A stretch of 64,000 nucleotides of DNA from Rhizobium terrae (GTDB taxonomy: Bacteria > Pseudomonadota > Alphaproteobacteria > Rhizobiales > Rhizobiaceae): NCBI RefSeq assembly GCF_003425685.1, contig NZ_QJKM01000009.1:1-64000 (forward strand), written 5' to 3'. Made by a program: the position numbers and the translations under genes. Below the pieces are notes generated by a model. The model had not been told where the DNA came from and made no database searches. It saw only the letters and a list, made by a program, of their open reading frames with translations. Below are positions 1-64,000 of this stretch, piece by piece. Numbering within the stretch: the first letter of the stretch is position 1; the number at the start of each line of letters is the position of its first letter.

Positions 1-30
1 TGACCCAGGAGGTAATGTTCAGTGCCGAAA

Positions 31-121
31 ACTGGCCGGTCTTTGATCGGAACGGTGGCCGGCTTCAAATCGGAATGGTGGCCGGTCTTTGATCGGAATG
101 GCGGCCGGCTTCACGTCGGAA
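31..121. repeat. Tandem degenerate repeats resembling the end of an IS21-family element
   Basis: Four imperfect copies of a unit of about 20 to 25 bases alternate here, built on GGCCGG(T/C)(C/T)TT followed by TCGGAA(T/C). Such multiple subterminal repeats are typical of IS21-family ends, where IstA binds. No transposase gene lies inside the window, so the element, if real, would extend to the left. The repeat structure is directly visible; the IS21 assignment is recalled from family style and is not proven. Confidence 0.55.
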
Positions 122-586
122 TCCGCACGGATGGATCCCGGTAGGCAGCGATGCCATTGCTTTTGATATTCGAACTCACCTTCCTTGCCGAAGCACCATC
201 CCAACTCGCCAAGCTTGCGGGACGACACCGCGTTTTTCGCATGCCGGTGCGCGGATCATCACCAGATCCGCCGCGACAGAGGCGATTAAGCTCTGCTTGC
301 TGTCGCAGGAGGGCCGCCGCCCTATCGTCCTTACCTTGGGCTGCGGTGCTGCACCGTATTATGCCCGCAAGTCAGAAAACAGCGATGAGGAGCTCATGCG
401 CATGGTTCGGACGGATGCCGGACACCGGATCAGCGCGAATGCCGAATGGACGTTGGATGAGCGCGACCTCATTGCCCTGCAAGACGATCGTCCATCGAAT
501 GCTGGTCTCGACCTTTACGTGAAAGGTTCGCTAAACGCTCATGCTGTTGGCCAAGGGCAAATCACCCGACCTGAATTCCGACGGGC
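122..586. other. Unassigned stretch, no convincing gene
   Basis: No gene can be supported between the left-edge repeats and the DUF6683 gene. One plus-strand frame stays open through 297-830 with a protein-like acidic stretch (residues such as SENSDEELMRMVRTDAGH), but it lacks a clear ribosome binding site, matches no family I know and runs antisense into the DUF6683 gene. It could be a remnant of a gene cut by the neighbouring insertion element. Confidence 0.4.
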
Positions 587-1339
587 TTACCGCGCGGGGA
601 CAAATCCCTGCTCTGTCAGGGTCATGGTCGCGAGATCCACATTCATTCCGCGAGCTCCCTGCGATACGGCAGCCGCGATTGCGCGCGAAAGAGCAGCATT
701 GCCCTTGCTCTGCTCCATTGCCGCGGCAATCAGGGCCGCCTGGATCAGCAGGCTTTCGGCCATTTCCTGCTTGGCAGCGTCGCTGGCGCCACGCAGCATG
801 CCCGAAGATGCCATTGCTGCGGCTGCCTGATCCCTGACCGCGATTGCCATTTGTCGGCTAACATCTTCATCGCGTCCTCGTCCGGCTTGCCAGGCGTTTA
901 TCCACCACGCTGCGTACGCGTCAGCGACATCGTCGATCCTCAAGCCAACTGCGCCTAGAGGAGCCTTCATCCCCTCGACCACGTCCTGAGAGGAAAACAG
1001 TTTGGCAAGATTGTTGGCCCCTTGCGGGTCGCTCAGGCGGCTCTTCGCGACGAAGTTCGCGAAATTCGCGATGCGGCGCTCGTGCGACGGCGTGTAACGA
1101 AGATCCGCCGCAGCCGTCGGCGGCGTGGTAGCCGCTTCGCTTCCGGTGTCGGCAGATTCGCCAGGAGAATCGTCGTCCTGCAGGCTGTTGCGTAGTGCCA
1201 AGCCCAGCGTATCCGTGCCTGTTATCGCCGGAAGCGTGGTGGACCAGAAGCCGTTGCTCCAACCGGTATCCTGTGCGCTCAGTGAGGCTGGCATGATCGC
1301 GGCGGCCAGCACAAACATGCCCGCAAGAGTTCGTCTCAT
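587..1339 (-). CDS. Exported DUF6683-like protein
   Basis: A 250-residue protein with a clear Sec signal peptide (MRRTLAGMFVLAAAIMPA, cleavage likely after SLSA near residue 22). It then has a low-complexity Asp/Ser/Ala/Thr linker to about residue 75 and an alpha-helical domain. The pattern (RYTPSHERRIANFANFVAK, a central DVADAYAAWWINAW, and alanine-rich C-terminal helices) matches my recollection of the DUF6683 family, whose function is unknown. The ATG at 1339 follows a GGAGGCAGGA ribosome binding site. It stands alone on the minus strand. A periplasmic or outer-surface location is inferred from the signal peptide. Confidence 0.75.
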   Translation of the reverse strand: MRRTLAGMFVLAAAIMPASLSAQDTGWSNGFWSTTLPAITGTDTLGLALRNSLQDDDSPGESADTGSEAATTPPTAAADLRYTPSHERRIANFANFVAKSRLSDPQGANNLAKLFSSQDVVEGMKAPLGAVGLRIDDVADAYAAWWINAWQAGRGRDEDVSRQMAIAVRDQAAAAMASSGMLRGASDAAKQEMAESLLIQAALIAAAMEQSKGNAALSRAIAAAVSQGARGMNVDLATMTLTEQGFVPAR

Positions 1340-1436
1340 TCCTGCCTCCGATGATGCATGAGCGGGTCAAGTATATAATGCGCTTCCTCAGTTTGAGAAC
1401 CTGCGAGATTTCAAACTTTCCGGCGAACGGGGTGCG

Positions 1437-1814
1437 CTATGGCCTGAGCTTGTCGATCATCTCGACATGGTTCAACGGCGAGACGTTCCAGTCTTCACTC
1501 CCATAGTCGAATTGGATTTTCAGCTCTGGTCCCGGCTGCGTCAGCTGAACAAGGCAGCGCGTCCAGCGCCTGTCCTCCTCGGCCATGACGTCGCTCAGCG
1601 TTTCGGCCTTCTCGATGATCTCGAAATCACCAGGCGTCTCCGCTTCCCAATCGCCATCGACGAGATAGACGAAACCATACATGCGCCGACGCGGTGCAAC
1701 CTCAATCACCAGCGCCACGCCGGTCCAGTCGCGACCGGCATAGCTGGGATCTGCGGCGATCATTTGGCCGACTTCCATGACCAGGGCATCCGCCCGAACT
1801 TTGTCGAATGTCAT
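1437..1814 (-). CDS. Small cytosolic protein, possibly YezG/DUF600-like immunity protein
   Basis: A 125-residue acidic protein without a signal peptide. The C-terminal half (WTRCLVQLTQPG, then KIQFDYGSEDW) resembles the aromatic strand pattern of YezG/DUF600-type immunity proteins, in which a tryptophan-led strand is followed by KxxFxY. The start at 1814 has a GGGAAGG directly upstream. Those proteins usually lie next to a polymorphic toxin; none is visible here, so this would be an orphan immunity gene or a different family. I see the motif similarity only by eye, and function remains uncertain. Confidence 0.55.
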   Translation of the reverse strand: MTFDKVRADALVMEVGQMIAADPSYAGRDWTGVALVIEVAPRRRMYGFVYLVDGDWEAETPGDFEIIEKAETLSDVMAEEDRRWTRCLVQLTQPGPELKIQFDYGSEDWNVSPLNHVEMIDKLRP

Positions 1815-1973
1815 CCTTCCCTCGCCACTTGCTACGCTGTCCGTCAGACTACCGGAAATCGGTGGAATTCTAACAGTGCTGGAGCGGGGCGCTTCGAGCC
1901 ATGAAGCGCCTTGGCTGTGGGAGGGCCAGCGGCTCGCGTTTCATCTCAAGTTTCTCGCGGTACATATGCCAGC

Positions 1974-2333
1974 TCACCGTATGCTCAATGCATCGATCTC
2001 TGCTATTTTTGTTCTGGTTTCATTGTCGAACATGGCGGCTTTTCCATCGATTTCCGCCATCAGATGCACGCCCATCTCGGTGATAAAGAACCAGGTGATT
2101 TGCGTGCTCGTCGGTGACCTTGCGTCGAGTTCTTCCGGCTTGAGCTGCCGCAACGTTTTTCCGTCATAGAAGAGAGTTGGATCGCCGGCCGTCACTCTTT
2201 CGAGCGTCTGCCCGCTCTTGTCGCAGAGGGAGGCGATCAACTTCATGTAGCGAGGCTGAGCGTCTAGCGCGGCTTGAATACGCTCGGCGCGATCCGGAAT
2301 GGCCGCAGAACGGCGATCGATCTCCTTGCGCAA
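1974..2333 (-). CDS. Small protein translationally coupled to the sensor kinase gene
   Basis: A 119-residue protein that I do not recognise. It begins seven bases after the kinase stop codon. A strong GGAGGAG ribosome binding site (2334-2340) directly abuts a TTG start, so the exact start is uncertain. The N-terminal third is a charged helix (KEIDRRSAAIPDRAERIQAAL). The rest looks like a compact alpha/beta domain (TWFFITEMGVHLMAEIDGKA). There is no signal peptide or membrane segment. Its place as the last cistron of the two-component operon suggests an accessory role in that signalling pathway, which is an inference from position only. Confidence 0.6.
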   Translation of the reverse strand: MRKEIDRRSAAIPDRAERIQAALDAQPRYMKLIASLCDKSGQTLERVTAGDPTLFYDGKTLRQLKPEELDARSPTSTQITWFFITEMGVHLMAEIDGKAAMFDNETRTKIAEIDALSIR

Positions 2334-2340
2334 CTCCTCC

Positions 2341-3834
2341 CTACAACGTCCAATGGGCGGCGACTACCTCTGAACGATGCACGATTGAGGCACGATCGGC
2401 TTTGGGTAGGCGCACGCATGCCGTCAAGCCCGGATTACCAGATGAAAGCTCTATATCTCCACCATGGTGTCGGACAATCGCCCGGGCGATCGACATTCCA
2501 AGGCCGATACCACCGGTTTGGCGATTGCGTGACTTTTCCATCCGGAAGAAGGGTGAGAACACTTTATCCCGCATGTCTTCTGGAATACCTGGACCTCGAT
2601 CCTTGATGAGGATGTCGAAGGATATCTCCCGTTCGACGATCGACACGCTGGCGCTTCCACCGTATCTGACTGCATTTTCTACGAGGTTGCGTATGGCGCG
2701 GCGCAAGGCCCCAGGACGACAGCGGTAATGCGTTTTCTTTCCTTCGATAAATTCGACTTTGTGGCCGAGGTCTCCGAGGTCATGGCAAAGGCTCTCGACC
2801 AGCGCGCACAGATCAATCGTGCGCGTTTCCTCAGTAGATGCCTCGCCCTTGGCAAAAGCGATGGTTGCTTCGGCCATTGTCTGAACCTCATCAATGGTGT
2901 CGAGCATCCGCTTTTGAACATCTGAATCGGACACCAATTCCGCGCGTAGCCTCAGTGAGGTCAAAGGTGTTCTAAGATCATGGCCGATCGCTGCAAGCAT
3001 TCTGACCCTGTCTTCGACGTATCGATGCAGCCGCTGCTGCATCCGATTGAACGATACGGCCGTCAAGCGAATGTCGTCGGGGCCGCTCTCGGCAATGGGT
3101 GCGATGTTCTCTCCGCGCCCGAGCGCGTCGGCAGCGGCGGCCAGCTGTCGCATTGGCCGGATAATTCGCTCTGTCGCCAGGATAACAATGACAGACAGGA
3201 TCACGGCGCTAAGTGCGAAGGAATAGAGCGATGGCGAACGCCACCAGGGCGTTCCTACAGACTTGAAGTAGGCAGTATTGAGCCAAAGTCCGCTCTTGAG
3301 CTGAACGGCCATGCCCATTCCAGAACCAATACCGTTCGGCGTCACGAGATCAGCGTATCTGGCAGCTTGATCCAACGGCCAGAGTGTGCCGCCCGCCTGA
3401 ACCCATTCAGACATCCCGGCGGTGGGGCTGATTTTGGCTTCTGCGCTTCGTGCGATGCCCGTTTGCCTTGAAGCGGAGCCGAGCCCCCATTCGGGAGGCA
3501 GGGCTACCGCATTGCGGATCGGGCGGACCAGTTGCGACGTCGCGCTACGTCGCCAGCTAACAAGGTCTGTCGGTGGATCAGTTGTCACCCAAAAACGAGA
3601 GGTTGATGTCTCGCTCGCTTGCAACACTTCCTCGCGAAGTTCGGCAGGAATAACCTCCATAAGACGGGTAATCGAACCTGTTCGGGTGAAAAACTCACTT
3701 TTGGAAGCTGCCTTCAGGGCCTTGTCCTGCTCATCCCATGAGATGAGAAACGAAAGCACCTGTGAGACAACGAGCGCCAACAGAATGAAGCCGATGAGTT
3801 GTCTGGCCAGACTTCGTTTCCACCACGAGATCAT
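2341..3834 (-). CDS. EnvZ-type sensor histidine kinase
   Basis: A 497-residue inner-membrane kinase. Membrane segments lie at about residues 12-32 and 203-223, with a periplasmic sensor domain of about 170 residues between them. A HAMP domain follows (RPMRQLAAAADALGRGE). The HisKA H-box contains the phospho-accepting His285 (AAIGHDLRTPLTSLRLRAEL). The ATPase domain has an N-box around Asn387 (RNLVENAVRYG), G1 at 412-420 (DRGPGIPED) and a GIGLGMSIA lid region, so catalysis looks intact. The start overlaps the response regulator stop by ATGA, which indicates translational coupling. The ligand is unknown. The nearby exported YYEG peptides could be targets or ligands of the pathway, but that is inference. 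Confidence 0.93.
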   Translation of the reverse strand: MISWWKRSLARQLIGFILLALVVSQVLSFLISWDEQDKALKAASKSEFFTRTGSITRLMEVIPAELREEVLQASETSTSRFWVTTDPPTDLVSWRRSATSQLVRPIRNAVALPPEWGLGSASRQTGIARSAEAKISPTAGMSEWVQAGGTLWPLDQAARYADLVTPNGIGSGMGMAVQLKSGLWLNTAYFKSVGTPWWRSPSLYSFALSAVILSVIVILATERIIRPMRQLAAAADALGRGENIAPIAESGPDDIRLTAVSFNRMQQRLHRYVEDRVRMLAAIGHDLRTPLTSLRLRAELVSDSDVQKRMLDTIDEVQTMAEATIAFAKGEASTEETRTIDLCALVESLCHDLGDLGHKVEFIEGKKTHYRCRPGALRRAIRNLVENAVRYGGSASVSIVEREISFDILIKDRGPGIPEDMRDKVFSPFFRMEKSRNRQTGGIGLGMSIARAIVRHHGGDIELSSGNPGLTACVRLPKADRASIVHRSEVVAAHWTL

Positions 3835-4553
3835 GACTTCACCACGCTAGCTGAAAAGCTGTAGCCGCCACCCCAATGGGTCTTGATGATAGACGGGTTT
3901 TTCGGGTCGGTCTCGACTTTCTTGCGCAAGCGGCTGACCTGATTGTCGATGCTGCGGTCGAAAGCATCGGCCATTCTTCCGGCAGTGAGATCCAGGAGCT
4001 GGTCTCGGCTGAGGACCATTCCGGGGTGATCGAGAAACGCCTTGAGCAACCGGAATTCGACCGTGCTCAAGGCTAGCCCAATACCATCTGTGCCGGTGAG
4101 TTCCTGTCGGGCGAAATCGAGGGTCCACTGATTGAAACGAACCGTGTTTCCCTTGATTGCATCGCTGTCTCTCGTCGACGCCCCCTGGCCGCGGCGCAAG
4201 ACCGCGCGCACCCGCGCAAGCAGTTCGCGAGGATTGAAGGGCTTGACGAGATAATCGTCCGCGCCGATCTCGAGACCGACGATGCGGTCTGTGTCCTCCG
4301 ACATCGCGGTCAGGAAAATAATCGGGGTGGATATGGATGCACGCAGGTGACGGCATATGCTGATGCCATCCTCACCAGGCATCATGATATCAAGCACGAT
4401 GAGGTCGATGGCCTCGCGCCCTAGAAGGTCACGCAGCATCTGACCGCTTTCGGCCAGACTAACCCTGTAGCCGTGTCTCGTCAGGTACTGGCCAACCAGA
4501 TCCCGGATGTCATGATGATCATCCACGACAGCAATATGCGGCGAAGTCTCCAT
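3831..4553 (-). CDS. OmpR/PhoB-type response regulator
   Basis: A 240-residue two-domain regulator. The receiver domain has the acidic pocket (VVDDHHD), the phospho-acceptor Asp55 (LIVLDIMMPGEDG) and the conserved Lys104 (YLVKPFNPRE). The C-terminal winged helix (LALSTVEFRLLKAFLDHPG to RSIDNQVSRLRKKVE) ends with GGGYSF. I place the start at 4553 because AGGA lies six bases upstream; an in-frame ATG at 4559 sits too close to it. Longer in-frame extensions run into the terminator region and are unlikely. The gene partners the downstream kinase. Confidence 0.93.
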   Translation of the reverse strand: METSPHIAVVDDHHDIRDLVGQYLTRHGYRVSLAESGQMLRDLLGREAIDLIVLDIMMPGEDGISICRHLRASISTPIIFLTAMSEDTDRIVGLEIGADDYLVKPFNPRELLARVRAVLRRGQGASTRDSDAIKGNTVRFNQWTLDFARQELTGTDGIGLALSTVEFRLLKAFLDHPGMVLSRDQLLDLTAGRMADAFDRSIDNQVSRLRKKVETDPKNPSIIKTHWGGGYSFSASVVKS

Positions 4554-4652
4554 TGCCATTCCTACGACACTCCAATTCCACTGCCCGGCAAGCCAGCGTA
4601 GCCGAAGAAATGCGATCAGGATTTCCACGACCGCAATCGAGCTTTCTCTATC

Positions 4653-4713
4653 AAAAACCGTCCCCCACCAGCCCTCTGCAGGGGGTGCGCAGAGCGACTG
4701 CTGGGGACGGTTT
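4653..4713 (-). terminator. Intrinsic terminator downstream of the YYEG peptide gene
   Basis: A long imperfect inverted repeat has perfect 11-base outer arms (AAACCGTCCCC at 4655-4665, GGGGACGGTTT at 4703-4713) and further inner pairing (CTCTGC with GCAGAG). Read on the minus strand the stem is followed by TTTTT, the layout of a Rho-independent terminator. It lies 30 bases after the 4743 stop and before the response regulator, so it should separate the small exported peptides from the two-component genes. Confidence 0.75.
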
Positions 4714-4742
4714 GCACGACGAGCGCGTCCGAGGTCAATCAT

Positions 4743-5009
4743 TTAGTTTGGACGCGAGACACCCTCATAATAATCGCCGCTATCGCCGATTTTCCTGTTG
4801 TCGCGGGAGGTTTTCGATGCGAGCGCGGTGGCATCCGAGCCGGGAAAATAGAAGGTCCTGCTGTGATCGCCAAGAGTGTTTTGCATAGGCGAGACGGCTT
4901 CTATCGGCGACTGGCGCTGAACGCCTTCGTAATATTCGCCTTCGGCAAAGGCTGGAGTGGTCAGGACTGCCGATGCGAGCAGCAGAGTGATACTGGTGAT
5001 CTTGGTCAT
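4743..5009 (-). CDS. Small exported protein with duplicated YYEG motifs, paralogue 2
   Basis: An 88-residue protein starting at the ATG at 5009. The signal peptide is MTKITSITLLLASAVLTTPA, with cleavage likely after AFA. The mature part begins EGEYYEG and ends with a second copy of the motif, SGDYYEGVSRPN. Its last 22 residues closely match those of the upstream neighbour (SRDNRKIGDSGDYYEG versus SRDDRRIFDSGDYYEG). I recognise no characterised family. The longer open frame upstream of 5009 lacks coding character. It is followed by a terminator and the two-component genes; regulation by that system is plausible but unproven. Confidence 0.8.
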   Translation of the reverse strand: MTKITSITLLLASAVLTTPAFAEGEYYEGVQRQSPIEAVSPMQNTLGDHSRTFYFPGSDATALASKTSRDNRKIGDSGDYYEGVSRPN

Positions 5010-5091
5010 TGGGTTTCGATCCTTGTGCTTTTGACGATTGCCCTGAGTTTGCGACCTTGCGGCAATCGAAGTCTTGAATGAACTGCAGGGG

Positions 5092-5322
5092 TTAGTTGGG
5101 CCGGAACATACCTTCATAATAGTCACCGCTGTCGAAGATGCGGCGATCGTCGCGGCTGGTGCGAGAGCCAAAAGGCGTTTGCTCGGAGCTGCTGTAGCTG
5201 TCGCTTTCGACGCTGGTGCTATTCGTCTGGGTCCGATCCAGCCGCTCCTTGCCGTCTTCCGCAAGCGTTACGCCGGTGAAAGATAGACCTGCGATAAGCG
5301 CGATGATGAGATGCTTGAACAT
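5092..5322 (-). CDS. Small exported protein with C-terminal YYEG motif, paralogue 1
   Basis: A 76-residue protein with a signal peptide (MFKHLIIALIAGLSFTGVTLA). A hydrophilic Ser/Thr/Asp-rich middle follows, then the shared ending DSGDYYEGMFRPN. It is the upstream member of a tandem pair with the 4743-5009 gene, separated by 82 bases. The two differ strongly in the middle but keep the tail, so the C-terminal YYEG-x-x-RPN segment is likely the functional part. I do not know a function. Secretion to the periplasm is inferred from the signal peptide. Confidence 0.8.
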   Translation of the reverse strand: MFKHLIIALIAGLSFTGVTLAEDGKERLDRTQTNSTSVESDSYSSSEQTPFGSRTSRDDRRIFDSGDYYEGMFRPN

Positions 5323-5441
5323 GTGGTTCCTTTCTCGTTAGCTGTACCTCTCGGGTACGAGAAAGGGATAACCCGCATTTGTCGCACAGCTATGCCGGCC
5401 TGCACTAAAATTGTATCAAAGTGTCGCGGGCGCTAGGATCA

Positions 5442-5463
5442 GGGAGTGTCAGGAATTCTGTGC
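5442..5463. repeat. Probable terminal inverted repeat of the IS256-type remnant
   Basis: The sequence GGGAGTGTCAGGAATTCTG lies just beyond the transposase C-terminus (stop at 5480). It has the position and character of an IS256-family terminal inverted repeat. The partner repeat is not found, which fits the truncation of the element at its other end. Confidence 0.5.
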
Positions 5464-5479
5464 CGGGGGCCGGCTTTCA

Positions 5480-6175
5480 TCAGTTGAAGAACCGCTCGCC
5501 GAAGATGACGGCGAACTGTGTCTTTGCCTCGACCCATTCCCGCGGCGCGCGCTTCCATTGCTCGGCCGCATTGTTGAGAACCAAATATAACAGCTTCATC
5601 GCGTTCGGCGGGAAATCGCGGATCCGTCCACGATTGCTTTCCCGCCTTACCGTCACCAGGGAAATGCCCACGCGACCGCACAGCCCGGCGAAGCTTCGAG
5701 TTCAAGGCCTCTATGGCGTTGGGGTAGTATAAATGATGCGGCGAACACCCTCTGGGAAGGCGAAGAAGGGAACGACATGCTCCCAGTTGCGCCGCCAGCT
5801 GTGAGAGATGGCAGGGTACTCTGGCCCCAGTATCCGGTCTCGAAGGCCTCCAGCGCCTTCAGGCCCGCCTCGGCATCTCGGGCACGGTAGATGGCTCTCA
5901 ACGCCGGCACGACCGGCTTGCGATCCTTGTAGGAAACGAACTCCAGGGAGTGCCGGATCAAATGAACAATACAAGTTTGGACGACCGTTTTGGGGAAAGA
6001 CGGCGGTGATGGCTTCGGGAAAGCCCTTCAAGCCATCGACCACGGCGATCAGGATATCCTGGCAGCCACGGCTTTTCAGCTCGTTCATCACCCGAAGCCA
6101 GAACTTTGCCCCTTCAGTCTGCTCGATCCAGAGGCCGAGGATTGCGAACTCGCCGATCTGGATGCCGATGAACAA
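5480..6175 (-). pseudogene. Degenerate IS256-family (Mutator-type) transposase
   Basis: Translated pieces in three minus-strand frames line up in order as the catalytic half of an IS256 transposase. They are GLWIEQTEGAKFWLRVMNEL, ILIAVVDGLKGFPEAITAVF (one catalytic Asp), HSLEFVSYKDRKPVVPALRA, WEHVVPFFAFPEGVRRIIYT, SLNSKLRRAVRSRGHF and LLYLVLNNAAEQWKRAPREW ending at 5480. At least four frameshifts and loss of the N-terminus make it non-functional. The left terminus carries a plausible inverted repeat. The right side ends abruptly near 6175 at an IS701-like fragment, indicating nested insertion or deletion. Confidence 0.85.
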
Positions 6176-6180
6176 TGAGA

Positions 6181-6655
6181 CGAAATCGGGGCTTGGAGCC
6201 GTGGCCTCCTGATCCAACGCAATATCAGCGATGGCGATCTCGCATTCTTCACCACATAGTGCCCTGCCGGGACAGACGTCCAGACGCTCGTTTCCGTCGA
6301 AGGCCATCACTGGGCGATCGAAGACAGCTTCGAGACCGCCAAGAACGAGCTCGGACTCGATCACAACGAAACCCGGTCATGGCATGGCTGGCATCGCCAC
6401 GTCTTCCTCGTCATGCTTGCCTTCGCCATGATGGCGCTGATCCGGTACCACGCCAATGACGCGACGCCCCCAAAGAGACCGCGGATGCCGACCATCAGGA
6501 CTTGACCCGCTGGTCTCTCCAGGAAGTTCTGCGCATCGCTTTCAGACTCGCTCAGCGTCGCATAAACCCGCCTACGTCACCGCATGGTAGCGCTGGAGAC
6601 GCGCTCATCAGGCGGCCGCTCGACGAGCTCATCCCAGACTAAAATGCAACTGTAA
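6181..6655 (+). pseudogene. C-terminal remnant of an IS701-like DDE transposase
   Basis: A plus-strand frame reads through LIQRNISDGDLAFFTT, an in-frame TAG at 6257-6259, then GHHWAIEDSFETAKNELGLD and SWHGWHRHVFLVMLAFAMMA. The W-x-I-E-D-x-F-E-x-A-K-x-E-L-G-L-D segment carries the catalytic glutamate region of IS701-type transposases. A second piece (WSLQEVLRIAFRLAQRR) follows out of frame and ends near ATGCAACTGTAA at 6644-6655. The N-terminal half is absent, replaced by the IS256 wreck. It is clearly inactive. Confidence 0.75.
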
Positions 6656-6888
6656 TACTAGAATGGCTGAGTGACCGCATTACGTCGCAAGAACGCTTTA
6701 CCCACCTTTCCTACTTTGCGCGGCAGGCGGTCCTGGCCCTCTTCCTCCGTCTGCCGCGATACACTTTTATACAAATTGGCACGCTTCTGGCACATCTGTG
6801 CGACAAATCTCATGTAGGTCTTTCCGGCGATTATTCTGCCGGCAAAACAACGTGGCGCGGCGAAACAATTCAACCGGGGAGAAGAAGC

Positions 6889-7347
6889 ATGACTCGGCTT
6901 TCCATAAACGATGTAGTCTACGACTTGGATGTCGAGCCTGAGACGCCGCTACTTTGGGTGATCCGCGAACAGGTTGGGTTGACCGGTACCAAATACGGGT
7001 GTGGTGTTGCGCAATGCGGCGCTTGTACCGTTCATATAGACGGCGTCGCAACGCGCTCCTGTGCCATTCCAGTCTCTACGGTGACGGAGCAGCAGAAGAT
7101 CGTCACAATCGAAGGGCTTTCGCCTGATCTGGCGCACCCAGTACAAAAGGCATGGCTGGAACTCGACGTGCCGCAATGCGGTTACTGTCAATCCGGCCAG
7201 ATTATGGCCGCGACAGCCTTGTTGAATGCCAATCCCAGACCAACCGAGCAGCAGATCCGTGAAGAGATGACCAACATCTGTCGCTGCGGCACCTACAATC
7301 GGATCAAGGCAGCGATCCAGCTGGCTTCCAACACGATGGCCGGTTGA
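6889..7347 (+). CDS. iorA: [2Fe-2S] subunit of an IorAB-type molybdenum hydroxylase
   Basis: A 152-residue small subunit of the xanthine oxidase family. The N-terminal plant-ferredoxin-type cluster ligands are in YGCGVAQCGACTVHIDG. The C-terminal four-helix cluster ligands are in QCGYCQSGQ and NICRCGTYNRI. The length matches isoquinoline 1-oxidoreductase alpha subunits, which pass electrons from the molybdenum centre. A GGGGAG ribosome binding site precedes the ATG. It is followed immediately by the large subunit and then by cytochromes and Sox genes, suggesting periplasmic electron delivery to cytochrome c. The substrate cannot be read from the sequence; iorA is a family symbol, not proof of isoquinoline use. 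Confidence 0.92.
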   Translation: MTRLSINDVVYDLDVEPETPLLWVIREQVGLTGTKYGCGVAQCGACTVHIDGVATRSCAIPVSTVTEQQKIVTIEGLSPDLAHPVQKAWLELDVPQCGYCQSGQIMAATALLNANPRPTEQQIREEMTNICRCGTYNRIKAAIQLASNTMAG

Positions 7348-7358
7348 GGGAGGACGCC

Positions 7359-9539
7359 ATGACCACGCTTACTGTTCCTCGCCGTGGCTTCCTTGCCGGC
7401 GGCGCCGCGGCCGCGGCGGGCCTGACACTTGGCTTTCACCTACCCTTTGGCGGTGACGCTTCTGCACAGTCTGTCACACCTGAAGTCAACGCCTGGGTGG
7501 TTATCAAGCCCGACGACACCGTGGTCGTGCGCATCGCACGCGCCGAAATGGGCCAGGGTACGTTGACTGGTCTTGCGCAACTCGTTGCCGAAGAACTCGA
7601 GTGTGACTGGAACAAGGTGACCTGGGAGTATCCTACTCCAGGCGAGAATGTCAGACGCGGCCGAGTTTGGCAGAATTTTGGCACCGCCGGTAGTCAGGGC
7701 ATACGCCAGTCCAACGACTACGTACGCAAGGGCGGCGCGGCGGCGCGTATGATGCTGGTTCAGGCCGCGGCTAATGAATGGAAGGTGCCGGTCGGCGAAT
7801 GCACAGTCGCCAAGGGCGTCATCACCCATGCGGTCACGGGCCGCTCGACCAGTTATGGCAAGGTTGCAGCGGCGGCTTCCTTATTGACGCCGCCCCCGAC
7901 CGACAGCATCACGTTGAAAGATCCTAAGACCTGGACGATCGCCGGGCAGCCATTAAAGCGTCTGGACACGCCGGAGAAATTGAACGGCCGCCAAATCTAC
8001 AGCATCGATGTGAAGTTGCCGGGCATGCTAAATGCTGCGTTGAAAATCTGTCCGGTGTTCGGCGGCAAGATCAAGAACTTCGATGTCACCCAAATCGAGA
8101 ACATGCCTGGCTTCAAAAAAGCCGTAAGGGTGGGCGATACCGGCGTGGCTGTGATCGCCGACACCTGGTGGCGTGCCAAGACGGCGCTCGACGCGCTGCC
8201 GATCGAATGGGATGAGGGACCGAACAGCAAGGTGCAGCAAGCGGACATTCTTGCGGCACAAACCGAGGGCCTGACGGCCAGCGAGGCTATACTCGGCAGC
8301 AAAAATGGCGACGCGCACGCGGCCCTCGCAAGTGCGCGGCGTACCGTCGAAGCTGTCTATGCTGTACCGCACCAACACCACGTTACTATGGAGCCGATGA
8401 ACGCGACAGCGCTCTGGACGCCCCAAAAATGTGAGGTTTGGACGGCCACTCAAAACGCTGAGGCAGCTCTCGCAACCGCTACGGAGGTTTCTGGCCTGCC
8501 TATCGACAAGAACGAGGTCTATCGGCTGCATTTAGGCGGCGGATTTGGCCGACGTTCATCAAGCCAGGATTTCGTGCGTTACGCGATATTGATCGCAAAA
8601 GAGATGCCCGGCACACCGGTCAAGACCATATGGTCGCGCGAAGAAGACATGACCCACGGCTGGTATCATCCCGCCACGCAATGCCGCTTGATCGCGGGAT
8701 TCGACGACCAGGACAATCTCAACGCGTTGCACATGAGGATCTCCGGTCAATCCATCCTGGCAACCATCAGTCCAGCCCGTCTCCAAAATGGCCGCGATGC
8801 AGCTACATTCCAGGGTCTCAACCCGGAAGGACCGGAAAGCCAGTTGGGGTACACTGTTCCGAACCTGCTGATCGAGCATGCGATGCGAAACTCGCACGTA
8901 CCCGCAGGTTTCTGGCGCGGCGTTAACAATAACCAGAATGCCATCTATCTGGAATGCTTCCTGGATGAACTCGCACATTCGGCGAAACAGGATCCGTTGG
9001 AATTTCGCCGCAAACTGATGGCGAACCATCCTAAACATCGCGCGGTGCTCGATGCCGTTGCAGAAAAGGTCGGTTGGGGTACGCCTCCACCTGCCGGGGT
9101 CTATCGCGGCCTCGCACAGCAGATGGGCTTTGGCAGTTACGTCGCGGCCTGCGCCGAAGTCTCGGTGAGTGACGCCGGAATTTTGAAGATTCATCGCATT
9201 GTCGCGGCAACGGATTGCGGTCATGCCGTCAACCCGCAGCAGATCGCTGCGCAAGTGGAAGGCTCATTCGTCTACGGCCTCACCGCAGCGCTCTATGGAG
9301 AGATCACCATCGCCAATGGCCGCGTTGAGCAGGAGAATTTCGACACCTATCAGATGCTGCGTATGGATGAGATGTTCGACGTCGAAACAATAATCATGCC
9401 ATCAGGCGGCTTTTGGGGCGGTGTGGGTGAGCCGACGATTTTTGTCGCGGCGCCAGCGGTGCTGAACGCCGTCTTTGCTGCAACCGGTATAAGGGTGCGG
9501 CAGGTTCCGCTATCGAAAACCAGCTTAAAGAAGGCGTAA
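7359..9539 (+). CDS. iorB: Molybdopterin-binding large subunit, IorB type, TAT-exported
   Basis: A 726-residue catalytic subunit of the xanthine dehydrogenase/aldehyde oxidase family. I start it at the ATG at 7359, which has GGGAGGA four bases upstream. A twin-arginine signal follows (PRRGFLAGGAAAAAGLTLGF), so the complex is probably exported folded. Motifs include RIARAEMGQGTLTGLAQLVA, the molybdopterin loop HLGGGFGRRSSSQDF, and the C-terminal GVGEPTIFVAAPAV with the catalytic glutamate. Isoquinoline oxidoreductases and cytochrome-linked aldehyde dehydrogenases share this layout. No XdhC-like or CoxD-like maturation gene is nearby. The gene is followed by a small cytochrome c that could accept its electrons. 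Confidence 0.92.
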   Translation: MTTLTVPRRGFLAGGAAAAAGLTLGFHLPFGGDASAQSVTPEVNAWVVIKPDDTVVVRIARAEMGQGTLTGLAQLVAEELECDWNKVTWEYPTPGENVRRGRVWQNFGTAGSQGIRQSNDYVRKGGAAARMMLVQAAANEWKVPVGECTVAKGVITHAVTGRSTSYGKVAAAASLLTPPPTDSITLKDPKTWTIAGQPLKRLDTPEKLNGRQIYSIDVKLPGMLNAALKICPVFGGKIKNFDVTQIENMPGFKKAVRVGDTGVAVIADTWWRAKTALDALPIEWDEGPNSKVQQADILAAQTEGLTASEAILGSKNGDAHAALASARRTVEAVYAVPHQHHVTMEPMNATALWTPQKCEVWTATQNAEAALATATEVSGLPIDKNEVYRLHLGGGFGRRSSSQDFVRYAILIAKEMPGTPVKTIWSREEDMTHGWYHPATQCRLIAGFDDQDNLNALHMRISGQSILATISPARLQNGRDAATFQGLNPEGPESQLGYTVPNLLIEHAMRNSHVPAGFWRGVNNNQNAIYLECFLDELAHSAKQDPLEFRRKLMANHPKHRAVLDAVAEKVGWGTPPPAGVYRGLAQQMGFGSYVAACAEVSVSDAGILKIHRIVAATDCGHAVNPQQIAAQVEGSFVYGLTAALYGEITIANGRVEQENFDTYQMLRMDEMFDVETIIMPSGGFWGGVGEPTIFVAAPAVLNAVFAATGIRVRQVPLSKTSLKKA

Positions 9540-9572
9540 GCGCTCCAACCCGTCGCAAAGTGAGTGGCATCG

Positions 9573-9893
9573 ATGAAGTGGGTGCGGCGCATGAGGGAAG
9601 TTTGGATCTCAACAGCTCTTCTGGTGGCGTCATCTCCTGCTATGGGGCAGCCGGCGGTTAGCCCGCCGGCGGCGCCTCCGGGCGCATCATCCTGCTCGGG
9701 TTGTCATGCGCGGTCAGCCAACGGCCATTCCATCCCTTCGTTACAGGGTCTTTCTGCGCCCGATATCCTTGGTGCTCTGCAAGCTTTCCGCAATGGCGAA
9801 CGCGAAGCAACGGTCATGGGGCGTATTGCCAAGGGATTTACCGATGGCGAGATGCGGGCAATTGCGGAATGGCTGGCAAGGGGAGACGAATGA
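9573..9893 (+). CDS. Small periplasmic monoheme c-type cytochrome
   Basis: A 106-residue class I cytochrome with a signal peptide (EVWISTALLVASSPAMG) and one heme site, CSGCHARSANGHS. A later IMG or VMGRIAKGF methionine is a candidate axial ligand. The start is taken as ATG 9573; a GTG at 9564 and an ATG at 9591 are alternatives. Its stop overlaps the flavoprotein start (ATGA), so the two are coupled like the FccA/FccB subunits of flavocytochrome c sulfide dehydrogenase. It begins only 33 bases after iorB, so it may equally serve the molybdenum enzyme. Confidence 0.88.
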   Translation: MKWVRRMREVWISTALLVASSPAMGQPAVSPPAAPPGASSCSGCHARSANGHSIPSLQGLSAPDILGALQAFRNGEREATVMGRIAKGFTDGEMRAIAEWLARGDE

Positions 9894-11158
9894 CACGAGC
9901 TTCCTTCAGTCGTCGTGCGGTGCTTCGGACGGGCGTGGTCCTCAGCGCGGCCGCGGCGCTGGCGCGGCCCGCGATTGCGCAGTCGGCTGGCCACGTCGTG
10001 GTAATCGGCGGCGGCTTCGCGGGGGCAACCTGCGCACGCGAACTTAACCGCGGTGGCCTCAACGTGACACTGGTGGAGCCAGCGGCAACCTATACGGCGT
10101 GCCCGTTCAGCAACGGAGTCCTTGCCGGCTTGCGACCGCTGTCGCGGCAGCAGTTCACCTATGACGCACTCAAGAAGGAGGGTTTGGCGGTTGTCGCGCA
10201 GCGTGCCACAAGGATTGACGGGCAGGAGAGGCGCGTCTCGCTCTCGGATGGTACAACGCTAGGGTATGACCGCCTCGTGCTAGCGCCCGGAATCGACCTG
10301 CGGTACGACGCACTGCCAGGCTATACGGAAGACGTCGCACAGATCATGCCGCACGCTTGGAAAGCAGGTGAGCAGACTTCGCTGCTGCGCGGCCAGCTCG
10401 AAGCGATGCCGGATGGCGGAACGGTGATAATCTCCGTGCCGGCAAATCCCTACCGGTGTCCGCCAGGCCCATACGAGCGAGCGAGCCTGGTTGCCTATTA
10501 TCTCAAAATCCAAAAGCCGCGCGCAAAGCTTATCGTCCTTGATGCCAAAGACAGCTTCTCAAAGCAGGGACTGTTTCAGGGGGCGTGGAAGGCGCTTTAT
10601 CCAAACCTCGAGTGGGTTTCGATGTCATCGGGGGGGAAGGTCATCGAGGTTGATGTGAGGCAGAGGATGCTGGTCACCGAGTTCGGCCGCCACAAGGCAG
10701 ATGTTGCCAATGTCATTCCGCCGCAGCATGCGGGTGAGGTCGCCGTTCTTGCCGGCACTGCCGACCGCACCGGTTGGTGTCCGATCGATCCGGTCACCTT
10801 CGAATCGCGACAGCAGCCGGGCATTCATATCATTGGTGATGCCTGCATCGCTGGTAGCATGCCAAAATCGGCGTTCTCAGCAAATGCGCAAGCGAAAGTC
10901 TGTGCTGCAGCGATCATAAATCTGCTCAGGGGCCAGGCACCGCAGACGCCGAAATTGATCAATACCTGCTACAGTCTGGTTGCACCCGATTATGGCATAA
11001 CGGTCGCGGGTGTCTATCAGCCCGTCAACGGCGTATTGACTGACGTGGAAGGGGCAGGGGGTGTCAGCCCCGCAGATGGCTCAGCCTCCCTTCGCTCCTT
11101 GGAAGCCTCATACGCCGATGCCTGGTTCAGAACTATTACGGATGAAGTCTTTGGCTAG
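9890..11158 (+). CDS. soxF: FccB/SoxF-type flavoprotein of sulfide dehydrogenase
   Basis: A 422-residue FAD enzyme with a TAT signal (SRRAVLRTGVVLSAAAALARP). The dinucleotide fold is HVVVIGGGFAGATCARELNR, and the second FAD contact is PGIHIIGDACIAGSMPKSAF. Cysteines sit where the redox-active pair of flavocytochrome c is expected (NPYRCPPGPYERA and GWCPIDP). The family oxidises sulfide to sulfur and donates electrons to its cytochrome subunit in the periplasm. The start at 9890 overlaps the cytochrome stop. Longer in-frame extensions read through that cytochrome gene and were rejected. The soxF symbol reflects the sox neighbourhood. Confidence 0.88.
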   Translation: MTRASFSRRAVLRTGVVLSAAAALARPAIAQSAGHVVVIGGGFAGATCARELNRGGLNVTLVEPAATYTACPFSNGVLAGLRPLSRQQFTYDALKKEGLAVVAQRATRIDGQERRVSLSDGTTLGYDRLVLAPGIDLRYDALPGYTEDVAQIMPHAWKAGEQTSLLRGQLEAMPDGGTVIISVPANPYRCPPGPYERASLVAYYLKIQKPRAKLIVLDAKDSFSKQGLFQGAWKALYPNLEWVSMSSGGKVIEVDVRQRMLVTEFGRHKADVANVIPPQHAGEVAVLAGTADRTGWCPIDPVTFESRQQPGIHIIGDACIAGSMPKSAFSANAQAKVCAAAIINLLRGQAPQTPKLINTCYSLVAPDYGITVAGVYQPVNGVLTDVEGAGGVSPADGSASLRSLEASYADAWFRTITDEVFG

Positions 11159-11594
11159 ATCGCTGTTCCTGATCGCCGCCCTCCTCGTCGCCTCGCCCGC
11201 GATAGCGCAGCTGCGCGCTTTCATTGTCGTCGGCGACGCCATTCCTCAATCGTTGACAGGAAAAGCCGGCGATGCCGCGCGCGGCCGCACCGTTGTTACC
11301 GACCGCCAGAAGGGGCTTTGCCTGCTGTGCCATACAGGGCCGTTCCCGGAACAGCGGTTTCAGGGCGATCTCGCGCCCGATCTTCGCGGCGCCGGCAGCC
11401 GGTGGGATGAGGGGCAGTTGCGATTGCGTCTGGTGGACAGCAGCAAAGTCAATCCGTCGACTATCATGCCGGCCTATTATCGTGTCGACGGTCTGAACCG
11501 CGTCGCAGGCTCTTGGCAGAATAGGCCTGTGCTGTCCGCTGACGAAGTTGAGGATGTTGTAGCCTTCCTGATGACGTTGAGGGATCCGCCATGA
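11142..11594 (+). CDS. soxX: Sulfur-oxidation cytochrome SoxX
   Basis: A 150-residue monoheme cytochrome with a signal peptide (LARSLFLIAALLVASPAIAQ). The heme site CLLCHTGPFPEQRFQGDLAP and the distal methionine region NPSTIMPAYYRVDGLNRV are typical of SoxX, the partner of SoxA in thiosulfate:SoxY conjugation. The start at 11142 overlaps the flavoprotein by 17 bases; a TTG at 11151 is possible. Its stop overlaps the soxY start by four bases, so translation is coupled. Confidence 0.92.
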   Translation: MKSLARSLFLIAALLVASPAIAQLRAFIVVGDAIPQSLTGKAGDAARGRTVVTDRQKGLCLLCHTGPFPEQRFQGDLAPDLRGAGSRWDEGQLRLRLVDSSKVNPSTIMPAYYRVDGLNRVAGSWQNRPVLSADEVEDVVAFLMTLRDPP

Positions 11595-12049
11595 CGGGGA
11601 GATCATTTCAGCCAAAACTCTCCCGCCGCGCTGTGCTGACGGGCTGCCTTGCACTGATCGCCGCGCGGCCGGCGCGTGCCACGACGGAGGCGATGCGCGA
11701 TGCCATCCGCCATTTTACCGGCAGTGCCGAGATCAAGGCGGGCCGCGTGAAGATGGACATTCCGCCACTCGTAGAGAACGGCAATTCCGTGCCGCTTGCG
11801 ATCACCGTCGAAAGCCCAATGGAAAAAGACGACTTCGTCCAGGCGATTGCGGTGTTTAACGAGAAGAACCCCCAGCCGAACATCGGCATATTCCATCTGA
11901 GTTCTCGTTCCGGCCGTGCGTTCGTATCAACCCGCATCCGGCTCGGAGATTCCCAAAACATCACAGCGATAGCGCAAATGAGCGATGGCAGTTTTTGGTC
12001 CGGCTCGGTTGAGTTGATCGTAACCCTTCCGGCGTGTGCGGAGAATTGA
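11591..12049 (+). CDS. soxY: Sulfur-carrier subunit SoxY with atypical tail
   Basis: A 152-residue carrier with a twin-arginine signal (PKLSRRAVLTGCLALIAARP) consistent with co-export with SoxZ. The body matches SoxY (GRVKMDIPPLVENGNSVPLA, IRLGDSQNITAIAQMSDG). Canonical SoxY ends in a flexible GGCGG arm whose cysteine carries the sulfur. Here the protein ends in ACAEN: the cysteine is retained third from the last residues but the flanking glycines are gone. This could alter mobility or client choice. The gene overlaps soxX by four bases and is two bases from soxZ. Confidence 0.9.
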   Translation: MTGRSFQPKLSRRAVLTGCLALIAARPARATTEAMRDAIRHFTGSAEIKAGRVKMDIPPLVENGNSVPLAITVESPMEKDDFVQAIAVFNEKNPQPNIGIFHLSSRSGRAFVSTRIRLGDSQNITAIAQMSDGSFWSGSVELIVTLPACAEN

Positions 12050-12050
12050 C

Positions 12051-12368
12051 ATGGCTCGTATCTTGATCAACCTGCCGAAGGCGAAGCGGGGTGAGATCGT
12101 CGAGATCAGGACACTGATTCAGCATCCCATGGAAACGGGCTATCGCCCAAAAGGGGATGGCACGTCATTCCCGCGCGACATCATCAGGAATTTCGTCTGC
12201 GAGCTAGATCAGATTGAGATTTTTCGTGCTGATCTTTTTCCGGCAATTGCAGCAAATCCATTCATCGCGTTTACGGTCAAGGCAGAAGAAGGTGGCACCA
12301 TGACCTTCTCCTGGATCGATGACCTCGGCATGTCACAAACTGAAACCGTCGATTTCATCGTCGAATGA
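12051..12368 (+). CDS. soxZ: Sulfur-carrier complex subunit SoxZ
   Basis: A 105-residue SoxZ, without a signal of its own, expected to travel with SoxY through the TAT system. The conserved start ARILINLPKAKRGEIVEIRT, the motif IQHPMETGYR and the C-terminal FSWIDDLGMSQTET are diagnostic. The ATG at 12051 lies one base after the soxY stop. The stop overlaps soxA by ATGA. SoxZ scaffolds SoxY in the periplasm during sulfur oxidation. Confidence 0.95.
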   Translation: MARILINLPKAKRGEIVEIRTLIQHPMETGYRPKGDGTSFPRDIIRNFVCELDQIEIFRADLFPAIAANPFIAFTVKAEEGGTMTFSWIDDLGMSQTETVDFIVE

Positions 12369-13147
12369 TGTCCACCGTCTTCTTCAACTCCATGCTGCTA
12401 TGGGCGATGGCGGTTTCTACCCTCATCGCAGCGGCCCAGACAACAGACCTCCGACGGTCCGGCTTTGAAGACATGAGCAGGGAGTCGCAGGCGATGCAAC
12501 GCGACGATACATCTAATCCTGGCATGTTTGCTGTCTTGGAGGGACAAGAATTATGGAGGGCGAAAGTCGGCAGCTCAAGGGCGTCTTGTGCGGATTGCCA
12601 CCAAAATGCCGAGGTCAGCATGAGAGGCGTGGCCGCGCGCTATCCGTCCTTCAGCACAGCTCGAAATGCGCCGATCGATCTGCAGGGACAGATCAATCTT
12701 TGCCGGGAGACCCGTCAGAAGGCGCCGCCGCTTCCGCTTGAAAGTTCGGAACTGCTCGCGCTCGCGGCCTATGTTTCCATACAGTCGCGAGGTATACCCA
12801 TTACGCAGCCGGACGATGTGCGACTGGAGCCGTCGCGAAGACAAGGCGAGGCGCTCTACTACCTGCGACAGGGACAGCTCAATTTCTCCTGCGCTAACTG
12901 TCATGACGATCATGCAGGGCAGCGCCTAGCGGGCTCGCTGATTCCGCAGGGGCATCCGACTGGTTATCCGCTCTATAGATTGGAGTGGCAGCGTATCGGA
13001 TCGTTGCAACGACGGCTGCGCGGATGCCTTATCGGGATCCGCGCAGAGCCCTACGCCTATGGCGCCGAAGAATATATCGCGCTGGAGTTGTTCCTGATGT
13101 CCCGGGCGCGAGGGATGGCCATCGAGACACCCGCGATTAGACCATAG
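12365..13147 (+). CDS. soxA: Diheme SoxA, L-cysteine S-thiosulfotransferase subunit
   Basis: A 260-residue diheme cytochrome with an N-terminal signal peptide. Two heme sites are visible, CADCHQNAEVSMRG in the first domain and CANCHDDHAGQRLAG in the second. The active-site cysteine lies in RRLRGCLIGIRAEPYAYGAE, matching the SoxA pattern R-x-C...RAEP...G-x-E-Y. With SoxX it would join a sulfur substrate to the SoxY cysteine. It is the last gene of the co-directional run that begins at iorA. No soxB, soxC or soxD follows. Confidence 0.95.
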   Translation: MMSTVFFNSMLLWAMAVSTLIAAAQTTDLRRSGFEDMSRESQAMQRDDTSNPGMFAVLEGQELWRAKVGSSRASCADCHQNAEVSMRGVAARYPSFSTARNAPIDLQGQINLCRETRQKAPPLPLESSELLALAAYVSIQSRGIPITQPDDVRLEPSRRQGEALYYLRQGQLNFSCANCHDDHAGQRLAGSLIPQGHPTGYPLYRLEWQRIGSLQRRLRGCLIGIRAEPYAYGAEEYIALELFLMSRARGMAIETPAIRP

Positions 13148-13216
13148 CCGACCAAACAAAGCGTGCTGTCGACACGATAGCCCGTGGTCAGGATAACAAT
13201 CGCCACACAATAAGGG

Positions 13217-13738
13217 CTACTGTCTTTTGCCCGACGCCTCGAATTGCTTGAGATAGGCTATCAGGTCTGTGACCTGGTCCGGGTTCTTGATCCCCGCATA
13301 GATCATTTTGGTGCCAGGAATTTTGATCCTTGGGTTGGTTACAAATTCACGAAAGCTTTCGTCGGTCCAGACGATGCCGGCGTTTTTATTTGCAGCCGAA
13401 TAGGCGTAGCCTTCCACCGTACCACTGGTGCGTCCGAAAAGCCCGTTGAGATGGGGGCCCGTCACGTTGCGGGCGGTCTCCCCGACTTGATGACAGCCTC
13501 GACACTGGACGAATACTCGCTCACCGGCCTCGGCATTCTGCGCTCGTGTGGTCTCCGATTGTAAAACGAGCGCGCAGAGCGAAACGGCCGCCAACCGCCA
13601 AATCCTTTCGCCTATCGCGAAAACTGCTCTACGAAACGAAGTGTTCGGCGACAGTCCATTAAATGGATGTGCGGATTGAGCCTCGAAACGCTGGATAACC
13701 GCTGGAACTGAGTTCTCATTCTTTTTTTGCGCTGCCAT
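13217..13738 (-). CDS. Cytochrome c (class I, cytochrome c2-like)
   Basis: A 173-residue cytochrome, convergent with soxA. The start at ATG 13738 has GAGAG upstream. An N-terminal hydrophobic stretch (WRLAAVSLCALVLQSE) after a long polar leader may be a signal peptide or membrane anchor. The heme site is CRGCHQVGETARNVTGPHLN, followed by GLFGRTSGTVEGYAYSAANK. The distal methionine is in PGTKMIYAGIKNPDQV. This pattern matches mobile cytochrome c2/c550. It is a plausible electron carrier between the Sox and molybdenum enzymes and a terminal oxidase. The long leader of about 45 residues before the hydrophobic stretch is unusual. Confidence 0.87.
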   Translation of the reverse strand: MAAQKKNENSVPAVIQRFEAQSAHPFNGLSPNTSFRRAVFAIGERIWRLAAVSLCALVLQSETTRAQNAEAGERVFVQCRGCHQVGETARNVTGPHLNGLFGRTSGTVEGYAYSAANKNAGIVWTDESFREFVTNPRIKIPGTKMIYAGIKNPDQVTDLIAYLKQFEASGKRQ

Positions 13739-14029
13739 GTCTGCTCTCTCATTATAAGTCGGGCCATTTGGCGGACGTGTCGCGATGAGTTTCCCGTTCC
13801 AGCCAATTTGGGGATGGTACAATGGGATTGTCGCAGAATTGTCCCATCACATGGGGAACTTGTCACAAAATGTAATAAGGTCATGGTTCCCCCGCAGACT
13901 GCAACGGAGCCACCGACTAGAGCGTAGGGCAGATTTTGTGAATCCTCCGATTCCATCGGCTTCGAATTTATGATTTCACATCTTGAGCTCCCGCTTCCGT
14001 TGCTACTCGCAGCGAGAGGGCGAAGCGCC

Positions 14030-14764
14030 TCAGACGCTCGGCCTGTCTTCCTGGCCTGAAGTGAGTTTGTAAAAGCGTCTGATCGACAGATGCGAAGAAC
14101 GAATGTCAAGATTGATCGCCCGCCGCGCAGCAGCGCGGTCTCGCCGCGCGACTGCGTCGATGACGTCGCTGTGGATGCGAACGCCATTGTCGAAAATCCG
14201 CCCGAAAAGCGCCTCGTCCCTGCGGGCCGACGCGACGATTGGTCCAGTGCGGAGCCAAAGGGTAGAGATGATGTCGAGCAGCTGCGGATAGCCGCCCGCA
14301 CGGTAGAGCTCGAAATGAAAGGCCTGGTTGCCGCCAAGCGCCGCATCGAGATCCCGGACCTCCAGCGCCTCTGCGATAGCCTGGTTATGGCGCCTTAGAG
14401 CATCGATGAGAACGGAGTTCTTCGGTGCGCTGGCCGCACGTTCGGCCGCGTAGCCTTCGAGCTGCATGCGGACCCGAATGTAATTCTCATGATCCGATGC
14501 AACGTATGGGGCAATACGAAGCATCCGCGGTCCCGATTGTTCAATCGCGCGTTCCGCGATCAAGCGCGCCACCGCCTCACGTACCGGCATCGCGCTGGTG
14601 CCAAGCACCTCCGCCAGGCCGCGGATCGATATTTGTTCGCCGGGAAGGAACTCACCTTTCAGAAGGCCAAGTCTGAGGCTTTGGTAGACGCGCTCCTGAA
14701 CAGTTGTCACATCGACCGGCGTAAGCGCGCGCTGGCTCTTGTACTTGGCTTCAACAGTATTCAC
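14030..14764 (-). CDS. GntR-family regulator, FadR/FCD type
   Basis: A 244-residue regulator with an N-terminal winged helix (YQSLRLGLLKGEFLPGEQIS, then LAEVLGTSAMPVREAVARL) and a C-terminal all-helical FCD domain with metal-binding candidates (FHFELYRAGG, RIHSDVIDAVARRD). Such proteins usually repress catabolic operons and release on binding an organic acid. It is divergent from the Liv-type transporter operon. The 294-base gap between them holds a 32-bp near-palindrome that is the probable operator. Confidence 0.93.
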   Translation of the reverse strand: MNTVEAKYKSQRALTPVDVTTVQERVYQSLRLGLLKGEFLPGEQISIRGLAEVLGTSAMPVREAVARLIAERAIEQSGPRMLRIAPYVASDHENYIRVRMQLEGYAAERAASAPKNSVLIDALRRHNQAIAEALEVRDLDAALGGNQAFHFELYRAGGYPQLLDIISTLWLRTGPIVASARRDEALFGRIFDNGVRIHSDVIDAVARRDRAAARRAINLDIRSSHLSIRRFYKLTSGQEDRPSV

Positions 14765-14908
14765 GTGCTCGGGGCCTCGTTGGGCTGCGTCAAAGGGATG
14801 GCTAATGTCCGCCCGGAATCAAAAAGATGATCTGGTGTTGGGGTCACACCTCCAAGCGCTTTTATGTCCTATTCAGCCCCTAGGCAACCAGCGGCCTGAA
14901 GCTGAGGT

Positions 14909-14940
14909 GATATTGGATGTGTGATCACATATCTAATATC
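14909..14940. promoter_or_regulatory. 32-bp near-perfect palindrome, probable GntR operator
   Basis: Sixteen-base arms centred between 14924 and 14925 match at 14 of 16 positions. The core is TGTGATCACA and the outer ends are GATATT and AATATC. It lies between the divergent GntR gene and the substrate-binding protein gene at 15059, the usual place for an autoregulated FCD-family operator. The assignment to this regulator is an inference from position. Confidence 0.7.
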
Positions 14941-15058
14941 TTTACAGCCAGCTCGTGTTATGTTTAGATCCCCATCGTGCCCAGGAGGGCTTTCCGGAAG
15001 AGCAGCTCGACCGGTGGCAGTGGCACGCACACAGACATCATCTGGGAGGAGACCGAAT

Positions 15059-16291
15059 ATGAGACGTATTGTCATCATCGCGGCCATGTCCGCGACGGCC
15101 TTGAGCACGACCGCGCTTCACGCTGAGCCCCTGAAGATCGGGATCATCGAAAGCCTGTCGGGTGCACAGACGTCGACGGGCCGCCTTTACGCGAACGCCG
15201 TCAAATACGGTGTCGAGCGTATCAACGAGGCCGGCGGGTTCAATGGCGAGCCAGTTGTCGTCACCGAATACGACAATGCCGGTGGTGCTCCGGATGCCGC
15301 CGACAAGTTCCGGAAGGCGGTGGCCGACGGCGTCGACATCATCTTCCAGGGCGCATCCTCGGCGATCGCCGGCCAGCTCACCGAGGATGTTCGCAAACAC
15401 AACATCCGCAATCCTGGCAAAGAGGTGATTTTCATCAACCTTGGCGGCGACGCGATGGAGCTCACAGGCCAAAAGTGCCAATTCTATCATTTCCGCTACA
15501 CGGCAACCGCACCGATGCGGGTGAATGCGATGGTCAGCGCGATGAAAGAAGCGGGCGATCTGGGCACAAAGGTCTACTCGATCAACCAGAACTATTCCTG
15601 GGGACAGGACATGCAGGCCGCCGTCGCTGCAGGCGCGCAAGCTGGCGGCTATAAGGTCGTAGACGAAGTGCTGCACGACGTGAACAAGATCCAGGACTTC
15701 GCGCCCTTTGTCGCGCGGATCAAGTCGGCTGCGCCCGATACCGTTTTCACCGGCAATTGGTCGAACGACCTGCTCCTGCTGATGAAGGCGGTGGGTGATG
15801 CGGGCCTCGATGTGACTTTTGCTACCGCCTTCCTCGATCAGCCCGGCAACATCGCCAATGCCGGCAAAACAGCGCTAGGCCACTACATCGCCAATAACTA
15901 CGACAATGCCGCCACCGACGGCAAATTCGCGGAGACCTATAAGAAGGCGACGGGTCACTATCCGATCTTCGTCGAGGGGCATTCCGCTTTTGCCCTCGGC
16001 GCGCTGCAACAGGCGCTGAGTAAGGTCAATTTTGGCGGCGGCGACATTAATGTAACCAAAATCGCGCTGGCGCTTGAGAATACGACCTACGAAACGCCTC
16101 TTGGACCGATTTCAGTCCGCAAGGAAGATCACCAGACGATCCGGCCGGTGGTGGTTTCGAAAGTCGTCAAGAATCCGAAATATCCGGCCGACGGAACCGA
16201 CATGGGCTTCGAGACCGTCAAGATCATTGCCGGCGACAAGGCAATCTACCCTGTGCAGGATAGCTGCCGGATGGAGCGCCCCAAGGAGTGA
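15059..16291 (+). CDS. Branched-chain-amino-acid-type ABC substrate-binding protein
   Basis: A 410-residue periplasmic binding protein with the signal peptide MRRIVIIAAMSATALSTTAL, cleaved near HAEP. The fold is of the LivK/Peripla_BP_6 class (LKIGIIESLSGAQTSTGRLY, GGFNGEPVVVTEYDN, IFQGASSAIAGQL). GGGAGGAG precedes the ATG at 15059. It heads the operon of permeases, ATPases and catabolic enzymes. The ligand is not readable; the downstream esterase, dehydrogenases and BKACE suggest an organic acid or ester rather than leucine. A stem-loop follows the gene. Confidence 0.92.
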   Translation: MRRIVIIAAMSATALSTTALHAEPLKIGIIESLSGAQTSTGRLYANAVKYGVERINEAGGFNGEPVVVTEYDNAGGAPDAADKFRKAVADGVDIIFQGASSAIAGQLTEDVRKHNIRNPGKEVIFINLGGDAMELTGQKCQFYHFRYTATAPMRVNAMVSAMKEAGDLGTKVYSINQNYSWGQDMQAAVAAGAQAGGYKVVDEVLHDVNKIQDFAPFVARIKSAAPDTVFTGNWSNDLLLLMKAVGDAGLDVTFATAFLDQPGNIANAGKTALGHYIANNYDNAATDGKFAETYKKATGHYPIFVEGHSAFALGALQQALSKVNFGGGDINVTKIALALENTTYETPLGPISVRKEDHQTIRPVVVSKVVKNPKYPADGTDMGFETVKIIAGDKAIYPVQDSCRMERPKE

Positions 16292-16309
16292 GCTTGGCGT
16301 GCCTGGGCT

Positions 16310-16334
16310 CCGGCCGGCGTTTGTCGCCGGTCGG
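16310..16334 (+). promoter_or_regulatory. Intercistronic stem-loop after the binding-protein gene
   Basis: CCGGCCGGCG (16310-16319) pairs with CGCCGGTCGG (16325-16334) across a five-base loop, with one G-U pair. There is no T-run, so full termination is unlikely. Such stem-loops often stabilise or partly attenuate transcripts so that the binding protein is made in excess over the permease. Confidence 0.55.
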
Positions 16335-16365
16335 ACCGTCTTGCTGATATTATCCGGAAGTCCCC

Positions 16366-17307
16366 ATGGAATTTGCGATCATCTCCACGCTGAATGGCGT
16401 GACCTACGGCCTGCTGCTGTTTATGGTCTCCGCTGGCCTGACGCTCATCTTCGGCATGATGGGCGTGCTGAACTTCGCTCATGCCTCATTCTACATGCTG
16501 GGCGCCTATATCGCCTATGCGGTGTCGTCCATTTTCGGCTTCTGGGTCGGGATCGCGGTCGCACCCATAATCGTCGGCCTGATCGGTATGGCGGTTGAGC
16601 GGTTCCTTTTGCCACGCGTGCATGCCCACGGTCATGCCCACGAGCTTCTTCTGACCTTCGGTCTTGCGCTGATCATCGAGGAACTGATCAAACTTTTCTT
16701 CGGCGACTTTCCGGTGAACTACCAGATGCCAGGCGGAATGCGATTTTCCGCCTTTTCGATCTTTGGCGCCGACTATCCCTTTTACCGGATATTCATCGGT
16801 GGCGTGGCGGCTGTGATGTTCACCGCGCTATGGGTACTCCTGACGCGGACCCGCACTGGGATCGTCGTGCGTGCGGCCGAACGGCTGCCCGCCATGGCCG
16901 AGGCGCTTGGACACAATATCCCGATGGTGTTCATGTTCGTGTTCGGCACGGGCGCGGCGCTTGCGGGACTGGCAGGCGCGGTTGCGGGAGCCTTTTATCC
17001 AACCAACCCGAACATGGGGATCGAGCTCGGCGTGATCGTGTTCGTGGTCGTCGTGGTCGGCGGGCTCGGATCGCTGAAGGGATCGTTGGTGGCCTCGCTT
17101 CTGATCGGGCTCTTCTCGTCGTTTGCGGTAGGCCTCGACTGGTCGCTGGCGAGCCTGATGGGCTTGGTCGGCCTTGGCGACTGGGCGCGATCGCTTGGCG
17201 GGCTGATGACACTGAAATTGTCCTCGATCAGCGCCACAATCCCATTCGCGCTGATGCTGATCGTGCTGCTGGTACGCCCGGCAGGTCTCATGGGCGAGCG
17301 TAACTAA
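16366..17307 (+). CDS. livH: LivH-type ABC permease
   Basis: A 313-residue inner-membrane protein with about eight hydrophobic segments. It begins FAIISTLNGVTYGLLLFMVS and has the LivH signature LIFGMMGVLNFAHASFYMLG. The EAA-like loop lies around RAAERLPAMAEALGHNIPMV, and the C-terminus is MLIVLLVRPAGLMGERN. It pairs with LivM to form the channel. The next gene starts two bases after its stop. Confidence 0.93.
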   Translation: MEFAIISTLNGVTYGLLLFMVSAGLTLIFGMMGVLNFAHASFYMLGAYIAYAVSSIFGFWVGIAVAPIIVGLIGMAVERFLLPRVHAHGHAHELLLTFGLALIIEELIKLFFGDFPVNYQMPGGMRFSAFSIFGADYPFYRIFIGGVAAVMFTALWVLLTRTRTGIVVRAAERLPAMAEALGHNIPMVFMFVFGTGAALAGLAGAVAGAFYPTNPNMGIELGVIVFVVVVVGGLGSLKGSLVASLLIGLFSSFAVGLDWSLASLMGLVGLGDWARSLGGLMTLKLSSISATIPFALMLIVLLVRPAGLMGERN

Positions 17308-17308
17308 A

Positions 17309-18595
17309 ATGGCAGCTATTCGTAACACCCTTCTTCTTGCCGCTCTGCTGGCGCTGTTGATTGCCGTCCCGCCTTTTCTGGGCCTGGGCTGGCAGAACGC
17401 GCTGGTGAACATACTGATCGCGAGCCTTTTTGCGCTGGCGTTCAATCTGCTCATCGGTCAGGCCGGTTTGCTGTCCTTCGGACATGCCGCCTATTTCGGG
17501 ATAGGCGCGTTCGCGGCGCTGCATCTGATGATTGCAATCGAGGATGGTTTTCCCTTTCCGACACCGCTTGTGCCGCTGGCCGGCGCGGTGGCGGGCCTGT
17601 TGATAGGGCTGATTGCCGGTTATTTCGCAACAATGCGGTCGGGCGTCTACTTCGCCTTGGTGACGCTGGCGATTGCCGAGCTGTTCCACTCGCTGGCGCC
17701 GCGGCTGGAGGCAGTCTTTGGTGGCGAATCCGGCATTTCGACGATGCGGATGCCCTGGAGCGGAATCACCTTCGGCTCGATGCTGGAAATCTATTACCTC
17801 ACCCTGGCCTGGGTACTGATCTGTGGGCTCGGGCTTTGGGCATACACCCGCACGCCGTTCGGCCGGTTGACACTGGCGCTCCGCGACAACGAACAGAGGG
17901 TGCGGTTTCTTGGTTACAGCACCCACAGCGTCAAGGTAATCGTCTTCGCCGTGTCCACAATGCTCACCGGCGTGGCGGGGTCGCTGCAGGCGATCTCGAA
18001 CGAGACGGCGAACTATTCACTGTTTGCCAGCGACGTCTCGGCCCAGGTGGTCCTGCAGACCTTCGTCGGCGGCTCAACAGTTTTCTTCGGCCCAGTGATC
18101 GGCGCAGCCATCTTCACGCTTTTTTCGTTCCTGGTCTCGGACCTCACCAGATCATGGGTACTCTACCAAGGCCTGATATTCGTTCTGGTCATGCTCTACG
18201 CGCCTAGCGGCATAGGCGGCGTATTGCAGCATCACCTCCGCACCCGCCGACAGCTCGACTGGAGGTCGCTATCAGGCCTCTATCTATTGGCTCTCGTCGG
18301 CGGAGTGCTGATAACTGCAGGGGCCGTGTTCCTGACCGAGACGGTGGCGGTGCTGTTCGGTGAGGAATATGCGGTGGCGAGACGAAACGCCGGGGGTGGT
18401 CTGCCCGATTATCAACTTTTCGGCGCCAGTTGGAATCCAGCCGGCATTCTCACATGGCTGCTTCCGCTTGTCCTTCTCGCAGGGGGCGGTGCGATCACCG
18501 TCAGCACACGTCGGCATATCAGCGCATTTTGGAACAGCAAGGGCCAGAGCCCCGATACGTCGGCAAAGCCTATTTCACTGGGAGGTGCGGCGTGA
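17309..18595 (+). CDS. livM: LivM-type ABC permease with C-terminal extension
   Basis: A 428-residue permease. The family core is present: FNLLIGQAGLLSFGHAAYFG, the EAA loop ALRDNEQRVRFLGYSTHSVK, and FVGGSTVFFGPVIGAAIFTL. LivM proteins usually end about 20 residues after the YAPSGIGGVL segment. Here about 115 more residues follow, with two extra hydrophobic segments (LYLLALVGGVLITAGAVFLT and AGILTWLLPLVLLAGGGAIT). The function of this extension is unknown. Its stop overlaps the livG start (GTGA). Confidence 0.92.
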   Translation: MAAIRNTLLLAALLALLIAVPPFLGLGWQNALVNILIASLFALAFNLLIGQAGLLSFGHAAYFGIGAFAALHLMIAIEDGFPFPTPLVPLAGAVAGLLIGLIAGYFATMRSGVYFALVTLAIAELFHSLAPRLEAVFGGESGISTMRMPWSGITFGSMLEIYYLTLAWVLICGLGLWAYTRTPFGRLTLALRDNEQRVRFLGYSTHSVKVIVFAVSTMLTGVAGSLQAISNETANYSLFASDVSAQVVLQTFVGGSTVFFGPVIGAAIFTLFSFLVSDLTRSWVLYQGLIFVLVMLYAPSGIGGVLQHHLRTRRQLDWRSLSGLYLLALVGGVLITAGAVFLTETVAVLFGEEYAVARRNAGGGLPDYQLFGASWNPAGILTWLLPLVLLAGGGAITVSTRRHISAFWNSKGQSPDTSAKPISLGGAA

Positions 18596-19359
18596 CCGGG
18601 ACCGTCTTGGATCAGCCGGCACTGCGGCTTGCCGGCGTGAAGAAATCCTTCGGACCAATCGAGGTGATCCGGGGGCTCGATCTTGATATCCGGACTGGCG
18701 AACGCCACGCGGTCATCGGCCCGAACGGCGCAGGCAAGTCCACGCTTTTCAATCTGATCTCCGGCATGTTCGCACCCTCGGCGGGAGAGATATTGCTCAA
18801 CGGCCGCAGCATCGCAGGTCTCTCGCCACACCAGATCAATCGGGCAGGACTGGCGCGGTCGTTCCAGATCACCAACATCTTCCACCGTTTGAGCGTGTTC
18901 GAGAACCTGCGTATCGGCGTGCTCGCCCGCCACGGCGTGCGCTACGGCCTGTTCCGGTCCGTGTTGAGCATGAGGCAGGTGAATGATGAGACCGCCGAAG
19001 TTCTGGCCCGTGTCGGTCTGGAAGCACGGGGCAACGATCCTGCGGGTGATCTCACCTATTCCGAGCAGAGGGCGCTGGAGATCGGCATGACCCTGACCAC
19101 AGGCGCCGAGGTGATCCTGCTCGACGAACCCACCGCCGGCATGTCGCGCGAGGAAACTACCAAGGCGATGGATTTGATCCGTACCGTTACCGAGGGCAAG
19201 ACGCTGCTGATGGTGGAACACGACATGGGCGTCGTGTTCGGCCTTTGCGACCGGGTCTCGGTGCTGGTCTACGGGAGCATTCTTGCGACGGGCACGCCGG
19301 AGCGGATCAGCGCAAATCGCGAAGTACAGGAAGCCTATCTGGGCGAGGAGGCGTCATGA
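18592..19359 (+). CDS. livG: LivG-type ABC ATPase
   Basis: A 255-residue ATPase with an intact Walker A (GPNGAGKSTLFNLISG), a degenerate signature region (DLTYSEQRALEIGMTLTTGA, where LSGG reads TYSE) and Walker B (VILLDEPTAGMSREE). The H-loop is VEHDMG. LivG proteins commonly have LSYG-like signatures. The GTG at 18592 overlaps the livM stop and has GGGAGG upstream; longer frames overlap livM and were rejected. Confidence 0.93.
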   Translation: MTGTVLDQPALRLAGVKKSFGPIEVIRGLDLDIRTGERHAVIGPNGAGKSTLFNLISGMFAPSAGEILLNGRSIAGLSPHQINRAGLARSFQITNIFHRLSVFENLRIGVLARHGVRYGLFRSVLSMRQVNDETAEVLARVGLEARGNDPAGDLTYSEQRALEIGMTLTTGAEVILLDEPTAGMSREETTKAMDLIRTVTEGKTLLMVEHDMGVVFGLCDRVSVLVYGSILATGTPERISANREVQEAYLGEEAS

Positions 19360-20066
19360 GCTTGCTCGAAGTGAAGGGGCTGCATGCCCATTATGGCAAG
19401 AGCCACATCTTGCACGGCATCGATATGGATGTACCGGAATCCGCGATCGTCTCACTGCTGGGCCGCAACGGTTCGGGCCGCTCGACGCTCCTGAAGGCAA
19501 TGATGGGGCTGCTTCCACCCACAGCCGGGACCGTTGCGCTGGACGGGCGTCCGCTGGCACGGCAGCGGCCCTATAACATCTGCAGACAGGGCATCGGCTA
19601 CGTGCCCGAGGAACGGCTGGTCTTTCCCAATCTGACGGTCGAGGAAAACCTTGTCATGGGCGTGCAGAAAGGCGCCCCTGGCGCGCATCGCTGGTCGATC
19701 AACGAGATGTACGACTATTTCCCGCGCCTAAGCGAGCGGCGCGCGATCCGCGCCGGGTATCTGTCGGGTGGCGAACAACAGATGCTGACCATCTGCCGGT
19801 CGCTGCTGGGCAATCCCCGTGTGCTGCTGATCGATGAACCGACCGAGGGACTGGCCCCCCGGATCGTCGAAGTGGTGATGGAGGTGATCCTCGATATTGG
19901 TCGACGCGGCGTCGCAGTGGTGCTGGTCGAGCAAAAACTGACGATCGCCCTGAAAGTTGCTCAGCAAGTGATGGTCATGGGGCATGGCGAACTGGTCTTC
20001 CGCGGAACACCGGCAGAGCTCGATGCCGCACCCGACGTGCGCCGCAACTGGCTTGAGGTAGCCTGA
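19356..20066 (+). CDS. livF: LivF-type ABC ATPase with Arg in Walker A
   Basis: A 236-residue ATPase. Walker A reads GRNGSGRSTLLKAM: the invariant lysine is replaced by arginine (codon CGC). The rest is normal, with LSGGEQQMLTICRSLL, Walker B VLLIDEPTEGLAP and the H-loop replaced by VLVEQKLT, which is usual for LivF. The substitution may reduce nucleotide hydrolysis at one site. I recall arginine variants in other LivF-like proteins, so it may be a lineage trait rather than a defect. The start overlaps the livG stop (ATGA). Confidence 0.93.
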   Translation: MSLLEVKGLHAHYGKSHILHGIDMDVPESAIVSLLGRNGSGRSTLLKAMMGLLPPTAGTVALDGRPLARQRPYNICRQGIGYVPEERLVFPNLTVEENLVMGVQKGAPGAHRWSINEMYDYFPRLSERRAIRAGYLSGGEQQMLTICRSLLGNPRVLLIDEPTEGLAPRIVEVVMEVILDIGRRGVAVVLVEQKLTIALKVAQQVMVMGHGELVFRGTPAELDAAPDVRRNWLEVA

Positions 20067-20067
20067 C

Positions 20068-20889
20068 ATGGCTCCGGCATCGAAACTCCTGACTGGCCAA
20101 CACATGAACATGATCGAACGAATGCGCCCGCGTTCGGGCTTGCGAGTCTTGGTGACCGCCGGCGCGTCGGGCATCGGTGCGGCTATTGCCCGTGCCTTCC
20201 TCGAAGCCGATGCGCGCGTGCTGATCTGCGACGTCGACACGCAGGCAATGACGGAATTCGGCAAGGCTCACCCACAGGTCGCGGTGTTGCGCGCCGACGT
20301 CTCGAACCAGGCAGAAGTCGACGCCCTGCTTGACGCCACTTCCGAGAGACTGGGCGGACTCGACGTGCTGGTCAACAATGCAGGGATAGCCGGACCGACC
20401 GGGGCCATCGATGAACTGTCGGTCGAGGAGATCCGCCGGACCCTCGATATCGACCTCATGGGGCAGTTCCTGGTGTTGCGCCGCGCCGCGCCGCTGCTGC
20501 GCACCAGCGCCGGAGTGGTTCTGAACATCTCGTCCGTTGCCGGACGCCTGGGTTACGCGCTTCGCACCCCATATTCGGCTTCCAAATGGGGAATTGTCGG
20601 CTTGACCCAGAGCCTTGCGAAGGAGATGGGCCCAGACGGGATACGCGTAAATGCAATCCTGCCGGGCGTCGTGAGCGGCCCCCGCATCGAGAGCGTGATC
20701 CGCGATCGCGCCACGGCGTCAGGTCTCAGTTACGAGGACATGGAGAAGCAGTATCTCGCCAACATTTCGCTGCGCCGCATGGTCGAACCTGAAGACGTCG
20801 CGGCCACCGCGTTGTTCCTGGCTTCGCCGGGCGGTGCCAACATTTCGGGCCAGGCGATCAGCGTGTGTGGCAACGTCGAAAACATCTGA
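20068..20889 (+). CDS. Short-chain dehydrogenase/reductase
   Basis: A 273-residue classical SDR. The cofactor motif is VTAGASGIGAAIARAF, the structural NAG is LVNNAGIAGP, and the catalytic Ser-Tyr-Lys is carried by ISSVAG and TPYSASKWG. An acidic residue after strand 2 (LICDVDTQ) favours NAD over NADP. It begins one base after livF. In this operon it could oxidise a hydroxyl group to the keto group needed by the following BKACE enzyme, in parallel with the 23508 dehydrogenase. Confidence 0.92.
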   Translation: MAPASKLLTGQHMNMIERMRPRSGLRVLVTAGASGIGAAIARAFLEADARVLICDVDTQAMTEFGKAHPQVAVLRADVSNQAEVDALLDATSERLGGLDVLVNNAGIAGPTGAIDELSVEEIRRTLDIDLMGQFLVLRRAAPLLRTSAGVVLNISSVAGRLGYALRTPYSASKWGIVGLTQSLAKEMGPDGIRVNAILPGVVSGPRIESVIRDRATASGLSYEDMEKQYLANISLRRMVEPEDVAATALFLASPGGANISGQAISVCGNVENI

Positions 20890-20907
20890 GAGCAAGGAAG
20901 TAAGAGC

Positions 20908-21843
20908 ATGGCCAAATCACCAGGCAAGGTCATCGTGACCTGCGCCATCACCGGCGGCATCCACACCCCCAGCATGTCTCCGCATCTTCCGATCACTGCC
21001 GATCAGATCGCCGCGCAAGCCATCGAGGCGGCAGAGTCGGGGGCGGCGATCCTGCACCTGCATGCCCGCAACCCCGAAGATGGACGTCCGACCCAGGATC
21101 CCGGCGCCTTTGCGGCCTTTCTGTCGCGCATCAAGCAGGCAACCGACGCGGTGTTGAACCTCACCACCGGTGGCAGCCCCACGATGACCGTAGAAGAGCG
21201 CCTGCAGCCGGCGTTGAAATTCGCGCCTGAGGTCGCCTCGCTCAACATGGGGTCAATGAATTTCGGTCTCTTTCCGATGCTGAACCGCTACGAAAAGTTC
21301 CAATACGACTGGGAGCCGGAATACCTCGAAAAAACGCGCGATACTGTTTTCAAGAATACGTTCAAGGATATTGAGCACATACTGAAGCTCTGTGGCGGCA
21401 ACGGTACGCGGTTCGAGTTCGAATGCTACGATACCAGCCACCTCTATAACCTCGCCCATTTCCGCGATCGCGGTCTGGTCGAGGAACCGCTCTTCATCCA
21501 GACAGTCTTCGGTATCCTGGGCGGTATTGGTACCCATCCCGACGATGTCCTGCACATGAAGCGGACTGCCGACCGGTTGTTTGGCAACGACTACGTCTGG
21601 TCGGTTCTCGGTGCCGGGCGCCATCAACTGCCGATTACCACAATGGCAGCCGCGATGGGCGGTAACCTGCGCGTGGGGCTGGAGGATTCGCTTTGGGACG
21701 GCCCTGGTGCGCTGGCAGAATCCAACGCTGCACAGGTCCGCAGGATCCGGAAGGTATTGGAAGGGCTGGGGCTGGCGGTTGCGACACCGCACGAAGCTCG
21801 CGGCATGCTGGCGCTGAAGGGCGGCGACCGGGTGAACTTCTGA
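20908..21843 (+). CDS. Beta-keto acid cleavage enzyme (BKACE, DUF849)
   Basis: A 311-residue zinc enzyme of the BKACE family. It has the HxH zinc motif in AAILHLHARNPEDGRPTQD, a conserved start (KVIVTCAITGGIHTPSMSP) and an acidic ligand in FEFECYDTSHLYN. The family condenses a beta-keto acid with acetyl-CoA to give acetoacetate and a CoA thioester. Neighbouring dehydrogenases would make the beta-keto substrate. The side-chain specificity cannot be read from sequence. It is 18 bases after the SDR gene, with AGCAAGGAAG as ribosome binding site. Confidence 0.93.
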   Translation: MAKSPGKVIVTCAITGGIHTPSMSPHLPITADQIAAQAIEAAESGAAILHLHARNPEDGRPTQDPGAFAAFLSRIKQATDAVLNLTTGGSPTMTVEERLQPALKFAPEVASLNMGSMNFGLFPMLNRYEKFQYDWEPEYLEKTRDTVFKNTFKDIEHILKLCGGNGTRFEFECYDTSHLYNLAHFRDRGLVEEPLFIQTVFGILGGIGTHPDDVLHMKRTADRLFGNDYVWSVLGAGRHQLPITTMAAAMGGNLRVGLEDSLWDGPGALAESNAAQVRRIRKVLEGLGLAVATPHEARGMLALKGGDRVNF

Positions 21844-22021
21844 TCCGCTGACCAAGGCAGGACCCGCCGGAACCAGCGCCATCAGATCCGCCGGTCACCC
21901 GCGCTGTGGGTAATCGAAGGAAATCGACATCGCGCTGAACAACGCGATGGAACATGCAACCCGGAACGCGGGGACGGAGGAGGACCGTCCCGCGGTCTGG
22001 TCAACCAGGAGGAGAAGGAAC

Positions 22022-23467
22022 ATGCAGCCTCTGATTCTGAAATCCACTATGCTGGCATTGATCGGGGCCGGTGTCCTGATCGGCACACCGATGCTGGCGG
22101 AGGATCGACCCGGCGGAAAATGCGCGGCACTTCGGGATGCGGTGTTCGATGCGGGTCACGTTACCTCTGCGCGCGTTATCAGCGCCGCGGGCGATCTGCC
22201 GGCCTATTGTGAGGTGCGAGCGATCGCGCTTCCCGCCATTTCGATCGAGGTGCGCCTTCCGATCACGGGCTGGAACGGCCGGTTCTATCAGGTGGGCTGC
22301 GGCGGCTTCTGTGGCAATCTCGGCGGTCGCAGCGGCTTCGTCAATGCGATGGGTCCAGGCCTTCAGAAAGGTTATGCCACCGCGACCACCGACAGCGGTC
22401 ATCATGGACTGACCTCCGTCGATGCGGACTGGGCCGACGGCAACGTCAACGCCGAGCGCGACTGGGGCTGGCGTTCCATCGGGGAAACCAATCGCGTGGC
22501 ACAGGCGATGATCCAGGCTTTCTACGGAAAGCCCTCGGATCAGGCAGTTTTCCAGGGTTGCTCCACTGGCGGTCGCATGGCCAATATGGCGGCCTTGCGA
22601 TATCCGAAGATGTTCCAGGGGATCATTTCCGGGGCGCCGGCGCTGAACGAGACCGGACTTGCCGGTCCGGGGCTCGCCTGGCAGGTCAAGGCCAATACCG
22701 GCCCCGACGGGAAGCAGATCCTGAAAGCTGACAAGGTCGATCTGATCGGTGCTGAAGTCATGCGCCAGTGCGATGGTGTCGACGGAGCCGAAGACAAGTT
22801 GATCGCCGATCCACGCCAATGCTCCGTGGACCTGTCGAAGATCACCTGCAATGCAGGCAGCGAAGTCAAGGCGTGTATCACGCCGAAGGAACGAGAAGTC
22901 GTTGAGAAATGGCGCAAATCGCCCGTCGATTCCTCGGGCAAGACGCTTTTCGTGGGCGGTATCCCGGAGGGTTCCGAGCCCTTCTGGCGCACATGGCTGA
23001 CCGGGAACGAGACCGGGGCGCCCGGGCTGAACCCGCTCTTCGCACAGTCTTTCGGTTCCTACATGGCGTATCCGGAGGATCCTGGTCCGGCTTACAACGC
23101 GACTGAGTTCGATTTCGACAAGGATCCCGCCCGTATGGAGGCCGCAGCGGAGATGTACAATGCCGATGATCCCGACATTTCCGCCTTCCGGGCGGCAGGT
23201 GGCAAGATGATTGTCTGGCATGGTTGGGCCGACGCAATCGTATCGCCCTACACCACCGTCGCCTGGCATAAGGCGGCCGAAAAGACTGCGGGCGGCGCCG
23301 AAGCGCTGGCAAAAAACGTACGCCTTTACATGATTCCGGGCCTTGACCATTGTGGCATCGCGCCCGGCGCCGGCGGGATCAGCCAGGCAAACCTCGATCC
23401 GCTCGGTGCGCTGGAAAGCTGGATGCAGAAGGGCGAAGCACCGCAAAGCCTGATGGCGCACAACTGA
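22022..23467 (+). CDS. Exported tannase/feruloyl-esterase family hydrolase
   Basis: A 481-residue protein with a signal peptide (LALIGAGVLIGTPMLAEDRP), starting at ATG 22022 behind AGGAGAAGGA. The tannase-family nucleophile is in FQGCSTGGRMANMAALR, and the acid and histidine are in VWHGWADAIVSP and IPGLDHCGIAPG. The paired cysteines (next to the serine and histidine) form the CS-D-HC motif of this family. It hydrolyses esters, classically of aromatic acids, in the periplasm. Here it probably releases an acid or alcohol that the operon then imports and oxidises, which is an inference. Confidence 0.9.
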   Translation: MQPLILKSTMLALIGAGVLIGTPMLAEDRPGGKCAALRDAVFDAGHVTSARVISAAGDLPAYCEVRAIALPAISIEVRLPITGWNGRFYQVGCGGFCGNLGGRSGFVNAMGPGLQKGYATATTDSGHHGLTSVDADWADGNVNAERDWGWRSIGETNRVAQAMIQAFYGKPSDQAVFQGCSTGGRMANMAALRYPKMFQGIISGAPALNETGLAGPGLAWQVKANTGPDGKQILKADKVDLIGAEVMRQCDGVDGAEDKLIADPRQCSVDLSKITCNAGSEVKACITPKEREVVEKWRKSPVDSSGKTLFVGGIPEGSEPFWRTWLTGNETGAPGLNPLFAQSFGSYMAYPEDPGPAYNATEFDFDKDPARMEAAAEMYNADDPDISAFRAAGGKMIVWHGWADAIVSPYTTVAWHKAAEKTAGGAEALAKNVRLYMIPGLDHCGIAPGAGGISQANLDPLGALESWMQKGEAPQSLMAHN

Positions 23468-23507
23468 GCCGGATCCGACACTGACCTCACGCACGGGAGA
23501 ACTGTAT

Positions 23508-24443
23508 TTGGATGAAATCAAGAAGGTGACCGTAGTTGGAACGGGGATCATCGGGTCCAGTTGGACCTGCCTTTTTCTGGCGCACGGTCTAGACGTGGTC
23601 GCAACCGATATCCGCGAGGGTGCCGAAGCCGAGCTTGTCGACGCGGTAGAGTGTTGCTGGCGTTCTCTTCCGCAATGTGTACTTGAAAAAAACCGGCGTG
23701 GAACGCTTCGTTTCTCGTCCGACCTGGAGGCCGCGTGCGAGGGCGCGGGGTTCGTCCAGGAAAACGCAATCGAACGTCTGGATGCTAAGATCGAGCTAAT
23801 GCGGCGCATTGACGCTGCGACAGCTCAGGATGTCATCATCGCGTCGAGTTCCTCGGCGATTTCGGTGACGGATATGCAAAGAGATTGTGCTTATCCCGAA
23901 CGGGTGGTGCTGGGTCACCCGTTCAATCCGCCCCATCTGGTGCCGCTGATCGAATTGGCGGGCGGCGTGAGGACGGAGGAGGATGCTCTGGTGCGAGCTG
24001 AACATTTTTACACGCGCCTCGGCAAGGTTCCCGTCCGGCTGAAAAAGGAGATCTACGGACATATCGCCAACCGTTTGCAGGCGGCGATCTTCCGCGAAGC
24101 GATTCACCTGCTCGAAAGCGGCGTGGCCTCAGCCGAGGAGGTCGATCGTGCCGTTACGGAGGGGCCCGGTCTCCGCTGGGCGCTGATGGGACCGTTCCTG
24201 ACTTACCGGCTCGCCGGAGGGGATAAAGGCATGCAAGGCTTCTGGAATATGTTTGCGCCGATGCAGGAAAAGCTTTGGGGCGATCTCGGATCTCCCGTAC
24301 CCGATGCTGCCCTGCAGGCACGAGTCACCGATGCCGTCGAACAATCATATGCCAACGTCTCCATTCAGACGCTCGCCGATGGCCGCAATTCTCGTCTGCG
24401 CCGGATGCTGGCATTGAAGTCGCGAAGTGAACCGGGATGTTAG
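23508..24443 (+). CDS. 3-hydroxyacyl-CoA/L-carnitine dehydrogenase-like enzyme
   Basis: A 311-residue NAD-dependent dehydrogenase. The Rossmann motif is VTVVGTGIIGSSWTCLFLAHG. The catalytic histidine lies in VVLGHPFNPPHLVPLIELAG, and the C-terminal dimer domain follows (IANRLQAAIFREAIHLLESG). The GWxW-like layout and the size resemble L-carnitine dehydrogenase more than the fatty-acid enzymes. The start is TTG at 23508 with GGGAGA eight bases upstream. Together with BKACE this recalls carnitine breakdown (3-dehydrocarnitine cleavage), but other 3-hydroxy acids are equally possible. Confidence 0.88.
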   Translation: MDEIKKVTVVGTGIIGSSWTCLFLAHGLDVVATDIREGAEAELVDAVECCWRSLPQCVLEKNRRGTLRFSSDLEAACEGAGFVQENAIERLDAKIELMRRIDAATAQDVIIASSSSAISVTDMQRDCAYPERVVLGHPFNPPHLVPLIELAGGVRTEEDALVRAEHFYTRLGKVPVRLKKEIYGHIANRLQAAIFREAIHLLESGVASAEEVDRAVTEGPGLRWALMGPFLTYRLAGGDKGMQGFWNMFAPMQEKLWGDLGSPVPDAALQARVTDAVEQSYANVSIQTLADGRNSRLRRMLALKSRSEPGC

Positions 24444-24589
24444 GCCTGTACGGGTTCCAGTGCCGATTTACATTTTAATCTGAAACACGGGGAGTTTTTT
24501 CAAATTCTGAGACCGTAATTGAGACTTTTTGGGGATTTCAATTGAAGTGTAACTTTTGGACGGCTACGCGAACGTGCCCTCCTTTCCAA

Positions 24590-25227
24590 AGCAGACTTTG
24601 GAATACCCAGCCGTCGCGGTGCATCTCACCCTGCTGCCGACCCACCTCACTGCGCAGCAGGGTGAGCAGGTCCTCTGAGAGGATGGCATTGCGAAAGCGC
24701 CCGCCCTCGTCACGCTCGACCCGCAACAGCATCCGCTCGCAGTCGACGTCGGCGACCTTCAGCATGGAAACCTCAGCGACACGGAAGCCCGCGCCATAGG
24801 CGACCGACAATGCTGCCTGGTGTTTGAGGCAGGTGGTGGCATTCAGCAACCGGGCAACCTCGTCGCGGCTCAGCACCACAGGCAGATTCCGAGGATGCGC
24901 CAGCCGGACAAGCCTGCGCGCCAGGTCCGGGCAGTCGAGGGTCTCGGTGAAGAAGAAGCGAAGCGCCGAGACGATGCTGCTCATCGTCGGAACGGGAACG
25001 CCGTCCTCCTGCTACTGGATCTGGAATCCGCGCAGATCGTCCGCGGTCGCTGTGTCTGGTAACCGCCCAAGGTCGCCAGGCGTCTAATGTCGCGAAGATG
25101 GTTGCGGCGTTTCGCGTGAGAAACGCCGCATGTTGATGTCGTCGATCAGCCTCTGGCGCAGCTGGCTAATGGGCGCTTCAAGAACTGAATAGGTCAGATC
25201 AGGTTCCTTGGTGAAGAAGCCCGTCAT
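24590..25227 (-). pseudogene. Broken tyrosine recombinase (XerC/D-like, IS91-associated type)
   Basis: Minus-strand pieces assemble into a phage-type integrase. They are MTGFFTKEPDLTYSVLEAP and RQRLIDDINMRRF from 25227, then LPDTATADDLRGF, an in-frame amber codon, QEDGVPVPT, and SIVSALRFFFTETLDCPDLA to QGEMHRDGWVFQ. At least two frameshifts (near 25090 and 25065) and the stop interrupt it. The C-terminal R-x-x-H...Y catalytic region is missing. It retains the first catalytic arginine (YGAGFRVAEVSML). I recall this protein type beside IS91-like elements. It marks an old mobile scar between two catabolic operons. Confidence 0.85.
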
Positions 25228-25290
25228 GCTCTGCCGTTGCCAGACGGGGCCGTTGGTTCGATCCCTTCAACTGCAGACCATCACTCCTGA

Positions 25291-26193
25291 TTAAGTCGGG
25301 TTCTGTTGGAGAACATCTTTGAGCGTGCTCACGAATGTCTGCGCGGCAAGCGATAGAGGCCTTCGTTTCGGTAAGATCATCCCGACAGATACAGGTATCC
25401 GGGGCTCGAACTGGCGAACCACTATGTGGTCCAGTTCGTTGGCATCCCATACAGAGAAGTGGTCGACTAATGCCACGCCGCGCCCTCTTTCGACCAAGCG
25501 TCGGATAAGTTGGCTCTGGTTGGAGATCAGGGTGTTGGACGGCTTTACACCCTCATCCGAGAGCGACCGGAAGATTGCCGCACCGAAGGGTACCGACCGG
25601 GGATACGTGACAAATGGCTGATCGGCAATGTCGCTCGCCAGGATGATACGATGCTGCGCGAGAACGTGGTCGGGCGGCATGATACAGACCATCGAGGAGG
25701 TCTTCAGCGTCTGCGTCATCAGGTCGGATTCGTGTTCGGGATGGTGCACCAGCCCGAAGTCGTAGTTGCCGCGGCTGACATAGGAGTGGATTTTGTCGGA
25801 ATCGAGCAGGTCCACCTGGACCTGAATGCCGGGATAGAGGTTGTTGAAACGCTCGATCGCCATTGGGATGAGGGCTGTGCTGAAGGCCGACAGGATGCCG
25901 ATATTCAGATAGCCTTGTGCCATGGCGGTGAGGTCGAGCGAAAGGTTTTCGAAAACTGTCAACTCTTCCATCAGGCGCGTGGCATGCGAAAAAAGGAGTT
26001 CAGCCTCCGGTGTCGGACGCAGCCTTCCCGCACTCCGCTCGAAGAGCTTGACGCCTGCGAAGTCTTCCAGCTGTTTCAAAGATTTGCTGGCATTCGGCTG
26101 GGTGGTGTGGAGCACCAACGCCGCCTCTGTTACGGAGCCTGTCTTCATGAATGCGGCCAGCGTGTCGAGATGTCTGAGCTTGATCCGTCGCAT
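25291..26193 (-). CDS. LysR-type regulator of the hyu-frl-dpp operon
   Basis: A 300-residue LTTR. The N-terminal helix-turn-helix is LDTLAAFMKTGSVTEAALVL with HTTQPNASKSLKQLE. The substrate-binding domain follows (GYLNIGILSAFSTALIPMAI). The ATG at 26193 is preferred over the GTG at 26202 because the GGAG ribosome binding site lies nine bases upstream. It is divergent from hyuA, with 148 bases between. A perfect ATTCCA-TTT-TGGAAT inverted repeat in that gap is the likely binding site. Confidence 0.93.
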   Translation of the reverse strand: MRRIKLRHLDTLAAFMKTGSVTEAALVLHTTQPNASKSLKQLEDFAGVKLFERSAGRLRPTPEAELLFSHATRLMEELTVFENLSLDLTAMAQGYLNIGILSAFSTALIPMAIERFNNLYPGIQVQVDLLDSDKIHSYVSRGNYDFGLVHHPEHESDLMTQTLKTSSMVCIMPPDHVLAQHRIILASDIADQPFVTYPRSVPFGAAIFRSLSDEGVKPSNTLISNQSQLIRRLVERGRGVALVDHFSVWDANELDHIVVRQFEPRIPVSVGMILPKRRPLSLAAQTFVSTLKDVLQQNPT

Positions 26194-26212
26194 GATCCGC
26201 ACCTCCGTGAAT

Positions 26213-26227
26213 ATTCCATTTTGGAAT
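26213..26227. promoter_or_regulatory. Probable LysR box between lysR and hyuA
   Basis: ATTCCATTTTGGAAT is a perfect inverted repeat with six-base arms and a three-base centre, and it contains the T-N11-A pattern of LTTR sites. It lies 20 bases upstream of the lysR start and 115 upstream of hyuA. Assignment to the adjacent regulator is inferred. Confidence 0.65.
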
Positions 26228-26341
26228 GGAAAGCTCGAATAATTGAATTTTACAAGATGCGATAGCCGGTTTTAGATCATGCCCATGACAGGCAAGGCGG
26301 TGGCGTGAAGCCGCAGCCACAGTGCAGAAGACCAGAGCATC

Positions 26342-28387
26342 ATGGGCAATATCAGGGTCGGCATCGATGTCGGCGGAACCTTCACAGATTTTACGGTCCT
26401 CGATGATGAGTCCGGAAACATGCGCCACTTCAAGGTGTCCTCGACGCCTCACGATCCGTCCGAAGCGATCGGGACCGGCATTGCCGGATTTGCCGAACGC
26501 GGGCTTCGGACATCCGACGTGGTCCATTTCGGTCATGGTACGACGGTCGCGACCAACATGGTCATTGAACGCCGAGGCGGAAAGACCGGTCTCCTGACCA
26601 CCGCAGGTTTTCGCGACGTCCTCGAGATCGGCCGTCAGACCCGTCCCGACCTGTTCGACATGAGCGTTCGCAAGCCGGAGCCGCTGGTTGTTCGTCCGCT
26701 TCGGCTGGAAGTGGCAGAACGCCTGGGCCCGGCCGGAGAAGTCATCGTGCCGCTCGACGAAGCGGGCGTCAAAGCAGCCGCGGAGCGCTTCAAGCAGGAG
26801 GGCGTGGAAGCTGTCGCCATCGGCTTCCTGCATTCCTACCGTAACCCGGCGCATGAGCAGCGCGCTGCGGAGATCATCCGCAGGCATCTGCCGGGCGTCT
26901 TCATCTCGCTGTCGAGCGACGTCCTGCCCGAATTCCGGGAATACGAGCGCATCTCCACCACGGTGATGAACGCCTATCTGATGCCGCGTATGGACGGCTA
27001 TCTCGATCGCTTCATGACACGGTCGCGGAAGGCGGGCGTCGAGGCAAAGCCCTATACGATCCATTCCAACGGTGGCCTTATGTCCACCGAGACGGCGCGC
27101 AATTACCCTGTCCGCACCTGCCTCTCCGGTCCTGCGGCCGGTGTTGTCGGAGCGTCTCTGGTGGGCAAGGCCGCTTCTTTCCCCGACATTATCACCTATG
27201 ACGTCGGCGGCACCTCGACCGACGTTGCACTGATCGCCAACGGCAAGCCTGCCTATTCCACCGACCGCGACGTGGCCGGCTATTCCATTCGCTGCCCAAT
27301 GGTCGACGTGCATGTGATCGGCGCCGGCGGCGGTTCGATCGCCTGGCTGGACGACGCCGGCGGCCTGAAGGTCGGCCCCCAGAGTGCCGCCGCCGTACCC
27401 GGGCCTGCCGCCTATGGCAAGGGCGGCACGGACGCGACGATCTCAGACGCGAATATCGTGCTGCAGCGGCTCAACCCGGTCGCGCTTCTCGATGGAGCCA
27501 TGCCCGTCGATCGGGATGCGGCTCTCAAGGCCGTCGGCGCCGTGGCGGAGAAGATCGGCCGTTCGGTCGAAGATACGGCATGGGGGATCATCCGCATCGC
27601 CGTCGCCAACATGGCGCGCGCTATCCGGGCGGTCTCCATGGACAAAGGGCACGACCTCAAATCTTTCGCGCTGATGGCTTTCGGCGGCGCCGGCCCGCTT
27701 CACTCCTCGCTGGTGGCTGTGGAAACCGGCCTGAATACCGTCATTATTCCGGAATCCCCCGGCACGATGTGCGCCCGTGGCGTGCTGCTGTCCGACGTGA
27801 CCCGCGATTTCGTTTCTACGCAGATCAAGCGGGTCCAGGGCGAAAGCTGGCTCGAGATCCGCTCCGCCCTTAAAGGTCTGGAAGTCCATGCACGGGAATG
27901 GCTCGAAGCGGAAACGATTCCCGATGAGAAGCGCGCGCTCCAGCACATCGCGGAAGCCCGTTATGCCGGCCAGAACCATGAAATCCGCGTCGAGGGCATT
28001 CTTTCCACCGCGGAAGACTTCGCCGCCCGGTTCGCGGACGCCCATCGTGTCGTCTACGGTTATGCATTGAACGACCATCCGGTCGAGATCGTCAACCTGC
28101 GCGTCCAGGCGATCGGTCATGCGGGCCGGCCGCTGCAGACCGTACCGGGCGTCGCCGGCACGATGAAGGAAGCGATCGTTGGCGAACGCGAAGTCTATAT
28201 CGATCCGCAGACCGGATGGCAGACCGTGCCGGTCTACAAGCGAGTCTCGATGCCGCAGGGCGAGAGGTTCTCCGGTCCCGCAATCATCGAAGAGCTGACC
28301 TCGACCAGCTATGTCCTCCCCAGCCAGTCGGGTGTCGTCGACGCCTACGGCAACATCATCCTCAGCTTTGTGAAGGACCGTGCGTGA
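26342..28387 (+). CDS. hyuA: HyuA: ATP-dependent hydantoinase/oxoprolinase, subunit A
   Basis: A 681-residue member of the hydantoinase A/oxoprolinase family, which uses ATP to open lactam or imide rings. The phosphate-binding motifs are at the N-terminus (IRVGIDVGGTFTDFTVLDDE) and in the middle (ITYDVGGTSTDVALIANGK). LIVE features include HGTTVATNMVIERRGGKTGL and GAGGGSIAWLDDAGGLKVGP. The length matches HyuA. It overlaps hyuB by one base. The substrate is unknown; the Frl-like genes downstream hint at a sugar-linked lactam. Confidence 0.92.
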   Translation: MGNIRVGIDVGGTFTDFTVLDDESGNMRHFKVSSTPHDPSEAIGTGIAGFAERGLRTSDVVHFGHGTTVATNMVIERRGGKTGLLTTAGFRDVLEIGRQTRPDLFDMSVRKPEPLVVRPLRLEVAERLGPAGEVIVPLDEAGVKAAAERFKQEGVEAVAIGFLHSYRNPAHEQRAAEIIRRHLPGVFISLSSDVLPEFREYERISTTVMNAYLMPRMDGYLDRFMTRSRKAGVEAKPYTIHSNGGLMSTETARNYPVRTCLSGPAAGVVGASLVGKAASFPDIITYDVGGTSTDVALIANGKPAYSTDRDVAGYSIRCPMVDVHVIGAGGGSIAWLDDAGGLKVGPQSAAAVPGPAAYGKGGTDATISDANIVLQRLNPVALLDGAMPVDRDAALKAVGAVAEKIGRSVEDTAWGIIRIAVANMARAIRAVSMDKGHDLKSFALMAFGGAGPLHSSLVAVETGLNTVIIPESPGTMCARGVLLSDVTRDFVSTQIKRVQGESWLEIRSALKGLEVHAREWLEAETIPDEKRALQHIAEARYAGQNHEIRVEGILSTAEDFAARFADAHRVVYGYALNDHPVEIVNLRVQAIGHAGRPLQTVPGVAGTMKEAIVGEREVYIDPQTGWQTVPVYKRVSMPQGERFSGPAIIEELTSTSYVLPSQSGVVDAYGNIILSFVKDRA

Positions 28388-29997
28388 TGCAGCAGCACGT
28401 CAGACCGCCGCGCGAATTCGACGCCATCGAGATGGAGGTTTACTCCAACCGGTTCATGTCGATCACCGACGAAATGGGGTTGAGCCTCGTGCGTTCGTCC
28501 TTCTCGACCAACATCAAGGAACGCAAGGATTGCTCCGTCGGCCTCTTCGACGGCCGCGGCCGGCTCATCGTGCAGGCATCCCATATCCCGGTCCACCTCG
28601 GTTCGCTGCAGGGCGGCGTCGGGGCAGTGCTGGAAAACTACAGGCTTGAGGACATCAGGCCGGGCGACGCGTTCATTTGCAACGATCCCTATCTCGCTGG
28701 CGGCTCGCACACGCCGGACATCTCGATCCTGACGCCCGTCTTCTATGAGGGCCGGCTCTGCTTCTTTGCCGCCAATCTCGGCCACCATTCGGATGTGGGC
28801 GGCGGTGTTCCGGGCTCCTGCGATCCCAGCCAGACGAGCATCTTTGCGGAAGGTCTGCGCATCCCGGTGCTGAAGATCGCCCGCGAAGGGGTTCTGGACG
28901 AGCAGATCGTCAAGCTGATCAGCACCAACAGCCGCGATCCGCTCGAACGTATCCTCGACTTGAAGGTGCAGATCGCCACCAATGAGATCGGCCAGCGGAA
29001 ACTCGTGGCGCTCGCCGATCAGTTCGGGATCGCCACCGTCGAAAAGGCGATCGATGACCTGATCGCCTATTCGGAAAGCCGCCTGCGCAAGCGCATCGGC
29101 GATCTTCCCGATGGCACTTACAGGGGCGAAGCCTTCATCGACGGCGACGGCGTCGGTTACGAGCCCTGCCGCATCGAGGTCGCGATCAAGGTCGAGGGTG
29201 ATGGGATCACCTTCGATTTCACCGGCACCGATCCCCAGGCGCGAGGTGCGGTCAACATCCCCAAGACCGCCCTCGACGCCACCTGCTACTACACAATCAA
29301 GGCGCTGCTCGATCCGGCGCTGCCGCCGAACGAGGGCATGGCGCTTCCCGTGACGATCGTTGCGGAAGAGGGCACGCTGGTGCGTCCGAAATTCCCGGCT
29401 GCGGTGGGTATCCGCTCCACTAGCTGCCAGCGTGTCGTCCGCGCCATTTTCCAGGCCTTTGCCGACGTCTTGCCGAGGGAGAAGGTCTTTGCCTCCTCGG
29501 CGGACATGAACGCGACGATGATCTTTTTCGGTCCGCACAAGACGCGCGAAGGCAATTTCGTCTACCTCGAAACCGTCGGTGGCGGCGCGGGCGCAAGTCT
29601 TGAGCACGACGGTATGAACGGCATTCAGGTGCACATCACCAACACCTCGAACCTGCCGGCCGAAGCGCTTGAAATCGAATATCCGCTGATGGTGCGCCGT
29701 TATGCGCTCGCCACCGGCTCGGGTGGCGAAGGCCATACGACTGGCGGCATGGGCATCGTCCGCGAAGTGGTCGCGATGACCGACGGCGTTCGGGCGAACG
29801 CCTCCTGCGAGGGCCTCCGGACTCCGGCTGACGGTGTCTTCGGCGGCGGCCAGGGCGAAGTTGCCCGGCTGAAATTCGCGAATGCCGACGGGACAATCAA
29901 GGAATACGACATCTCGATCACCAACATCCTGATGAACCGCGGGGACAGCCTGTTCCTGCAAACGCCGGGCGGCGGCGGCTTCGGCCGCGCCTCCTGA
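28387..29997 (+). CDS. hyuB: HyuB: ATP-dependent hydantoinase/oxoprolinase, subunit B
   Basis: A 536-residue HyuB subunit. Typical motifs are DEMGLSLVRSSFSTNIKERK, ASHIPVHLGSLQGGV, FICNDPYLAGGSHTPDI and ANLGHHSDVGGGVPGS, whose histidines and aspartates are candidate metal ligands. The C-terminus is glycine-rich (QTPGGGGFGRAS), as in the family. The ATG at 28387 shares a base with the hyuA stop. HyuA and HyuB act together as a complex, converting hydantoins, N-methylhydantoin or 5-oxoproline-like rings to open-chain acids. Confidence 0.92.
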   Translation: MQQHVRPPREFDAIEMEVYSNRFMSITDEMGLSLVRSSFSTNIKERKDCSVGLFDGRGRLIVQASHIPVHLGSLQGGVGAVLENYRLEDIRPGDAFICNDPYLAGGSHTPDISILTPVFYEGRLCFFAANLGHHSDVGGGVPGSCDPSQTSIFAEGLRIPVLKIAREGVLDEQIVKLISTNSRDPLERILDLKVQIATNEIGQRKLVALADQFGIATVEKAIDDLIAYSESRLRKRIGDLPDGTYRGEAFIDGDGVGYEPCRIEVAIKVEGDGITFDFTGTDPQARGAVNIPKTALDATCYYTIKALLDPALPPNEGMALPVTIVAEEGTLVRPKFPAAVGIRSTSCQRVVRAIFQAFADVLPREKVFASSADMNATMIFFGPHKTREGNFVYLETVGGGAGASLEHDGMNGIQVHITNTSNLPAEALEIEYPLMVRRYALATGSGGEGHTTGGMGIVREVVAMTDGVRANASCEGLRTPADGVFGGGQGEVARLKFANADGTIKEYDISITNILMNRGDSLFLQTPGGGGFGRAS

Positions 29998-30011
29998 ATT
30001 CCCTTTGGAGA

Positions 30012-31067
30012 ATGAAGAATATGGCTCTCGAAAACCTGACGCCGAGCGACGAACAGATCAAGTCGGCTCCCAACCCGAACTATCTGGAAGGGGACTATCT
30101 GAAGGGCGTGCTGGAGACGACCTTCCGCGACGGCAACCCGATTGCCGAAAAGCTGATCGACGACATCTTCTCGTCGCGGCAGATCGAGTCCATCTACCTC
30201 GTCGGCGCCGGCGGTTCGAACTCCTATATCGAGCCCGTCAAGTATATTCTCGACAAGCATTGCGATCTTCGGATCGAGCGCATCAATTCGACGGAATTCG
30301 AAACCCGCCGCCCCAAGCCGGTCAATGAGAAGGCCGTCGTGCTCCTCACCTCCCATAACGGCGAGACCGAGGACACCGTCGTCGCGGCCCGCTGGGCGAA
30401 GACGACCGGTGCCGTCACCGTGGCGCTGACCTCTGGCCACGACAGCGGTCTTGCCAAGATCTGCGATTACCTGCTGCCCTACAGCAAGGAACTGCCGGGC
30501 ATGCCGAAGACGATGATCGCCTATCTCTTCGTCGCTTATTTCCTGAAGCGCCTCGGCAATCCGGTCGGCGCCCAGCTGATCGCCGATCTGGAAGCCATGC
30601 CGGCCAAGCTGCACGACATCAAGAATGCCGAGCGCGAGCGCGGCATGGAACTCGCCCGCCGCTACAAGGACGAGAACATCTACTACGTCCTTTCGAGCGG
30701 CATTCTGTCGGCGCTGAACTACCAATACTCGATCTGCATCTTCAACGAGATGCTGTGGCTCGACGCGTCCGACATCCATTCGGGCGAATTCCGCCACGGC
30801 CCGTTCGAGGTCGCCGACCCGGACATGGCCTATGTTTTCCTGATGGACAATGGTGAGAACCGCAAGATCGACCAGCGGGCGCTGAAGTTCACCCGCCGCG
30901 TGACCGACAAGATCATCACCTTCGATGCCGGCCGCTACGAGGATGTCTCGCCGCTGCTGTCTCCCTTCGTGATCGGCGTCACCTGGTACTGGTTTGCGCA
31001 TACGCTTTCGGTTCTGCGCGAGCATCCACTCAGCGTGCGCCGCTACATGTGGAAGGTCGACTACTGA
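30012..31067 (+). CDS. SIS-domain sugar isomerase/deglycase, FrlB-like
   Basis: A 351-residue protein with two SIS domains. Phosphosugar-binding motifs are YLVGAGGSNSYIEPVKYIL and LLTSHNGETEDTVVAARWA. The C-terminal half has ASDIHSGEFRHGPFEVADPD, a segment shared by FrlB, AgaS and GlmS-like enzymes. The glutamate and histidine here act in FrlB-type deglycases. FrlB splits fructoselysine 6-phosphate into glucose 6-phosphate and lysine. The kinase that would make such a substrate is the next gene. An ATG at 30021 is an alternative start. Confidence 0.85.
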   Translation: MKNMALENLTPSDEQIKSAPNPNYLEGDYLKGVLETTFRDGNPIAEKLIDDIFSSRQIESIYLVGAGGSNSYIEPVKYILDKHCDLRIERINSTEFETRRPKPVNEKAVVLLTSHNGETEDTVVAARWAKTTGAVTVALTSGHDSGLAKICDYLLPYSKELPGMPKTMIAYLFVAYFLKRLGNPVGAQLIADLEAMPAKLHDIKNAERERGMELARRYKDENIYYVLSSGILSALNYQYSICIFNEMLWLDASDIHSGEFRHGPFEVADPDMAYVFLMDNGENRKIDQRALKFTRRVTDKIITFDAGRYEDVSPLLSPFVIGVTWYWFAHTLSVLREHPLSVRRYMWKVDY

Positions 31068-31198
31068 TGGGTAAGACGTCCGCCGACATCGCCTTCAATC
31101 CCGGCGTGAAAGTTTCGGGGCGGGTCGGGCTGCGCGATCGGCGGATGTCCCACCCGTCTTGGCACTGCATGACAGAAAAGGCGGTCGGGAAATGGTGA
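31067..31198 (+). CDS. Possible 43-codon ORF bridging the deglycase and kinase genes
   Basis: The ATG overlaps the deglycase stop (TGATG) and the TGA overlaps the kinase start, so the frame exactly fills the only gap in this part of the operon. The peptide (MGKTSADIAFNPGVKV..., ending EKAVGKW) has no recognised domain. It could act only as a translational coupler, or be the degenerate 5-prime end of a longer ancestral kinase gene. Confidence 0.35.
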   Translation: MGKTSADIAFNPGVKVSGRVGLRDRRMSHPSWHCMTEKAVGKW

Positions 31199-32085
31199 CG
31201 CCGGACAGCACATATTCGGGCCTCAAGGTCCTCGGACTGGGTGATAACGTCGTCGATCGTTACCTGCATACGGGGAAGATGTACCCGGGCGGCAATGCAC
31301 TCAATTTTTCGGCCTACGCCAAGATGCTCGGCGCGGATGCGGCTTTCCTGGGCACGTTCGGCACGGATGCCGCTGGTCGCCATGTGCGCTCCACTCTAGA
31401 AGAACTGGCCATTCCGACGCCGCTCTGCCGGGTCGTTGAGGGTGAGAACGGCCATGCGGATGTGCGCGTCGTTGATGGAAACCGCCAGTTCGTGTTTTCC
31501 AACAGGGGCGGCGTTGCGCGGGAAAATCCCTTCACGCCGAGCCGATCCGATCTCGACTATATTGCCGGTTTCCGCCTCGTGCACACGAGCTGCTACAGCC
31601 ATCTCAATCCGCATCTGCCGGCCTTGAGGAACGCAAGCGCACTGATCTCCTACGACTTTTCCTATCGCTGGCAGGTGGACGATCTGATCGGACCCGTAAC
31701 GCCGCATCTCGATTTCGCAGCGCTTTCGGCGAGCGACGTCGGTCGCGAACGCGGTCTTGCCGCCCTGCGTGAAGCCGTTTCCAACGGCTGCGGCCTGGCC
31801 TTGGCGACCTTTGGACCGGAAGGCGCTACCGCCTATAACGGCGAAGATTTCGTTTCGGTCCTGCCGAAGCCCGCCAATGTCGTCGATACGCTCGGCGCCG
31901 GCGATGCGTTCATCACGGCGATGCTCCTGTCGCTGCTCGCGGCAGGCTGGACGCGCGGCAACCGGCCTTCCGCGGACGCCATTGCGATCGCCATGGAAAA
32001 GGGCAGCCAGTTCGCAGCCGAAATCTGCGGGATCGACGGCGCATTCGGCCATGCGGCTCCCATCGCCGCCAACGAACAGATCTGA
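31192..32085 (+). CDS. PfkB-family sugar kinase, FrlD-like
   Basis: A 297-residue ribokinase-fold kinase. The glycine-rich substrate loop is KMYPGGNALNFSAYAKMLGA. The ATP/anion-hole signature with the catalytic aspartate is VVDTLGAGDAFITAMLLSLL. A mid-protein acidic substrate region contains SYDFSYRW, which is reminiscent of fructoselysine 6-kinase. With the FrlB-like enzyme it would phosphorylate an Amadori product before deglycation. The start is ATG 31192 with GGGA upstream; GTG 31195 is possible. Confidence 0.87.
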   Translation: MVTPDSTYSGLKVLGLGDNVVDRYLHTGKMYPGGNALNFSAYAKMLGADAAFLGTFGTDAAGRHVRSTLEELAIPTPLCRVVEGENGHADVRVVDGNRQFVFSNRGGVARENPFTPSRSDLDYIAGFRLVHTSCYSHLNPHLPALRNASALISYDFSYRWQVDDLIGPVTPHLDFAALSASDVGRERGLAALREAVSNGCGLALATFGPEGATAYNGEDFVSVLPKPANVVDTLGAGDAFITAMLLSLLAAGWTRGNRPSADAIAIAMEKGSQFAAEICGIDGAFGHAAPIAANEQI

Positions 32086-32095
32086 GGGAGGCTGG

Positions 32096-33799
32096 ATGCT
32101 CGAAGTCAGAAACCTCTCGATCGCCTTCAAGGCCAGCGTCGGGTTGAAGTCCGCAGTGCGCAATATCGATTTCATCATCCGGCCGGGCGAAATCCTCGGG
32201 CTCGTCGGTGAAAGCGGCAGCGGTAAGACCATCACCTCGCTCGGTGTGATGGGGCTCCTGCCGCCGAACGCGGTGGTCACCGGCGGAGAGGTTCTGGTTG
32301 ACGGCGTCGATATCCTGAAGCTGCCGCCGGCGGACCTGCGCAAGCTGCGTGGGCGCCACATCGCCATGATCTTCCAGGATCCGATGGCGTCCCTTGATCC
32401 GATCTTCACCTGCGGCGATCAGATCGTCGAGGCGATCCTCCTCCATGAGCCCATCGGCCGCGCGAATGCGCGTCGGAAGGCTCGCGAACTGCTGGAAAAG
32501 GTCCTGATCTCCGATCCCGATCGCGCCATGCGCTCCTATCCGCATGAGCTATCCGGCGGCCAGTGCCAGCGGATCATGATCGCCATGGCGGTCGCTTGCC
32601 GGCCGCGCATCATCATAGCCGACGAACCGACCACCGCGCTTGACGTCACGGTACAGAAACAGGTGCTCGAACTGCTCCGCGAATTGAACGGGGAGGTCGG
32701 CGCCGCGATCCTGCTGATCACCCACGACCTCGGCGTCATCTACGAAGTCGCTGACCGCGTCGTCGTCATGTATGCCGGCGACAAGATGGAAGAGGCGACC
32801 ACCGCCGATCTTTTTGCCGCCCCCCGAAGCGACTATTCCAGAGCGTTGATCGATTCCATGCCCTCGCTTGGTCGCAATGCCGAACGGCTGCCGGTCATCG
32901 AGCGCGATCCATCCGGCAAGGTAAGCAGCGTCCGGCCGGAACCGCGCCCCCGTCCTGCATCCGCGGCGCCAGTCCTGTCGGAAGGTGATCGCCCGCTTCT
33001 CGAAATCCGCGATCTCTGCAAATCCTACTGGATAAAACCTTCGCCTCTCGCCGTGCCGGTCGAGATGCGTGCCGTCGATCGCGTCAGTCTGACGGTCGCA
33101 CCGCGCACGACGCTTGGCCTCGTTGGTGAATCCGGCTGCGGCAAGAGCACGCTCTCCCGTGCTGTCATCCGGCTCTACAAGCCTGATTCCGGCCAAATCC
33201 TGTTCAAGGGCAAGGACATTGCCGCGCTTTCGGACAAAGAGATGCGGCCTTTCCGGCGAGAGATCGCCATGGTCTTCCAGAATCCCTACGGTTCGCTCAA
33301 CCCGCGCCAGACGGTCGCCCAGCTCGTTGAGGCGCCGATGGTGGTCTTCGCCGACGGCGATGCGGCGAAGCGCCAGCGGCGGGTCCGGTCGTTGCTCGAA
33401 GCAGTTGGCCTGCCAGCCACCGCGGCCCAGAAATATCCGCATGAATTTTCAGGCGGGCAGCGGCAGAGAATTGCCATCGCCCGGGCGCTTGCCCTCAACC
33501 CGTCGCTTGTCATCTGCGATGAAGCCGTCTCCGCACTCGACGTCTCGGTCCAGGCACAGGTGCTGAACCTGCTCAAGGATCTGCAGGCGGAGTTCGACCT
33601 AACCTACCTCTTCATCTCCCACGATCTTTCGGTGGTCGAACATGTCAGCGACACGGTCGCGGTCATGCAAAAGGGCAGGATCGTCGAATACGGACCTGTC
33701 GCCGAGATCTTCGGCAATCCAAGGGAGCCCTATACCCGCATGTTACTGGATGCCGTGCCGACCGTCGGTTCGATGCGCGGCGGAAAGGCGGCCCCATGA
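32096..33799 (+). CDS. Fused double ABC ATPase for peptide-type uptake (DppD-DppF fusion)
   Basis: A 567-residue protein carrying two complete ATPase modules joined by a Pro/Arg/Ala-rich linker near residues 275-300. Module 1 has GLVGESGSGKTITSLGV, SYPHELSGGQCQRIMIAMAV and IIIADEPTTALDVTVQ. Module 2 has GLVGESGCGKSTLSRAV, KYPHEFSGGQRQRIAIARAL and LVICDEAVSALDVSVQ (Walker B reads DEA rather than DEP). Each module ends with the oligopeptide-transporter tail pattern. Fusion of the two subunits replaces separate DppD and DppF. GGGAGGCTGG precedes ATG 32096. Confidence 0.92.
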   Translation: MLEVRNLSIAFKASVGLKSAVRNIDFIIRPGEILGLVGESGSGKTITSLGVMGLLPPNAVVTGGEVLVDGVDILKLPPADLRKLRGRHIAMIFQDPMASLDPIFTCGDQIVEAILLHEPIGRANARRKARELLEKVLISDPDRAMRSYPHELSGGQCQRIMIAMAVACRPRIIIADEPTTALDVTVQKQVLELLRELNGEVGAAILLITHDLGVIYEVADRVVVMYAGDKMEEATTADLFAAPRSDYSRALIDSMPSLGRNAERLPVIERDPSGKVSSVRPEPRPRPASAAPVLSEGDRPLLEIRDLCKSYWIKPSPLAVPVEMRAVDRVSLTVAPRTTLGLVGESGCGKSTLSRAVIRLYKPDSGQILFKGKDIAALSDKEMRPFRREIAMVFQNPYGSLNPRQTVAQLVEAPMVVFADGDAAKRQRRVRSLLEAVGLPATAAQKYPHEFSGGQRQRIAIARALALNPSLVICDEAVSALDVSVQAQVLNLLKDLQAEFDLTYLFISHDLSVVEHVSDTVAVMQKGRIVEYGPVAEIFGNPREPYTRMLLDAVPTVGSMRGGKAAP

Positions 33800-34773
33800 A
33801 CGCCTCGATCGCAGGGGCTTTGCTCCTTGTCGCGCGAAAGCTCCTGACGGCCATCATCCAGCTTTTCGTCGTCGCCACCCTGATCTTCTCCGTCATGTAT
33901 ATCATGCCGGGCGATCCGGTTCTTTTGCTGCTTGGCGCCGACAGCAATCCGTCGCCGGAGGCGATCGTCTCGATGCGCAGTCAGCTTGGCCTCGACCAGC
34001 CAGTCCTGTCGCAATATTTCGTCTGGCTCTGGAACGCCCTGCATCTCGATTTTGGCAAGTCGCTGACCAACGGTTATCCGGTCGCCAACTATGTCATGCA
34101 GAACCTGCCGCGTACGCTCGAGCTCGCATTCGCGGCGATCATCATCGCCGCACTCATCGGCGTTCCACTCGGCATCGCCGCCGCACTGAAGCGGGGCAGC
34201 ACGCGCGATACCGTGCTGACCTCGATCGCGACAATCGGCATATCGGTGCCGGTTTATATCATGGGCACGCTGCTGGTGCTGTTTTTCAGCCTGAAACTCG
34301 GCTGGCTTCCGGCAAGCGGCTATACGGATATCTCGCGCAATGTGTTCGAGCATTTCCGCAAGCTGGCCCTGCCGGCGCTCGCTCTCGGCCTGGGGTTGGC
34401 GGCCTCCATCGCTCGGATGACGCGCTCCTCCGTGCTCGAAATCCTCGGCCGCGATTTCGTTCGCGCGCTGCGTGCCAAGGGCATGCCCGAACGGAGGATC
34501 ATCTGGCAGCACGTGCTGCGCAATGCCGCAATCCCGATCGTCACGATCATTGGCCTGCAACTCGGCAACCTCATGGGCGGCACGGTTCTCGTCGAGGCCA
34601 TGTTCAATTGGCCGGGCCTCAGCACGCTGCTCGTCGGCGCGGTGTCGGCACGCAACTATCCTCTCGTCCAGGGGGCGATGCTGGCCATCGCCGCGGCGTT
34701 CATCCTGATCAACCTGGTGGTGGAGCTGCTCTACAGCCTGCTAGACCCGCGCATCCGGAGGAAACGCTCGTGA
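33796..34773 (+). CDS. Peptide-type ABC permease (DppB-like)
   Basis: A 325-residue membrane protein with six hydrophobic segments. The N-terminal family motif is FSVMYIMPGDPVLLLLGAD, a QLGLDQPVLSQYFVWL segment follows, and the EAA loop is RALRAKGMPERRIIWQHVLR. The end LLYSLLDPRIRRK is typical of DppB. It overlaps the ATPase stop by ATGA and the next permease by GTGA, so the transporter genes are translationally coupled. Confidence 0.93.
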   Translation: MNASIAGALLLVARKLLTAIIQLFVVATLIFSVMYIMPGDPVLLLLGADSNPSPEAIVSMRSQLGLDQPVLSQYFVWLWNALHLDFGKSLTNGYPVANYVMQNLPRTLELAFAAIIIAALIGVPLGIAAALKRGSTRDTVLTSIATIGISVPVYIMGTLLVLFFSLKLGWLPASGYTDISRNVFEHFRKLALPALALGLGLAASIARMTRSSVLEILGRDFVRALRAKGMPERRIIWQHVLRNAAIPIVTIIGLQLGNLMGGTVLVEAMFNWPGLSTLLVGAVSARNYPLVQGAMLAIAAAFILINLVVELLYSLLDPRIRRKRS

Positions 34774-35609
34774 TCCCTGAAGCAATTCTCCGCGCGACAC
34801 GCAACCAACCATCCTTCCTTGCCAGCATCGTGTTGCTTGCCGCAGTCCTTTTCATCGGCGTCTTCGGCAACTGGCTCGCCCCGCAGGACCCGTTCCTGCT
34901 CAATCCGCAGACGGTCAATCAGGGCAGTTCCGCCGCCCATTGGCTTGGTACCGACGAATTCGGTCGCGATCTGCTCAGCCGTCTGCTGATCGGAGTCCAG
35001 CCGACCCTGCTGGTGGCGATCGGCGCGACTGCGATCGCCGGGGTTTTCGGAACCATGATCGGCATCGCGGGTGCCTATGGCCGGCCGCTGCTCGCATTCC
35101 TCATCATGCGCAGCGTGGATATCATGCTAAGCTTCCCGCCCATCCTTCTCGCACTCCTGGCGGTGGGGTTCTGGGAAAGCGGAATCTTCAGCCTCGCCGT
35201 CGTCATCGGTGTTCTCTACATCCCGCATTTCGCCCGCGTCGCGCACGCCGCCACGCTGCAGGTCTCCCGAATGGAGTTCATGGAGGCCGAACATGCGATG
35301 GGCGCGTCAGCCCGGCGTGTCGTTTTCACCGCCATCCTGCCGAACATCCTGTCGCCGCTGGTGGTACAGGCGACATTGACGGTCGCCGCGGCCATCCTCC
35401 TGGAATCCGGCTTGAGCTTCCTCGGCCTCGGAATCGTGCCGCCGGAGCCCTCCTGGGGCCAGATGATCGGAACCGCGCGCGGCTATCTCGGCCAGAACCC
35501 GATGTACGTGATCTGGCCGTCCCTTCTTCTCGCCTTGACGGTGCTTGCCATCAACGTGGTGGGCGACCGGCTGCGCGACATTCTCGATCCACGTCTCAGG
35601 GAGGAGTAA
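34770..35609 (+). CDS. Peptide-type ABC permease (DppC-like)
   Basis: A 279-residue permease starting at GTG 34770, which overlaps the DppB stop. Motifs are HWLGTDEFGRDLLSRLLIG, the EAA loop EAEHAMGASARRVVFTAILP, and LESGLSFLGLGIVPPEPSWG. The C-terminus NVVGDRLRDILDPRLR is diagnostic. Long upstream extensions of the frame lie antisense or out of phase in neighbouring genes and were rejected. Confidence 0.93.
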   Translation: MIPEAILRATRNQPSFLASIVLLAAVLFIGVFGNWLAPQDPFLLNPQTVNQGSSAAHWLGTDEFGRDLLSRLLIGVQPTLLVAIGATAIAGVFGTMIGIAGAYGRPLLAFLIMRSVDIMLSFPPILLALLAVGFWESGIFSLAVVIGVLYIPHFARVAHAATLQVSRMEFMEAEHAMGASARRVVFTAILPNILSPLVVQATLTVAAAILLESGLSFLGLGIVPPEPSWGQMIGTARGYLGQNPMYVIWPSLLLALTVLAINVVGDRLRDILDPRLREE

Positions 35610-35659
35610 CGGACATGGAGATTTCGCATCAACAAACACAAACAAACAAGGGGTACAGC

Positions 35660-37192
35660 ATGAAAAGGAAGATCTTTGGGCTCGTCTTGGCCCTGGCATC
35701 GAGTGTCTTCGCTCAGCAGGCGCTTGCGGATGGCGGCACACTCTATTTCGGCATTTCCGGTGAGCCGTCGACGCTGGAAAGCACCATCAACGCCGGCACA
35801 CCGGCGCGCACCATCCGACTTGCGATCCATCGCGGCCTCTTCAACTACGGCGCCGACGGCAAGCTCTCGCTCGAACTCGCCGAGAGCTACAATGTCGCCC
35901 CCGATGCACTCAACTATACGTTCAAGCTGCGCGACGCAAAGTTCCATGATGGGTCCCCTGTAACCTCAGCGGACGTCAAGGCGTCTATCGAGCGCATGAC
36001 CGCCAAAGACAGCAAGGCGACTTATCGGAACGAGCTCGGCGTCATCCAGTCGATTGAGACCCCGGACCCCAAGACCGTGAAGCTGGTGCTTTCCAAGCCG
36101 TTCGTGCCGTTGGTGCATTACCTGGCACTCCCGGAATCGGCGATCATCCCGGCGGCCTGGATCAAGGCTCACGGTACCGATCCGAACGCGGCGCCGGTTG
36201 GAGCCGGTCCCTTCAGATTCGTCAACTGGGAGCGTGGCCGCGAGCTGACCGTCGAAAAGTTCGACGGTTATTACAAGAAGGGCAAGCCGCATCTCGATGA
36301 CGTGCACTACGTCTTCTACGGGGACGAAAACACCCGCGTGAACGCGTTGAAGTCCGGCGATGTCGATATTATCGACTACGTCCCGTGGAAGGATGCCGCC
36401 TCGATCGAGGGAAGCTCGGACCTGAAGCTGGCGAGCACTACCGGCCCGTTCATGATGCTGCAGTTCAACACCAAGTTCGAACCTTTCTCGAAGCCGGAAG
36501 TGCGGCAGGCGATTTCCTACGCGATCGACCGTGCGACCGTGATCAACACTGCCTTCAACGGCCGCGGAACCCCGCTATTCGGCATCGCGATCCCGGAAGG
36601 CTACATGGGTTACTCGAAGGATAAGGCGAACTTCTTCAAGTACGACACCGCGAAAGCCAAGGAACTGCTCGCCAAGGCAGGTTATCCGGACGGTTTTGAA
36701 GCCCGGCTGCTCTCCACCTCGCAATACGGCTTCCACAATAATACCGCGATCGCCGTCCAGGCCGAGCTTGCCAAGATCGGCATCAAGGCGAAGCTCGATC
36801 TTCCCGACTGGTCGGGCCGCATCGCCAAGAACAATGCAGGCGACTACGATTTCCTGGTCGCCGGCACGGCCGGCGACATCGCCGACCCCGACTGGCTCAG
36901 CAACTTCTTCTACGGCGGTCAGCAGCTGGTACGACTGAACAACTCCGCCTACTTCAACGATACGGTGATCAACGACCTCCTGGACAAGGGACGCGTCACG
37001 CTCGATGCCGGTGAGCGTGAGAGGATTTACGGCCAGTTCGTTGATCGTGCTCTTGAACAGTCGCCGTTCGTCTATCTGATGTGGCGTGACCAGAGCTTTG
37101 GTCTTAGTCAGAAGGTCAAGGGCTTCACCAATATCCCGGGCTTCCTGACATTCCAGTCCGGCATCACGGTCGAAGACACGGAGGTGCAATAA
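35660..37192 (+). CDS. Peptide-type ABC substrate-binding protein (DppA/SBP_bac_5)
   Basis: A 510-residue periplasmic protein with a signal peptide (MKRKIFGLVLALASSVFAQQ, cleavage near ALA). The family pattern is clear: YTFKLRDAKFHDGSPVTSAD, GAGPFRFVNWERGRELTVEK and FSKPEVRQAISYAIDR. In this operon it is placed last, after the permeases. SBP_bac_5 proteins bind peptides, opines, nickel or sugar-amino-acid conjugates; the frl-like neighbours favour the last class. A strong hairpin follows the stop. Confidence 0.92.
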   Translation: MKRKIFGLVLALASSVFAQQALADGGTLYFGISGEPSTLESTINAGTPARTIRLAIHRGLFNYGADGKLSLELAESYNVAPDALNYTFKLRDAKFHDGSPVTSADVKASIERMTAKDSKATYRNELGVIQSIETPDPKTVKLVLSKPFVPLVHYLALPESAIIPAAWIKAHGTDPNAAPVGAGPFRFVNWERGRELTVEKFDGYYKKGKPHLDDVHYVFYGDENTRVNALKSGDVDIIDYVPWKDAASIEGSSDLKLASTTGPFMMLQFNTKFEPFSKPEVRQAISYAIDRATVINTAFNGRGTPLFGIAIPEGYMGYSKDKANFFKYDTAKAKELLAKAGYPDGFEARLLSTSQYGFHNNTAIAVQAELAKIGIKAKLDLPDWSGRIAKNNAGDYDFLVAGTAGDIADPDWLSNFFYGGQQLVRLNNSAYFNDTVINDLLDKGRVTLDAGERERIYGQFVDRALEQSPFVYLMWRDQSFGLSQKVKGFTNIPGFLTFQSGITVEDTEVQ

Positions 37193-37211
37193 GCGCCTGG
37201 GATGGACTCGT

Positions 37212-37236
37212 TGCCCCGACCTTTGAGGTCGGGGCA
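37212..37236 (+). terminator. Hairpin at the end of the hyu-frl-dpp operon
   Basis: A perfect 11-bp stem, TGCCCCGACCT and AGGTCGGGGCA, encloses the loop TTG. It starts 20 bases after the last stop codon. The downstream sequence has only a short T-rich run (GTATTTTGG), so it is a probable but not textbook intrinsic terminator. Confidence 0.65.
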
Positions 37237-37759
37237 GTTCCGTATTTTGGCTCACGCAATCAGTGCCTATACTAGGACGTTGGCACTGGGTCAGATGGCG
37301 CTTGTGTGGTCTATCATTGTCTAAGATGGTCGTAACCGATGACAATGATTGTCACATGGGTAGTCATGCCTACTTGCCGAGGGTCTTTGATCCATTACCG
37401 GTTCATGTCGATCTAAAGGCATAGTGGCCATCGTTTATACCGGTTGTCGCTGCATCGACAGCTCAAAGAACGACTTGCGGTCGGAGGTTAGTGGGCCAGG
37501 CAAGTCATTGCCACCGTTTTCGTTGGATATTTACAGGTGGCCAGCGGTTCGAATCTGTTCAAGACTTGAAGAATGTCCTTCTATGAACAGAAGGATGGCG
37601 AAGCAATTGCGCTGTATCGGATTCTGCGTGAAGGGAGTATGAAGCCGCCGAACCGAAGGTTTCATTCCTTCTCCAGATCGCGCTGAAAAGAGCATGGCGC
37701 CGATGATCACTCCAGCGCCACGCTGCTGGTCCGCAACCTTTTGCGAGGCGAAGAGACAC
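37237..37759. other. Non-coding or unassigned stretch
   Basis: No gene can be supported. It contains a 15-base palindrome (TGACAATGATTGTCA, 37340-37354) and several short frames without ribosome binding sites or recognisable products. It separates the operon terminator from the frameshifted SDR. The composition is less GC-rich than the operons on either side. Confidence 0.5.
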
Positions 37760-38496
37760 TCAATTCTGCGCGGTTGGACGTACAACGATGTTTCCCACCT
37801 CGACATCCAAAGGCTGCTCAATGGCGAACGCAATGGCACGCGCGATCGCGCTTGGCGAAATTGCCAATTGCTCCTTTTGCTTATTGATTGCGGCTCTGAC
37901 GTCCTGATCGGTAATCGATGGATCGGTGAAGGTCGTGTCGATGAAACCGGGAGACACTTCAGTCACCCGTAAGTTCGGGTCTGCTTCTTGGCGCAACGCT
38001 TCGGTGGCGGTGCGAAGCGCGTTTTTGGTCGCAGCATAGACCCCATCGTCGGAACGATCTTCAGGCCGGCGGTCGACAGAACGTTGACCACATGGCCTTG
38101 CCCCTGCCGAGTGAACACCGGAAGTGCCGCCGCAATGCCATACAGGGTGCCGCGCAGGTTGACGTCGATCATCGCGTCCCAGTCCTCGACATGTAGCGCA
38201 TCGAAACGAGAAATCGGACCGATGCCGGCGTTGTTGACGATTACGTCTAACCGCCCGAACCTATCGCAGGCGCGCGACATCAGCGATTCTAGGTCGGACC
38301 GCTTCGTCACATCGGTCACGCGAAACGCTGCTTTTCCGCCCGATCTTTCTATCTCGTCCGCTGCCGCCGAAAGCTCGGGCTCGCTTCTTGCGCCGAGCAC
38401 CACATATGCGCCTCGCGACGCTAGATGAAGCGCGGTGGCGCGCCCTATTCCGCGTCCAGCACCAGTGATGGCAACGACCTTATCGTGAATAGTCAT
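37760..38496 (-). pseudogene. Frameshifted short-chain dehydrogenase
   Basis: The first part, from 38496, encodes a normal SDR N-terminus (VVAITGAGRGIGRATALHLA, VNNAGIGPISRFDAL, HVVNVLSTAGLK). Around 38041 one base is missing: the next frame continues with YAATK (the catalytic Tyr-x-x-x-Lys), then ALRQEADPNLRVTEVSPGFI and runs to 37760. Joined, the product would be about 245 residues, the normal size. The lesion may be a real mutation or a sequencing error. It is divergent from the AraC gene at 38595, suggesting a regulator/target pair. Confidence 0.85.
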
Positions 38497-38594
38497 GGAT
38501 GCTCCTGTCTAATCTGAGATGCATCACGATATGGTGGCAAACCCGGATCATCTGCCTTCTATGTCCCGATCTTTGTCGTGATCGGCCAAACCTC

Positions 38595-39482
38595 ATGAAA
38601 GACCCCTTCACTGAAGTACTAGCGGTGCTTGGAACGCGTAGCGTTCGTGGAACCAGCTTGGAAGCAGGCGGCGAGTGGGCACTCAGCTTTGACGGAAGGG
38701 AGCGCTTGAAATTCGTCGCCGTCATGAAGGGCCAGTGCTGGCTTGTCCTTCCTGATCGTCCTCCCGAAGTGTTGAAGGAGGGAGATGTGATCCTGCTGAG
38801 CGATACATGCTACACCGTGGCAAGTGACCCTGGTCTCAATCCGTCCGATGGCATGACGCTTTATGCGTCTCTTCACCACAATACCGTTTCGGCTGGGAGA
38901 TCATTGCGACACGATTATGATCGGCGGCGGCAGCGAGTTCGCAATGGTCGGGCTTCTTTTGTGCTGGACGCACTCCCGCGGTTCCTGCGGCTCGATCCTC
39001 ATTCGTCACGCACCGAAGCTATCGCCCGGACGTTGGTTTCACTGAAGGACGAAGCAGATGCCGGTAGGATCGGCGGAGGCCTGGTCGCCGAAAGGCTCGC
39101 GGATATTCTCGTTGTGCAGGCGGTCAGGGCGTATGTTGCAGACCATCCTGCTGGCGATGTTGGCTGGATCACGGCGCTTGCAGATCAGCGTCTCGGCAAA
39201 GTCATCACGCTCATGCATAGAGATGTGGCTCGTCGCTGGACGATCGAAGCACTGGCGGGTGAAGTCGGTATGTCGCGCTCAGCACTGACGCTTCGCTTCA
39301 CTCAGCGTGTCGGCCGCCCTCCGTTGGACCACTTGACGCGTTGGCGCATGATCTTGGCCCAACGTGAACTGGCTCGCGGACGAAGCGTTTCGGAGGTCGC
39401 AGAGGCTGTTGGCTATACATCGCAAAGCGCCTTTGGCCATGCCTACAAGCGCACGATGGGACACACGCCCCGGGGACGATGA
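38595..39482 (+). CDS. AraC-family regulator with cupin domain
   Basis: A 295-residue regulator with an N-terminal cupin of the AraC_binding_2/RclR style (WLVLPDRPPEVLKEGDVILL) and a C-terminal double helix-turn-helix (ARRWTIEALAGEVGMSRSAL and SVSEVAEAVGYTSQSAFGHA, ending FKRTMG-like YKRTMGHTPRG). I start it at ATG 38595, since the upstream extension is rich in Trp, Cys and Ile and lacks domain character. It is divergent from the frameshifted SDR, 98 bases away, the usual layout for this type of regulator. Confidence 0.9.
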   Translation: MKDPFTEVLAVLGTRSVRGTSLEAGGEWALSFDGRERLKFVAVMKGQCWLVLPDRPPEVLKEGDVILLSDTCYTVASDPGLNPSDGMTLYASLHHNTVSAGRSLRHDYDRRRQRVRNGRASFVLDALPRFLRLDPHSSRTEAIARTLVSLKDEADAGRIGGGLVAERLADILVVQAVRAYVADHPAGDVGWITALADQRLGKVITLMHRDVARRWTIEALAGEVGMSRSALTLRFTQRVGRPPLDHLTRWRMILAQRELARGRSVSEVAEAVGYTSQSAFGHAYKRTMGHTPRGR

Positions 39483-39825
39483 TCACGATCGCTTGTGGCC
39501 ACCGTGCGCACGCCTGCCTCCGTCGGTTTAGTTCTTGCCGACGACAGGAGAAGGCTTCCACGGCCGCGTACTCAGGAGGCTATCGACACGCCAACCCGGC
39601 AGAGCGAGATGTCGCGTATCCACACGTTGGGGATCGCGGAACTGGGTCGCGTGCGCGGGTCATTGCTGATGTATGCTGCGGATAAGATTCAGGGTGATTT
39701 GAGCAGAGGCTTTCCGCAGGAAGGTTCAGGTGGAACCATTTGCCTGGCAACCCGGCCGAAGAGGATGTCTGCGGCGCTGGAGGGGCGAACGTCGCCGGCT
39801 ATCATTGACACGCAGGCAAGTTAGA
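39483..39825. other. Unassigned stretch before the lacI-type gene
   Basis: Short frames exist on the plus strand but none has a recognisable product or ribosome binding site. It probably holds the promoter of the LacI-type regulator; its operator starts at 39826. Confidence 0.45.
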
Positions 39826-39840
39826 TTTAAAACGTTTGCA
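39826..39840. promoter_or_regulatory. LacI-type operator upstream of the regulator's own gene
   Basis: The site TTTAAAACGTTTGCA has the core AAAACGTTTG, which differs by one base from the perfect palindrome CAAACGTTTG at 52063-52072. LacI-family operators have this central-CG, even-length symmetry. It lies 32 bases upstream of the start at 39872, so it predicts autoregulation. The upstream TTG at 39836 lies inside the site, which argues against it as a start codon. Confidence 0.7.
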
Positions 39841-39871
39841 CAGTTGGTCGGTGGTGCTTTGGGAGGAGCAT

Positions 39872-40909
39872 TTGCGCCCGAAAACGCTCAAAGAGCTCGC
39901 ATCCCATCTTGATCTGTCGATCGCGACCGTTTCCCGCGCGCTCGCCGGCCATGAAAGGATTGCGCAGGCAACGCGTGATCGCGTGGCGCAGGCGGCGCGG
40001 GAGTTCGGCTACGTCCCGAGCATGGCAGGGCGCATGCTGGTGTCGGGCCGTTCCGGCTTCGTCGGAATGACGCTTGCCGTTCGAGGTCCGAGACTGGTTG
40101 ACTCCTTCCTCGGAGAGTTCGTTACGGGGCTGGGCGAGGGCCTGGCCGAACGCGGCAGCGATCTCATTCTGGCGACGGTGGCTGAAGGCAAGTCCGAGCT
40201 TGATGTTCTGCGCCATCTTGTGGATTCCGGTCGTGCCGACGGCGTGGTCATCACCCGCATCGCCGAGAATGACCAGCGCGTCGATTACCTGATCAGTCGC
40301 GGCTCGCGTTTTGTCACACACGGGCGCCTACTTGATTCCGAGCGCGCGTATAGCTGGGTCGATACCGACGGCGCGCGAGCTTTCGCCGAAGCCTTCGACA
40401 TGCTGTATGGGCTGGGTCACCGGCATTTCGGCCTTCTTACCATTTCCGAACCGATGACCTTCCGGCACTTGCGGCAGGACGGCCTGGCGGGTGCGATCGC
40501 GCGTAGCGGCGATCCCTCGGTCAGGCTTGATGTGGTGACGACGCCGCGCTTCGACCGAGGCGCCTGCGTGCAGGCCGCCCATCGTCTTATCGAGGGGCCG
40601 GACCGTCCGACCGCCATCATCGGGCTTTTTGATGAGCTGGCTCTCACGGTCATGGAAGAGGCTTCCCGTATCGGTCTTTCGATCCCTCGCGACCTCTCCG
40701 TTATCGGCTTCGACAATATCACCGCGGCTGCTTATGCGCCGCCGGGCCTGACGACCTTCGACGCTTTGATCCGAGAATGCGCTCGCGAGGCGGCGGCAAT
40801 GCTCGTGGACGTCATTGAAAATCCCGTCCAGCCACCGCGCACCAAGCTGGTGCAACCGGTGCTGACGGCACGGGCGAGTCACGGCCCGGCACCTAGAAAG
40901 CATCGATAA
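39872..40909 (+). CDS. LacI-family transcriptional regulator
   Basis: A 345-residue repressor. The helix-turn-helix is LKELASHLDLSIATVSRALA, followed by the hinge helix region RVAQAAREFGYVPSMAGRML. The periplasmic-binding-like domain follows (GFVGMTLAVRGPRLVDSF, PTAIIGLFDELALTVMEEA). A TTG at 39872 preceded by GGGAGGAG is chosen; the TTG at 39836 overlaps the operator. It heads the transporter and glycosidase genes. The shared operator at three sites suggests that it controls both arms of the module. Confidence 0.92.
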   Translation: MRPKTLKELASHLDLSIATVSRALAGHERIAQATRDRVAQAAREFGYVPSMAGRMLVSGRSGFVGMTLAVRGPRLVDSFLGEFVTGLGEGLAERGSDLILATVAEGKSELDVLRHLVDSGRADGVVITRIAENDQRVDYLISRGSRFVTHGRLLDSERAYSWVDTDGARAFAEAFDMLYGLGHRHFGLLTISEPMTFRHLRQDGLAGAIARSGDPSVRLDVVTTPRFDRGACVQAAHRLIEGPDRPTAIIGLFDELALTVMEEASRIGLSIPRDLSVIGFDNITAAAYAPPGLTTFDALIRECAREAAAMLVDVIENPVQPPRTKLVQPVLTARASHGPAPRKHR

Positions 40910-40912
40910 CCA

Positions 40913-40932
40913 GTTTGCAATTTCAAACGTTC
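40913..40932. promoter_or_regulatory. LacI-type operator upstream of the sugar transporter operon
   Basis: GTTTGCAATTTCAAACGTTC contains CAAACGTTC, a close variant of the CAAACGTTTG core, plus an adjacent inverted half-site GTTTGCAA. It lies between the regulator stop and the binding-protein start at 40949, and so would control the transporter operon. Confidence 0.65.
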
Positions 40933-40948
40933 ATCAGGGAGGAGAACG

Positions 40949-42217
40949 ATGAAGAAGCTGCTTAAACTTATGACCGGCGCAGCGCTCGCTGCAGCGCTGC
41001 TATCCGGCGGCGCTTCTGCCCAGGCACTCTTCTGGTCGACCCAGGCCAAGCCGGTCGAGGAAGCCCAGAAGATGCGCGATATCGTGGTGAAGGGTTTTCC
41101 CGGCGGTGTCGACTACCAGCCGTCCGACGATGGTCCCTGGCTGACGCGCCTGCAGGCCGAGATCCAGGCCGGCAAGGGCACGATCGCAGTACTTGGCGCG
41201 TTGCACGGTTCGTTTTCGTCGATGTCGGGCGATCTGGTTGACCTCTCGGGCGTCAAACTCGGCGACGTGCATGTCAATGACCAATACAGAGAACTCGCCA
41301 AGCTTGGCAGCCAGGAGCAAAAGTATCTTCCGTGGATGCAGGCTACCTATATCATGGCCGCGAACAAGAAAGCGCTGGAATTCCTCCCGCAAGGGGCCGA
41401 CATCAAGGCGCTGACCTACAACCAGCTGGTCGAGTGGGCGAAGAACATGGCCGAAAAGACCGGCTCGCCTAAATTCGGATTTCCCGCCGGCCCGGAAGGC
41501 TTGAAGCACCGCTTTTTCCAAGGCTTCCTGCTGCCGTCTTATACCAAGTCGATGGTGACGAAATTCCGTTCGCCTGCAGCCGAAAGCGGTTGGGCCAAGT
41601 TCAAGGAGCTCTGGCAGTACACCAATCCGGCGTCGACCACCTATGCCTTCATGCAGCAGCCGCTGCTTTCGGAGGAAGTCTGGGTCGCGTTCGATCACGT
41701 TGCGCGTCTTGCGGATGCCTTCAATCAGAGGCCTGCCGACTTCGTCGCCTTCCCGGTTCCGGCGGGTCCTGCCGGTCGCGGTTTCATGCCGGTCATCGCC
41801 GGCATCGGCATTCCCAAGACTGCGCCCGATATGGCGAAGGCCAAGGAGCTCGTCGCGTATATGATGAAACCGGAAACGCAGATCGCCACCTTGCGCGCCA
41901 CCAACTTCTTCCCCGTTGTCGACGTGAAGCTGCCCGACGACATGCCGAATTCGGTCAAGGTTTCCGGTCCGGCAATTGCCGCCCAGACCGGTGCGAAGGA
42001 CGCGGTGCCCGCGCTGCTGCCGACCGGCCTCGGCAATCTCGGCGGCAAGTTCAACCAGATCTACAACGACACCTTTGAACGGATCATCCTCGGCGGCCAG
42101 GATATTCGTCCGGTGCTCGACGAACAGGCCCAAGCGCTGAAGGCCTTGATCAGCCAGGCCAAGGTGCCATGCTGGCAGCCGGATCCGATGTCGCAGGGCC
42201 CTTGCCCGGTAGAATAG
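40949..42217 (+). CDS. Sugar ABC transporter substrate-binding protein
   Basis: A 422-residue protein of the bacterial extracellular solute-binding family 1 with a signal peptide (MKKLLKLMTGAALAAALLSG, cleavage near ASA). Landmarks are WMQATYIMAANKKALEFLPQ, PKFGFPAGPEGLKHRFFQGF and FVAFPVPAGPAGRGFMPVIA. GGGAGGAG precedes the ATG. The ligand is probably an oligosaccharide or glycoside, inferred from two glycosidases in the module. A stem-loop separates it from the permeases. Confidence 0.92.
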   Translation: MKKLLKLMTGAALAAALLSGGASAQALFWSTQAKPVEEAQKMRDIVVKGFPGGVDYQPSDDGPWLTRLQAEIQAGKGTIAVLGALHGSFSSMSGDLVDLSGVKLGDVHVNDQYRELAKLGSQEQKYLPWMQATYIMAANKKALEFLPQGADIKALTYNQLVEWAKNMAEKTGSPKFGFPAGPEGLKHRFFQGFLLPSYTKSMVTKFRSPAAESGWAKFKELWQYTNPASTTYAFMQQPLLSEEVWVAFDHVARLADAFNQRPADFVAFPVPAGPAGRGFMPVIAGIGIPKTAPDMAKAKELVAYMMKPETQIATLRATNFFPVVDVKLPDDMPNSVKVSGPAIAAQTGAKDAVPALLPTGLGNLGGKFNQIYNDTFERIILGGQDIRPVLDEQAQALKALISQAKVPCWQPDPMSQGPCPVE

Positions 42218-42231
42218 GGAGACCGTTTGAT

Positions 42232-42260
42232 GGCGTCCGGGCGCTTGAAGCCCGGGCGCC
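42232..42260 (+). promoter_or_regulatory. Intercistronic stem-loop after the sugar-binding-protein gene
   Basis: GGCGTCCGGGC (42232-42242) pairs with GCCCGGGCGCC (42250-42260) with one G-U pair and a seven-base loop. No T-run follows. Its position after the binding-protein gene matches that of the 16310-16334 stem-loop in the Liv-type operon, suggesting differential expression of binding protein over permease. Confidence 0.6.
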
Positions 42261-42296
42261 TCGGTCGATCCATGCGGACCTGATGGAGGCGGCGTC

Positions 42297-43145
42297 GTGC
42301 GCTCTACGAAAGCCTTACCCTATTTGCTACTGGCACCGGCCACGATCTTTCTGGTCGTGTTTTTTCTCTATCCGTTCGTGCTCGTCGCTATCGACGCCTT
42401 CACCAAGGGCGGAGCGGTGACGCTCGACAATTTCCGGACCATGACGAGCAACTGGAAGTTTTCGGAAACCCTCCGCAACACCATGTTGCTTGCGGCCGTT
42501 GTCGTGCCGATCCAACTCGCCATGGCCCTGTCGATGGCCACCATCGTCTCCAAACTCTCGATGGGCCGCAGCGCCATTCTCTACATCTTCGCCATTCCGC
42601 TTGGCCTGTCCGATCTCGCGGCCGGCCTGATCTGGCTTACCATCTTCGAGCAGTCCGGCTTTCTGAACAGCTGGCTCGTCAGCCTGGGTCTCATCGACAA
42701 GCCGATCATGTTCCTCGGCTACCAGAACAAGTGGGTGATCTTTACCGCTGTCGTGCTGGGGGAGGTCTGGCGTGCCACGGCGATCATGATGGTCATCCTC
42801 GTCGCGGGGATGGGCCTCATTCCAAAGGAATATTACGAGGCCGCAGAAGTATTTGGCGCGCCGCCGTGGAAGCGCTTCACGAAGATCACGTTGCCGCTGC
42901 TCAGGCCAAGTCTGCAAACCGCGCTCATCCTGCGTGTGATACTTGCCTTCGAGGTATTTGCCGTCGTCGCTGCGCTGTCGGGCACGCAGTTTCCGGTCCT
43001 GATGGGAGAGACCTATCACTGGCAGTTCACCTTGCAGGATCGCGGTGTCGCTGCAGCTTTCGCCATGCTGATCCTGGCAATCTCCATCGCATTCACCCTG
43101 CTGCTGCTCTACCTGCTGCGCGTTCCCAGGGAGGCCCGTCTATGA
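42297..43145 (+). CDS. Sugar ABC transporter permease 1 (MalF-type)
   Basis: A 282-residue permease with six hydrophobic segments (PYLLLAPATIFLVVFFLYPF at the start). The EAA loop is YYEAAEVFGAPPWKRFTKIT. It begins at GTG 42297 with GGAGG eight bases upstream. Its stop overlaps the second permease by ATGA. It forms the channel with the next gene. Confidence 0.92.
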   Translation: MRSTKALPYLLLAPATIFLVVFFLYPFVLVAIDAFTKGGAVTLDNFRTMTSNWKFSETLRNTMLLAAVVVPIQLAMALSMATIVSKLSMGRSAILYIFAIPLGLSDLAAGLIWLTIFEQSGFLNSWLVSLGLIDKPIMFLGYQNKWVIFTAVVLGEVWRATAIMMVILVAGMGLIPKEYYEAAEVFGAPPWKRFTKITLPLLRPSLQTALILRVILAFEVFAVVAALSGTQFPVLMGETYHWQFTLQDRGVAAAFAMLILAISIAFTLLLLYLLRVPREARL

Positions 43146-43996
43146 CAGCCGTGACAAACGACATGCCGATCGCACCGGCCGCCGTGACCGACGCACGTAA
43201 GGCCGGAAACTGGCTCCTGATCGCCTGCATAGTGTTGCTGTGTGTCTGGGTGCTGCTGCCGATCTATCTCCTGCTGGTCAACGCGCTTTCCTCGCCCGCC
43301 CAGGTGACCGGTTTTCCGAAACGAATAACTCCGTCTTTCGATTTCGGATCGCTATCCTTCTTCCTGAATTTCCAGGGTGTCGGCAAGGCCCTTTGGAACT
43401 CGGTCGTGGTGGCTCTTCTGACCATGGTGCTTTCCATCGGAATTGGCGCGCCAGCGGGATATGCACTTTCGCGTTTCGACTTTCCGGGCAAGCAGGCGTT
43501 CCGCTTCCTTGTGCTCATGACGCGCGCCTTCCCGTTACCCTTGCTGGCCCTGCCATTGGCGGTGCTTTTCATTCGCACGGGGCTCGACGATACCGCCTTC
43601 GGGCTTGCGATCGTGCACACGACGCTGTCGCTACCCTTTGCGGTCCTGATTACCTTTTCGCTGTTTTCGGGTATCCCGGTGGAACTCGAGGAGGCCGCCT
43701 GGACGCTTGGCTGCAATCGCTGGCAGGCTTTCCGGAAGGTTGTCCTGCCTCTGGCGCTGCCGGGAATTGCGGCCTCGGCCGTCTTCGCATTCACCATCTC
43801 GTGGAACGAGGTGTTTGCAGCAGCGGTACTTACCATTGAAAATCGAACACTCACAGCTTTCCTGCTGCAATCCATCAACGTCTCGCCGCTCTATCTCAAG
43901 TTCGCGGGCGGCGCGGCGCTCGTCGTGCCGGCGCTGATCTTCATCTTTGCCGTGCGCAAATATCTGTTCGCCATGTGGGGCATTGCCAACCGCTAG
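43142..43996 (+). CDS. Sugar ABC transporter permease 2 (MalG-type)
   Basis: A 284-residue permease. The N-terminal segment is LLIACIVLLCVWVLLPIYLL, and AGYALSRFDFPGKQAF is typical of MalG-like proteins. The EAA loop is ELEEAAWTLGCNRWQAFRKV. The C-terminus is KYLFAMWGIANR. Longer forms of the frame overlap the first permease out of phase and were rejected. Confidence 0.92.
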   Translation: MTAVTNDMPIAPAAVTDARKAGNWLLIACIVLLCVWVLLPIYLLLVNALSSPAQVTGFPKRITPSFDFGSLSFFLNFQGVGKALWNSVVVALLTMVLSIGIGAPAGYALSRFDFPGKQAFRFLVLMTRAFPLPLLALPLAVLFIRTGLDDTAFGLAIVHTTLSLPFAVLITFSLFSGIPVELEEAAWTLGCNRWQAFRKVVLPLALPGIAASAVFAFTISWNEVFAAAVLTIENRTLTAFLLQSINVSPLYLKFAGGAALVVPALIFIFAVRKYLFAMWGIANR

Positions 43997-44006
43997 GAGG
44001 AAGACA

Positions 44007-45047
44007 ATGGCTGAAATCCAGATCAAAGGCGTCGCCAAACGGTTCGGAGCCTTCACTGCGCTGCACCAGATCGACCTCACTATCGCCGACCAGGAATTCA
44101 TGGTGCTGCTCGGTGCTTCCGGCTGCGGTAAGACGACGCTGCTGCGTATCATTGCCGGCCTCGAAACTCCGAGCGACGGCGAGGTTTGGATCGGCGGGCG
44201 TCGCGTCGATCATCTGCCGCCGCGCGAACGGGGCATTGCGATGGTCTTCCAGAACTACGCGGTATTCCCGCATCTGACCGTCTATGAGAACATCGCCTTC
44301 GGCTTACGCATGCAGAAAAAACCGCAGCCGGAAGTCGATCAGCGCGTCAAGCGCACGGCGGAACTGATGCATATCGAACAGCTTTTGCAGCGCTATTCCG
44401 GCCAGTTGTCCGGCGGGCAGCGCCAGCGCGTGGCCGTTGCGCGCGCGCTGGCGATGGAACCGGACGTGATCCTGATGGACGAGCCGCTCTCCAACCTCGA
44501 CGCACTGCTGCGCCTGGAAATGCGCGCCGAACTCAAGGGCGTACTGGCACACTCTCGGACGACGGCAATCTATGTCACGCACGATCAAGTGGAGGCGATG
44601 AGCCTCGCAGACCGGATCGCGGTCATGCATCAGGGCCGCATCGTGCAGGCCGCGTCGCCGGTTGAAGTCTACCGAAATCCCGCGGCGCGTTTCGTCGGTT
44701 CCTTCATCGGCAACCCGCCAATGAACTTCCTACCGGCAAAGAAGTCGGGGGAGGAGCAGTTCATCGTCGCTGGCAGCACGCTGAAAGGTCCAAAGGCCTC
44801 GGGGGATATCGAATTCGCCATTCGGCCGGAAGACATGGATGTTGGCCCGGGGGGCATCCCCGCCACGGTCCGCGTGGTCGAGCCGCTCGGCGCGCACACG
44901 CTGATCACCACGGATGTGGACGGCAAGATCTTCCGGGTCGTGCTCGATTCCAATGCCGAGGCCAAGACCGGCGACAGGCTGTCGCTGGTGCCGCGGGCAG
45001 ACCGCATCCGCTGGTTCGATCCCCAGTCAACCTCCGCCATACAGTGA
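44007..45047 (+). CDS. Sugar ABC transporter ATPase (MalK/UgpC-type)
   Basis: A 346-residue ATPase with Walker A ([16 protein letters not shown]), Q-loop ([12 protein letters not shown]), signature ([16 protein letters not shown]), Walker B ([12 protein letters not shown]) and H-loop (YVTHDQ). The C-terminal TOBE regulatory domain ([12 protein letters not shown] to the end) marks the carbohydrate-uptake class. GGAGGAAG precedes ATG 44007. Its stop is followed after 17 bases by the glycosidase gene. Confidence 0.94.
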
Positions 45048-45064
45048 TCTTAGGAGAAGTCACC

Positions 45065-46342
45065 ATGACCACGCTCAAGAAACAGGATTTCATCGACCGC
45101 GCCGTGGAGGTACTGAAGGAAAACGATCGCGGCGGATACACGGTGCCCACCAAGGGGCTCTATCCTTTCCAGTGGAACTGGGATTCCTGCCTCACGGCAC
45201 TCGGACAGCGTCATTTTGACGAAGCCCGCGCCTGGATCGAGATTGAGACACTTTTTCAACATCAGTGGCCGGACGGCATGGTGCCGCACATCGTCTTCCA
45301 CGTGCATGACGATGGTTATTTTCCCGGCCCCGACGTGTGGCGCTCCGGCCGCCCGACGCCGACTTCCGGCATCACCCAACCGGCGGTCGCCGGTTTTGCC
45401 GTGCGCCGCCTTTACGACAATGCGACCGACAAGCAGGCGGCGGCGCGAAGGGCGCGGGCACTGCTGCCCAAGATCGATGCCTGGCACCGATGGTTCTATG
45501 AAAACCGCGACCCGCAGAAGGAAGGCCTCGTCGCCATCATCCATCCCTGGGAATCCGGGCGCGACAATTCCATCGACTGGGACGCAGCCTTCGAGCGCGT
45601 GCCGACCCATGGCGTGGAGCCCTATGTACGCCGCGATACCCAACACGCCAATCCGAAACATCGGCCGACCAAGGAACAGTATGACCGCTACCTGTGGCTG
45701 GTGCAGCATTTCCGCAGCCTTGAGTGGGACAATTCGAAACTCCATGACGCATCGCCGTTTCAGGTGGTCGATCCTGGCTTCAACGCGATCCTGATCCGCT
45801 CCTGTGCCGATCTGGCGGTGCTTGCCGCGGATCTGGGCGAGCCCGCGCTGGCGCAGGCGAACCGTGATCGCGCCGAAAAGGGGCAGGCGGCGATGGAGAA
45901 ACTGTGGAGCGAAGAGCACGGCCAGTATCTTTGCCTCGACCGTGTCATCGGCAGGCTGATCGACAGCGCCTCGATCGGCGGTTTGCTGGCAGCCTTCAGC
46001 GCCGTGCCGAAGGCGCGCGCGGAAGTGATTTCCAATACCATTGGCAAGCTGGCGGAAAGGGCGCATTTCCTCGTGCCTTCGCATGATCCTGCCGATCCCC
46101 GCTTTGATGCCAAGCGGTATTGGCGTGGACCATGCTGGCTTGTCGTGAACTATATGATCGCCGACGGTCTTTTCGCCGCCGGACAGACCGCGATGGCCGA
46201 GCGCATCACGCAGTCGAGCCTCGAGCTGATCGCCGGAAGCGGTTTTGCCGAGTATTACGATCCTCTGGATGGCGAGCCGCTCGGCGGTGGACGCTTCACC
46301 TGGACTGCGGCAATGGTGCTGGAGTTCGTCCAGGCGGCATGA
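45065..46342 (+). CDS. GH63/MGH1-like glycoside hydrolase
   Basis: A 425-residue (alpha/alpha)6-barrel glycosidase without a signal peptide, so it acts in the cytosol after import. Family landmarks are FQWNWDSCLTALGQRHFD (residues 36-52), IIHPWESGRDNSIDWD (159-173, with an Asp that would be the acid) and FAEYYDPLDGEPLGGGRFTW near the end, which should hold the base. The pattern recalls mannosylglycerate and glucosylglycerate hydrolases. The substrate is probably a small alpha-glycoside; the exact one is open. AGGAGAAG precedes ATG 45065. Confidence 0.87.
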   Translation: MTTLKKQDFIDRAVEVLKENDRGGYTVPTKGLYPFQWNWDSCLTALGQRHFDEARAWIEIETLFQHQWPDGMVPHIVFHVHDDGYFPGPDVWRSGRPTPTSGITQPAVAGFAVRRLYDNATDKQAAARRARALLPKIDAWHRWFYENRDPQKEGLVAIIHPWESGRDNSIDWDAAFERVPTHGVEPYVRRDTQHANPKHRPTKEQYDRYLWLVQHFRSLEWDNSKLHDASPFQVVDPGFNAILIRSCADLAVLAADLGEPALAQANRDRAEKGQAAMEKLWSEEHGQYLCLDRVIGRLIDSASIGGLLAAFSAVPKARAEVISNTIGKLAERAHFLVPSHDPADPRFDAKRYWRGPCWLVVNYMIADGLFAAGQTAMAERITQSSLELIAGSGFAEYYDPLDGEPLGGGRFTWTAAMVLEFVQAA

Positions 46343-46442
46343 TGGAGAGGCGCGAAGTTCCCTGCGAAGAGGGCCTCGATGTCATCGAATCTTCATGCCA
46401 GAGAAGGTCGATTCACCTCGAGGAGCAGGAGGTAATCGCGCA

Positions 46443-47333
46443 TTATAGCCTGTTTGGATCCCGCGGGTTCCAACGAATTTTACCAAGCCTCATCTGCTCG
46501 CGGATGAGCGTGACCAGCCCGGCGAATGCAACGATGACAAGGCCGACCAGGGCCAGCCCATCGGGATATTCGTGGAACAAGACCGCGCCGATCGCTGCTG
46601 CCCAGGCTATCTGCGAGTACTGGGTCGGTGCCACGTGATTGGCGGGAGCGAGTTTCATGGCCTGAAGAAGCAGCACCTGGCCGCAGGCGGAGAACGCGCC
46701 GGCCGCCACGACAAGGGCGATTTCTCTGAGGGAAGGCATTTGGACTCCGGTCAGCACCATGCCCGCAGCGTTGATGACAAGCGCGTAGGTCATCATGACT
46801 CCGAGGATCGTCGTGCGCTTTTCGGTGCGCGACAGCGAGCGCAGGAGGATCACGGTCGTGGCAGTGAGAAAGGCGATGGCGAGGGCCGCGAAGTGCCCGA
46901 GCGACAGCTCGCGAAACCCGGGGCGGACAACGAGGAGGACGCCGCAGAAGCCCGCAAGCACTGCGCCCCAGCGCCAGGGGCCGATCTGCTCCTTCAGAAC
47001 CAGCGTTGAAAGAAGCGTGACGAAAAAGGGAGACAGGAAGATGAGCGAATAGGCCTCCGCCATTGGAATGGTGGTGAAAGCATAGACGCCAAGAATCCCG
47101 GCACCTGACCCAGTCACCGCGCGCGCCTGCACCAGCCACGGACGCTTAGCACGCCAGAAGTCGCGCCAGTTCTCCTCCCGGCCGCGCGTGAAAAACAGAA
47201 AGAATGCAGCGGCCACCGCCACCAGAAAGCCGATCTGGAACACGGACATTCCGCCACGAGACGCCTTGATACAGGCGTCTCCCCATGAAAATGTCGCATA
47301 GGACAAGAGGGCAATCAGGACGCCGTTCTTCAT
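46443..47333 (-). CDS. DMT-superfamily transporter (EamA type)
   Basis: A 296-residue membrane protein with about ten hydrophobic segments and two EamA repeats (VLIALLSYATFSWGDACIKA at the start; AMKLAPANHVAPTQYSQIAW in the second half). Such proteins usually export metabolites. It points against the transporter operon and starts only 29 bases from the divergent PIG-L gene, so their control regions must overlap with coding sequence. A further in-frame start at 47387 would overlap PIG-L. Its role in the glycoside module is unclear. Confidence 0.88.
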   Translation of the reverse strand: MKNGVLIALLSYATFSWGDACIKASRGGMSVFQIGFLVAVAAAFFLFFTRGREENWRDFWRAKRPWLVQARAVTGSGAGILGVYAFTTIPMAEAYSLIFLSPFFVTLLSTLVLKEQIGPWRWGAVLAGFCGVLLVVRPGFRELSLGHFAALAIAFLTATTVILLRSLSRTEKRTTILGVMMTYALVINAAGMVLTGVQMPSLREIALVVAAGAFSACGQVLLLQAMKLAPANHVAPTQYSQIAWAAAIGAVLFHEYPDGLALVGLVIVAFAGLVTLIREQMRLGKIRWNPRDPNRL

Positions 47334-47362
47334 GATCCGCGCGGCAGCAAAGAGGACCGGTA

Positions 47363-48049
47363 ATGAAAGTATTGGCGCTGGGCGCACATCCTGATGATAT
47401 CGAGATCTTCATGTTCGGTACGCTTGCCGCCTGGAAGGCGATAGGCGCCGAATTGGTCTTCGCCATCGCGACCGACGGCGCCAGGGGCGGGAGCCGCGAT
47501 CCTGCTGAACTGGCCGACACGCGGCGCAAGGAAGCGCAGAGCGCGGCCTATCTGCTTGGCGCGGATTTGCGGTTCCTCAATTTTCCCGATGGTGCGCTGG
47601 TCGCCGACGCCGGGCTTAACGCTGCGCTGAAGGCTCTCATTGACGACGTCCTGCCCGATATCGTCGTCACCCACGCGGCAAACGACTATCACGGCGACCA
47701 CCGCGCGCTCTCCCAGGCGGTCGCAATCGCCGCGTCTTTTACGGCGCCGGTCATCTACGCCGATACCCTGCAGGGCGTCGGAGCCGAACCCTCGTTGTAT
47801 GTGGACATCACCAAGCATTTCCCGCTCAAGATCCAGGCAATCCGGTGCCACGTCTCGCAGGACCCCGAGCGCTTTGTCGCTGCGATCAGCACCCAGAACA
47901 CATTTCGCGCCACTCAATGTAACGCGCCCACGGGCTCTTATGCGGAGGCCTACGGCTTCAGGCAGGTCTATCCTTTCGTGGACATTCGCGCACTCATGCC
48001 GCCCGCACCGGAGGTGCGCCCAGTTCGCAACCGCAACACGCTTCGCTGA
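47363..48049 (+). CDS. PIG-L family deacetylase
   Basis: A 228-residue zinc-dependent deacetylase of the LmbE/PIG-L family. The zinc motif is VLALGAHPDDIEIFMFGTLA (AHPDD at residues 8-12), and the second metal ligand region is THAANDYHGDHRALSQAV. These enzymes remove N-acetyl groups from GlcNAc-type glycosides such as GlcNAc-inositol or bacillithiol precursors. Its presence suggests that the imported glycoside carries an N-acetyl sugar or similar amide. It converges on the GH36 gene with two bases between the stops. Confidence 0.9.
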   Translation: MKVLALGAHPDDIEIFMFGTLAAWKAIGAELVFAIATDGARGGSRDPAELADTRRKEAQSAAYLLGADLRFLNFPDGALVADAGLNAALKALIDDVLPDIVVTHAANDYHGDHRALSQAVAIAASFTAPVIYADTLQGVGAEPSLYVDITKHFPLKIQAIRCHVSQDPERFVAAISTQNTFRATQCNAPTGSYAEAYGFRQVYPFVDIRALMPPAPEVRPVRNRNTLR

Positions 48050-48051
48050 CC

Positions 48052-49992
48052 TCAACATGCGCCGTCTCGAAACGACAGAACGCGGGATTGGAACGGTCCG
48101 AGCCTCAGCAGAACACCGGCTTCATGGACCTCGACGGTTTGGTCGTCCTCGGTGACGGCGCAGGGGCCGCGATGCTCCGCCAGGGTCCATGGAACCAGGC
48201 GATCAAGGGCGTGCTCACCGGTATTGAAGACGTTGAGGATTGTCTCTTCCCCGCGCCGCAACCGCTGCACGATCACCGGATCAGCCGTCGTCGTCGTCAT
48301 CGGCTTGCCGTTCGGCCCGGCATCCAGCCAATGCGTGAGCGGCAAGGTCCCGGCGAGCGGGAAATCGCAGATGAAAGGTTTGCCGTCGGCGAGGAGCCGT
48401 GTCAGCAACTCGCGGCGGTGGTCAGGCACCTCGTCGAGCTGATCGCTCGTCATCAGCACACCGCCCGCCAAGCCAGCGAATAGGGCCAGCGAACGCACCT
48501 GGACATCCGTCAAATCATGGAACCTGTCGCGCAGCAGGATGCAGTCCGGATCCGTCTGCCACAAGATGTCGTTGCCGAAGTTGCGTGCCGTCTGATCGCG
48601 CAGCAGGGATTCTGCCGAATAGTGACCTTTCCACGTGACGCCGATGTCGCGCCCGATGCGCACTGCGTCGGCCAGACCCACCGGAGCCCAGAGAGGCGAT
48701 CCGCACAGAAGCAGCGAAGCATCGCCGATCTCCTCACGCATCAGGCGAGCCATCACCATCCAGATCTCGATGCGGCTCATATCATCGCGGTGCCACCGCG
48801 CGACATCAGGGCCGTAAGTCGAGCCGAGATGCAGGAAGTCGGCCTTGAAATAGCGACAGCCCCAGTCATGTCTCCACGTCCGGAACACATTCCGGATATA
48901 GGCCTCCGCGGCGGGATGGGTGACGTCGAGCACGTAGTATTCTTCGCTGCGTTTGTGCCAGCGAAACTCCCCGTAGAAAGTCATGGGCGCAAGCGGTTTG
49001 CCGGTCTGCCGGTCTCTCACAACCCAGTCCGGATGCATCGCATAAAGGTTCGACCGGTTGCCCACCATGAAGGGAGCGATCCATAGGCCGGGGATAAAGC
49101 CTGCGGCAGAGATCTGCTCGAGAATGGGGGCGATGCCGTCGGCAAACTGGGGCCTGCTTTCCAGCCAATCGCCCATCTCAGGCGTGAAACCGTCATCGAT
49201 CAGAAATATCTCGAACGGCGCGCCGCTTGAATCACGGAAGCGTTTTGCCGCCTCAAGATGCTCTGTCAGCGCGGACGGGCTGATCGACGCATAGAGATTG
49301 TACCACGAACACCAGCCGGTGAGCCGGCGTTCGGGCAAGCGGGGCGGGACCGGTGCCGCGGCTGCGACAGCCCGTGCCCAGGCCCGCATGCCGTCCTCAT
49401 AAGTAGACGCCGCGAGGATGACGAAGGGTTCGCCTTCGACCATCTCTTGGCGCGGTACCTCGTCGATCAACGTCTCGAGCGTGAACGACAAGGGGCCGTC
49501 GGCAAAGTGGAAAGCCAGCCGGCTCTGAAACCGGTCGTTCCTTTCAAAACCTATTACCGCGACGTCGCCTTGCGTCGAAACAAGCGCGGTGGCCGCATAT
49601 CCCGACAGGATCGCCGGATCCGCCTTTGCGGCCTCGTGTGCATTGGCGGGTTCGACGAAATAGCTGCCGTCCCAGCTCATATATCCATTGCGAAGATAAC
49701 GCTGCACATTGCGGGCACAGGCAAAGACAAGACCGAGCGATCGCAGGCGTCGTTCGCCGGAGAAGCCGGTGAGGCGAAATCGACCCACCAAGCCGGCAGT
49801 GCCGCCGGCCGAAAGCTGAAGTTCAAACCGCGCGCCGTCTTCCAGCAACCACCTGAGCAACCATGTGCCATCCGTCTCTACGATCTGAGGTTCGCTAGGC
49901 AGGACAATGCCGTCGATGATCGGTGCGATTCCATCCAGCCTGATCGAACCGGTCTCAATGGCTTTCTGATCGGCTCTGAAGCGTGGTGTCAT
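48052..49992 (-). CDS. GH36-type alpha-galactosidase-like glycosidase
   Basis: A 646-residue clan GH-D enzyme without a signal peptide. The N-terminal beta-sandwich leads to the barrel (TGWCSWYNLYASISPSALTE, FEIFLIDDGFTPEMGDW, GLWIAPFMVGNRSNLYAMHP). The nucleophile is Asp385 in YFKADFLHLG. The acid/base is Asp449 in GLADAVRIGRD following CGSPLW. It overlaps the MocA-type gene by ATGA and is the last gene of the minus-strand operon. The expected reaction is hydrolysis of alpha-galactosides or related alpha-glycosides in the cytosol. Confidence 0.92.
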   Translation of the reverse strand: MTPRFRADQKAIETGSIRLDGIAPIIDGIVLPSEPQIVETDGTWLLRWLLEDGARFELQLSAGGTAGLVGRFRLTGFSGERRLRSLGLVFACARNVQRYLRNGYMSWDGSYFVEPANAHEAAKADPAILSGYAATALVSTQGDVAVIGFERNDRFQSRLAFHFADGPLSFTLETLIDEVPRQEMVEGEPFVILAASTYEDGMRAWARAVAAAAPVPPRLPERRLTGWCSWYNLYASISPSALTEHLEAAKRFRDSSGAPFEIFLIDDGFTPEMGDWLESRPQFADGIAPILEQISAAGFIPGLWIAPFMVGNRSNLYAMHPDWVVRDRQTGKPLAPMTFYGEFRWHKRSEEYYVLDVTHPAAEAYIRNVFRTWRHDWGCRYFKADFLHLGSTYGPDVARWHRDDMSRIEIWMVMARLMREEIGDASLLLCGSPLWAPVGLADAVRIGRDIGVTWKGHYSAESLLRDQTARNFGNDILWQTDPDCILLRDRFHDLTDVQVRSLALFAGLAGGVLMTSDQLDEVPDHRRELLTRLLADGKPFICDFPLAGTLPLTHWLDAGPNGKPMTTTTADPVIVQRLRRGEETILNVFNTGEHALDRLVPWTLAEHRGPCAVTEDDQTVEVHEAGVLLRLGPFQSRVLSFRDGAC

Positions 49993-50972
49993 AATGCAAC
50001 CTCCCGCCGCTCTTCGGCCGATTGCCGCGCGGCCAGCGCGATCTTCAGCGATGCTGCCCCGTCGGCAAGGGGAACAAGCGGTGCGCGGCGTTCGTAAACA
50101 GCCTCCGCCAGATCAGCGAGTTGTGCCACGAAGACGTCGCGCTCATCGCGAATGTTGATCTGGGCGGGCGGCCTGTCCGTGACGAAAAACTCGGCATTGT
50201 TCCAGTCGGTGAATTGAGCGGTCATGCGCCCGGCGACTATCTGCCATTGCTTCGCCCACTTGCCCGGAACGGCGGCATTGCTGGCGTGCAGCACTCCGAT
50301 GCGGCCATCCTCATATCCAAGGATGATGGCGCTGACATCCTCCGTGTCGTAACGCTCGACGTCGCGGTGATAGAGGTTGGCTGCGCGCGCATAGACCGTC
50401 TGCGGCATGCCGAGCGTGTGGCGGGCGAGGTCGATCAGATGAATGAGCTGTTCGACCATCTGTCCGCCCGCCTTGCCGCGCTCGCGCCACCATGGCGCAT
50501 GCAGGGCATTGCAATGGAATTGTGCCGCGAAATGGCCGGGCAGTCCGCTGTCGCCACGTGCGGTTGCCGCATCCCAGGCCCGGGTGGCCGCGCCATGGCG
50601 ATACATGAACCCACAGGCGGCGACCACACCGCGGGCTGCGGTGACCTGCGCCTCGGCTCGTTCCATCGTCAGCGCGATCGGCTTTTCGACCAGCAGATTG
50701 ATGCCGGCGCGAGCGGCCTCTTCCACCTGTCCCTGATGGGCAAAGGGCGGCAGGGCGACGATCAACAGGTCCGGTTGAGCTGCATCGAGCATGCGGTGGA
50801 AATCTGTGAAGGCCTGCGTACCATAGCGAGCCGAAAAGGCAGCCGTCCTATCGACATCGCGCCCGCAGCAGGCGACAAGATGCATCTTCTCCGGCAGCCT
50901 GGTTACCGCATCCGCGTGTCGCGCGCCTATGCCGCCGCAGCCGAGCAGAGCAACCTTCAATGGCGCAGTCAT
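49989..50972 (-). CDS. Gfo/Idh/MocA-family oxidoreductase
   Basis: A 327-residue NAD(P)-dependent dehydrogenase. The Rossmann motif is KVALLGCGGIGARHADAVTR. The family lysine is in INLLVEKPIALTMERAE. The second domain has HLIDLARHTLGMPQTVYA with the catalytic histidine pattern. These enzymes oxidise or reduce a ring hydroxyl of sugars, inositols or sugar acids. It sits between the MDR and GH36 genes with four-base overlaps on both sides, so it is surely co-translated with them. Confidence 0.92.
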   Translation of the reverse strand: MTAPLKVALLGCGGIGARHADAVTRLPEKMHLVACCGRDVDRTAAFSARYGTQAFTDFHRMLDAAQPDLLIVALPPFAHQGQVEEAARAGINLLVEKPIALTMERAEAQVTAARGVVAACGFMYRHGAATRAWDAATARGDSGLPGHFAAQFHCNALHAPWWRERGKAGGQMVEQLIHLIDLARHTLGMPQTVYARAANLYHRDVERYDTEDVSAIILGYEDGRIGVLHASNAAVPGKWAKQWQIVAGRMTAQFTDWNNAEFFVTDRPPAQINIRDERDVFVAQLADLAEAVYERRAPLVPLADGAASLKIALAARQSAEERREVAL

Positions 50973-52018
50973 TGGCCGGACCCAAATGTGAGAACCGATT
51001 GCAGGATGTGGGGGTCACCTTTGTCGAGCCGATCAAACAGCGCCGGTACCTCGGCGAAAGGCGTCTGGTCGGTGATCAGCGGGATCAGGTCCAGCACGCC
51101 CTCGTGCTGCAGCCGGACGGCCGTTTGCCATAGCCGCAACTTCGACCATCGGTGGCTGGCCTCGGGCGCGACGCCGGAGATCTGGCTGCTGATGAGCTCG
51201 ATGCGATTGTGATGAAACTCGTCGCCCAGATGCAGCCCACGCGCTTCTCCCTGGAAGAACCCCATTGCCACGACCCGGCTCGAATAGGCGACCGTTCGCA
51301 TCGCTTCCGCCAAGGCGAGGGTCGCTCCTGAGACTTCAATGCAAATGTCCGCGCCGCGCCCGGCGGTCTCGGTCTTGACGATCTCGGCAATCGAACCATC
51401 ATTCGGATCGAGCACCCGATGCGCGCCGAGCTTGGCCGCCAATGCGCGTCGGCTTTCCACGGGATCGACGCCGATGACGGTTGCGCCTGAGGCGCGCGCA
51501 GCCTGGGCTACGATCTGCCCCGGCACGCCAAGGCCAAACACGACGACCAGATCGCCGAGACGAATGCGAGCGTCGTGGACGCCGTTCAACGCCACCGCAC
51601 CGATATGCGAGAACAGACCGATGCGGGGATCGGCTCCGGCGGGTATCAGTCGCATCGCTGCGTCCGTCTCGCTCATCACGTGAGCGGTGCAATGGTTCCA
51701 GGTACCAAAGATATGGTCGCCAGGCTTGACGCGTGTCACCGAGTCCCCGACCAGTTCCACCACGCCGACTTCCTCATATCCAAGATTTCGGACGGGATAA
51801 GTCCAGCTGGGCGTGCCGTCCCGAAATATGCGGTTCTCGACGTCCCATTGGCGCTTCATGAAAGGGCTGGTGCCGCGATATTGCGACAACTCGGTTCCGG
51901 CGCTCACTCCGGAATACAGCGTGCGGATCAGTACATCTCCGGCCTCCAAGGCCGGAAGGGAAAATGGCTCGAACGCCAGCCGGCGCTCCGTCGCTAGTAC
52001 AAGACGGCATTCCTCCAC
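50969..52018 (-). CDS. Medium-chain (MDR) dehydrogenase, zinc-ADH superfamily
   Basis: A 349-residue MDR protein. The N-terminal catalytic part has YSGVSAGTELSQYRG in place of the usual GICGSD zinc-cysteine motif, so it may lack catalytic zinc or bind it differently, as in BchC-like enzymes. The NAD domain is DLVVVFGLGVPGQIVAQAAR. It is the first gene of the minus-strand operon, preceded by GGAGGAGAAA and by the LacI-type operator at 52063-52072. With the MocA-type enzyme it probably acts on the released sugar or aglycone. Confidence 0.9.
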   Translation of the reverse strand: MEECRLVLATERRLAFEPFSLPALEAGDVLIRTLYSGVSAGTELSQYRGTSPFMKRQWDVENRIFRDGTPSWTYPVRNLGYEEVGVVELVGDSVTRVKPGDHIFGTWNHCTAHVMSETDAAMRLIPAGADPRIGLFSHIGAVALNGVHDARIRLGDLVVVFGLGVPGQIVAQAARASGATVIGVDPVESRRALAAKLGAHRVLDPNDGSIAEIVKTETAGRGADICIEVSGATLALAEAMRTVAYSSRVVAMGFFQGEARGLHLGDEFHHNRIELISSQISGVAPEASHRWSKLRLWQTAVRLQHEGVLDLIPLITDQTPFAEVPALFDRLDKGDPHILQSVLTFGSGQ

Positions 52019-52059
52019 GATTTCTCCTCCAAATCGCTCGTCAGACTAGTTAACCGGCA

Positions 52060-52075
52060 TTTCAAACGTTTGCAA
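52060..52075. promoter_or_regulatory. LacI-type operator upstream of the MDR-MocA-GH36 operon
   Basis: TTTCAAACGTTTGCAA contains the perfect palindrome CAAACGTTTG (52063-52072). It starts 42 bases upstream of the MDR start. The same core occurs before the LacI-type gene and before the sugar-binding-protein gene, about 11 to 12 kb away, which links the two arms of the module into one regulon. Confidence 0.75.
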
Positions 52076-52380
52076 TTGTAACTTTTGAGTCAATATACAA
52101 GGGCGCGTCAGCATCCGTAGCACTGAACCTCCAGCCTCCCAGCAGCACCTGACCAGGATTTTCTCGACACAGTCGGTGGTGACCCGCGAGATGAGCATCT
52201 TCTTCTTGCGGTTTTGGGCGAGGGTCCTGATCTGAGCGTGGCCCATGCCGGGTTTGTGGCTTCGAAGCCGGTCGAAGCTCAAGCTCACGATCGAGCGCGC
52301 GGCGGGTCAGGCGAGCCGCTATCGGTCCAGATGTCGATGGAATCAAGCCCCGTACTGTCCGGTGCCTTTGCGACATAGAG
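52076..52380. other. Unassigned stretch between the glycoside module and the ALDH region
   Basis: Short minus-strand frames (for example one with HAQIRTLAQNRKKKMLI) have no recognised product. The stretch probably contains a module boundary. Nothing firm can be assigned. Confidence 0.4.
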
Positions 52381-52506
52381 ATCATCCACGAGATGGCGTC
52401 TAGGCAGAACCTTGGCGGGATCAATGCAGCCAACCTCCAGAAGACTCACGAGCAACTCGAAAGCAGTTCGACCATCGGTAAGGTCGTGCTCGAAGGGTTT
52501 GTCTGA
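52381..52506 (+). pseudogene. Possible C-terminal scrap of an MDR/quinone-oxidoreductase gene
   Basis: The frame ending at the TGA at 52504-52506 reads ...INAANLQKTHEQLESSSTIG then KVVLEGFV. This resembles the C-terminal tail of NADP-dependent MDR oxidoreductases (A-H-x-x-L-E-S-x-x-x-x-G-K-x-V-L). No more of such a gene is found upstream. It ends six bases before the first open codon of the truncated aldehyde dehydrogenase. Confidence 0.35.
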
Positions 52507-52512
52507 TCGGAA

Positions 52513-53906
52513 GTGGGCGGCGCGCCGCTCGCGTCGCCAGCCGCGGCGACTCCCGTGGATGTAGAGGAAGCCGTAGAGGCGGCACAGAACGCCTATCCGG
52601 CCTGGGCGTCGCTGCCGCCGAGCAGACGTCGTCAGTACATGCTGGCAGCAGCCGACGCAGTCGAAGCGCGGGCTCCCGAGATCGTCGAAGCCATCACGTC
52701 GGAGATGGGAGGACCGCCCGCGTGGGGGCGATACAACGTCAAGATCCTCGTGGAAAAGCTGCAATTCGCCGCAGACTGCAGCTATCAAGGCCTCACCGGA
52801 GAAGTCATCCCGTCCGAGAATCCCTCCCGCACGATGATAGCGGTCCGCAAGCCGGCCGGCGTGGTGGTCAGCATTGTCCCATGGAACGCGCCGGCGCTGC
52901 TCGTCGGCGCCTCTGTGTCTGCCGCGCTTGTTCTCGGCAACACGGTCGTCATCAAGGCATCCGAGCAGACGCCTCGCACCCACGGCCTGGTGGCGGCGTG
53001 TTTCGTCGACGCGGGCCTGCCCGCAGGCGTGGTCAATCTGGTCACGAACGCCCCCGAGAACGCCGCCGGCCTCGTCGAGGCTCTGATCGCCCACCCCAGC
53101 GTGCGCCGCGTCCACTTTACCGGATCGACGCGCATCGGCCGCATCTCGCGGAGAAGGCGGGCACCTACCTCAAGCGGACCGTGCTCGAACTGGGCGGCAA
53201 GGCCCCGTGCATCGTGCTGGCCGACGCCGATCTCGATCGTGCGGTCAGCGCTGCGGCCTTCGGATCCTTCGCGAACTCCAGGCAAGGCTGCCTCTCGACC
53301 GAACGCATCATCGTCGACAAGTCCATCGCCGACGAATTCTGCCGACGGCTCGCGGCCGTTGCTCATACAGTCGTCTGCGGAGATCCGCGCGACAGCGAGA
53401 CGGTTTTGGGTCCCCTGATCAACCGATCGGCAGTCCGGCGGCTGGCGGAGCTGGTCGATGACGCGGTGGCTTCCGGTGCCCAACTGCTTGCCGGGGGATC
53501 GGCCGTAGGCAACTGCTTCGCTCCCACGGTCCTGAAGGGCGTTACTCCTACCATGCGTCTATATCGGGAAGAATCGTTCGGACCCGTGGCATCCGTCGTC
53601 ATCGTCGATGGTGTCGAGGAAGCGATCCAGACGGCCAACGACAACGACTATGGCCTCTCTCCCGCAATCTTCAGCCGTGACGTGACGCTGGCCCTCGATC
53701 TGGCGAAGCGGCTCGACGCCGGAATGTCCCACATCAACGGCGCGACCCTCGACGACGAGGCGCAGATACCGTTCGGCGGTACGAAGGATAGCGGCTACGG
53801 CCGGTCAGGCGGTGCGGCCGGACTCGAGGAATTTACCGAGCTTCAATGGATCACTATCGAGGGTCCGCAGGCGCCGCTTTATCCGATATGCGAACAGCAG
53901 CTTTGA
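52513..53906 (+). pseudogene. Frameshifted, N-terminally short vanillin/salicylaldehyde-type aldehyde dehydrogenase
   Basis: The first frame (52513 to about 53147) gives an ALDH with ADAVEARAPEIVEAITSEMG, VVSIVPWNAPALLVGASVSA and RRVHFTGSTRIGRI. The second frame continues with EKAGTYLKRTVLELGGKAPC (catalytic Glu), ADLDRAVSAAAFGSFANSRQ and FGGTKDSGYGRSGGAAGLEE to 53906. One base is missing near 53147. The usual cysteine motif GQxC appears as SRQGCLSTE, so the nucleophile is present. About 35 N-terminal residues are lacking: a TGA lies at 52504. The family oxidises aromatic aldehydes. Confidence 0.85.
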
Positions 53907-54144
53907 CTCGTAACCTCCCAGACGCGGAGGAATAGCGCTCCGTCTCACATCGCGTCGCATGTCGCTCAAGCGCTTGTGAGATTCACTGACGTCCCGTCGG
54001 ACGCCTTAGAACCTGCCTTGCGGCAGAACTCCGACAGGGGCTGCGTTCCTGCCGAACGGCAGCCGTTCGCGCCTGAAGCAGCAGGGCGACCCAGGCCTCG
54101 AGGTAGATCGCCTTTCTGGGCGGCCTCATGCGGGTTTCTCGTAG

Positions 54145-55044
54145 CTACGCGTCGGCCGTTTCGCGCACGTAGGCCCCCGGCGGCATTCCGAAGTGGCGGC
54201 TGAACGCGACACTGAAGGCGCTCGTCGATCCGTACCCGACACGCTGCGCTATCTCCGTCGTCGCGACGTCCTTGCGGAGCAGCTCCTTCGCGATCGCCAT
54301 CCGCCAGCCTGTGGCATACTCCATAGGCGCAACGCCGACCTCTCTGCGGAAGCGATCGAAGAAGGTCGAGCGCGACATGGCGGCGTCCTTCGCCAACGTC
54401 TCCACGGTGACGACCCGACCGGGATCCTCATGGATCCGGCGCAGCGTTGGTGCGAGCTGCGGATCGGCCATGCCGCGCAGAAGACCTGGAGACGCGACGG
54501 CGCCGCCGCTGGATCGCAAAGCCTCGATCAGAAGAAGCTCCAGCAGATGGCGAAGCACCATCTCCCGCGCGGTCCTGTCGGCCCTCGTCTCGTCGTTGAT
54601 CATACGGACGAGCAGCGCGAGCCGCTCCTCTCCGCGGACATGGATGACCTCCGGCAGCAGCGTGACAAGAAGTTCCCTCTGGTCCGAATTGAACGAACAG
54701 TGCCCAACGATGGCCCTGATCGAGACAGGAGTGTCGGGATCGCCCAGCCGGAAGACGCCGGGGCTCGTCTCTAGCCGCTGTGCAAGGGTTTCGCGGGGCG
54801 GCGGTTCCAGGCTGCTCATCGTGAACGAGAAGGCTTCCGGAACCAGGACGAAGTCACCCGCGGTCAACTCCAACGGGTCGCGACCGGCGATAGTCAGCAG
54901 GCAGTCGCCTTCCACCACGGCGCAATAGAACGGGCTCCCGAGATCCGTTCGCTCTACAAGCCACTGCCCGCCACCGGTCACCACTTTGGAAACGGACGGC
55001 GTCGGCTTCAGCAGAGCGGCGACTTCGGCGACTGGATCGGTCAT
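54145..55044 (-). CDS. AraC-family regulator with cupin domain
   Basis: A 299-residue regulator. The N-terminal cupin (FYCAVVEGDCLLTIAGRDPL, LTAGDFVLVPEAFSF) precedes a C-terminal AraC helix-turn-helix pair (TVETLAKDAAMSRSTFFDRF and TTEIAQRVGYGSTSAFSVAF). AGGAG lies upstream of ATG 55044; the longer frame reads into the divergent SDR and was rejected. It is 96 bases from that SDR gene, a typical regulator/target pair, parallel to the AraC/SDR pair at 37.8-39.5 kb. Confidence 0.92.
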   Translation of the reverse strand: MTDPVAEVAALLKPTPSVSKVVTGGGQWLVERTDLGSPFYCAVVEGDCLLTIAGRDPLELTAGDFVLVPEAFSFTMSSLEPPPRETLAQRLETSPGVFRLGDPDTPVSIRAIVGHCSFNSDQRELLVTLLPEVIHVRGEERLALLVRMINDETRADRTAREMVLRHLLELLLIEALRSSGGAVASPGLLRGMADPQLAPTLRRIHEDPGRVVTVETLAKDAAMSRSTFFDRFRREVGVAPMEYATGWRMAIAKELLRKDVATTEIAQRVGYGSTSAFSVAFSRHFGMPPGAYVRETADA

Positions 55045-55140
55045 GGTTCGGACTCCTGCTAAAGAACGGCGGACATTTGAAGGTAGCAAGTCCGACGCAT
55101 TGAGTCCATCTTTGACAGGCTTCAACCAGGAGACAAGCAC

Positions 55141-55894
55141 TTGCCAAAGATCCTTATCACCGGCTGCTCTTCCGGCTTCGGCCTCGCTATCGCGCAAACG
55201 TTCCTTGCGAAGGGCTGGGAGGTCGTCGCGACCATGGGGACACCCCGACACGATCTGCTGCCTGCCCACGACAAGCTTCAAGTCCTGGCGCTGGACGTGA
55301 CGGACGCGCGAAGCATCGCGGAGGCCGTCGAGGCTGCGGGTCCGATCGACGCCCTCGTCAACAACGCGGGCGTCGGAATGCTGAACGTGCTCGAAGGCGC
55401 CGAGATCGACAAGGTGCGCGAGCTGTTCGAGACGAACGTCTTCGGCGCGATCGACGAAGGCGGTTCTTCCGCAGATGCGGCTCCGGGCCTCGGGCGTCAT
55501 CGTCAACGTCAGCTCGATCGTCACCATCAAGCCGCTGCCGGCCCTGTCCGTCTACAGCGCCAGCAAGGCCGCGCTCAACGCTTTCACCGAGAGCCTTGCG
55601 CTGGAGGCGGCACTGTTCGGCGTGCGCGCGCGGCTGGTGCTGCCGGGTTCGGCTCCGACGACAGGATTCGGGAAGAATGCGGTCGCCCGGATGGGGATGA
55701 ACATCCCCGAGCCATATGGCCCGTTCGTTCACGACTACCTGAACACGCTGCGCTCCGGAACGGAGTTCACGACGCCGGAAGACGTGGCCGAAGCCGTGTG
55801 GCGCGCCGTGACGGAGCCGGACGCGCCGATGAAGATACCCGCCGGCGCGGACGCCCGGACGTGGTTCCGCGAGGCTGATCTTCCTGCCGAATAA
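55141..55894 (+). pseudogene. Frameshifted short-chain dehydrogenase
   Basis: The N-terminal frame starts at TTG 55141 (GGAG eight bases upstream) with KILITGCSSGFGLAIAQTFL and LVNNAGVGMLNVLEGAEI. Near 55455 the frame shifts. The other frame carries ASGVIVNVSSIVTIKPLP, SVYSASKAALNAFTESLA (catalytic Tyr and Lys) and the C-terminus to 55894. A short deletion would explain it, since the expected GAI-x-x-TKAVLPQMR is compressed to GAI-TKAVLPQMR. Joined, the product is about 250 residues. It may be a true mutation or an assembly error. Confidence 0.85.
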
Positions 55895-55930
55895 CCAGCT
55901 CCTTCAACCAGTTTTTCAAGGATTCAAGCA

Positions 55931-56878
55931 TTGAACCGTCTGATCGATCTCGCACCTCACATACCTACGCCTGACTCCACTCTAACCCTTGCGTACACGC
56001 CGATCCGGCTGCCCATGGAGGGCCGGCAGCCGCTCGAACTGCGGCTCACCGCGCCTGCGAGCGGCGGCGCCCTTCCGATCGTGCTGCTGTCCCACGGCTA
56101 TGGTCCCTCAAACTACATCCCGTCGAAGGACGGATACGCGCCTCTGGCCCAGTTCTGGGCCGAACGTGGCTTCGCCGTCATCCAGCCGACGCACGCAAGC
56201 TCGCGGGTCGGGGGACTGCCGAGGGATGCACCGGGAGCGCCGTTCTTCTGGCGTGAGCGCGTGCAGGAGCTGAAGGCGATCCTCAACCAGCTCCCGGAGG
56301 TGGAACGTCAGGCGCCTGCCGTGTCCGGACGGCTCGACCATTCTCGGGTGGCAGCGGCAGGGCATTCCTTCGGCGGCCATACCGTCGGACTTCTGCTGGG
56401 CGCACAGTTGGAAGGCGAGGACTTTTCCGACGACCGCATCTCGTCGGGCATCCTGCTCGCGGCGCCGGGGCGTGGAGGGAAGGACATGACCGAGGAGAGC
56501 GCCGCTCGGTTTCCGTTCTTCGACGTCGACTTTGCGAAGATCTCCAAGCCAGTCCTGGTCGTCTGCGGAGATGCGGACGATCCGCATTTTACGACCCGTG
56601 GGCCGGAATGGCATGCCGATCCCTTTCACGACGCGCGGGGCCGGGACGACGCGCTCCTGATGTTGCATGGCGTCGGACATGGACTGGGAGGCATCGCCGG
56701 GCTCGACGCCAAGGAAACCGAGATCGAGGCGACCGACGTGCTGGAAGCGACGAAGCGCATGACGCTGGCCTGGCTTCGGACGGAGCTTGCAGTGGACCCC
56801 GACGCGTGGACCATGGCCTGCACCGGACTTGCCGGTCGAGCATCGGAACTGGGGCATGTGGTCGTTCGACGAAACTGA
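55931..56878 (+). CDS. Alpha/beta hydrolase (dienelactone hydrolase/PAF-acetylhydrolase-like)
   Basis: A 315-residue hydrolase without a signal peptide. The oxyanion region is LPIVLLSHGYGPSNYIPS, the nucleophile serine is in RVAAAGHSFGGHTVGLLLGA, the acid is in VLVVCGDADDPHFTT and the histidine is in LMLHGVGHGLGG. The start is TTG 55931 with AAGGA upstream. It lies 36 bases after the frameshifted SDR and is probably co-transcribed with it. The substrate is unknown; ester or lactone hydrolysis is likely. Confidence 0.85.
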   Translation: MNRLIDLAPHIPTPDSTLTLAYTPIRLPMEGRQPLELRLTAPASGGALPIVLLSHGYGPSNYIPSKDGYAPLAQFWAERGFAVIQPTHASSRVGGLPRDAPGAPFFWRERVQELKAILNQLPEVERQAPAVSGRLDHSRVAAAGHSFGGHTVGLLLGAQLEGEDFSDDRISSGILLAAPGRGGKDMTEESAARFPFFDVDFAKISKPVLVVCGDADDPHFTTRGPEWHADPFHDARGRDDALLMLHGVGHGLGGIAGLDAKETEIEATDVLEATKRMTLAWLRTELAVDPDAWTMACTGLAGRASELGHVVVRRN

Positions 56879-56931
56879 CGCGCAAGCCCGCTGGACCAGC
56901 GGGCTTGTCGTGCGATGAGACGACCGCAGCC

Positions 56932-57597
56932 TTACCAGGTGATCAGCGGTGACTTGCGCAGCCACTCGTCCGATCCGACCTGATCCAGAAGGAAGCGGGC
57001 GACATCCTGCCGGGAAATGCTTCCGCCACGGAAGCCGCTCAGGTCGATCAGGGCGCGGACCGTGTCGCGGGGGGCCTTGTTGGTGTGGACGGAGGGCCGG
57101 ACGATTGTCCAGTCCAGCCCGCTCTCCCGAATGATGCCTTCCTGACGGTTCTTGTCGGCATAGACCTTGCTGAGAAGAAGCGGGAAGATCAGCTTGTCGA
57201 AGACGAGGCCGCCATGTCCCCGGCTGTCGCCGGCCCCTATCCCGGTGACGGCGACGAGGCGCGACACCTGCTCCGCCTTCATCGTATCGACAAGGGCTTT
57301 CGTTGCGCTCGAAAGAAGCGTCACTTCCTTGAACGGGCTGGCGGGCGTTCCGAGCGCGCTGATGACGGCGTCGCGGCCTTCGATAGCCCGGCCGAGGGCC
57401 TTCTCGTCCCGGACGTCGCCAACGACCAGCTTGACGCCCTTGAGGTCGGCGGCCTTTTCCGGTGCACGCACGAGCGCGGTGACGTCGTAGCCGCGGCTCA
57501 AGGCCTGGGTGACGATATGACGTCCGGTCGGGCCGGTGGCTCCAAGGACGGTGATCTTCGGTGTGTCGTCTGATCGGGTGGTAGCAGAGGTAGTCAA
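56932..57597 (-). CDS. NAD(P)-binding atypical SDR (NmrA-like)
   Basis: A 221-residue protein with an N-terminal TGxxGxxG motif (KITVLGATGPTGRHIVTQAL) and no classical YxxxK catalytic set in the usual place; a DWTIVRPSVH segment is typical of atypical SDRs. It begins the minus-strand run that continues towards the hydrolase. It may act as a reductase or redox sensor. Convergent with the 55931 hydrolase. Confidence 0.88.
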   Translation of the reverse strand: MTTSATTRSDDTPKITVLGATGPTGRHIVTQALSRGYDVTALVRAPEKAADLKGVKLVVGDVRDEKALGRAIEGRDAVISALGTPASPFKEVTLLSSATKALVDTMKAEQVSRLVAVTGIGAGDSRGHGGLVFDKLIFPLLLSKVYADKNRQEGIIRESGLDWTIVRPSVHTNKAPRDTVRALIDLSGFRGGSISRQDVARFLLDQVGSDEWLRKSPLITW

Positions 57598-57666
57598 GAC
57601 GGTTCTCCTAACGGGCAGGGCGCCTGTTTCAGGCCGCCCCGCTGGTGTAGTTGATTGTGGCGGTGA

Positions 57667-58140
57667 TCAGAGCTGACCCTCCGCGACGAGCTCGCGGGTC
57701 CGCTTCAAGGTCGACAGTAGGGCGGACTTGTAGCCCCTGTCGCTGTCGAACTGGGTCTGCTCCGCCTGCTCTTCGGGTCCGTTCGGCTCCTTGCCGCGCA
57801 GACCGAGGTAGCAGTAGAACCGAAGCTGCAGCTCGCCCGCCTCGTCCTCGAACAGCTCGTTGACGATGGCGCCCTCGCGCGGGCCGGTGGCCTGGAAGAA
57901 AGTGACTTTCTGTCCCGGCTCCAGCGTGATGATCTCGCGAAGCTCGGAGCCGGCGATGGTGGCTTCGCGCACGAAGTGGGTGGTGCTTTCCTCCACGACG
58001 TCGCAGCGGGTGCAGAGGCCGGGCGGCAGAAATAGACGCGCGTCGCGGGCTTTCAGTTCGAGGCCCTTCCACGCCTGTTCGCGGGTCAGCCTGGCTTCGC
58101 CTTCTGGGTTTACTGGAACGGTTGCGGTCGAATAGATCAT
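57667..58140 (-). CDS. DUF1857 / AtaL-like SRPBCC protein
   Basis: A 157-residue protein with the DUF1857 pattern: LTREQAWKGLELKARDARLF near the N-terminus and GQKVTFFQATGPREGAIVNE in the middle. The fold is a START/SRPBCC-like pocket for hydrophobic ligands; some members are annotated as polyketide-cyclase-like. The function is unknown. It lies 69 bases upstream of the 57597 gene on the same strand and 55 bases downstream of the 58196 gene. Confidence 0.87.
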   Translation of the reverse strand: MIYSTATVPVNPEGEARLTREQAWKGLELKARDARLFLPPGLCTRCDVVEESTTHFVREATIAGSELREIITLEPGQKVTFFQATGPREGAIVNELFEDEAGELQLRFYCYLGLRGKEPNGPEEQAEQTQFDSDRGYKSALLSTLKRTRELVAEGQL

Positions 58141-58195
58141 GACGATGGTCCTTGTGGTGGATGTCCGGTTGCTGGTGGTGGTGAAGGTTGCCGCC

Positions 58196-59062
58196 TCAAG
58201 CCGAGGCGGCTTCCGCGGCGAAGTCGCGGTAGGAGCGGAGCGGGCGGCCGAGCAGCGTCGTCAGGCGCTCGACGTCGCCGCCTTCCGGCAGCATGCCGTC
58301 GGTAAGGAAGCGCTCGCCCATCAAGCGCATGTCGAAGGCCATCCAGGGCGGCATGAACTGCTTGAGGTTCTGCTCGAAGGCTTCCGTGTCGCCGCCGGCA
58401 TAGCTGATCTGGCGGCCGAGGACGTCCGACCAGATGTCGGCGATGTCCACGCCCGTGAGCGTTTTGGGGCCAACCAGATTGATGCGGTCGAGCGGCAGCG
58501 GCTGCGCGGCCTGTTCGCGACGCAGCAGCTCCAGAGCGGCAATTTCGGCAATGTCGCGCACGTCGATCATCGCCAGGCCCTTGTCGCCTACCGGCATCGG
58601 GTAGACGCCGTAGCCGGTGATCGCGTCCCTGATCATCAGATCGTTTTGAATGAAGTAGGCGGGACGGAGGATCGTCGCATTGATCCCCATCTGTTCGATC
58701 ATCCGCTCGACGCCAAACTTGCCCGCGAAGTGCGGAACGTTGACATAGACGTCAGGATGAATGACCGAGAGGTAGACGATGCGCTCGATGCCGGCCGACC
58801 GCGCGACATTGAGTGCGATCAGGGCCTGCGTGAATTCGTCGGGTACCACGGCGTTCAGCAGGAACAGCGTCGAGACGCCGGACATGGCGGCACGTAGGGA
58901 GTCGACGTCGAGGAAGTCGCCCTTGGCGACTTCGACGCCGGCGGGGAAGCTAGCCTTCGAGGGATCGCGGACGAGGGCGCGAACGTCGGCGCCGCGGCTG
59001 ACGAGATGGTGGACGACCTGGCTGCCGATATTGCCGGTGGCGCCGGTTACGAGAATGGTCAT
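58196..59062 (-). CDS. NmrA-like NAD(P)-binding protein
   Basis: A 288-residue atypical SDR. The Rossmann motif is MTILVTGATGNIGSQVVHHL. LRPAYFIQNDL and DVRDIAEIAALELL are characteristic of the NmrA/TMR family of quinone or azo reductases. The ATG at 59062 has GGAG eight bases upstream; longer starts were rejected. It is divergent from the LysR gene at 59167, which is its probable regulator. Confidence 0.9.
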   Translation of the reverse strand: MTILVTGATGNIGSQVVHHLVSRGADVRALVRDPSKASFPAGVEVAKGDFLDVDSLRAAMSGVSTLFLLNAVVPDEFTQALIALNVARSAGIERIVYLSVIHPDVYVNVPHFAGKFGVERMIEQMGINATILRPAYFIQNDLMIRDAITGYGVYPMPVGDKGLAMIDVRDIAEIAALELLRREQAAQPLPLDRINLVGPKTLTGVDIADIWSDVLGRQISYAGGDTEAFEQNLKQFMPPWMAFDMRLMGERFLTDGMLPEGGDVERLTTLLGRPLRSYRDFAAEAASA

Positions 59063-59166
59063 TGGAGTATCTCCGGGTTTGTGTTCTTGACGACCCGAAT
59101 ATGACTGGTTCATCTTCAGCCCAATAGATCATCAAAATGGACGCGCCGTCTCGCAGGTGAAACAGT

Positions 59167-60057
59167 ATGGATCTTCTCGCGCTCGCCGACTTCAATCTTG
59201 TCGCCCGCCATGGCGGCTTTGGAAAAGCGGCGCGGGCGTCCGGCCGCCCCAAGGCCACGCTGTCTCGGCGTGTCGCGGAACTGGAAGCCTCGCTTGATCT
59301 GCGCCTGTTCGAGCGCGGGGCGCGCGACCTCAAGCTCACCGAGGAGGGACGGGCTCTTCACCAGCGGACGGCTGCACTGCTCACGGAGCTCGACGAAACG
59401 GCGGCAACCATTGCCTCAGGTGCAGGGAAGCCACGGGGCAGGCTGCGGATCAGCGCCCCGCTTCTCCTTTCCCAAACGGCGATGGGCAAGATCGCTGCAG
59501 GATTCGCGCTCCAGTATCCGGAGGTGAGGCTTGAGATCACCACGGAGGATCGCGCGGTCGACATGATCGAGGAGGGCTACGACCTGGTGATCCGCGTCAA
59601 TCCGGACTCGGACGAGAGCCTTGTCGGCCGCGCCTTCCTTCATGACCGGCTGGTCGTCGTGGCAAGTCCCACTGTTCCTCGCCCGGCTGCCGGCGCGTCG
59701 TCGCCGGGCGTGGTCCGCGGGAGCGGCGGTGGGCAGTCGTGGGCCGTCATGACGTCGGAAGGACCAGCGAAGATCGACATCGATCCCGTCCTGTCCATGT
59801 CGTCGCTCATCATGGTGCGGGACGTCGTGCGCGCCGGCGTCGGCGCCGCCCGCCTGCCTGTCTCCCTCGTGAGCCGCGATCTGGACGAGGGAACGCTGCT
59901 CCATTGGGGAGACGTCGAAGGATCCACAATCTCCCTATGGGCGCTCTACCCCTCGCGACGGCTCCTGAGCGCCCGCGTCTCGGCCTTCCTGGATTTCCTC
60001 AAGCAGGCCTTTCCCAACGGGACGCCCGAGGAACTGGCCGCCTATATCGGCAGGTGA
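59167..60057 (+). CDS. LysR-type regulator
   Basis: A 296-residue LTTR with the helix-turn-helix LLALADFNLVARHGGFGKAA followed by RPKATLSRRVAELEASLDLR, and an effector domain (GRLRISAPLLLSQTAMGKIA). It belongs to the CrgA/AaeR-like subgroup by style. The 104-base gap to the divergent NmrA-like gene should contain its operator. Single-gene targets next to such regulators are common in stress responses to quinones or aldehydes. Confidence 0.92.
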   Translation: MDLLALADFNLVARHGGFGKAARASGRPKATLSRRVAELEASLDLRLFERGARDLKLTEEGRALHQRTAALLTELDETAATIASGAGKPRGRLRISAPLLLSQTAMGKIAAGFALQYPEVRLEITTEDRAVDMIEEGYDLVIRVNPDSDESLVGRAFLHDRLVVVASPTVPRPAAGASSPGVVRGSGGGQSWAVMTSEGPAKIDIDPVLSMSSLIMVRDVVRAGVGAARLPVSLVSRDLDEGTLLHWGDVEGSTISLWALYPSRRLLSARVSAFLDFLKQAFPNGTPEELAAYIGR

Positions 60058-60617
60058 CGGTCTTCCTGGGCGATATCAGCGGTGCGGCTCCGGTGGCAGC
60101 GGCGACGCAGAACAGACATCGTCTTGATCATCGGAAGCCAGTCGGTTCTTGTCGGCTGGCCAGAGGCGCCGACCATCATGCGCACCTCGGGCGAAATCGA
60201 CGCTATCTTCGAATACTTAAGCGACTTTGACCAGACGCACTGGTTGTACATTTATGAGGCGACGAGGACAGCACTGCTTCCACCGGCTGGCAGAAGAGAG
60301 CCGTCTACAAGACCATGAGCGCGTACGGCAAGAAGCTGGAACTCGTCGACCCTTCCATCGAGGACATGACGGTCCGACATCCGGGAGCTCCTGCGTGCGT
60401 GGATCGGCATCCATCCGACGGACTTTTCGCCCGCACCGCTGCTCCGTCGAATCCGCTTGCCGAACTATGGCGGGCGGGCGATGAAGTCTGTCTCGCAAAG
60501 TAATTCGGAGGCCTGAGAACAAATGGATACCCGCGACGACGCGCCGACCGCCCGCAGAAAGCCTGCCGCATTCGCGCTGAGGTGGTGAGGCGGAGTTCCC
60601 AGAATCCAGTTAGCAGC
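60058..60617. other. Stretch with gene fragments, no intact gene
   Basis: A frame from about 60082 to 60318 carries VLIIGSQSVLVGWPEAPTIM, which resembles the start of nucleotidyltransferase-like (DUF6036-type) proteins, and reads EIDAIFEYLSDFD before losing similarity. A second frame near 60300-60440 reads WQKRAVYKTMSAYGKKLELV. Both look like remnants of genes cut by deletion. No promoter or intact CDS is supported. Confidence 0.4.
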
Positions 60618-60654
60618 CCGGCGCCGGCCGACCTTCCGCAGGAGCCGGCGCCGG
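60618..60654 (-). terminator. GC-rich hairpin downstream of the GST gene
   Basis: CCGGCGCCGGC (60618-60628) pairs perfectly with GCCGGCGCCGG (60644-60654) across a 15-base loop, five bases after the GST stop on the minus strand. There is no T-run, so it may act as a transcript-stabilising structure or a weak terminator. Confidence 0.55.
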
Positions 60655-60658
60655 ATCC

Positions 60659-61327
60659 TCAGAGCTTGATCCCAGCCGCTTCGAGCGCGCCGTCGATGCG
60701 TTCGTCGACCTCGCGCTTAGTGGCGGCCCACGCGGGCACCGTGTCCAAAAGGCGCTGCTGCCAGGCGACCAAGTTGGGGAACTCGTTGAGCGGGATCTTC
60801 GTCCGCTCGTTCTGCGAGAACGGGCCGGCGATGTCGAAATCGGCCAGCGTCAACCGGTCGCCGACGATGTAGCTGTGCGTTGCAAGGTGCGCATCCAAGA
60901 CCGCCGCGGCCGCCCGGAGCTTGTCTGCCGCCAGCTTCACGACCGGCTGGTCGGCCGGCTGACCCATGAAGCGCTTTGCGAGCACCTCGTCGAAGGTGAG
61001 GGTGGCGAAGATGCGCCACTGCTCGCCCGACCAGAACATCCACTGAAGGATTTCGTACTTCTCGCGTGTCGTCCTGCCCGCCATATCGCTGCCCGCCTTC
61101 TCAGCGAGGTAGAGGTTGATCGCAGCCGACTCGTAGAGGACGAAGTCGCCGTCGACCATGACGGGCGACAGGCCGTGCGGGTTTAGCTCCAGGAACTCGG
61201 GCGTGTGGCTCTCGCCCTTGAAGAGATCGATGTCCACGATCTCGAGGTCGACGCCCATGGCGGCCGCTGCTGCCGTGACACGGCGCCGGCTGCCCGAACC
61301 GGGGTCGCCGTAGATCTTGATAGCCAT
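60659..61327 (-). CDS. Glutathione S-transferase family protein
   Basis: A 222-residue GST. The N-terminal thioredoxin-like domain has MAIKIYGDPGSGSRRRVTAA, the cis-proline loop NPHGLSPVMVDGDFVLYESA (glutathione contacts at E-S) and an all-helical C-terminal domain (VGDRLTLADFDIAGPFSQNE). A serine near the N-terminus is the likely thiol-activating residue. It lies 38 bases downstream of the peroxiredoxin gene on the same strand, suggesting a shared detoxification operon. Confidence 0.92.
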   Translation of the reverse strand: MAIKIYGDPGSGSRRRVTAAAAAMGVDLEIVDIDLFKGESHTPEFLELNPHGLSPVMVDGDFVLYESAAINLYLAEKAGSDMAGRTTREKYEILQWMFWSGEQWRIFATLTFDEVLAKRFMGQPADQPVVKLAADKLRAAAAVLDAHLATHSYIVGDRLTLADFDIAGPFSQNERTKIPLNEFPNLVAWQQRLLDTVPAWAATKREVDERIDGALEAAGIKL

Positions 61328-61365
61328 TGTAACTACTCCTTCTCTTGGTTGATCATCTGGGGGGA

Positions 61366-62043
61366 TCAGGCGGAGACGCCCGCGCGCAGTCGGTCGAGCA
61401 CCGGCAGCAGGTCGGAGGGGTCGGGGCGCCGGGTATAGTCGGGATTGACCTCGGCATAGGCGATCACGCCATCGGTCCCGATCACGTAGCGGGCGGGCAT
61501 CGGCAGCACCCAGGACGGGTCGTTGTTGATCTTCGCCAGATCGTTGCCGAACTGCTTGTAGACCTCGATCAGGTCGTTCGGCAGCGAGAAGCGCAGGCCG
61601 AACTTCTCGGCGACTTCAGCACCGGTGTCGCTGAGGATTGGGAAGCTCAGCTTGTTGTCGCGCTGCGACTTGCGGCTGTTTGTTGCGGTCTGGGGCGAAA
61701 TGGCGACGAGTCGGGCACCGCGCGCCTCGATCACGCGCCGGACTTCCTCCAGGGCCTGGAGTTCGAAGTTGCAATAGGGGCACCAGACGCCGCGATAGAA
61801 GGTCAGGACGAGTGGGCCATGGGAGAGCAGCGAACGCGAACTAACGGTGTTTCCGTCGGTGTCCTGAAGCGTGAATTCGGGCGCGGCGTCGCCCGCCTGA
61901 AGAGCCTTGTCGGCCTGCCTGCTGTCGATCAGCGACTGAGTCGCCCGTTGCATCGTGTCGAGCTGGGCCTGGGTGGGCACCAGCGGAAAGCGTCCGTTCT
62001 CGAAGTCCTCGCGCACTGCGTCGAGCTTGTCCTGGAGCTTCAT
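61366..62043 (-). CDS. Peroxiredoxin-like AhpC/TSA family protein
   Basis: A 225-residue thioredoxin-fold protein. The redox centre is VLTFYRGVWCPYCNFELQAL, a CxxC version typical of the peroxiredoxin-like subfamily rather than the classical single peroxidatic cysteine. About 50 N-terminal residues precede the fold. I choose the ATG at 62043 because AAGGAG lies six bases upstream; the ATG at 62049 would abut it. It is divergent from the LysR at 62148 and probably controlled by it. Confidence 0.9.
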   Translation of the reverse strand: MKLQDKLDAVREDFENGRFPLVPTQAQLDTMQRATQSLIDSRQADKALQAGDAAPEFTLQDTDGNTVSSRSLLSHGPLVLTFYRGVWCPYCNFELQALEEVRRVIEARGARLVAISPQTATNSRKSQRDNKLSFPILSDTGAEVAEKFGLRFSLPNDLIEVYKQFGNDLAKINNDPSWVLPMPARYVIGTDGVIAYAEVNPDYTRRPDPSDLLPVLDRLRAGVSA

Positions 62044-62147
62044 GATCATCTCCTTGTCCGCGGCGAGGCTGCCGTGGACAGGAGACTAGGTGATCAGCGA
62101 AAAGCCGTGTATCCATCCAAATCAAAGAACATTTATCTGGATTACGA

Positions 62148-63044
62148 ATGAGTGATCGTTGGCAGGAAATGACCGTTTTCGTCCGCGTAGCGGAAACTGG
62201 CAGCCTCTCGCGTGCTGCGCGCGAACTAAAACTCTCGCAGCCTTCTGTGTCGCGGATCATCGGCACATTGGAAGGGCGACTGGGCACAACTCTTCTGCTG
62301 CGCACCACACGCAGCATCTCTTTGACGGAAGCCGGCGCAGTCTATCTGGAGCGGACGAAGCGCCTGCTTGCGGAGATGGAGGAGGCCGAGCAGGCCACGC
62401 GAGGCATTGATTCCCTTCATGGAGTGATCCGTCTCGCGATGCCGCTGATGTACGGCACACGTGCGATCATCCCGGCGCTGACGCCGTTCCTCGTCCGGCA
62501 TCCCGATCTCAAGGTAGAGCTCGTTATGAGCGACACCCGACAGAACCTCGTCACCGATGGCGTCGACCTGGCAATTCGGATCAATGTCGGGTCCTTGGAC
62601 GATTCTACATTCGGCGCGCGGAAGCTCGCGCTGGTCGAGCGGCTGGTCGTGGCGGCGCCGTCGTACCTGGCCGCTCGTGGAGTTCCGGCCACGCCGGCCG
62701 ACCTCGCTCGACACGACTGTATCCTTCAGCACGGTTCCTTCGGCAGCGAGAGCTGGCGCTTCAAGCACAGCAAGACGGTCACTTCCGTCGACGTGCGACC
62801 GAGAATTTGGATCAATTCGGCTCCGGGCGTTCTTGCGGCGGCGGTAGCGGGCCTGGGCGTCGCACTGGGGACGCGCGTAATGGCGGGGGAGGAACTGCGC
62901 ACCGGCCAGCTAACGCAACTGCTCAATTCCTACCGGCTCGATCCGGCCGAGGTATACGCTGTCTTCCCGGCAGGTCCGAGACCGTCGGCTAAAGTGCGGG
63001 CGATGGTCGATCATCTGGAAGAGAAGCTTGGTACGGCGGCGTGA
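62148..63044 (+). CDS. LysR-type regulator
   Basis: A 298-residue LTTR. The helix-turn-helix is VFVRVAETGSLSRAARELKL with SQPSVSRIIGTLEGRLGTTL. The effector domain is GVIRLAMPLMYGTRAIIPAL. The 104-base gap to the divergent peroxiredoxin contains ATCCA and TGGAT half-sites (about 62110 and 62137) that could be its binding site. The pair recalls regulator/detoxification-gene units such as that at 58.2-60.1 kb. Confidence 0.92.
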   Translation: MSDRWQEMTVFVRVAETGSLSRAARELKLSQPSVSRIIGTLEGRLGTTLLLRTTRSISLTEAGAVYLERTKRLLAEMEEAEQATRGIDSLHGVIRLAMPLMYGTRAIIPALTPFLVRHPDLKVELVMSDTRQNLVTDGVDLAIRINVGSLDDSTFGARKLALVERLVVAAPSYLAARGVPATPADLARHDCILQHGSFGSESWRFKHSKTVTSVDVRPRIWINSAPGVLAAAVAGLGVALGTRVMAGEELRTGQLTQLLNSYRLDPAEVYAVFPAGPRPSAKVRAMVDHLEEKLGTAA

Positions 63045-63520
63045 CGAACGTCGCGCCTTGCGGCAGCTGCTGTTCTCGAGCTTGGGTTCACGTCAGATTT
63101 CGTCGCTCGGTTAGAGGCGCCGATCCGGTCAAACAGACTGCTGATGCAAGTTTGATCCGTTAGCTCCGGCAGCGTCCGAAGCGTCGGCCGATGAACGATG
63201 TACGCGAGCGCTCGTACCGCGACAAGCACCCTTCCCGCTTGGTGGAAACTGCGACCATATCCTTGTCGATGCTAGGACGGCGGCCGGCTGATCAACACCC
63301 GCTGCCTCTTACACCCGGAACCGGCGTCCTCCAGAGCGCCTGCCGCATCGATGATTGTAAGATAAGGGACACGGGATCCTTGACGCCCCAGCGTGCGTTC
63401 GCTAAATGTTCTGTCATCATGTTCTATATCGCTCGCTACGCCTCGGCACGAATAGGTTGACCGACTGCCGGACCTGGTTGTCCGGCGTCCGCCCATCCGT
63501 ATCGTGTTCACGAGGGTGCC
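63045..63520. other. Unassigned stretch before the right-edge gene
   Basis: No gene is supported. Short frames on both strands lack ribosome binding sites and recognisable products. A motif TAAATGTTCTGTCATCATG near 63402-63422 looks like a transposon-end type sequence, but no second copy was found within the window. Confidence 0.4.
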
Positions 63521-64000
63521 ATGAAGAGCAGTCCCTTCGAGAGGCCGCCGGGCGATGTCGTCCCGCGGAACGAGCCCCCTCGCTTCTGCTATCCACTTGC
63601 CACCGTCAAATGCGTCGGCTCTCCGTTCTTCCGTAGTCAGGAAGCCCGCGACTTCGCATGCCTTCACGACGTCGACCCGGACGTCTCTCGATGGACATGC
63701 GATGGAGTCGAGCTTTGCTATGGCGAGGAAACCTACCGCGTTGACTTCGTCGTGACCGGGAATGACGACCGCACCTTCATGGCCGATGTCGGCGAAGACG
63801 CACCGAGGCCGCCCGACTGGATCGAGCCTGCCGTCGGCCGGCTGGGTCACGCCTATCGCCCGGTCGCCATGCACGACTTCGTCGACAGCTACCGGCTTGC
63901 CAACGCCAAAGACCTCCTTCGATACGGCCTCTACCGATGCCCGCTCGGCGACCGCGTGCGCATCCTCGCCGCGCTCGATGAGATGGGGTCGCTCACAGTG
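63521..64000 (+). CDS. Partial gene of unknown function, faintly TnsA-like, cut by window end
   Basis: An open frame of 160 codons from ATG 63521 to the window edge. The N-terminus is MKSSPFERPPGDVVPRNEPP. A later segment (CYGEETYRVDFVVTG, then FMADVGEDAP) has the strand-Asp-strand rhythm of PD-(D/E)xK nucleases such as TnsA, but the E-x-K triad is not intact (A-D-V). It then reads YRLANAKDLLRYG. I recall similar proteins beside Mu/Tn7-type transposases in rhizobia, but cannot prove it. A weak GAGGG precedes the start. Confidence 0.55.
   Translation, partial: MKSSPFERPPGDVVPRNEPPRFCYPLATVKCVGSPFFRSQEARDFACLHDVDPDVSRWTCDGVELCYGEETYRVDFVVTGNDDRTFMADVGEDAPRPPDWIEPAVGRLGHAYRPVAMHDFVDSYRLANAKDLLRYGLYRCPLGDRVRILAALDEMGSLTV

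Follow-up and report, generated by a model that had tools for sequence, protein, structure and literature searches.

A soxXYZA gene cluster with an AACIE-arm SoxY and an IorAB-type molybdenum hydroxylase in Rhizobium terrae and other proteobacteria

The stretch of Rhizobium terrae DNA analysed here (64,000 nucleotides, positions 1 to 64,000 of contig NZ_QJKM01000009.1, assembly GCF_003425685.1; hereafter the window) carries a soxXYZA cluster headed by the genes of an IorAB-type molybdenum hydroxylase, and its SoxY belongs to a variant family with its own C-terminal arm. We tentatively propose, with a probability of roughly 0.4, that this locus encodes a second Sox-type system, complete in itself and using neither SoxB nor SoxCD, in which IorAB would oxidise an organic molecule that carries or yields sulfur. 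The composition of the cluster is already known from one strain, Starkeya novella, according to a 2013 report (PMC3797975).

Organization of the gene cluster

Eight genes in the order iorA-iorB-cytc-fccB-soxX-soxY-soxZ-soxA are located on the + strand at 6889-13147 of the window (Table 1), as an earlier note on this DNA had described, and the coupled starts that it reported from the cytochrome onward are also present: 4-base overlaps are found between cytc and fccB, soxX and soxY, and soxZ and soxA, and one base separates soxY from soxZ. The earlier identifications of SoxX, SoxZ, and SoxA hold, all three passing their NCBIfam cut-offs.

Table 1. Features of the cluster and its surroundings in the window
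Feature	Position	Strand	Assignment and evidence
iorA	6889..7347	+	2Fe-2S subunit, IorAB-type molybdenum hydroxylase; Pfam Fer2_2 99.7 bits, Fer2 29.6
iorB	7359..9539	+	molybdopterin subunit with predicted twin-arginine signal; Pfam MoCoBD_1 and MoCoBD_2
cytc	9564..9893	+	small monoheme cytochrome c, one CxxCH; Cytochrom_C 23.3 bits vs cut-off 21.3
fccB/soxF	9890..11158	+	flavoprotein of flavocytochrome c sulfide dehydrogenase; FCSD_central 155 bits
soxX	11142..11594	+	monoheme cytochrome of SoxXA, start codon uncertain; TIGR04485 77.3 vs cut-off 61
soxY variant	11591..12049	+	AACIE-arm family; C-terminus PACAEN in place of GGCGG
soxZ	12051..12368	+	TIGR04490 84.8 vs cut-off 76
soxA	12365..13147	+	two heme motifs, catalytic Cys221, Arg217 (C-4), Arg226 (C+5); TIGR04484 221.2 vs cut-off 110
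cytochrome c-550-like protein	13217..13822	-	Cytochrom_C 39.5 bits
OmpR-type response regulator	3831..4742	-	Response_reg and Trans_reg_C
sensor histidine kinase	2341..3834	-	HATPase_c, HAMP, HisKA

The hydroxylase is of the IorAB type within the XO family: it consists of a 2Fe-2S subunit and a molybdenum subunit with the GVGE motif, and an XO-type FAD subunit had no Pfam match in any of the eight cluster proteins. The eight cysteines of IorA are kept as alignment columns in 18/18 order-set loci having iorA, and the G[VI]GE motif of IorB is found in 81/81 module loci. The nearest solved chain to IorB is 8gy3_C, annotated as the large subunit of aldehyde dehydrogenase (8.1e-80); the sequence family and catalytic motif are common to window IorB, this molybdenum aldehyde dehydrogenase (PDB 8gy3), and the IorAB/PaoABC-type hydroxylases, and we know of no Sox genes beside enzymes of that type. 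The start of iorB is probably the ATG at 7359, which opens the putative twin-arginine signal VPRRGFLAGG, the TTG at 7344 being less likely. An RR motif stands close to the IorB start in 18 of the 19 order-set loci, and the export of the hydroxylase that was claimed earlier is predicted here as well.

FccB aligned with the solved flavocytochromes 5n1t (1.1e-137) and 1fcd (2.1e-119), and its Cys71, Cys190, and Cys360 align with cysteines of 1fcd in columns kept in 16/16 sequences; we take these to be the FAD-linking and redox cysteines. The small monoheme cytochrome, for which a relative was found by similarity in 9/19 order-set loci, may be an FccA/SoxE-like protein or the electron acceptor of IorAB. 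The cytochrome c-550-like protein downstream, which in some other loci has relatives close to the module, is another possible acceptor. The sensor kinase is the likely partner of the OmpR-type regulator, and the pair, which is close to 9/86 loci examined (window counted in), is a candidate regulator of the module.

Conservation of the linkage

In the order set, where SoxY matches of ~150 bits or more were examined (L007-L036), iorB is beside soxXYZA in 19/19 loci picked by SoxY. Among the named loci, which were picked by IorB, all four sox genes follow downstream in 62/80, and a contig end cuts 13 more. The association of iorB with sox genes is more than chance, because alpha- and beta-proteobacteria of many genera share the order iorB-(cytc-fccB)-soxX-Y-Z-A, among them Microvirga, Skermanella, Methylobacterium, and Duganella. 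The earlier note had treated the hydroxylase and the Sox genes as one unit and proposed looking for the linkage in other genomes, and it is conserved there. Its suggestion that FccB handles released sulfide does not apply as a general rule, because 33 of the 62 complete named loci have no fccB on the strand of the module in the fetched stretch; one of these (L142) has fccB on the opposite strand.

All class-set genomes with a SoxY over the TIGR04487 cut-off also have IorB (21/21, within 2.2 kb in 17), and in the order set IorB is present and linked in 17/17 such genomes. Twelve further class-set genomes have a sub-cut-off SoxY match at E up to 1e-42, six of them with IorB and six without (G307, G426, G463, G527, G652, and G660); we take the SoxY of the latter six to be ordinary, because their matches end at model position 144, like those of GGCGG loci. 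Same-clade IorB lacks adjacent Sox genes in seven plasmid loci of Sinorhizobium and Rhizobium and in Reyranella and Inquilinus, and a search of plasmid records alone gave IorB in 36 and SoxY (E up to 1e-30) in only 3. The tree of IorB with these loci omits L086 (a long branch), L075 and L076 (extra IorB copies of G274), and the fragment L052; the first three are included in our other IorB tree, and L052 is in neither. The dependence thus looks one-sided: this SoxY goes with IorB, and IorB also occurs without adjacent Sox genes.

The SoxY arm and the SoxA active site

The earlier identification of SoxY stands at the level of the family and not of the true type, since the window protein is below the cut-off of the true-SoxY model (97.8 vs 125 bits) and is a member of NCBIfam TIGR04487, the SoxY-related AACIE arm proteins (197.3 vs 172). 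Our literature search returned no report on this family, and the texts containing "AACIE" look unrelated by title. The C-terminal arm reads [A/P/S]AC-x-[E/D] in 81/81 module loci, none of which ends in GGCGG, as 13/13 comparison SoxY sequences do. TIGR04557, the quinoprotein dehydrogenase-associated carrier, is also SoxYZ-like, and its name links it to a dehydrogenase of the periplasm; it is one fused protein, unlike the separate SoxY and SoxZ of the window, which miss its cut-off of 140 (57.4 and 34.1).

The single heme motif of SoxX is present in 81/81 module loci, and so are the catalytic cysteine of SoxA and its Arg(-4) and Arg(+5), so that SoxXA has the catalytic heme-ligand cysteine of canonical Sox; among solved structures, SoxA matches 1h31 (1.5e-45). 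Module SoxA has Arg(-5) in 81/81 and Gly(+3) in 80/81 loci, against 3/11 and 0/11 comparison sequences, a twelfth row, gapped at the cysteine position, being excluded. In a tree of the 81 module and 11 comparison rows, the two groups were not split by one branch (2 changes), and when the tree was rooted on the divergent rows L034 and L035, the remaining nine comparison rows formed one clade inside. We do not claim that module SoxA is a single clade. Uncontrolled distance correlations were 0.49-0.59 between IorB and the Sox genes and 0.62-0.79 among the Sox genes, and we give them no weight below.

SoxB, SoxC, and known systems

The earlier note reported SoxB and SoxCD to be missing from the window and asked whether they lie elsewhere in the same genome. 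Neither SoxB nor SoxC was found in the window or over its cut-off in the assembly, which is 99.96% complete (best model matches 122.9 vs 550 and 50.2 vs 420, respectively) and contains a single SoxY-family match. The answer differs among relatives: SoxB is encoded elsewhere in 14/19 module genomes of the order set and 23/46 of the named set, and was not seen in the other 5/19 and 23/46.

The module shares with the canonical Paracoccus-type soxXYZABCD the SoxXA and SoxYZ homologs, the X-Y-Z-A order, and the SoxA catalytic cysteine, and differs from it in having no SoxB or SoxC, in the arm AAC-x-E/D for GGCGG (absent from window SoxY), and in a molybdenum enzyme of another family. Closer is the second sox cluster of S. 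novella, soxX2Y2Z2A2F2 with a xanthine-oxidase-family molybdenum enzyme (Snov_1975-1982; PMC3797975), which by its published description has the same gene content, with the molybdenum enzyme in the operon and without SoxB and SoxCD. The one strain described also has a full sox cluster, whereas the window's genome shows no SoxB. According to that report, expression of the second cluster was very low on glucose, methanol, or thiosulfate, and the authors suggested that it is without functional significance there but left room for a role under other growth conditions (PMC3797975). The soxY2 of B. diazoefficiens, presumably of the same type as module SoxY, is described as dispensable for thiosulfate oxidation (PMC5748708).

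Neighbouring genes

Of the 119 nearest neighbours picked, 116 proteins were scanned, the long upstream ORFs of L120, L124, and L125 being dropped. They fell into 113 families, and the 25 commonest, which included FccB (7), OmpW (7), sensor kinase parts, cytochromes, and a few others, contained no recurrent catabolic gene. Were methanethiol the source, its aldehyde going to IorAB and its sulfide to Sox/Fcc, an SBP56-type methanethiol oxidase should accompany the module. Among the 297 order-set genomes this oxidase was found in 10/19 with the module and 24/278 without (Fisher p 4.7e-6, ignoring relatedness and genome size). It is near the module in Bradyrhizobium-like loci (~1 kb before iorA in L127, 4.4 kb after soxA in L038), with an edge fragment in L037 and a copy ~9 kb away in G216. 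As a general link it was rejected, because only 2/46 named module genomes have it.

Function of the module

The sequences predict a two-subunit molybdenum hydroxylase with an export signal, a SoxXA with the catalytic cysteine and arginines, and a SoxYZ with a new conserved arm. The module probably does a different sulfur job from canonical Sox, because it is often found without SoxB, the enzyme normally releasing sulfate. In the self-contained system that we prefer, IorAB would oxidise in the periplasm a small organic molecule carrying or yielding reduced sulfur, e.g., a thio-substituted aldehyde or heterocycle, and pass the electrons to c-type cytochromes. SoxXA would join the sulfur product (thiol, sulfide, or a thiosulfate-like anion) to the SoxY cysteine, and FccAB, where present, would take up free sulfide. 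Since the system does without SoxB, the final product would probably be a carrier-bound sulfane or mixed disulfide handed on elsewhere rather than sulfate formed on SoxYZ. The one-sided dependence favours the action of IorAB on a free small molecule, whose nature we infer, and of Sox/Fcc on the sulfur; the loci in which IorB has no adjacent Sox suggest that IorAB has a step ahead of the carrier and does not work on the carrier alone. The conserved order, the co-occurrence of SoxY with IorB, the SoxB-less genomes, the SoxA residues, the new arm, the likeness of IorB to aldehyde dehydrogenase, and the dispensability of soxY2 speak for this proposal. Against it stand the retained SoxA arginines, which would fit ordinary thiosulfate, the lack of a recurrent catabolic neighbour (methanethiol oxidase, the one organosulfur source examined, being in only 2/46), fccB missing from the module strand in 33/62, SoxB elsewhere in 14/19 and 23/46, and the very low expression in S. 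novella (PMC3797975).

Next in our ranking, and unlikely in our judgement, is that IorAB takes the place of SoxCD functionally and oxidises a group bound covalently to the new SoxY arm after loading by SoxXA, the arm being reshaped for IorAB. Rather than being simply relaxed, the arm has taken a new form that is conserved in 81/81 loci; specific changes are found in SoxA, a different molybdenum enzyme accompanies the different arm, and SoxY over the cut-off shares its genome with IorB in 21/21 class-set genomes. The occurrence of same-clade IorB without adjacent Sox in the seven plasmid loci, Reyranella, and Inquilinus, and the excess of IorB over SoxY in plasmid records (36 vs 3, plasmids alone searched), argue against this; the obligatory SoxY-bound substrate considered in the earlier note is weakened because of these same loci. 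The XO-family enzymes known to us act on small substrates only, which we also count against a SoxCD-like role. IorB loci free of adjacent Sox would also fit a linkage of mere regulatory convenience between IorAB, as an ordinary aldehyde oxidoreductase of the periplasm, and soxXYZA, as a spare thiosulfate/sulfide system relying on the SoxB of a main cluster. The SoxXA active site looks intact, and SoxB is indeed encoded elsewhere in 14/19 and 23/46 genomes; the remaining 5/19 and 23/46 show none, the arm differs in 81/81 loci, and the linkage is kept in distant lineages. We doubt this account and place it third.

The Sox proteins might also serve the enzyme. SoxYZ would then be a periplasmic sulfane carrier that is charged through SoxXA and FccAB and serves to install or repair the Mo=S ligand of the exported IorAB. 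Such a role would account for the dispensability of SoxB and SoxCD, for the finding of this SoxY only in genomes with IorB, and for the IorAB loci without adjacent Sox. XdhC-type proteins, the usual sulfuration factors, are encoded in 19/19 genomes and adjoin the module in 1/19 (G285), with none near paralogs (distances by eye), which does not separate the readings. We know of no precedent for Sox-based sulfuration and regard it as the least probable of the four, and quite improbable. If true, it would mean that the Sox proteins, once part of an energy pathway, had been recruited to maintain a cofactor.

Surveys of genomes and metagenomes commonly infer thiosulfate oxidation from Sox genes. 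The module is a widespread Sox form whose carrier arm is distinct and whose molybdenum enzyme is of another kind, present in many genomes without SoxB, and it would represent either a new (organic) sulfur oxidation route or a novel role for the Sox carrier. The arm motif AAC-x-E/D is a simple marker that separates this module from true Sox.

Gene Content of the Cluster

The eight same-strand genes reported in the earlier note are indeed present (see table). The alignment of FccB with solved flavocytochrome c sulfide dehydrogenases spans most of the protein and includes three matching cysteines, and SoxX, SoxZ, and SoxA each score above the cut-off of their own model. The window SoxY falls below the cut-off of the true-SoxY model and above that of TIGR04487, a SoxY-related AACIE arm protein, and it is the one SoxY-family match in the genome (78 contigs, 99.96% complete). 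SoxB and SoxC, said earlier to be missing from the window, were not found over cut-off in the whole genome either. The locus was found to have its closest relatives on two Neorhizobium galegae plasmids, in which the gene order is identical (IorB, 92–94%).

The composition of such a module was described for a second sox cluster of S. novella with a xanthine-oxidase-family molybdenum enzyme, which was expressed at very low levels on glucose, methanol, or thiosulfate; the authors suggested that it is of no functional importance in this strain, except perhaps under different conditions (PMC3797975). B. diazoefficiens has two soxY genes, and only soxY1 is essential for it to oxidise thiosulfate (PMC5748708). 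On the breadth of the module, its SoxB-free occurrence, and its arm, no paper was found among those listed by searches of open-licence PMC literature.

GC content in the window's first 16 kb is 0.57–0.60, lower than in most of the remainder; this and the transposase remnant would fit a mobile origin. A kinase and response regulator resembling the window pair were found near 9 of the 86 loci examined, the window included, one of these pairs (L114) being just 41% and 52% alike. They were also found near 9 of 10 plasmid loci, even where Sox is missing.

Features of the window and of compared loci (L), genomes (G), and contigs (C)
Source	Position	Feature
Window	2341-4742	Kinase and response regulator
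Window	5711-6364	Mutator-family transposase remnant, between two-component genes and iorA
Window	6889-13147	Module, + strand
Window		IorA, both 2Fe-2S domains
Window		IorB, two molybdopterin-binding domains, twin-arginine signal, GVGE motif
Window		Monoheme cytochrome, then FccB, after iorAB
Window	14030-17307	GntR/FCD regulator, then periplasmic binding protein and branched-chain-amino-acid-type permease
L146 (Hyphomicrobiales MAG)	1-9917	Three consecutive iorB, two iorA visible, ahead of cytochrome-fccB-soxX; contig starts within first iorB
L162	10139-16748	~5 kb with opposite-strand ORFs splits soxX from soxYZA
L038 (Bradyrhizobium-like)	14692-16122	SBP56-type methanethiol oxidase gene near module
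L127 (Bradyrhizobium-like)	4997-6406	SBP56-type methanethiol oxidase gene near module
G274	C26:38153-40309	Extra module-type IorB (59%)
G274	C61:1-1581	Extra module-type IorB (58%)

Linkage of iorAB with soxXYZA

Among 297 Rhizobiales genomes, TIGR04487 was over cut-off in 17, including that of R. terrae; together with two genomes scoring slightly lower (G220, G167), these gave 19 loci, selected by SoxY and not by iorB. The linkage, which the earlier note had proposed to look for across genomes, is conserved: iorB adjoins soxXYZA in all 19, and iorA in 18, one locus starting at a contig end. A small cytochrome is encoded in nine and fccB in 16 (15 between iorB and soxX, one past soxA).

When 14 aligned module IorBs served as query, the best 80 of at least 587 confirmed loci were fetched, from Skermanella, Microvirga, Methylobacterium, Bosea, Azospirillum, Bradyrhizobium, Mesorhizobium, Massilia, Duganella, Pseudoduganella, Roseateles, and others. 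Within these best 80, all four sox genes lie downstream of iorB in 62; the contig ends too early in 13 (first sox genes visible in three); soxX is the sole sox gene visible in L146; and four (L115, L128, L134, L149) have no sox gene despite 8 kb of room. The triple iorB of L146 may reflect several substrates. In the 62 complete loci, fccB precedes soxX in 20 and follows soxA in nine, and was not found on the module's strand in 33, one of which (L142) has an opposite-strand copy. The core of the module is therefore iorAB with soxXYZA, and fccB is optional. A methanethiol-oxidase link, apparently strong within the order, failed in the wider genome set. XdhC-type proteins, the usual sulfuration factors, are encoded in all 19 Rhizobiales genomes and, compared by eye, adjoin the module in one of them (G285), a distribution that speaks neither for nor against a role of the Sox proteins in sulfurating IorAB.

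SoxB is not required by the module. The earlier note had asked whether soxB occurs elsewhere in the same genome: it does, over cut-off, in 14 of the 19 Rhizobiales genomes and does not in five. Of the complete-locus genomes, 46 of 62 were searched (completeness not given; several are MAGs); SoxB was over cut-off in 22, lay in two pieces on two contigs in one more, and had no match with an E-value up to 1e-100 in 23, among them isolates of Skermanella, Microvirga, Duganella, Methylobacterium, and Mesorhizobium.

The SoxY Arm and SoxA

In all 81 module loci (62 complete loci, 18 Rhizobiales loci, and the window), the C-terminal cysteine of SoxY lies within [A/P/S]AC-x-[E/D], whereas the 13 comparison SoxY examined all end in GGCGG. 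The heme-ligand cysteine of SoxA and, counted from it, Arg(-4) and Arg(+5) are kept in 81/81 module loci and in 11/11 comparison SoxA (a twelfth, with a gap at that site, was excluded). Arg(-4) is the counterpart of TsdA Arg119, four residues before Cys123, termed invariant in TsdA and SoxA (PMC4423706). Arg(-5) occurs in 81/81 module loci vs. 3/11 comparison SoxA, and Gly(+3) in 80/81 vs. 0/11. We infer that the extra SoxA charge pairs with the new acidic arm residue of SoxY.

Dependence between SoxY and IorB

Among 385 alphaproteobacterial genomes, tabulated by hand, module-type SoxY was over cut-off in 21, and all 21 have an IorB match (partial in G417 and G442), within 2.2 kb of SoxY in 17. 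The two lie on different contigs in G366, G388, and G442, where a contig end may intervene. In G386, IorB is on a separate contig with no sox gene within 1.5 kb, so the two halves can stand apart.

Conversely, 25 of the 29 genomes of this class with the strongest IorB matches (>1150 bits) have a TIGR04487 match (E up to 1e-42); of the remaining four, sox genes adjoin iorB in G423 and G362, and none lies within 1.5 kb of it in G585 and G662. Plasmid records hold a close IorB in 36 cases and a module-type SoxY in three (E up to 1e-30). Seven megaplasmid loci of Sinorhizobium and Rhizobium (L200, L201, L204-L208) encode a response regulator, a kinase, cytochrome c, iorA, and iorB, with no sox gene in the stretches read. 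In the 19 Rhizobiales genomes, linked IorB is 62–70% identical to that of the window, and no other full-length copy exceeds 43%, except two in G274. In the IorB tree, the seven plasmid loci and the four loci without sox genes among the best 80 are nested within the Sox-linked clade, which is separated from nine paralogs with an SH-aLRT of 100 (by a quick tree method, with a long-branch warning). We take this pattern to reflect loss of the Sox genes in several lineages, judged for most of their genomes from the neighbourhood of IorB only and with the caveat that the halves are separated in G386.

Among solved structures, IorB is closest to the large subunit of an aldehyde dehydrogenase (8gy3), and oxidation of an aldehyde or heterocycle by IorAB is therefore likely, judging from sequence. 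Because there are IorB loci without Sox, read as loss of that half, IorAB probably acts upstream, on a small molecule in free form.
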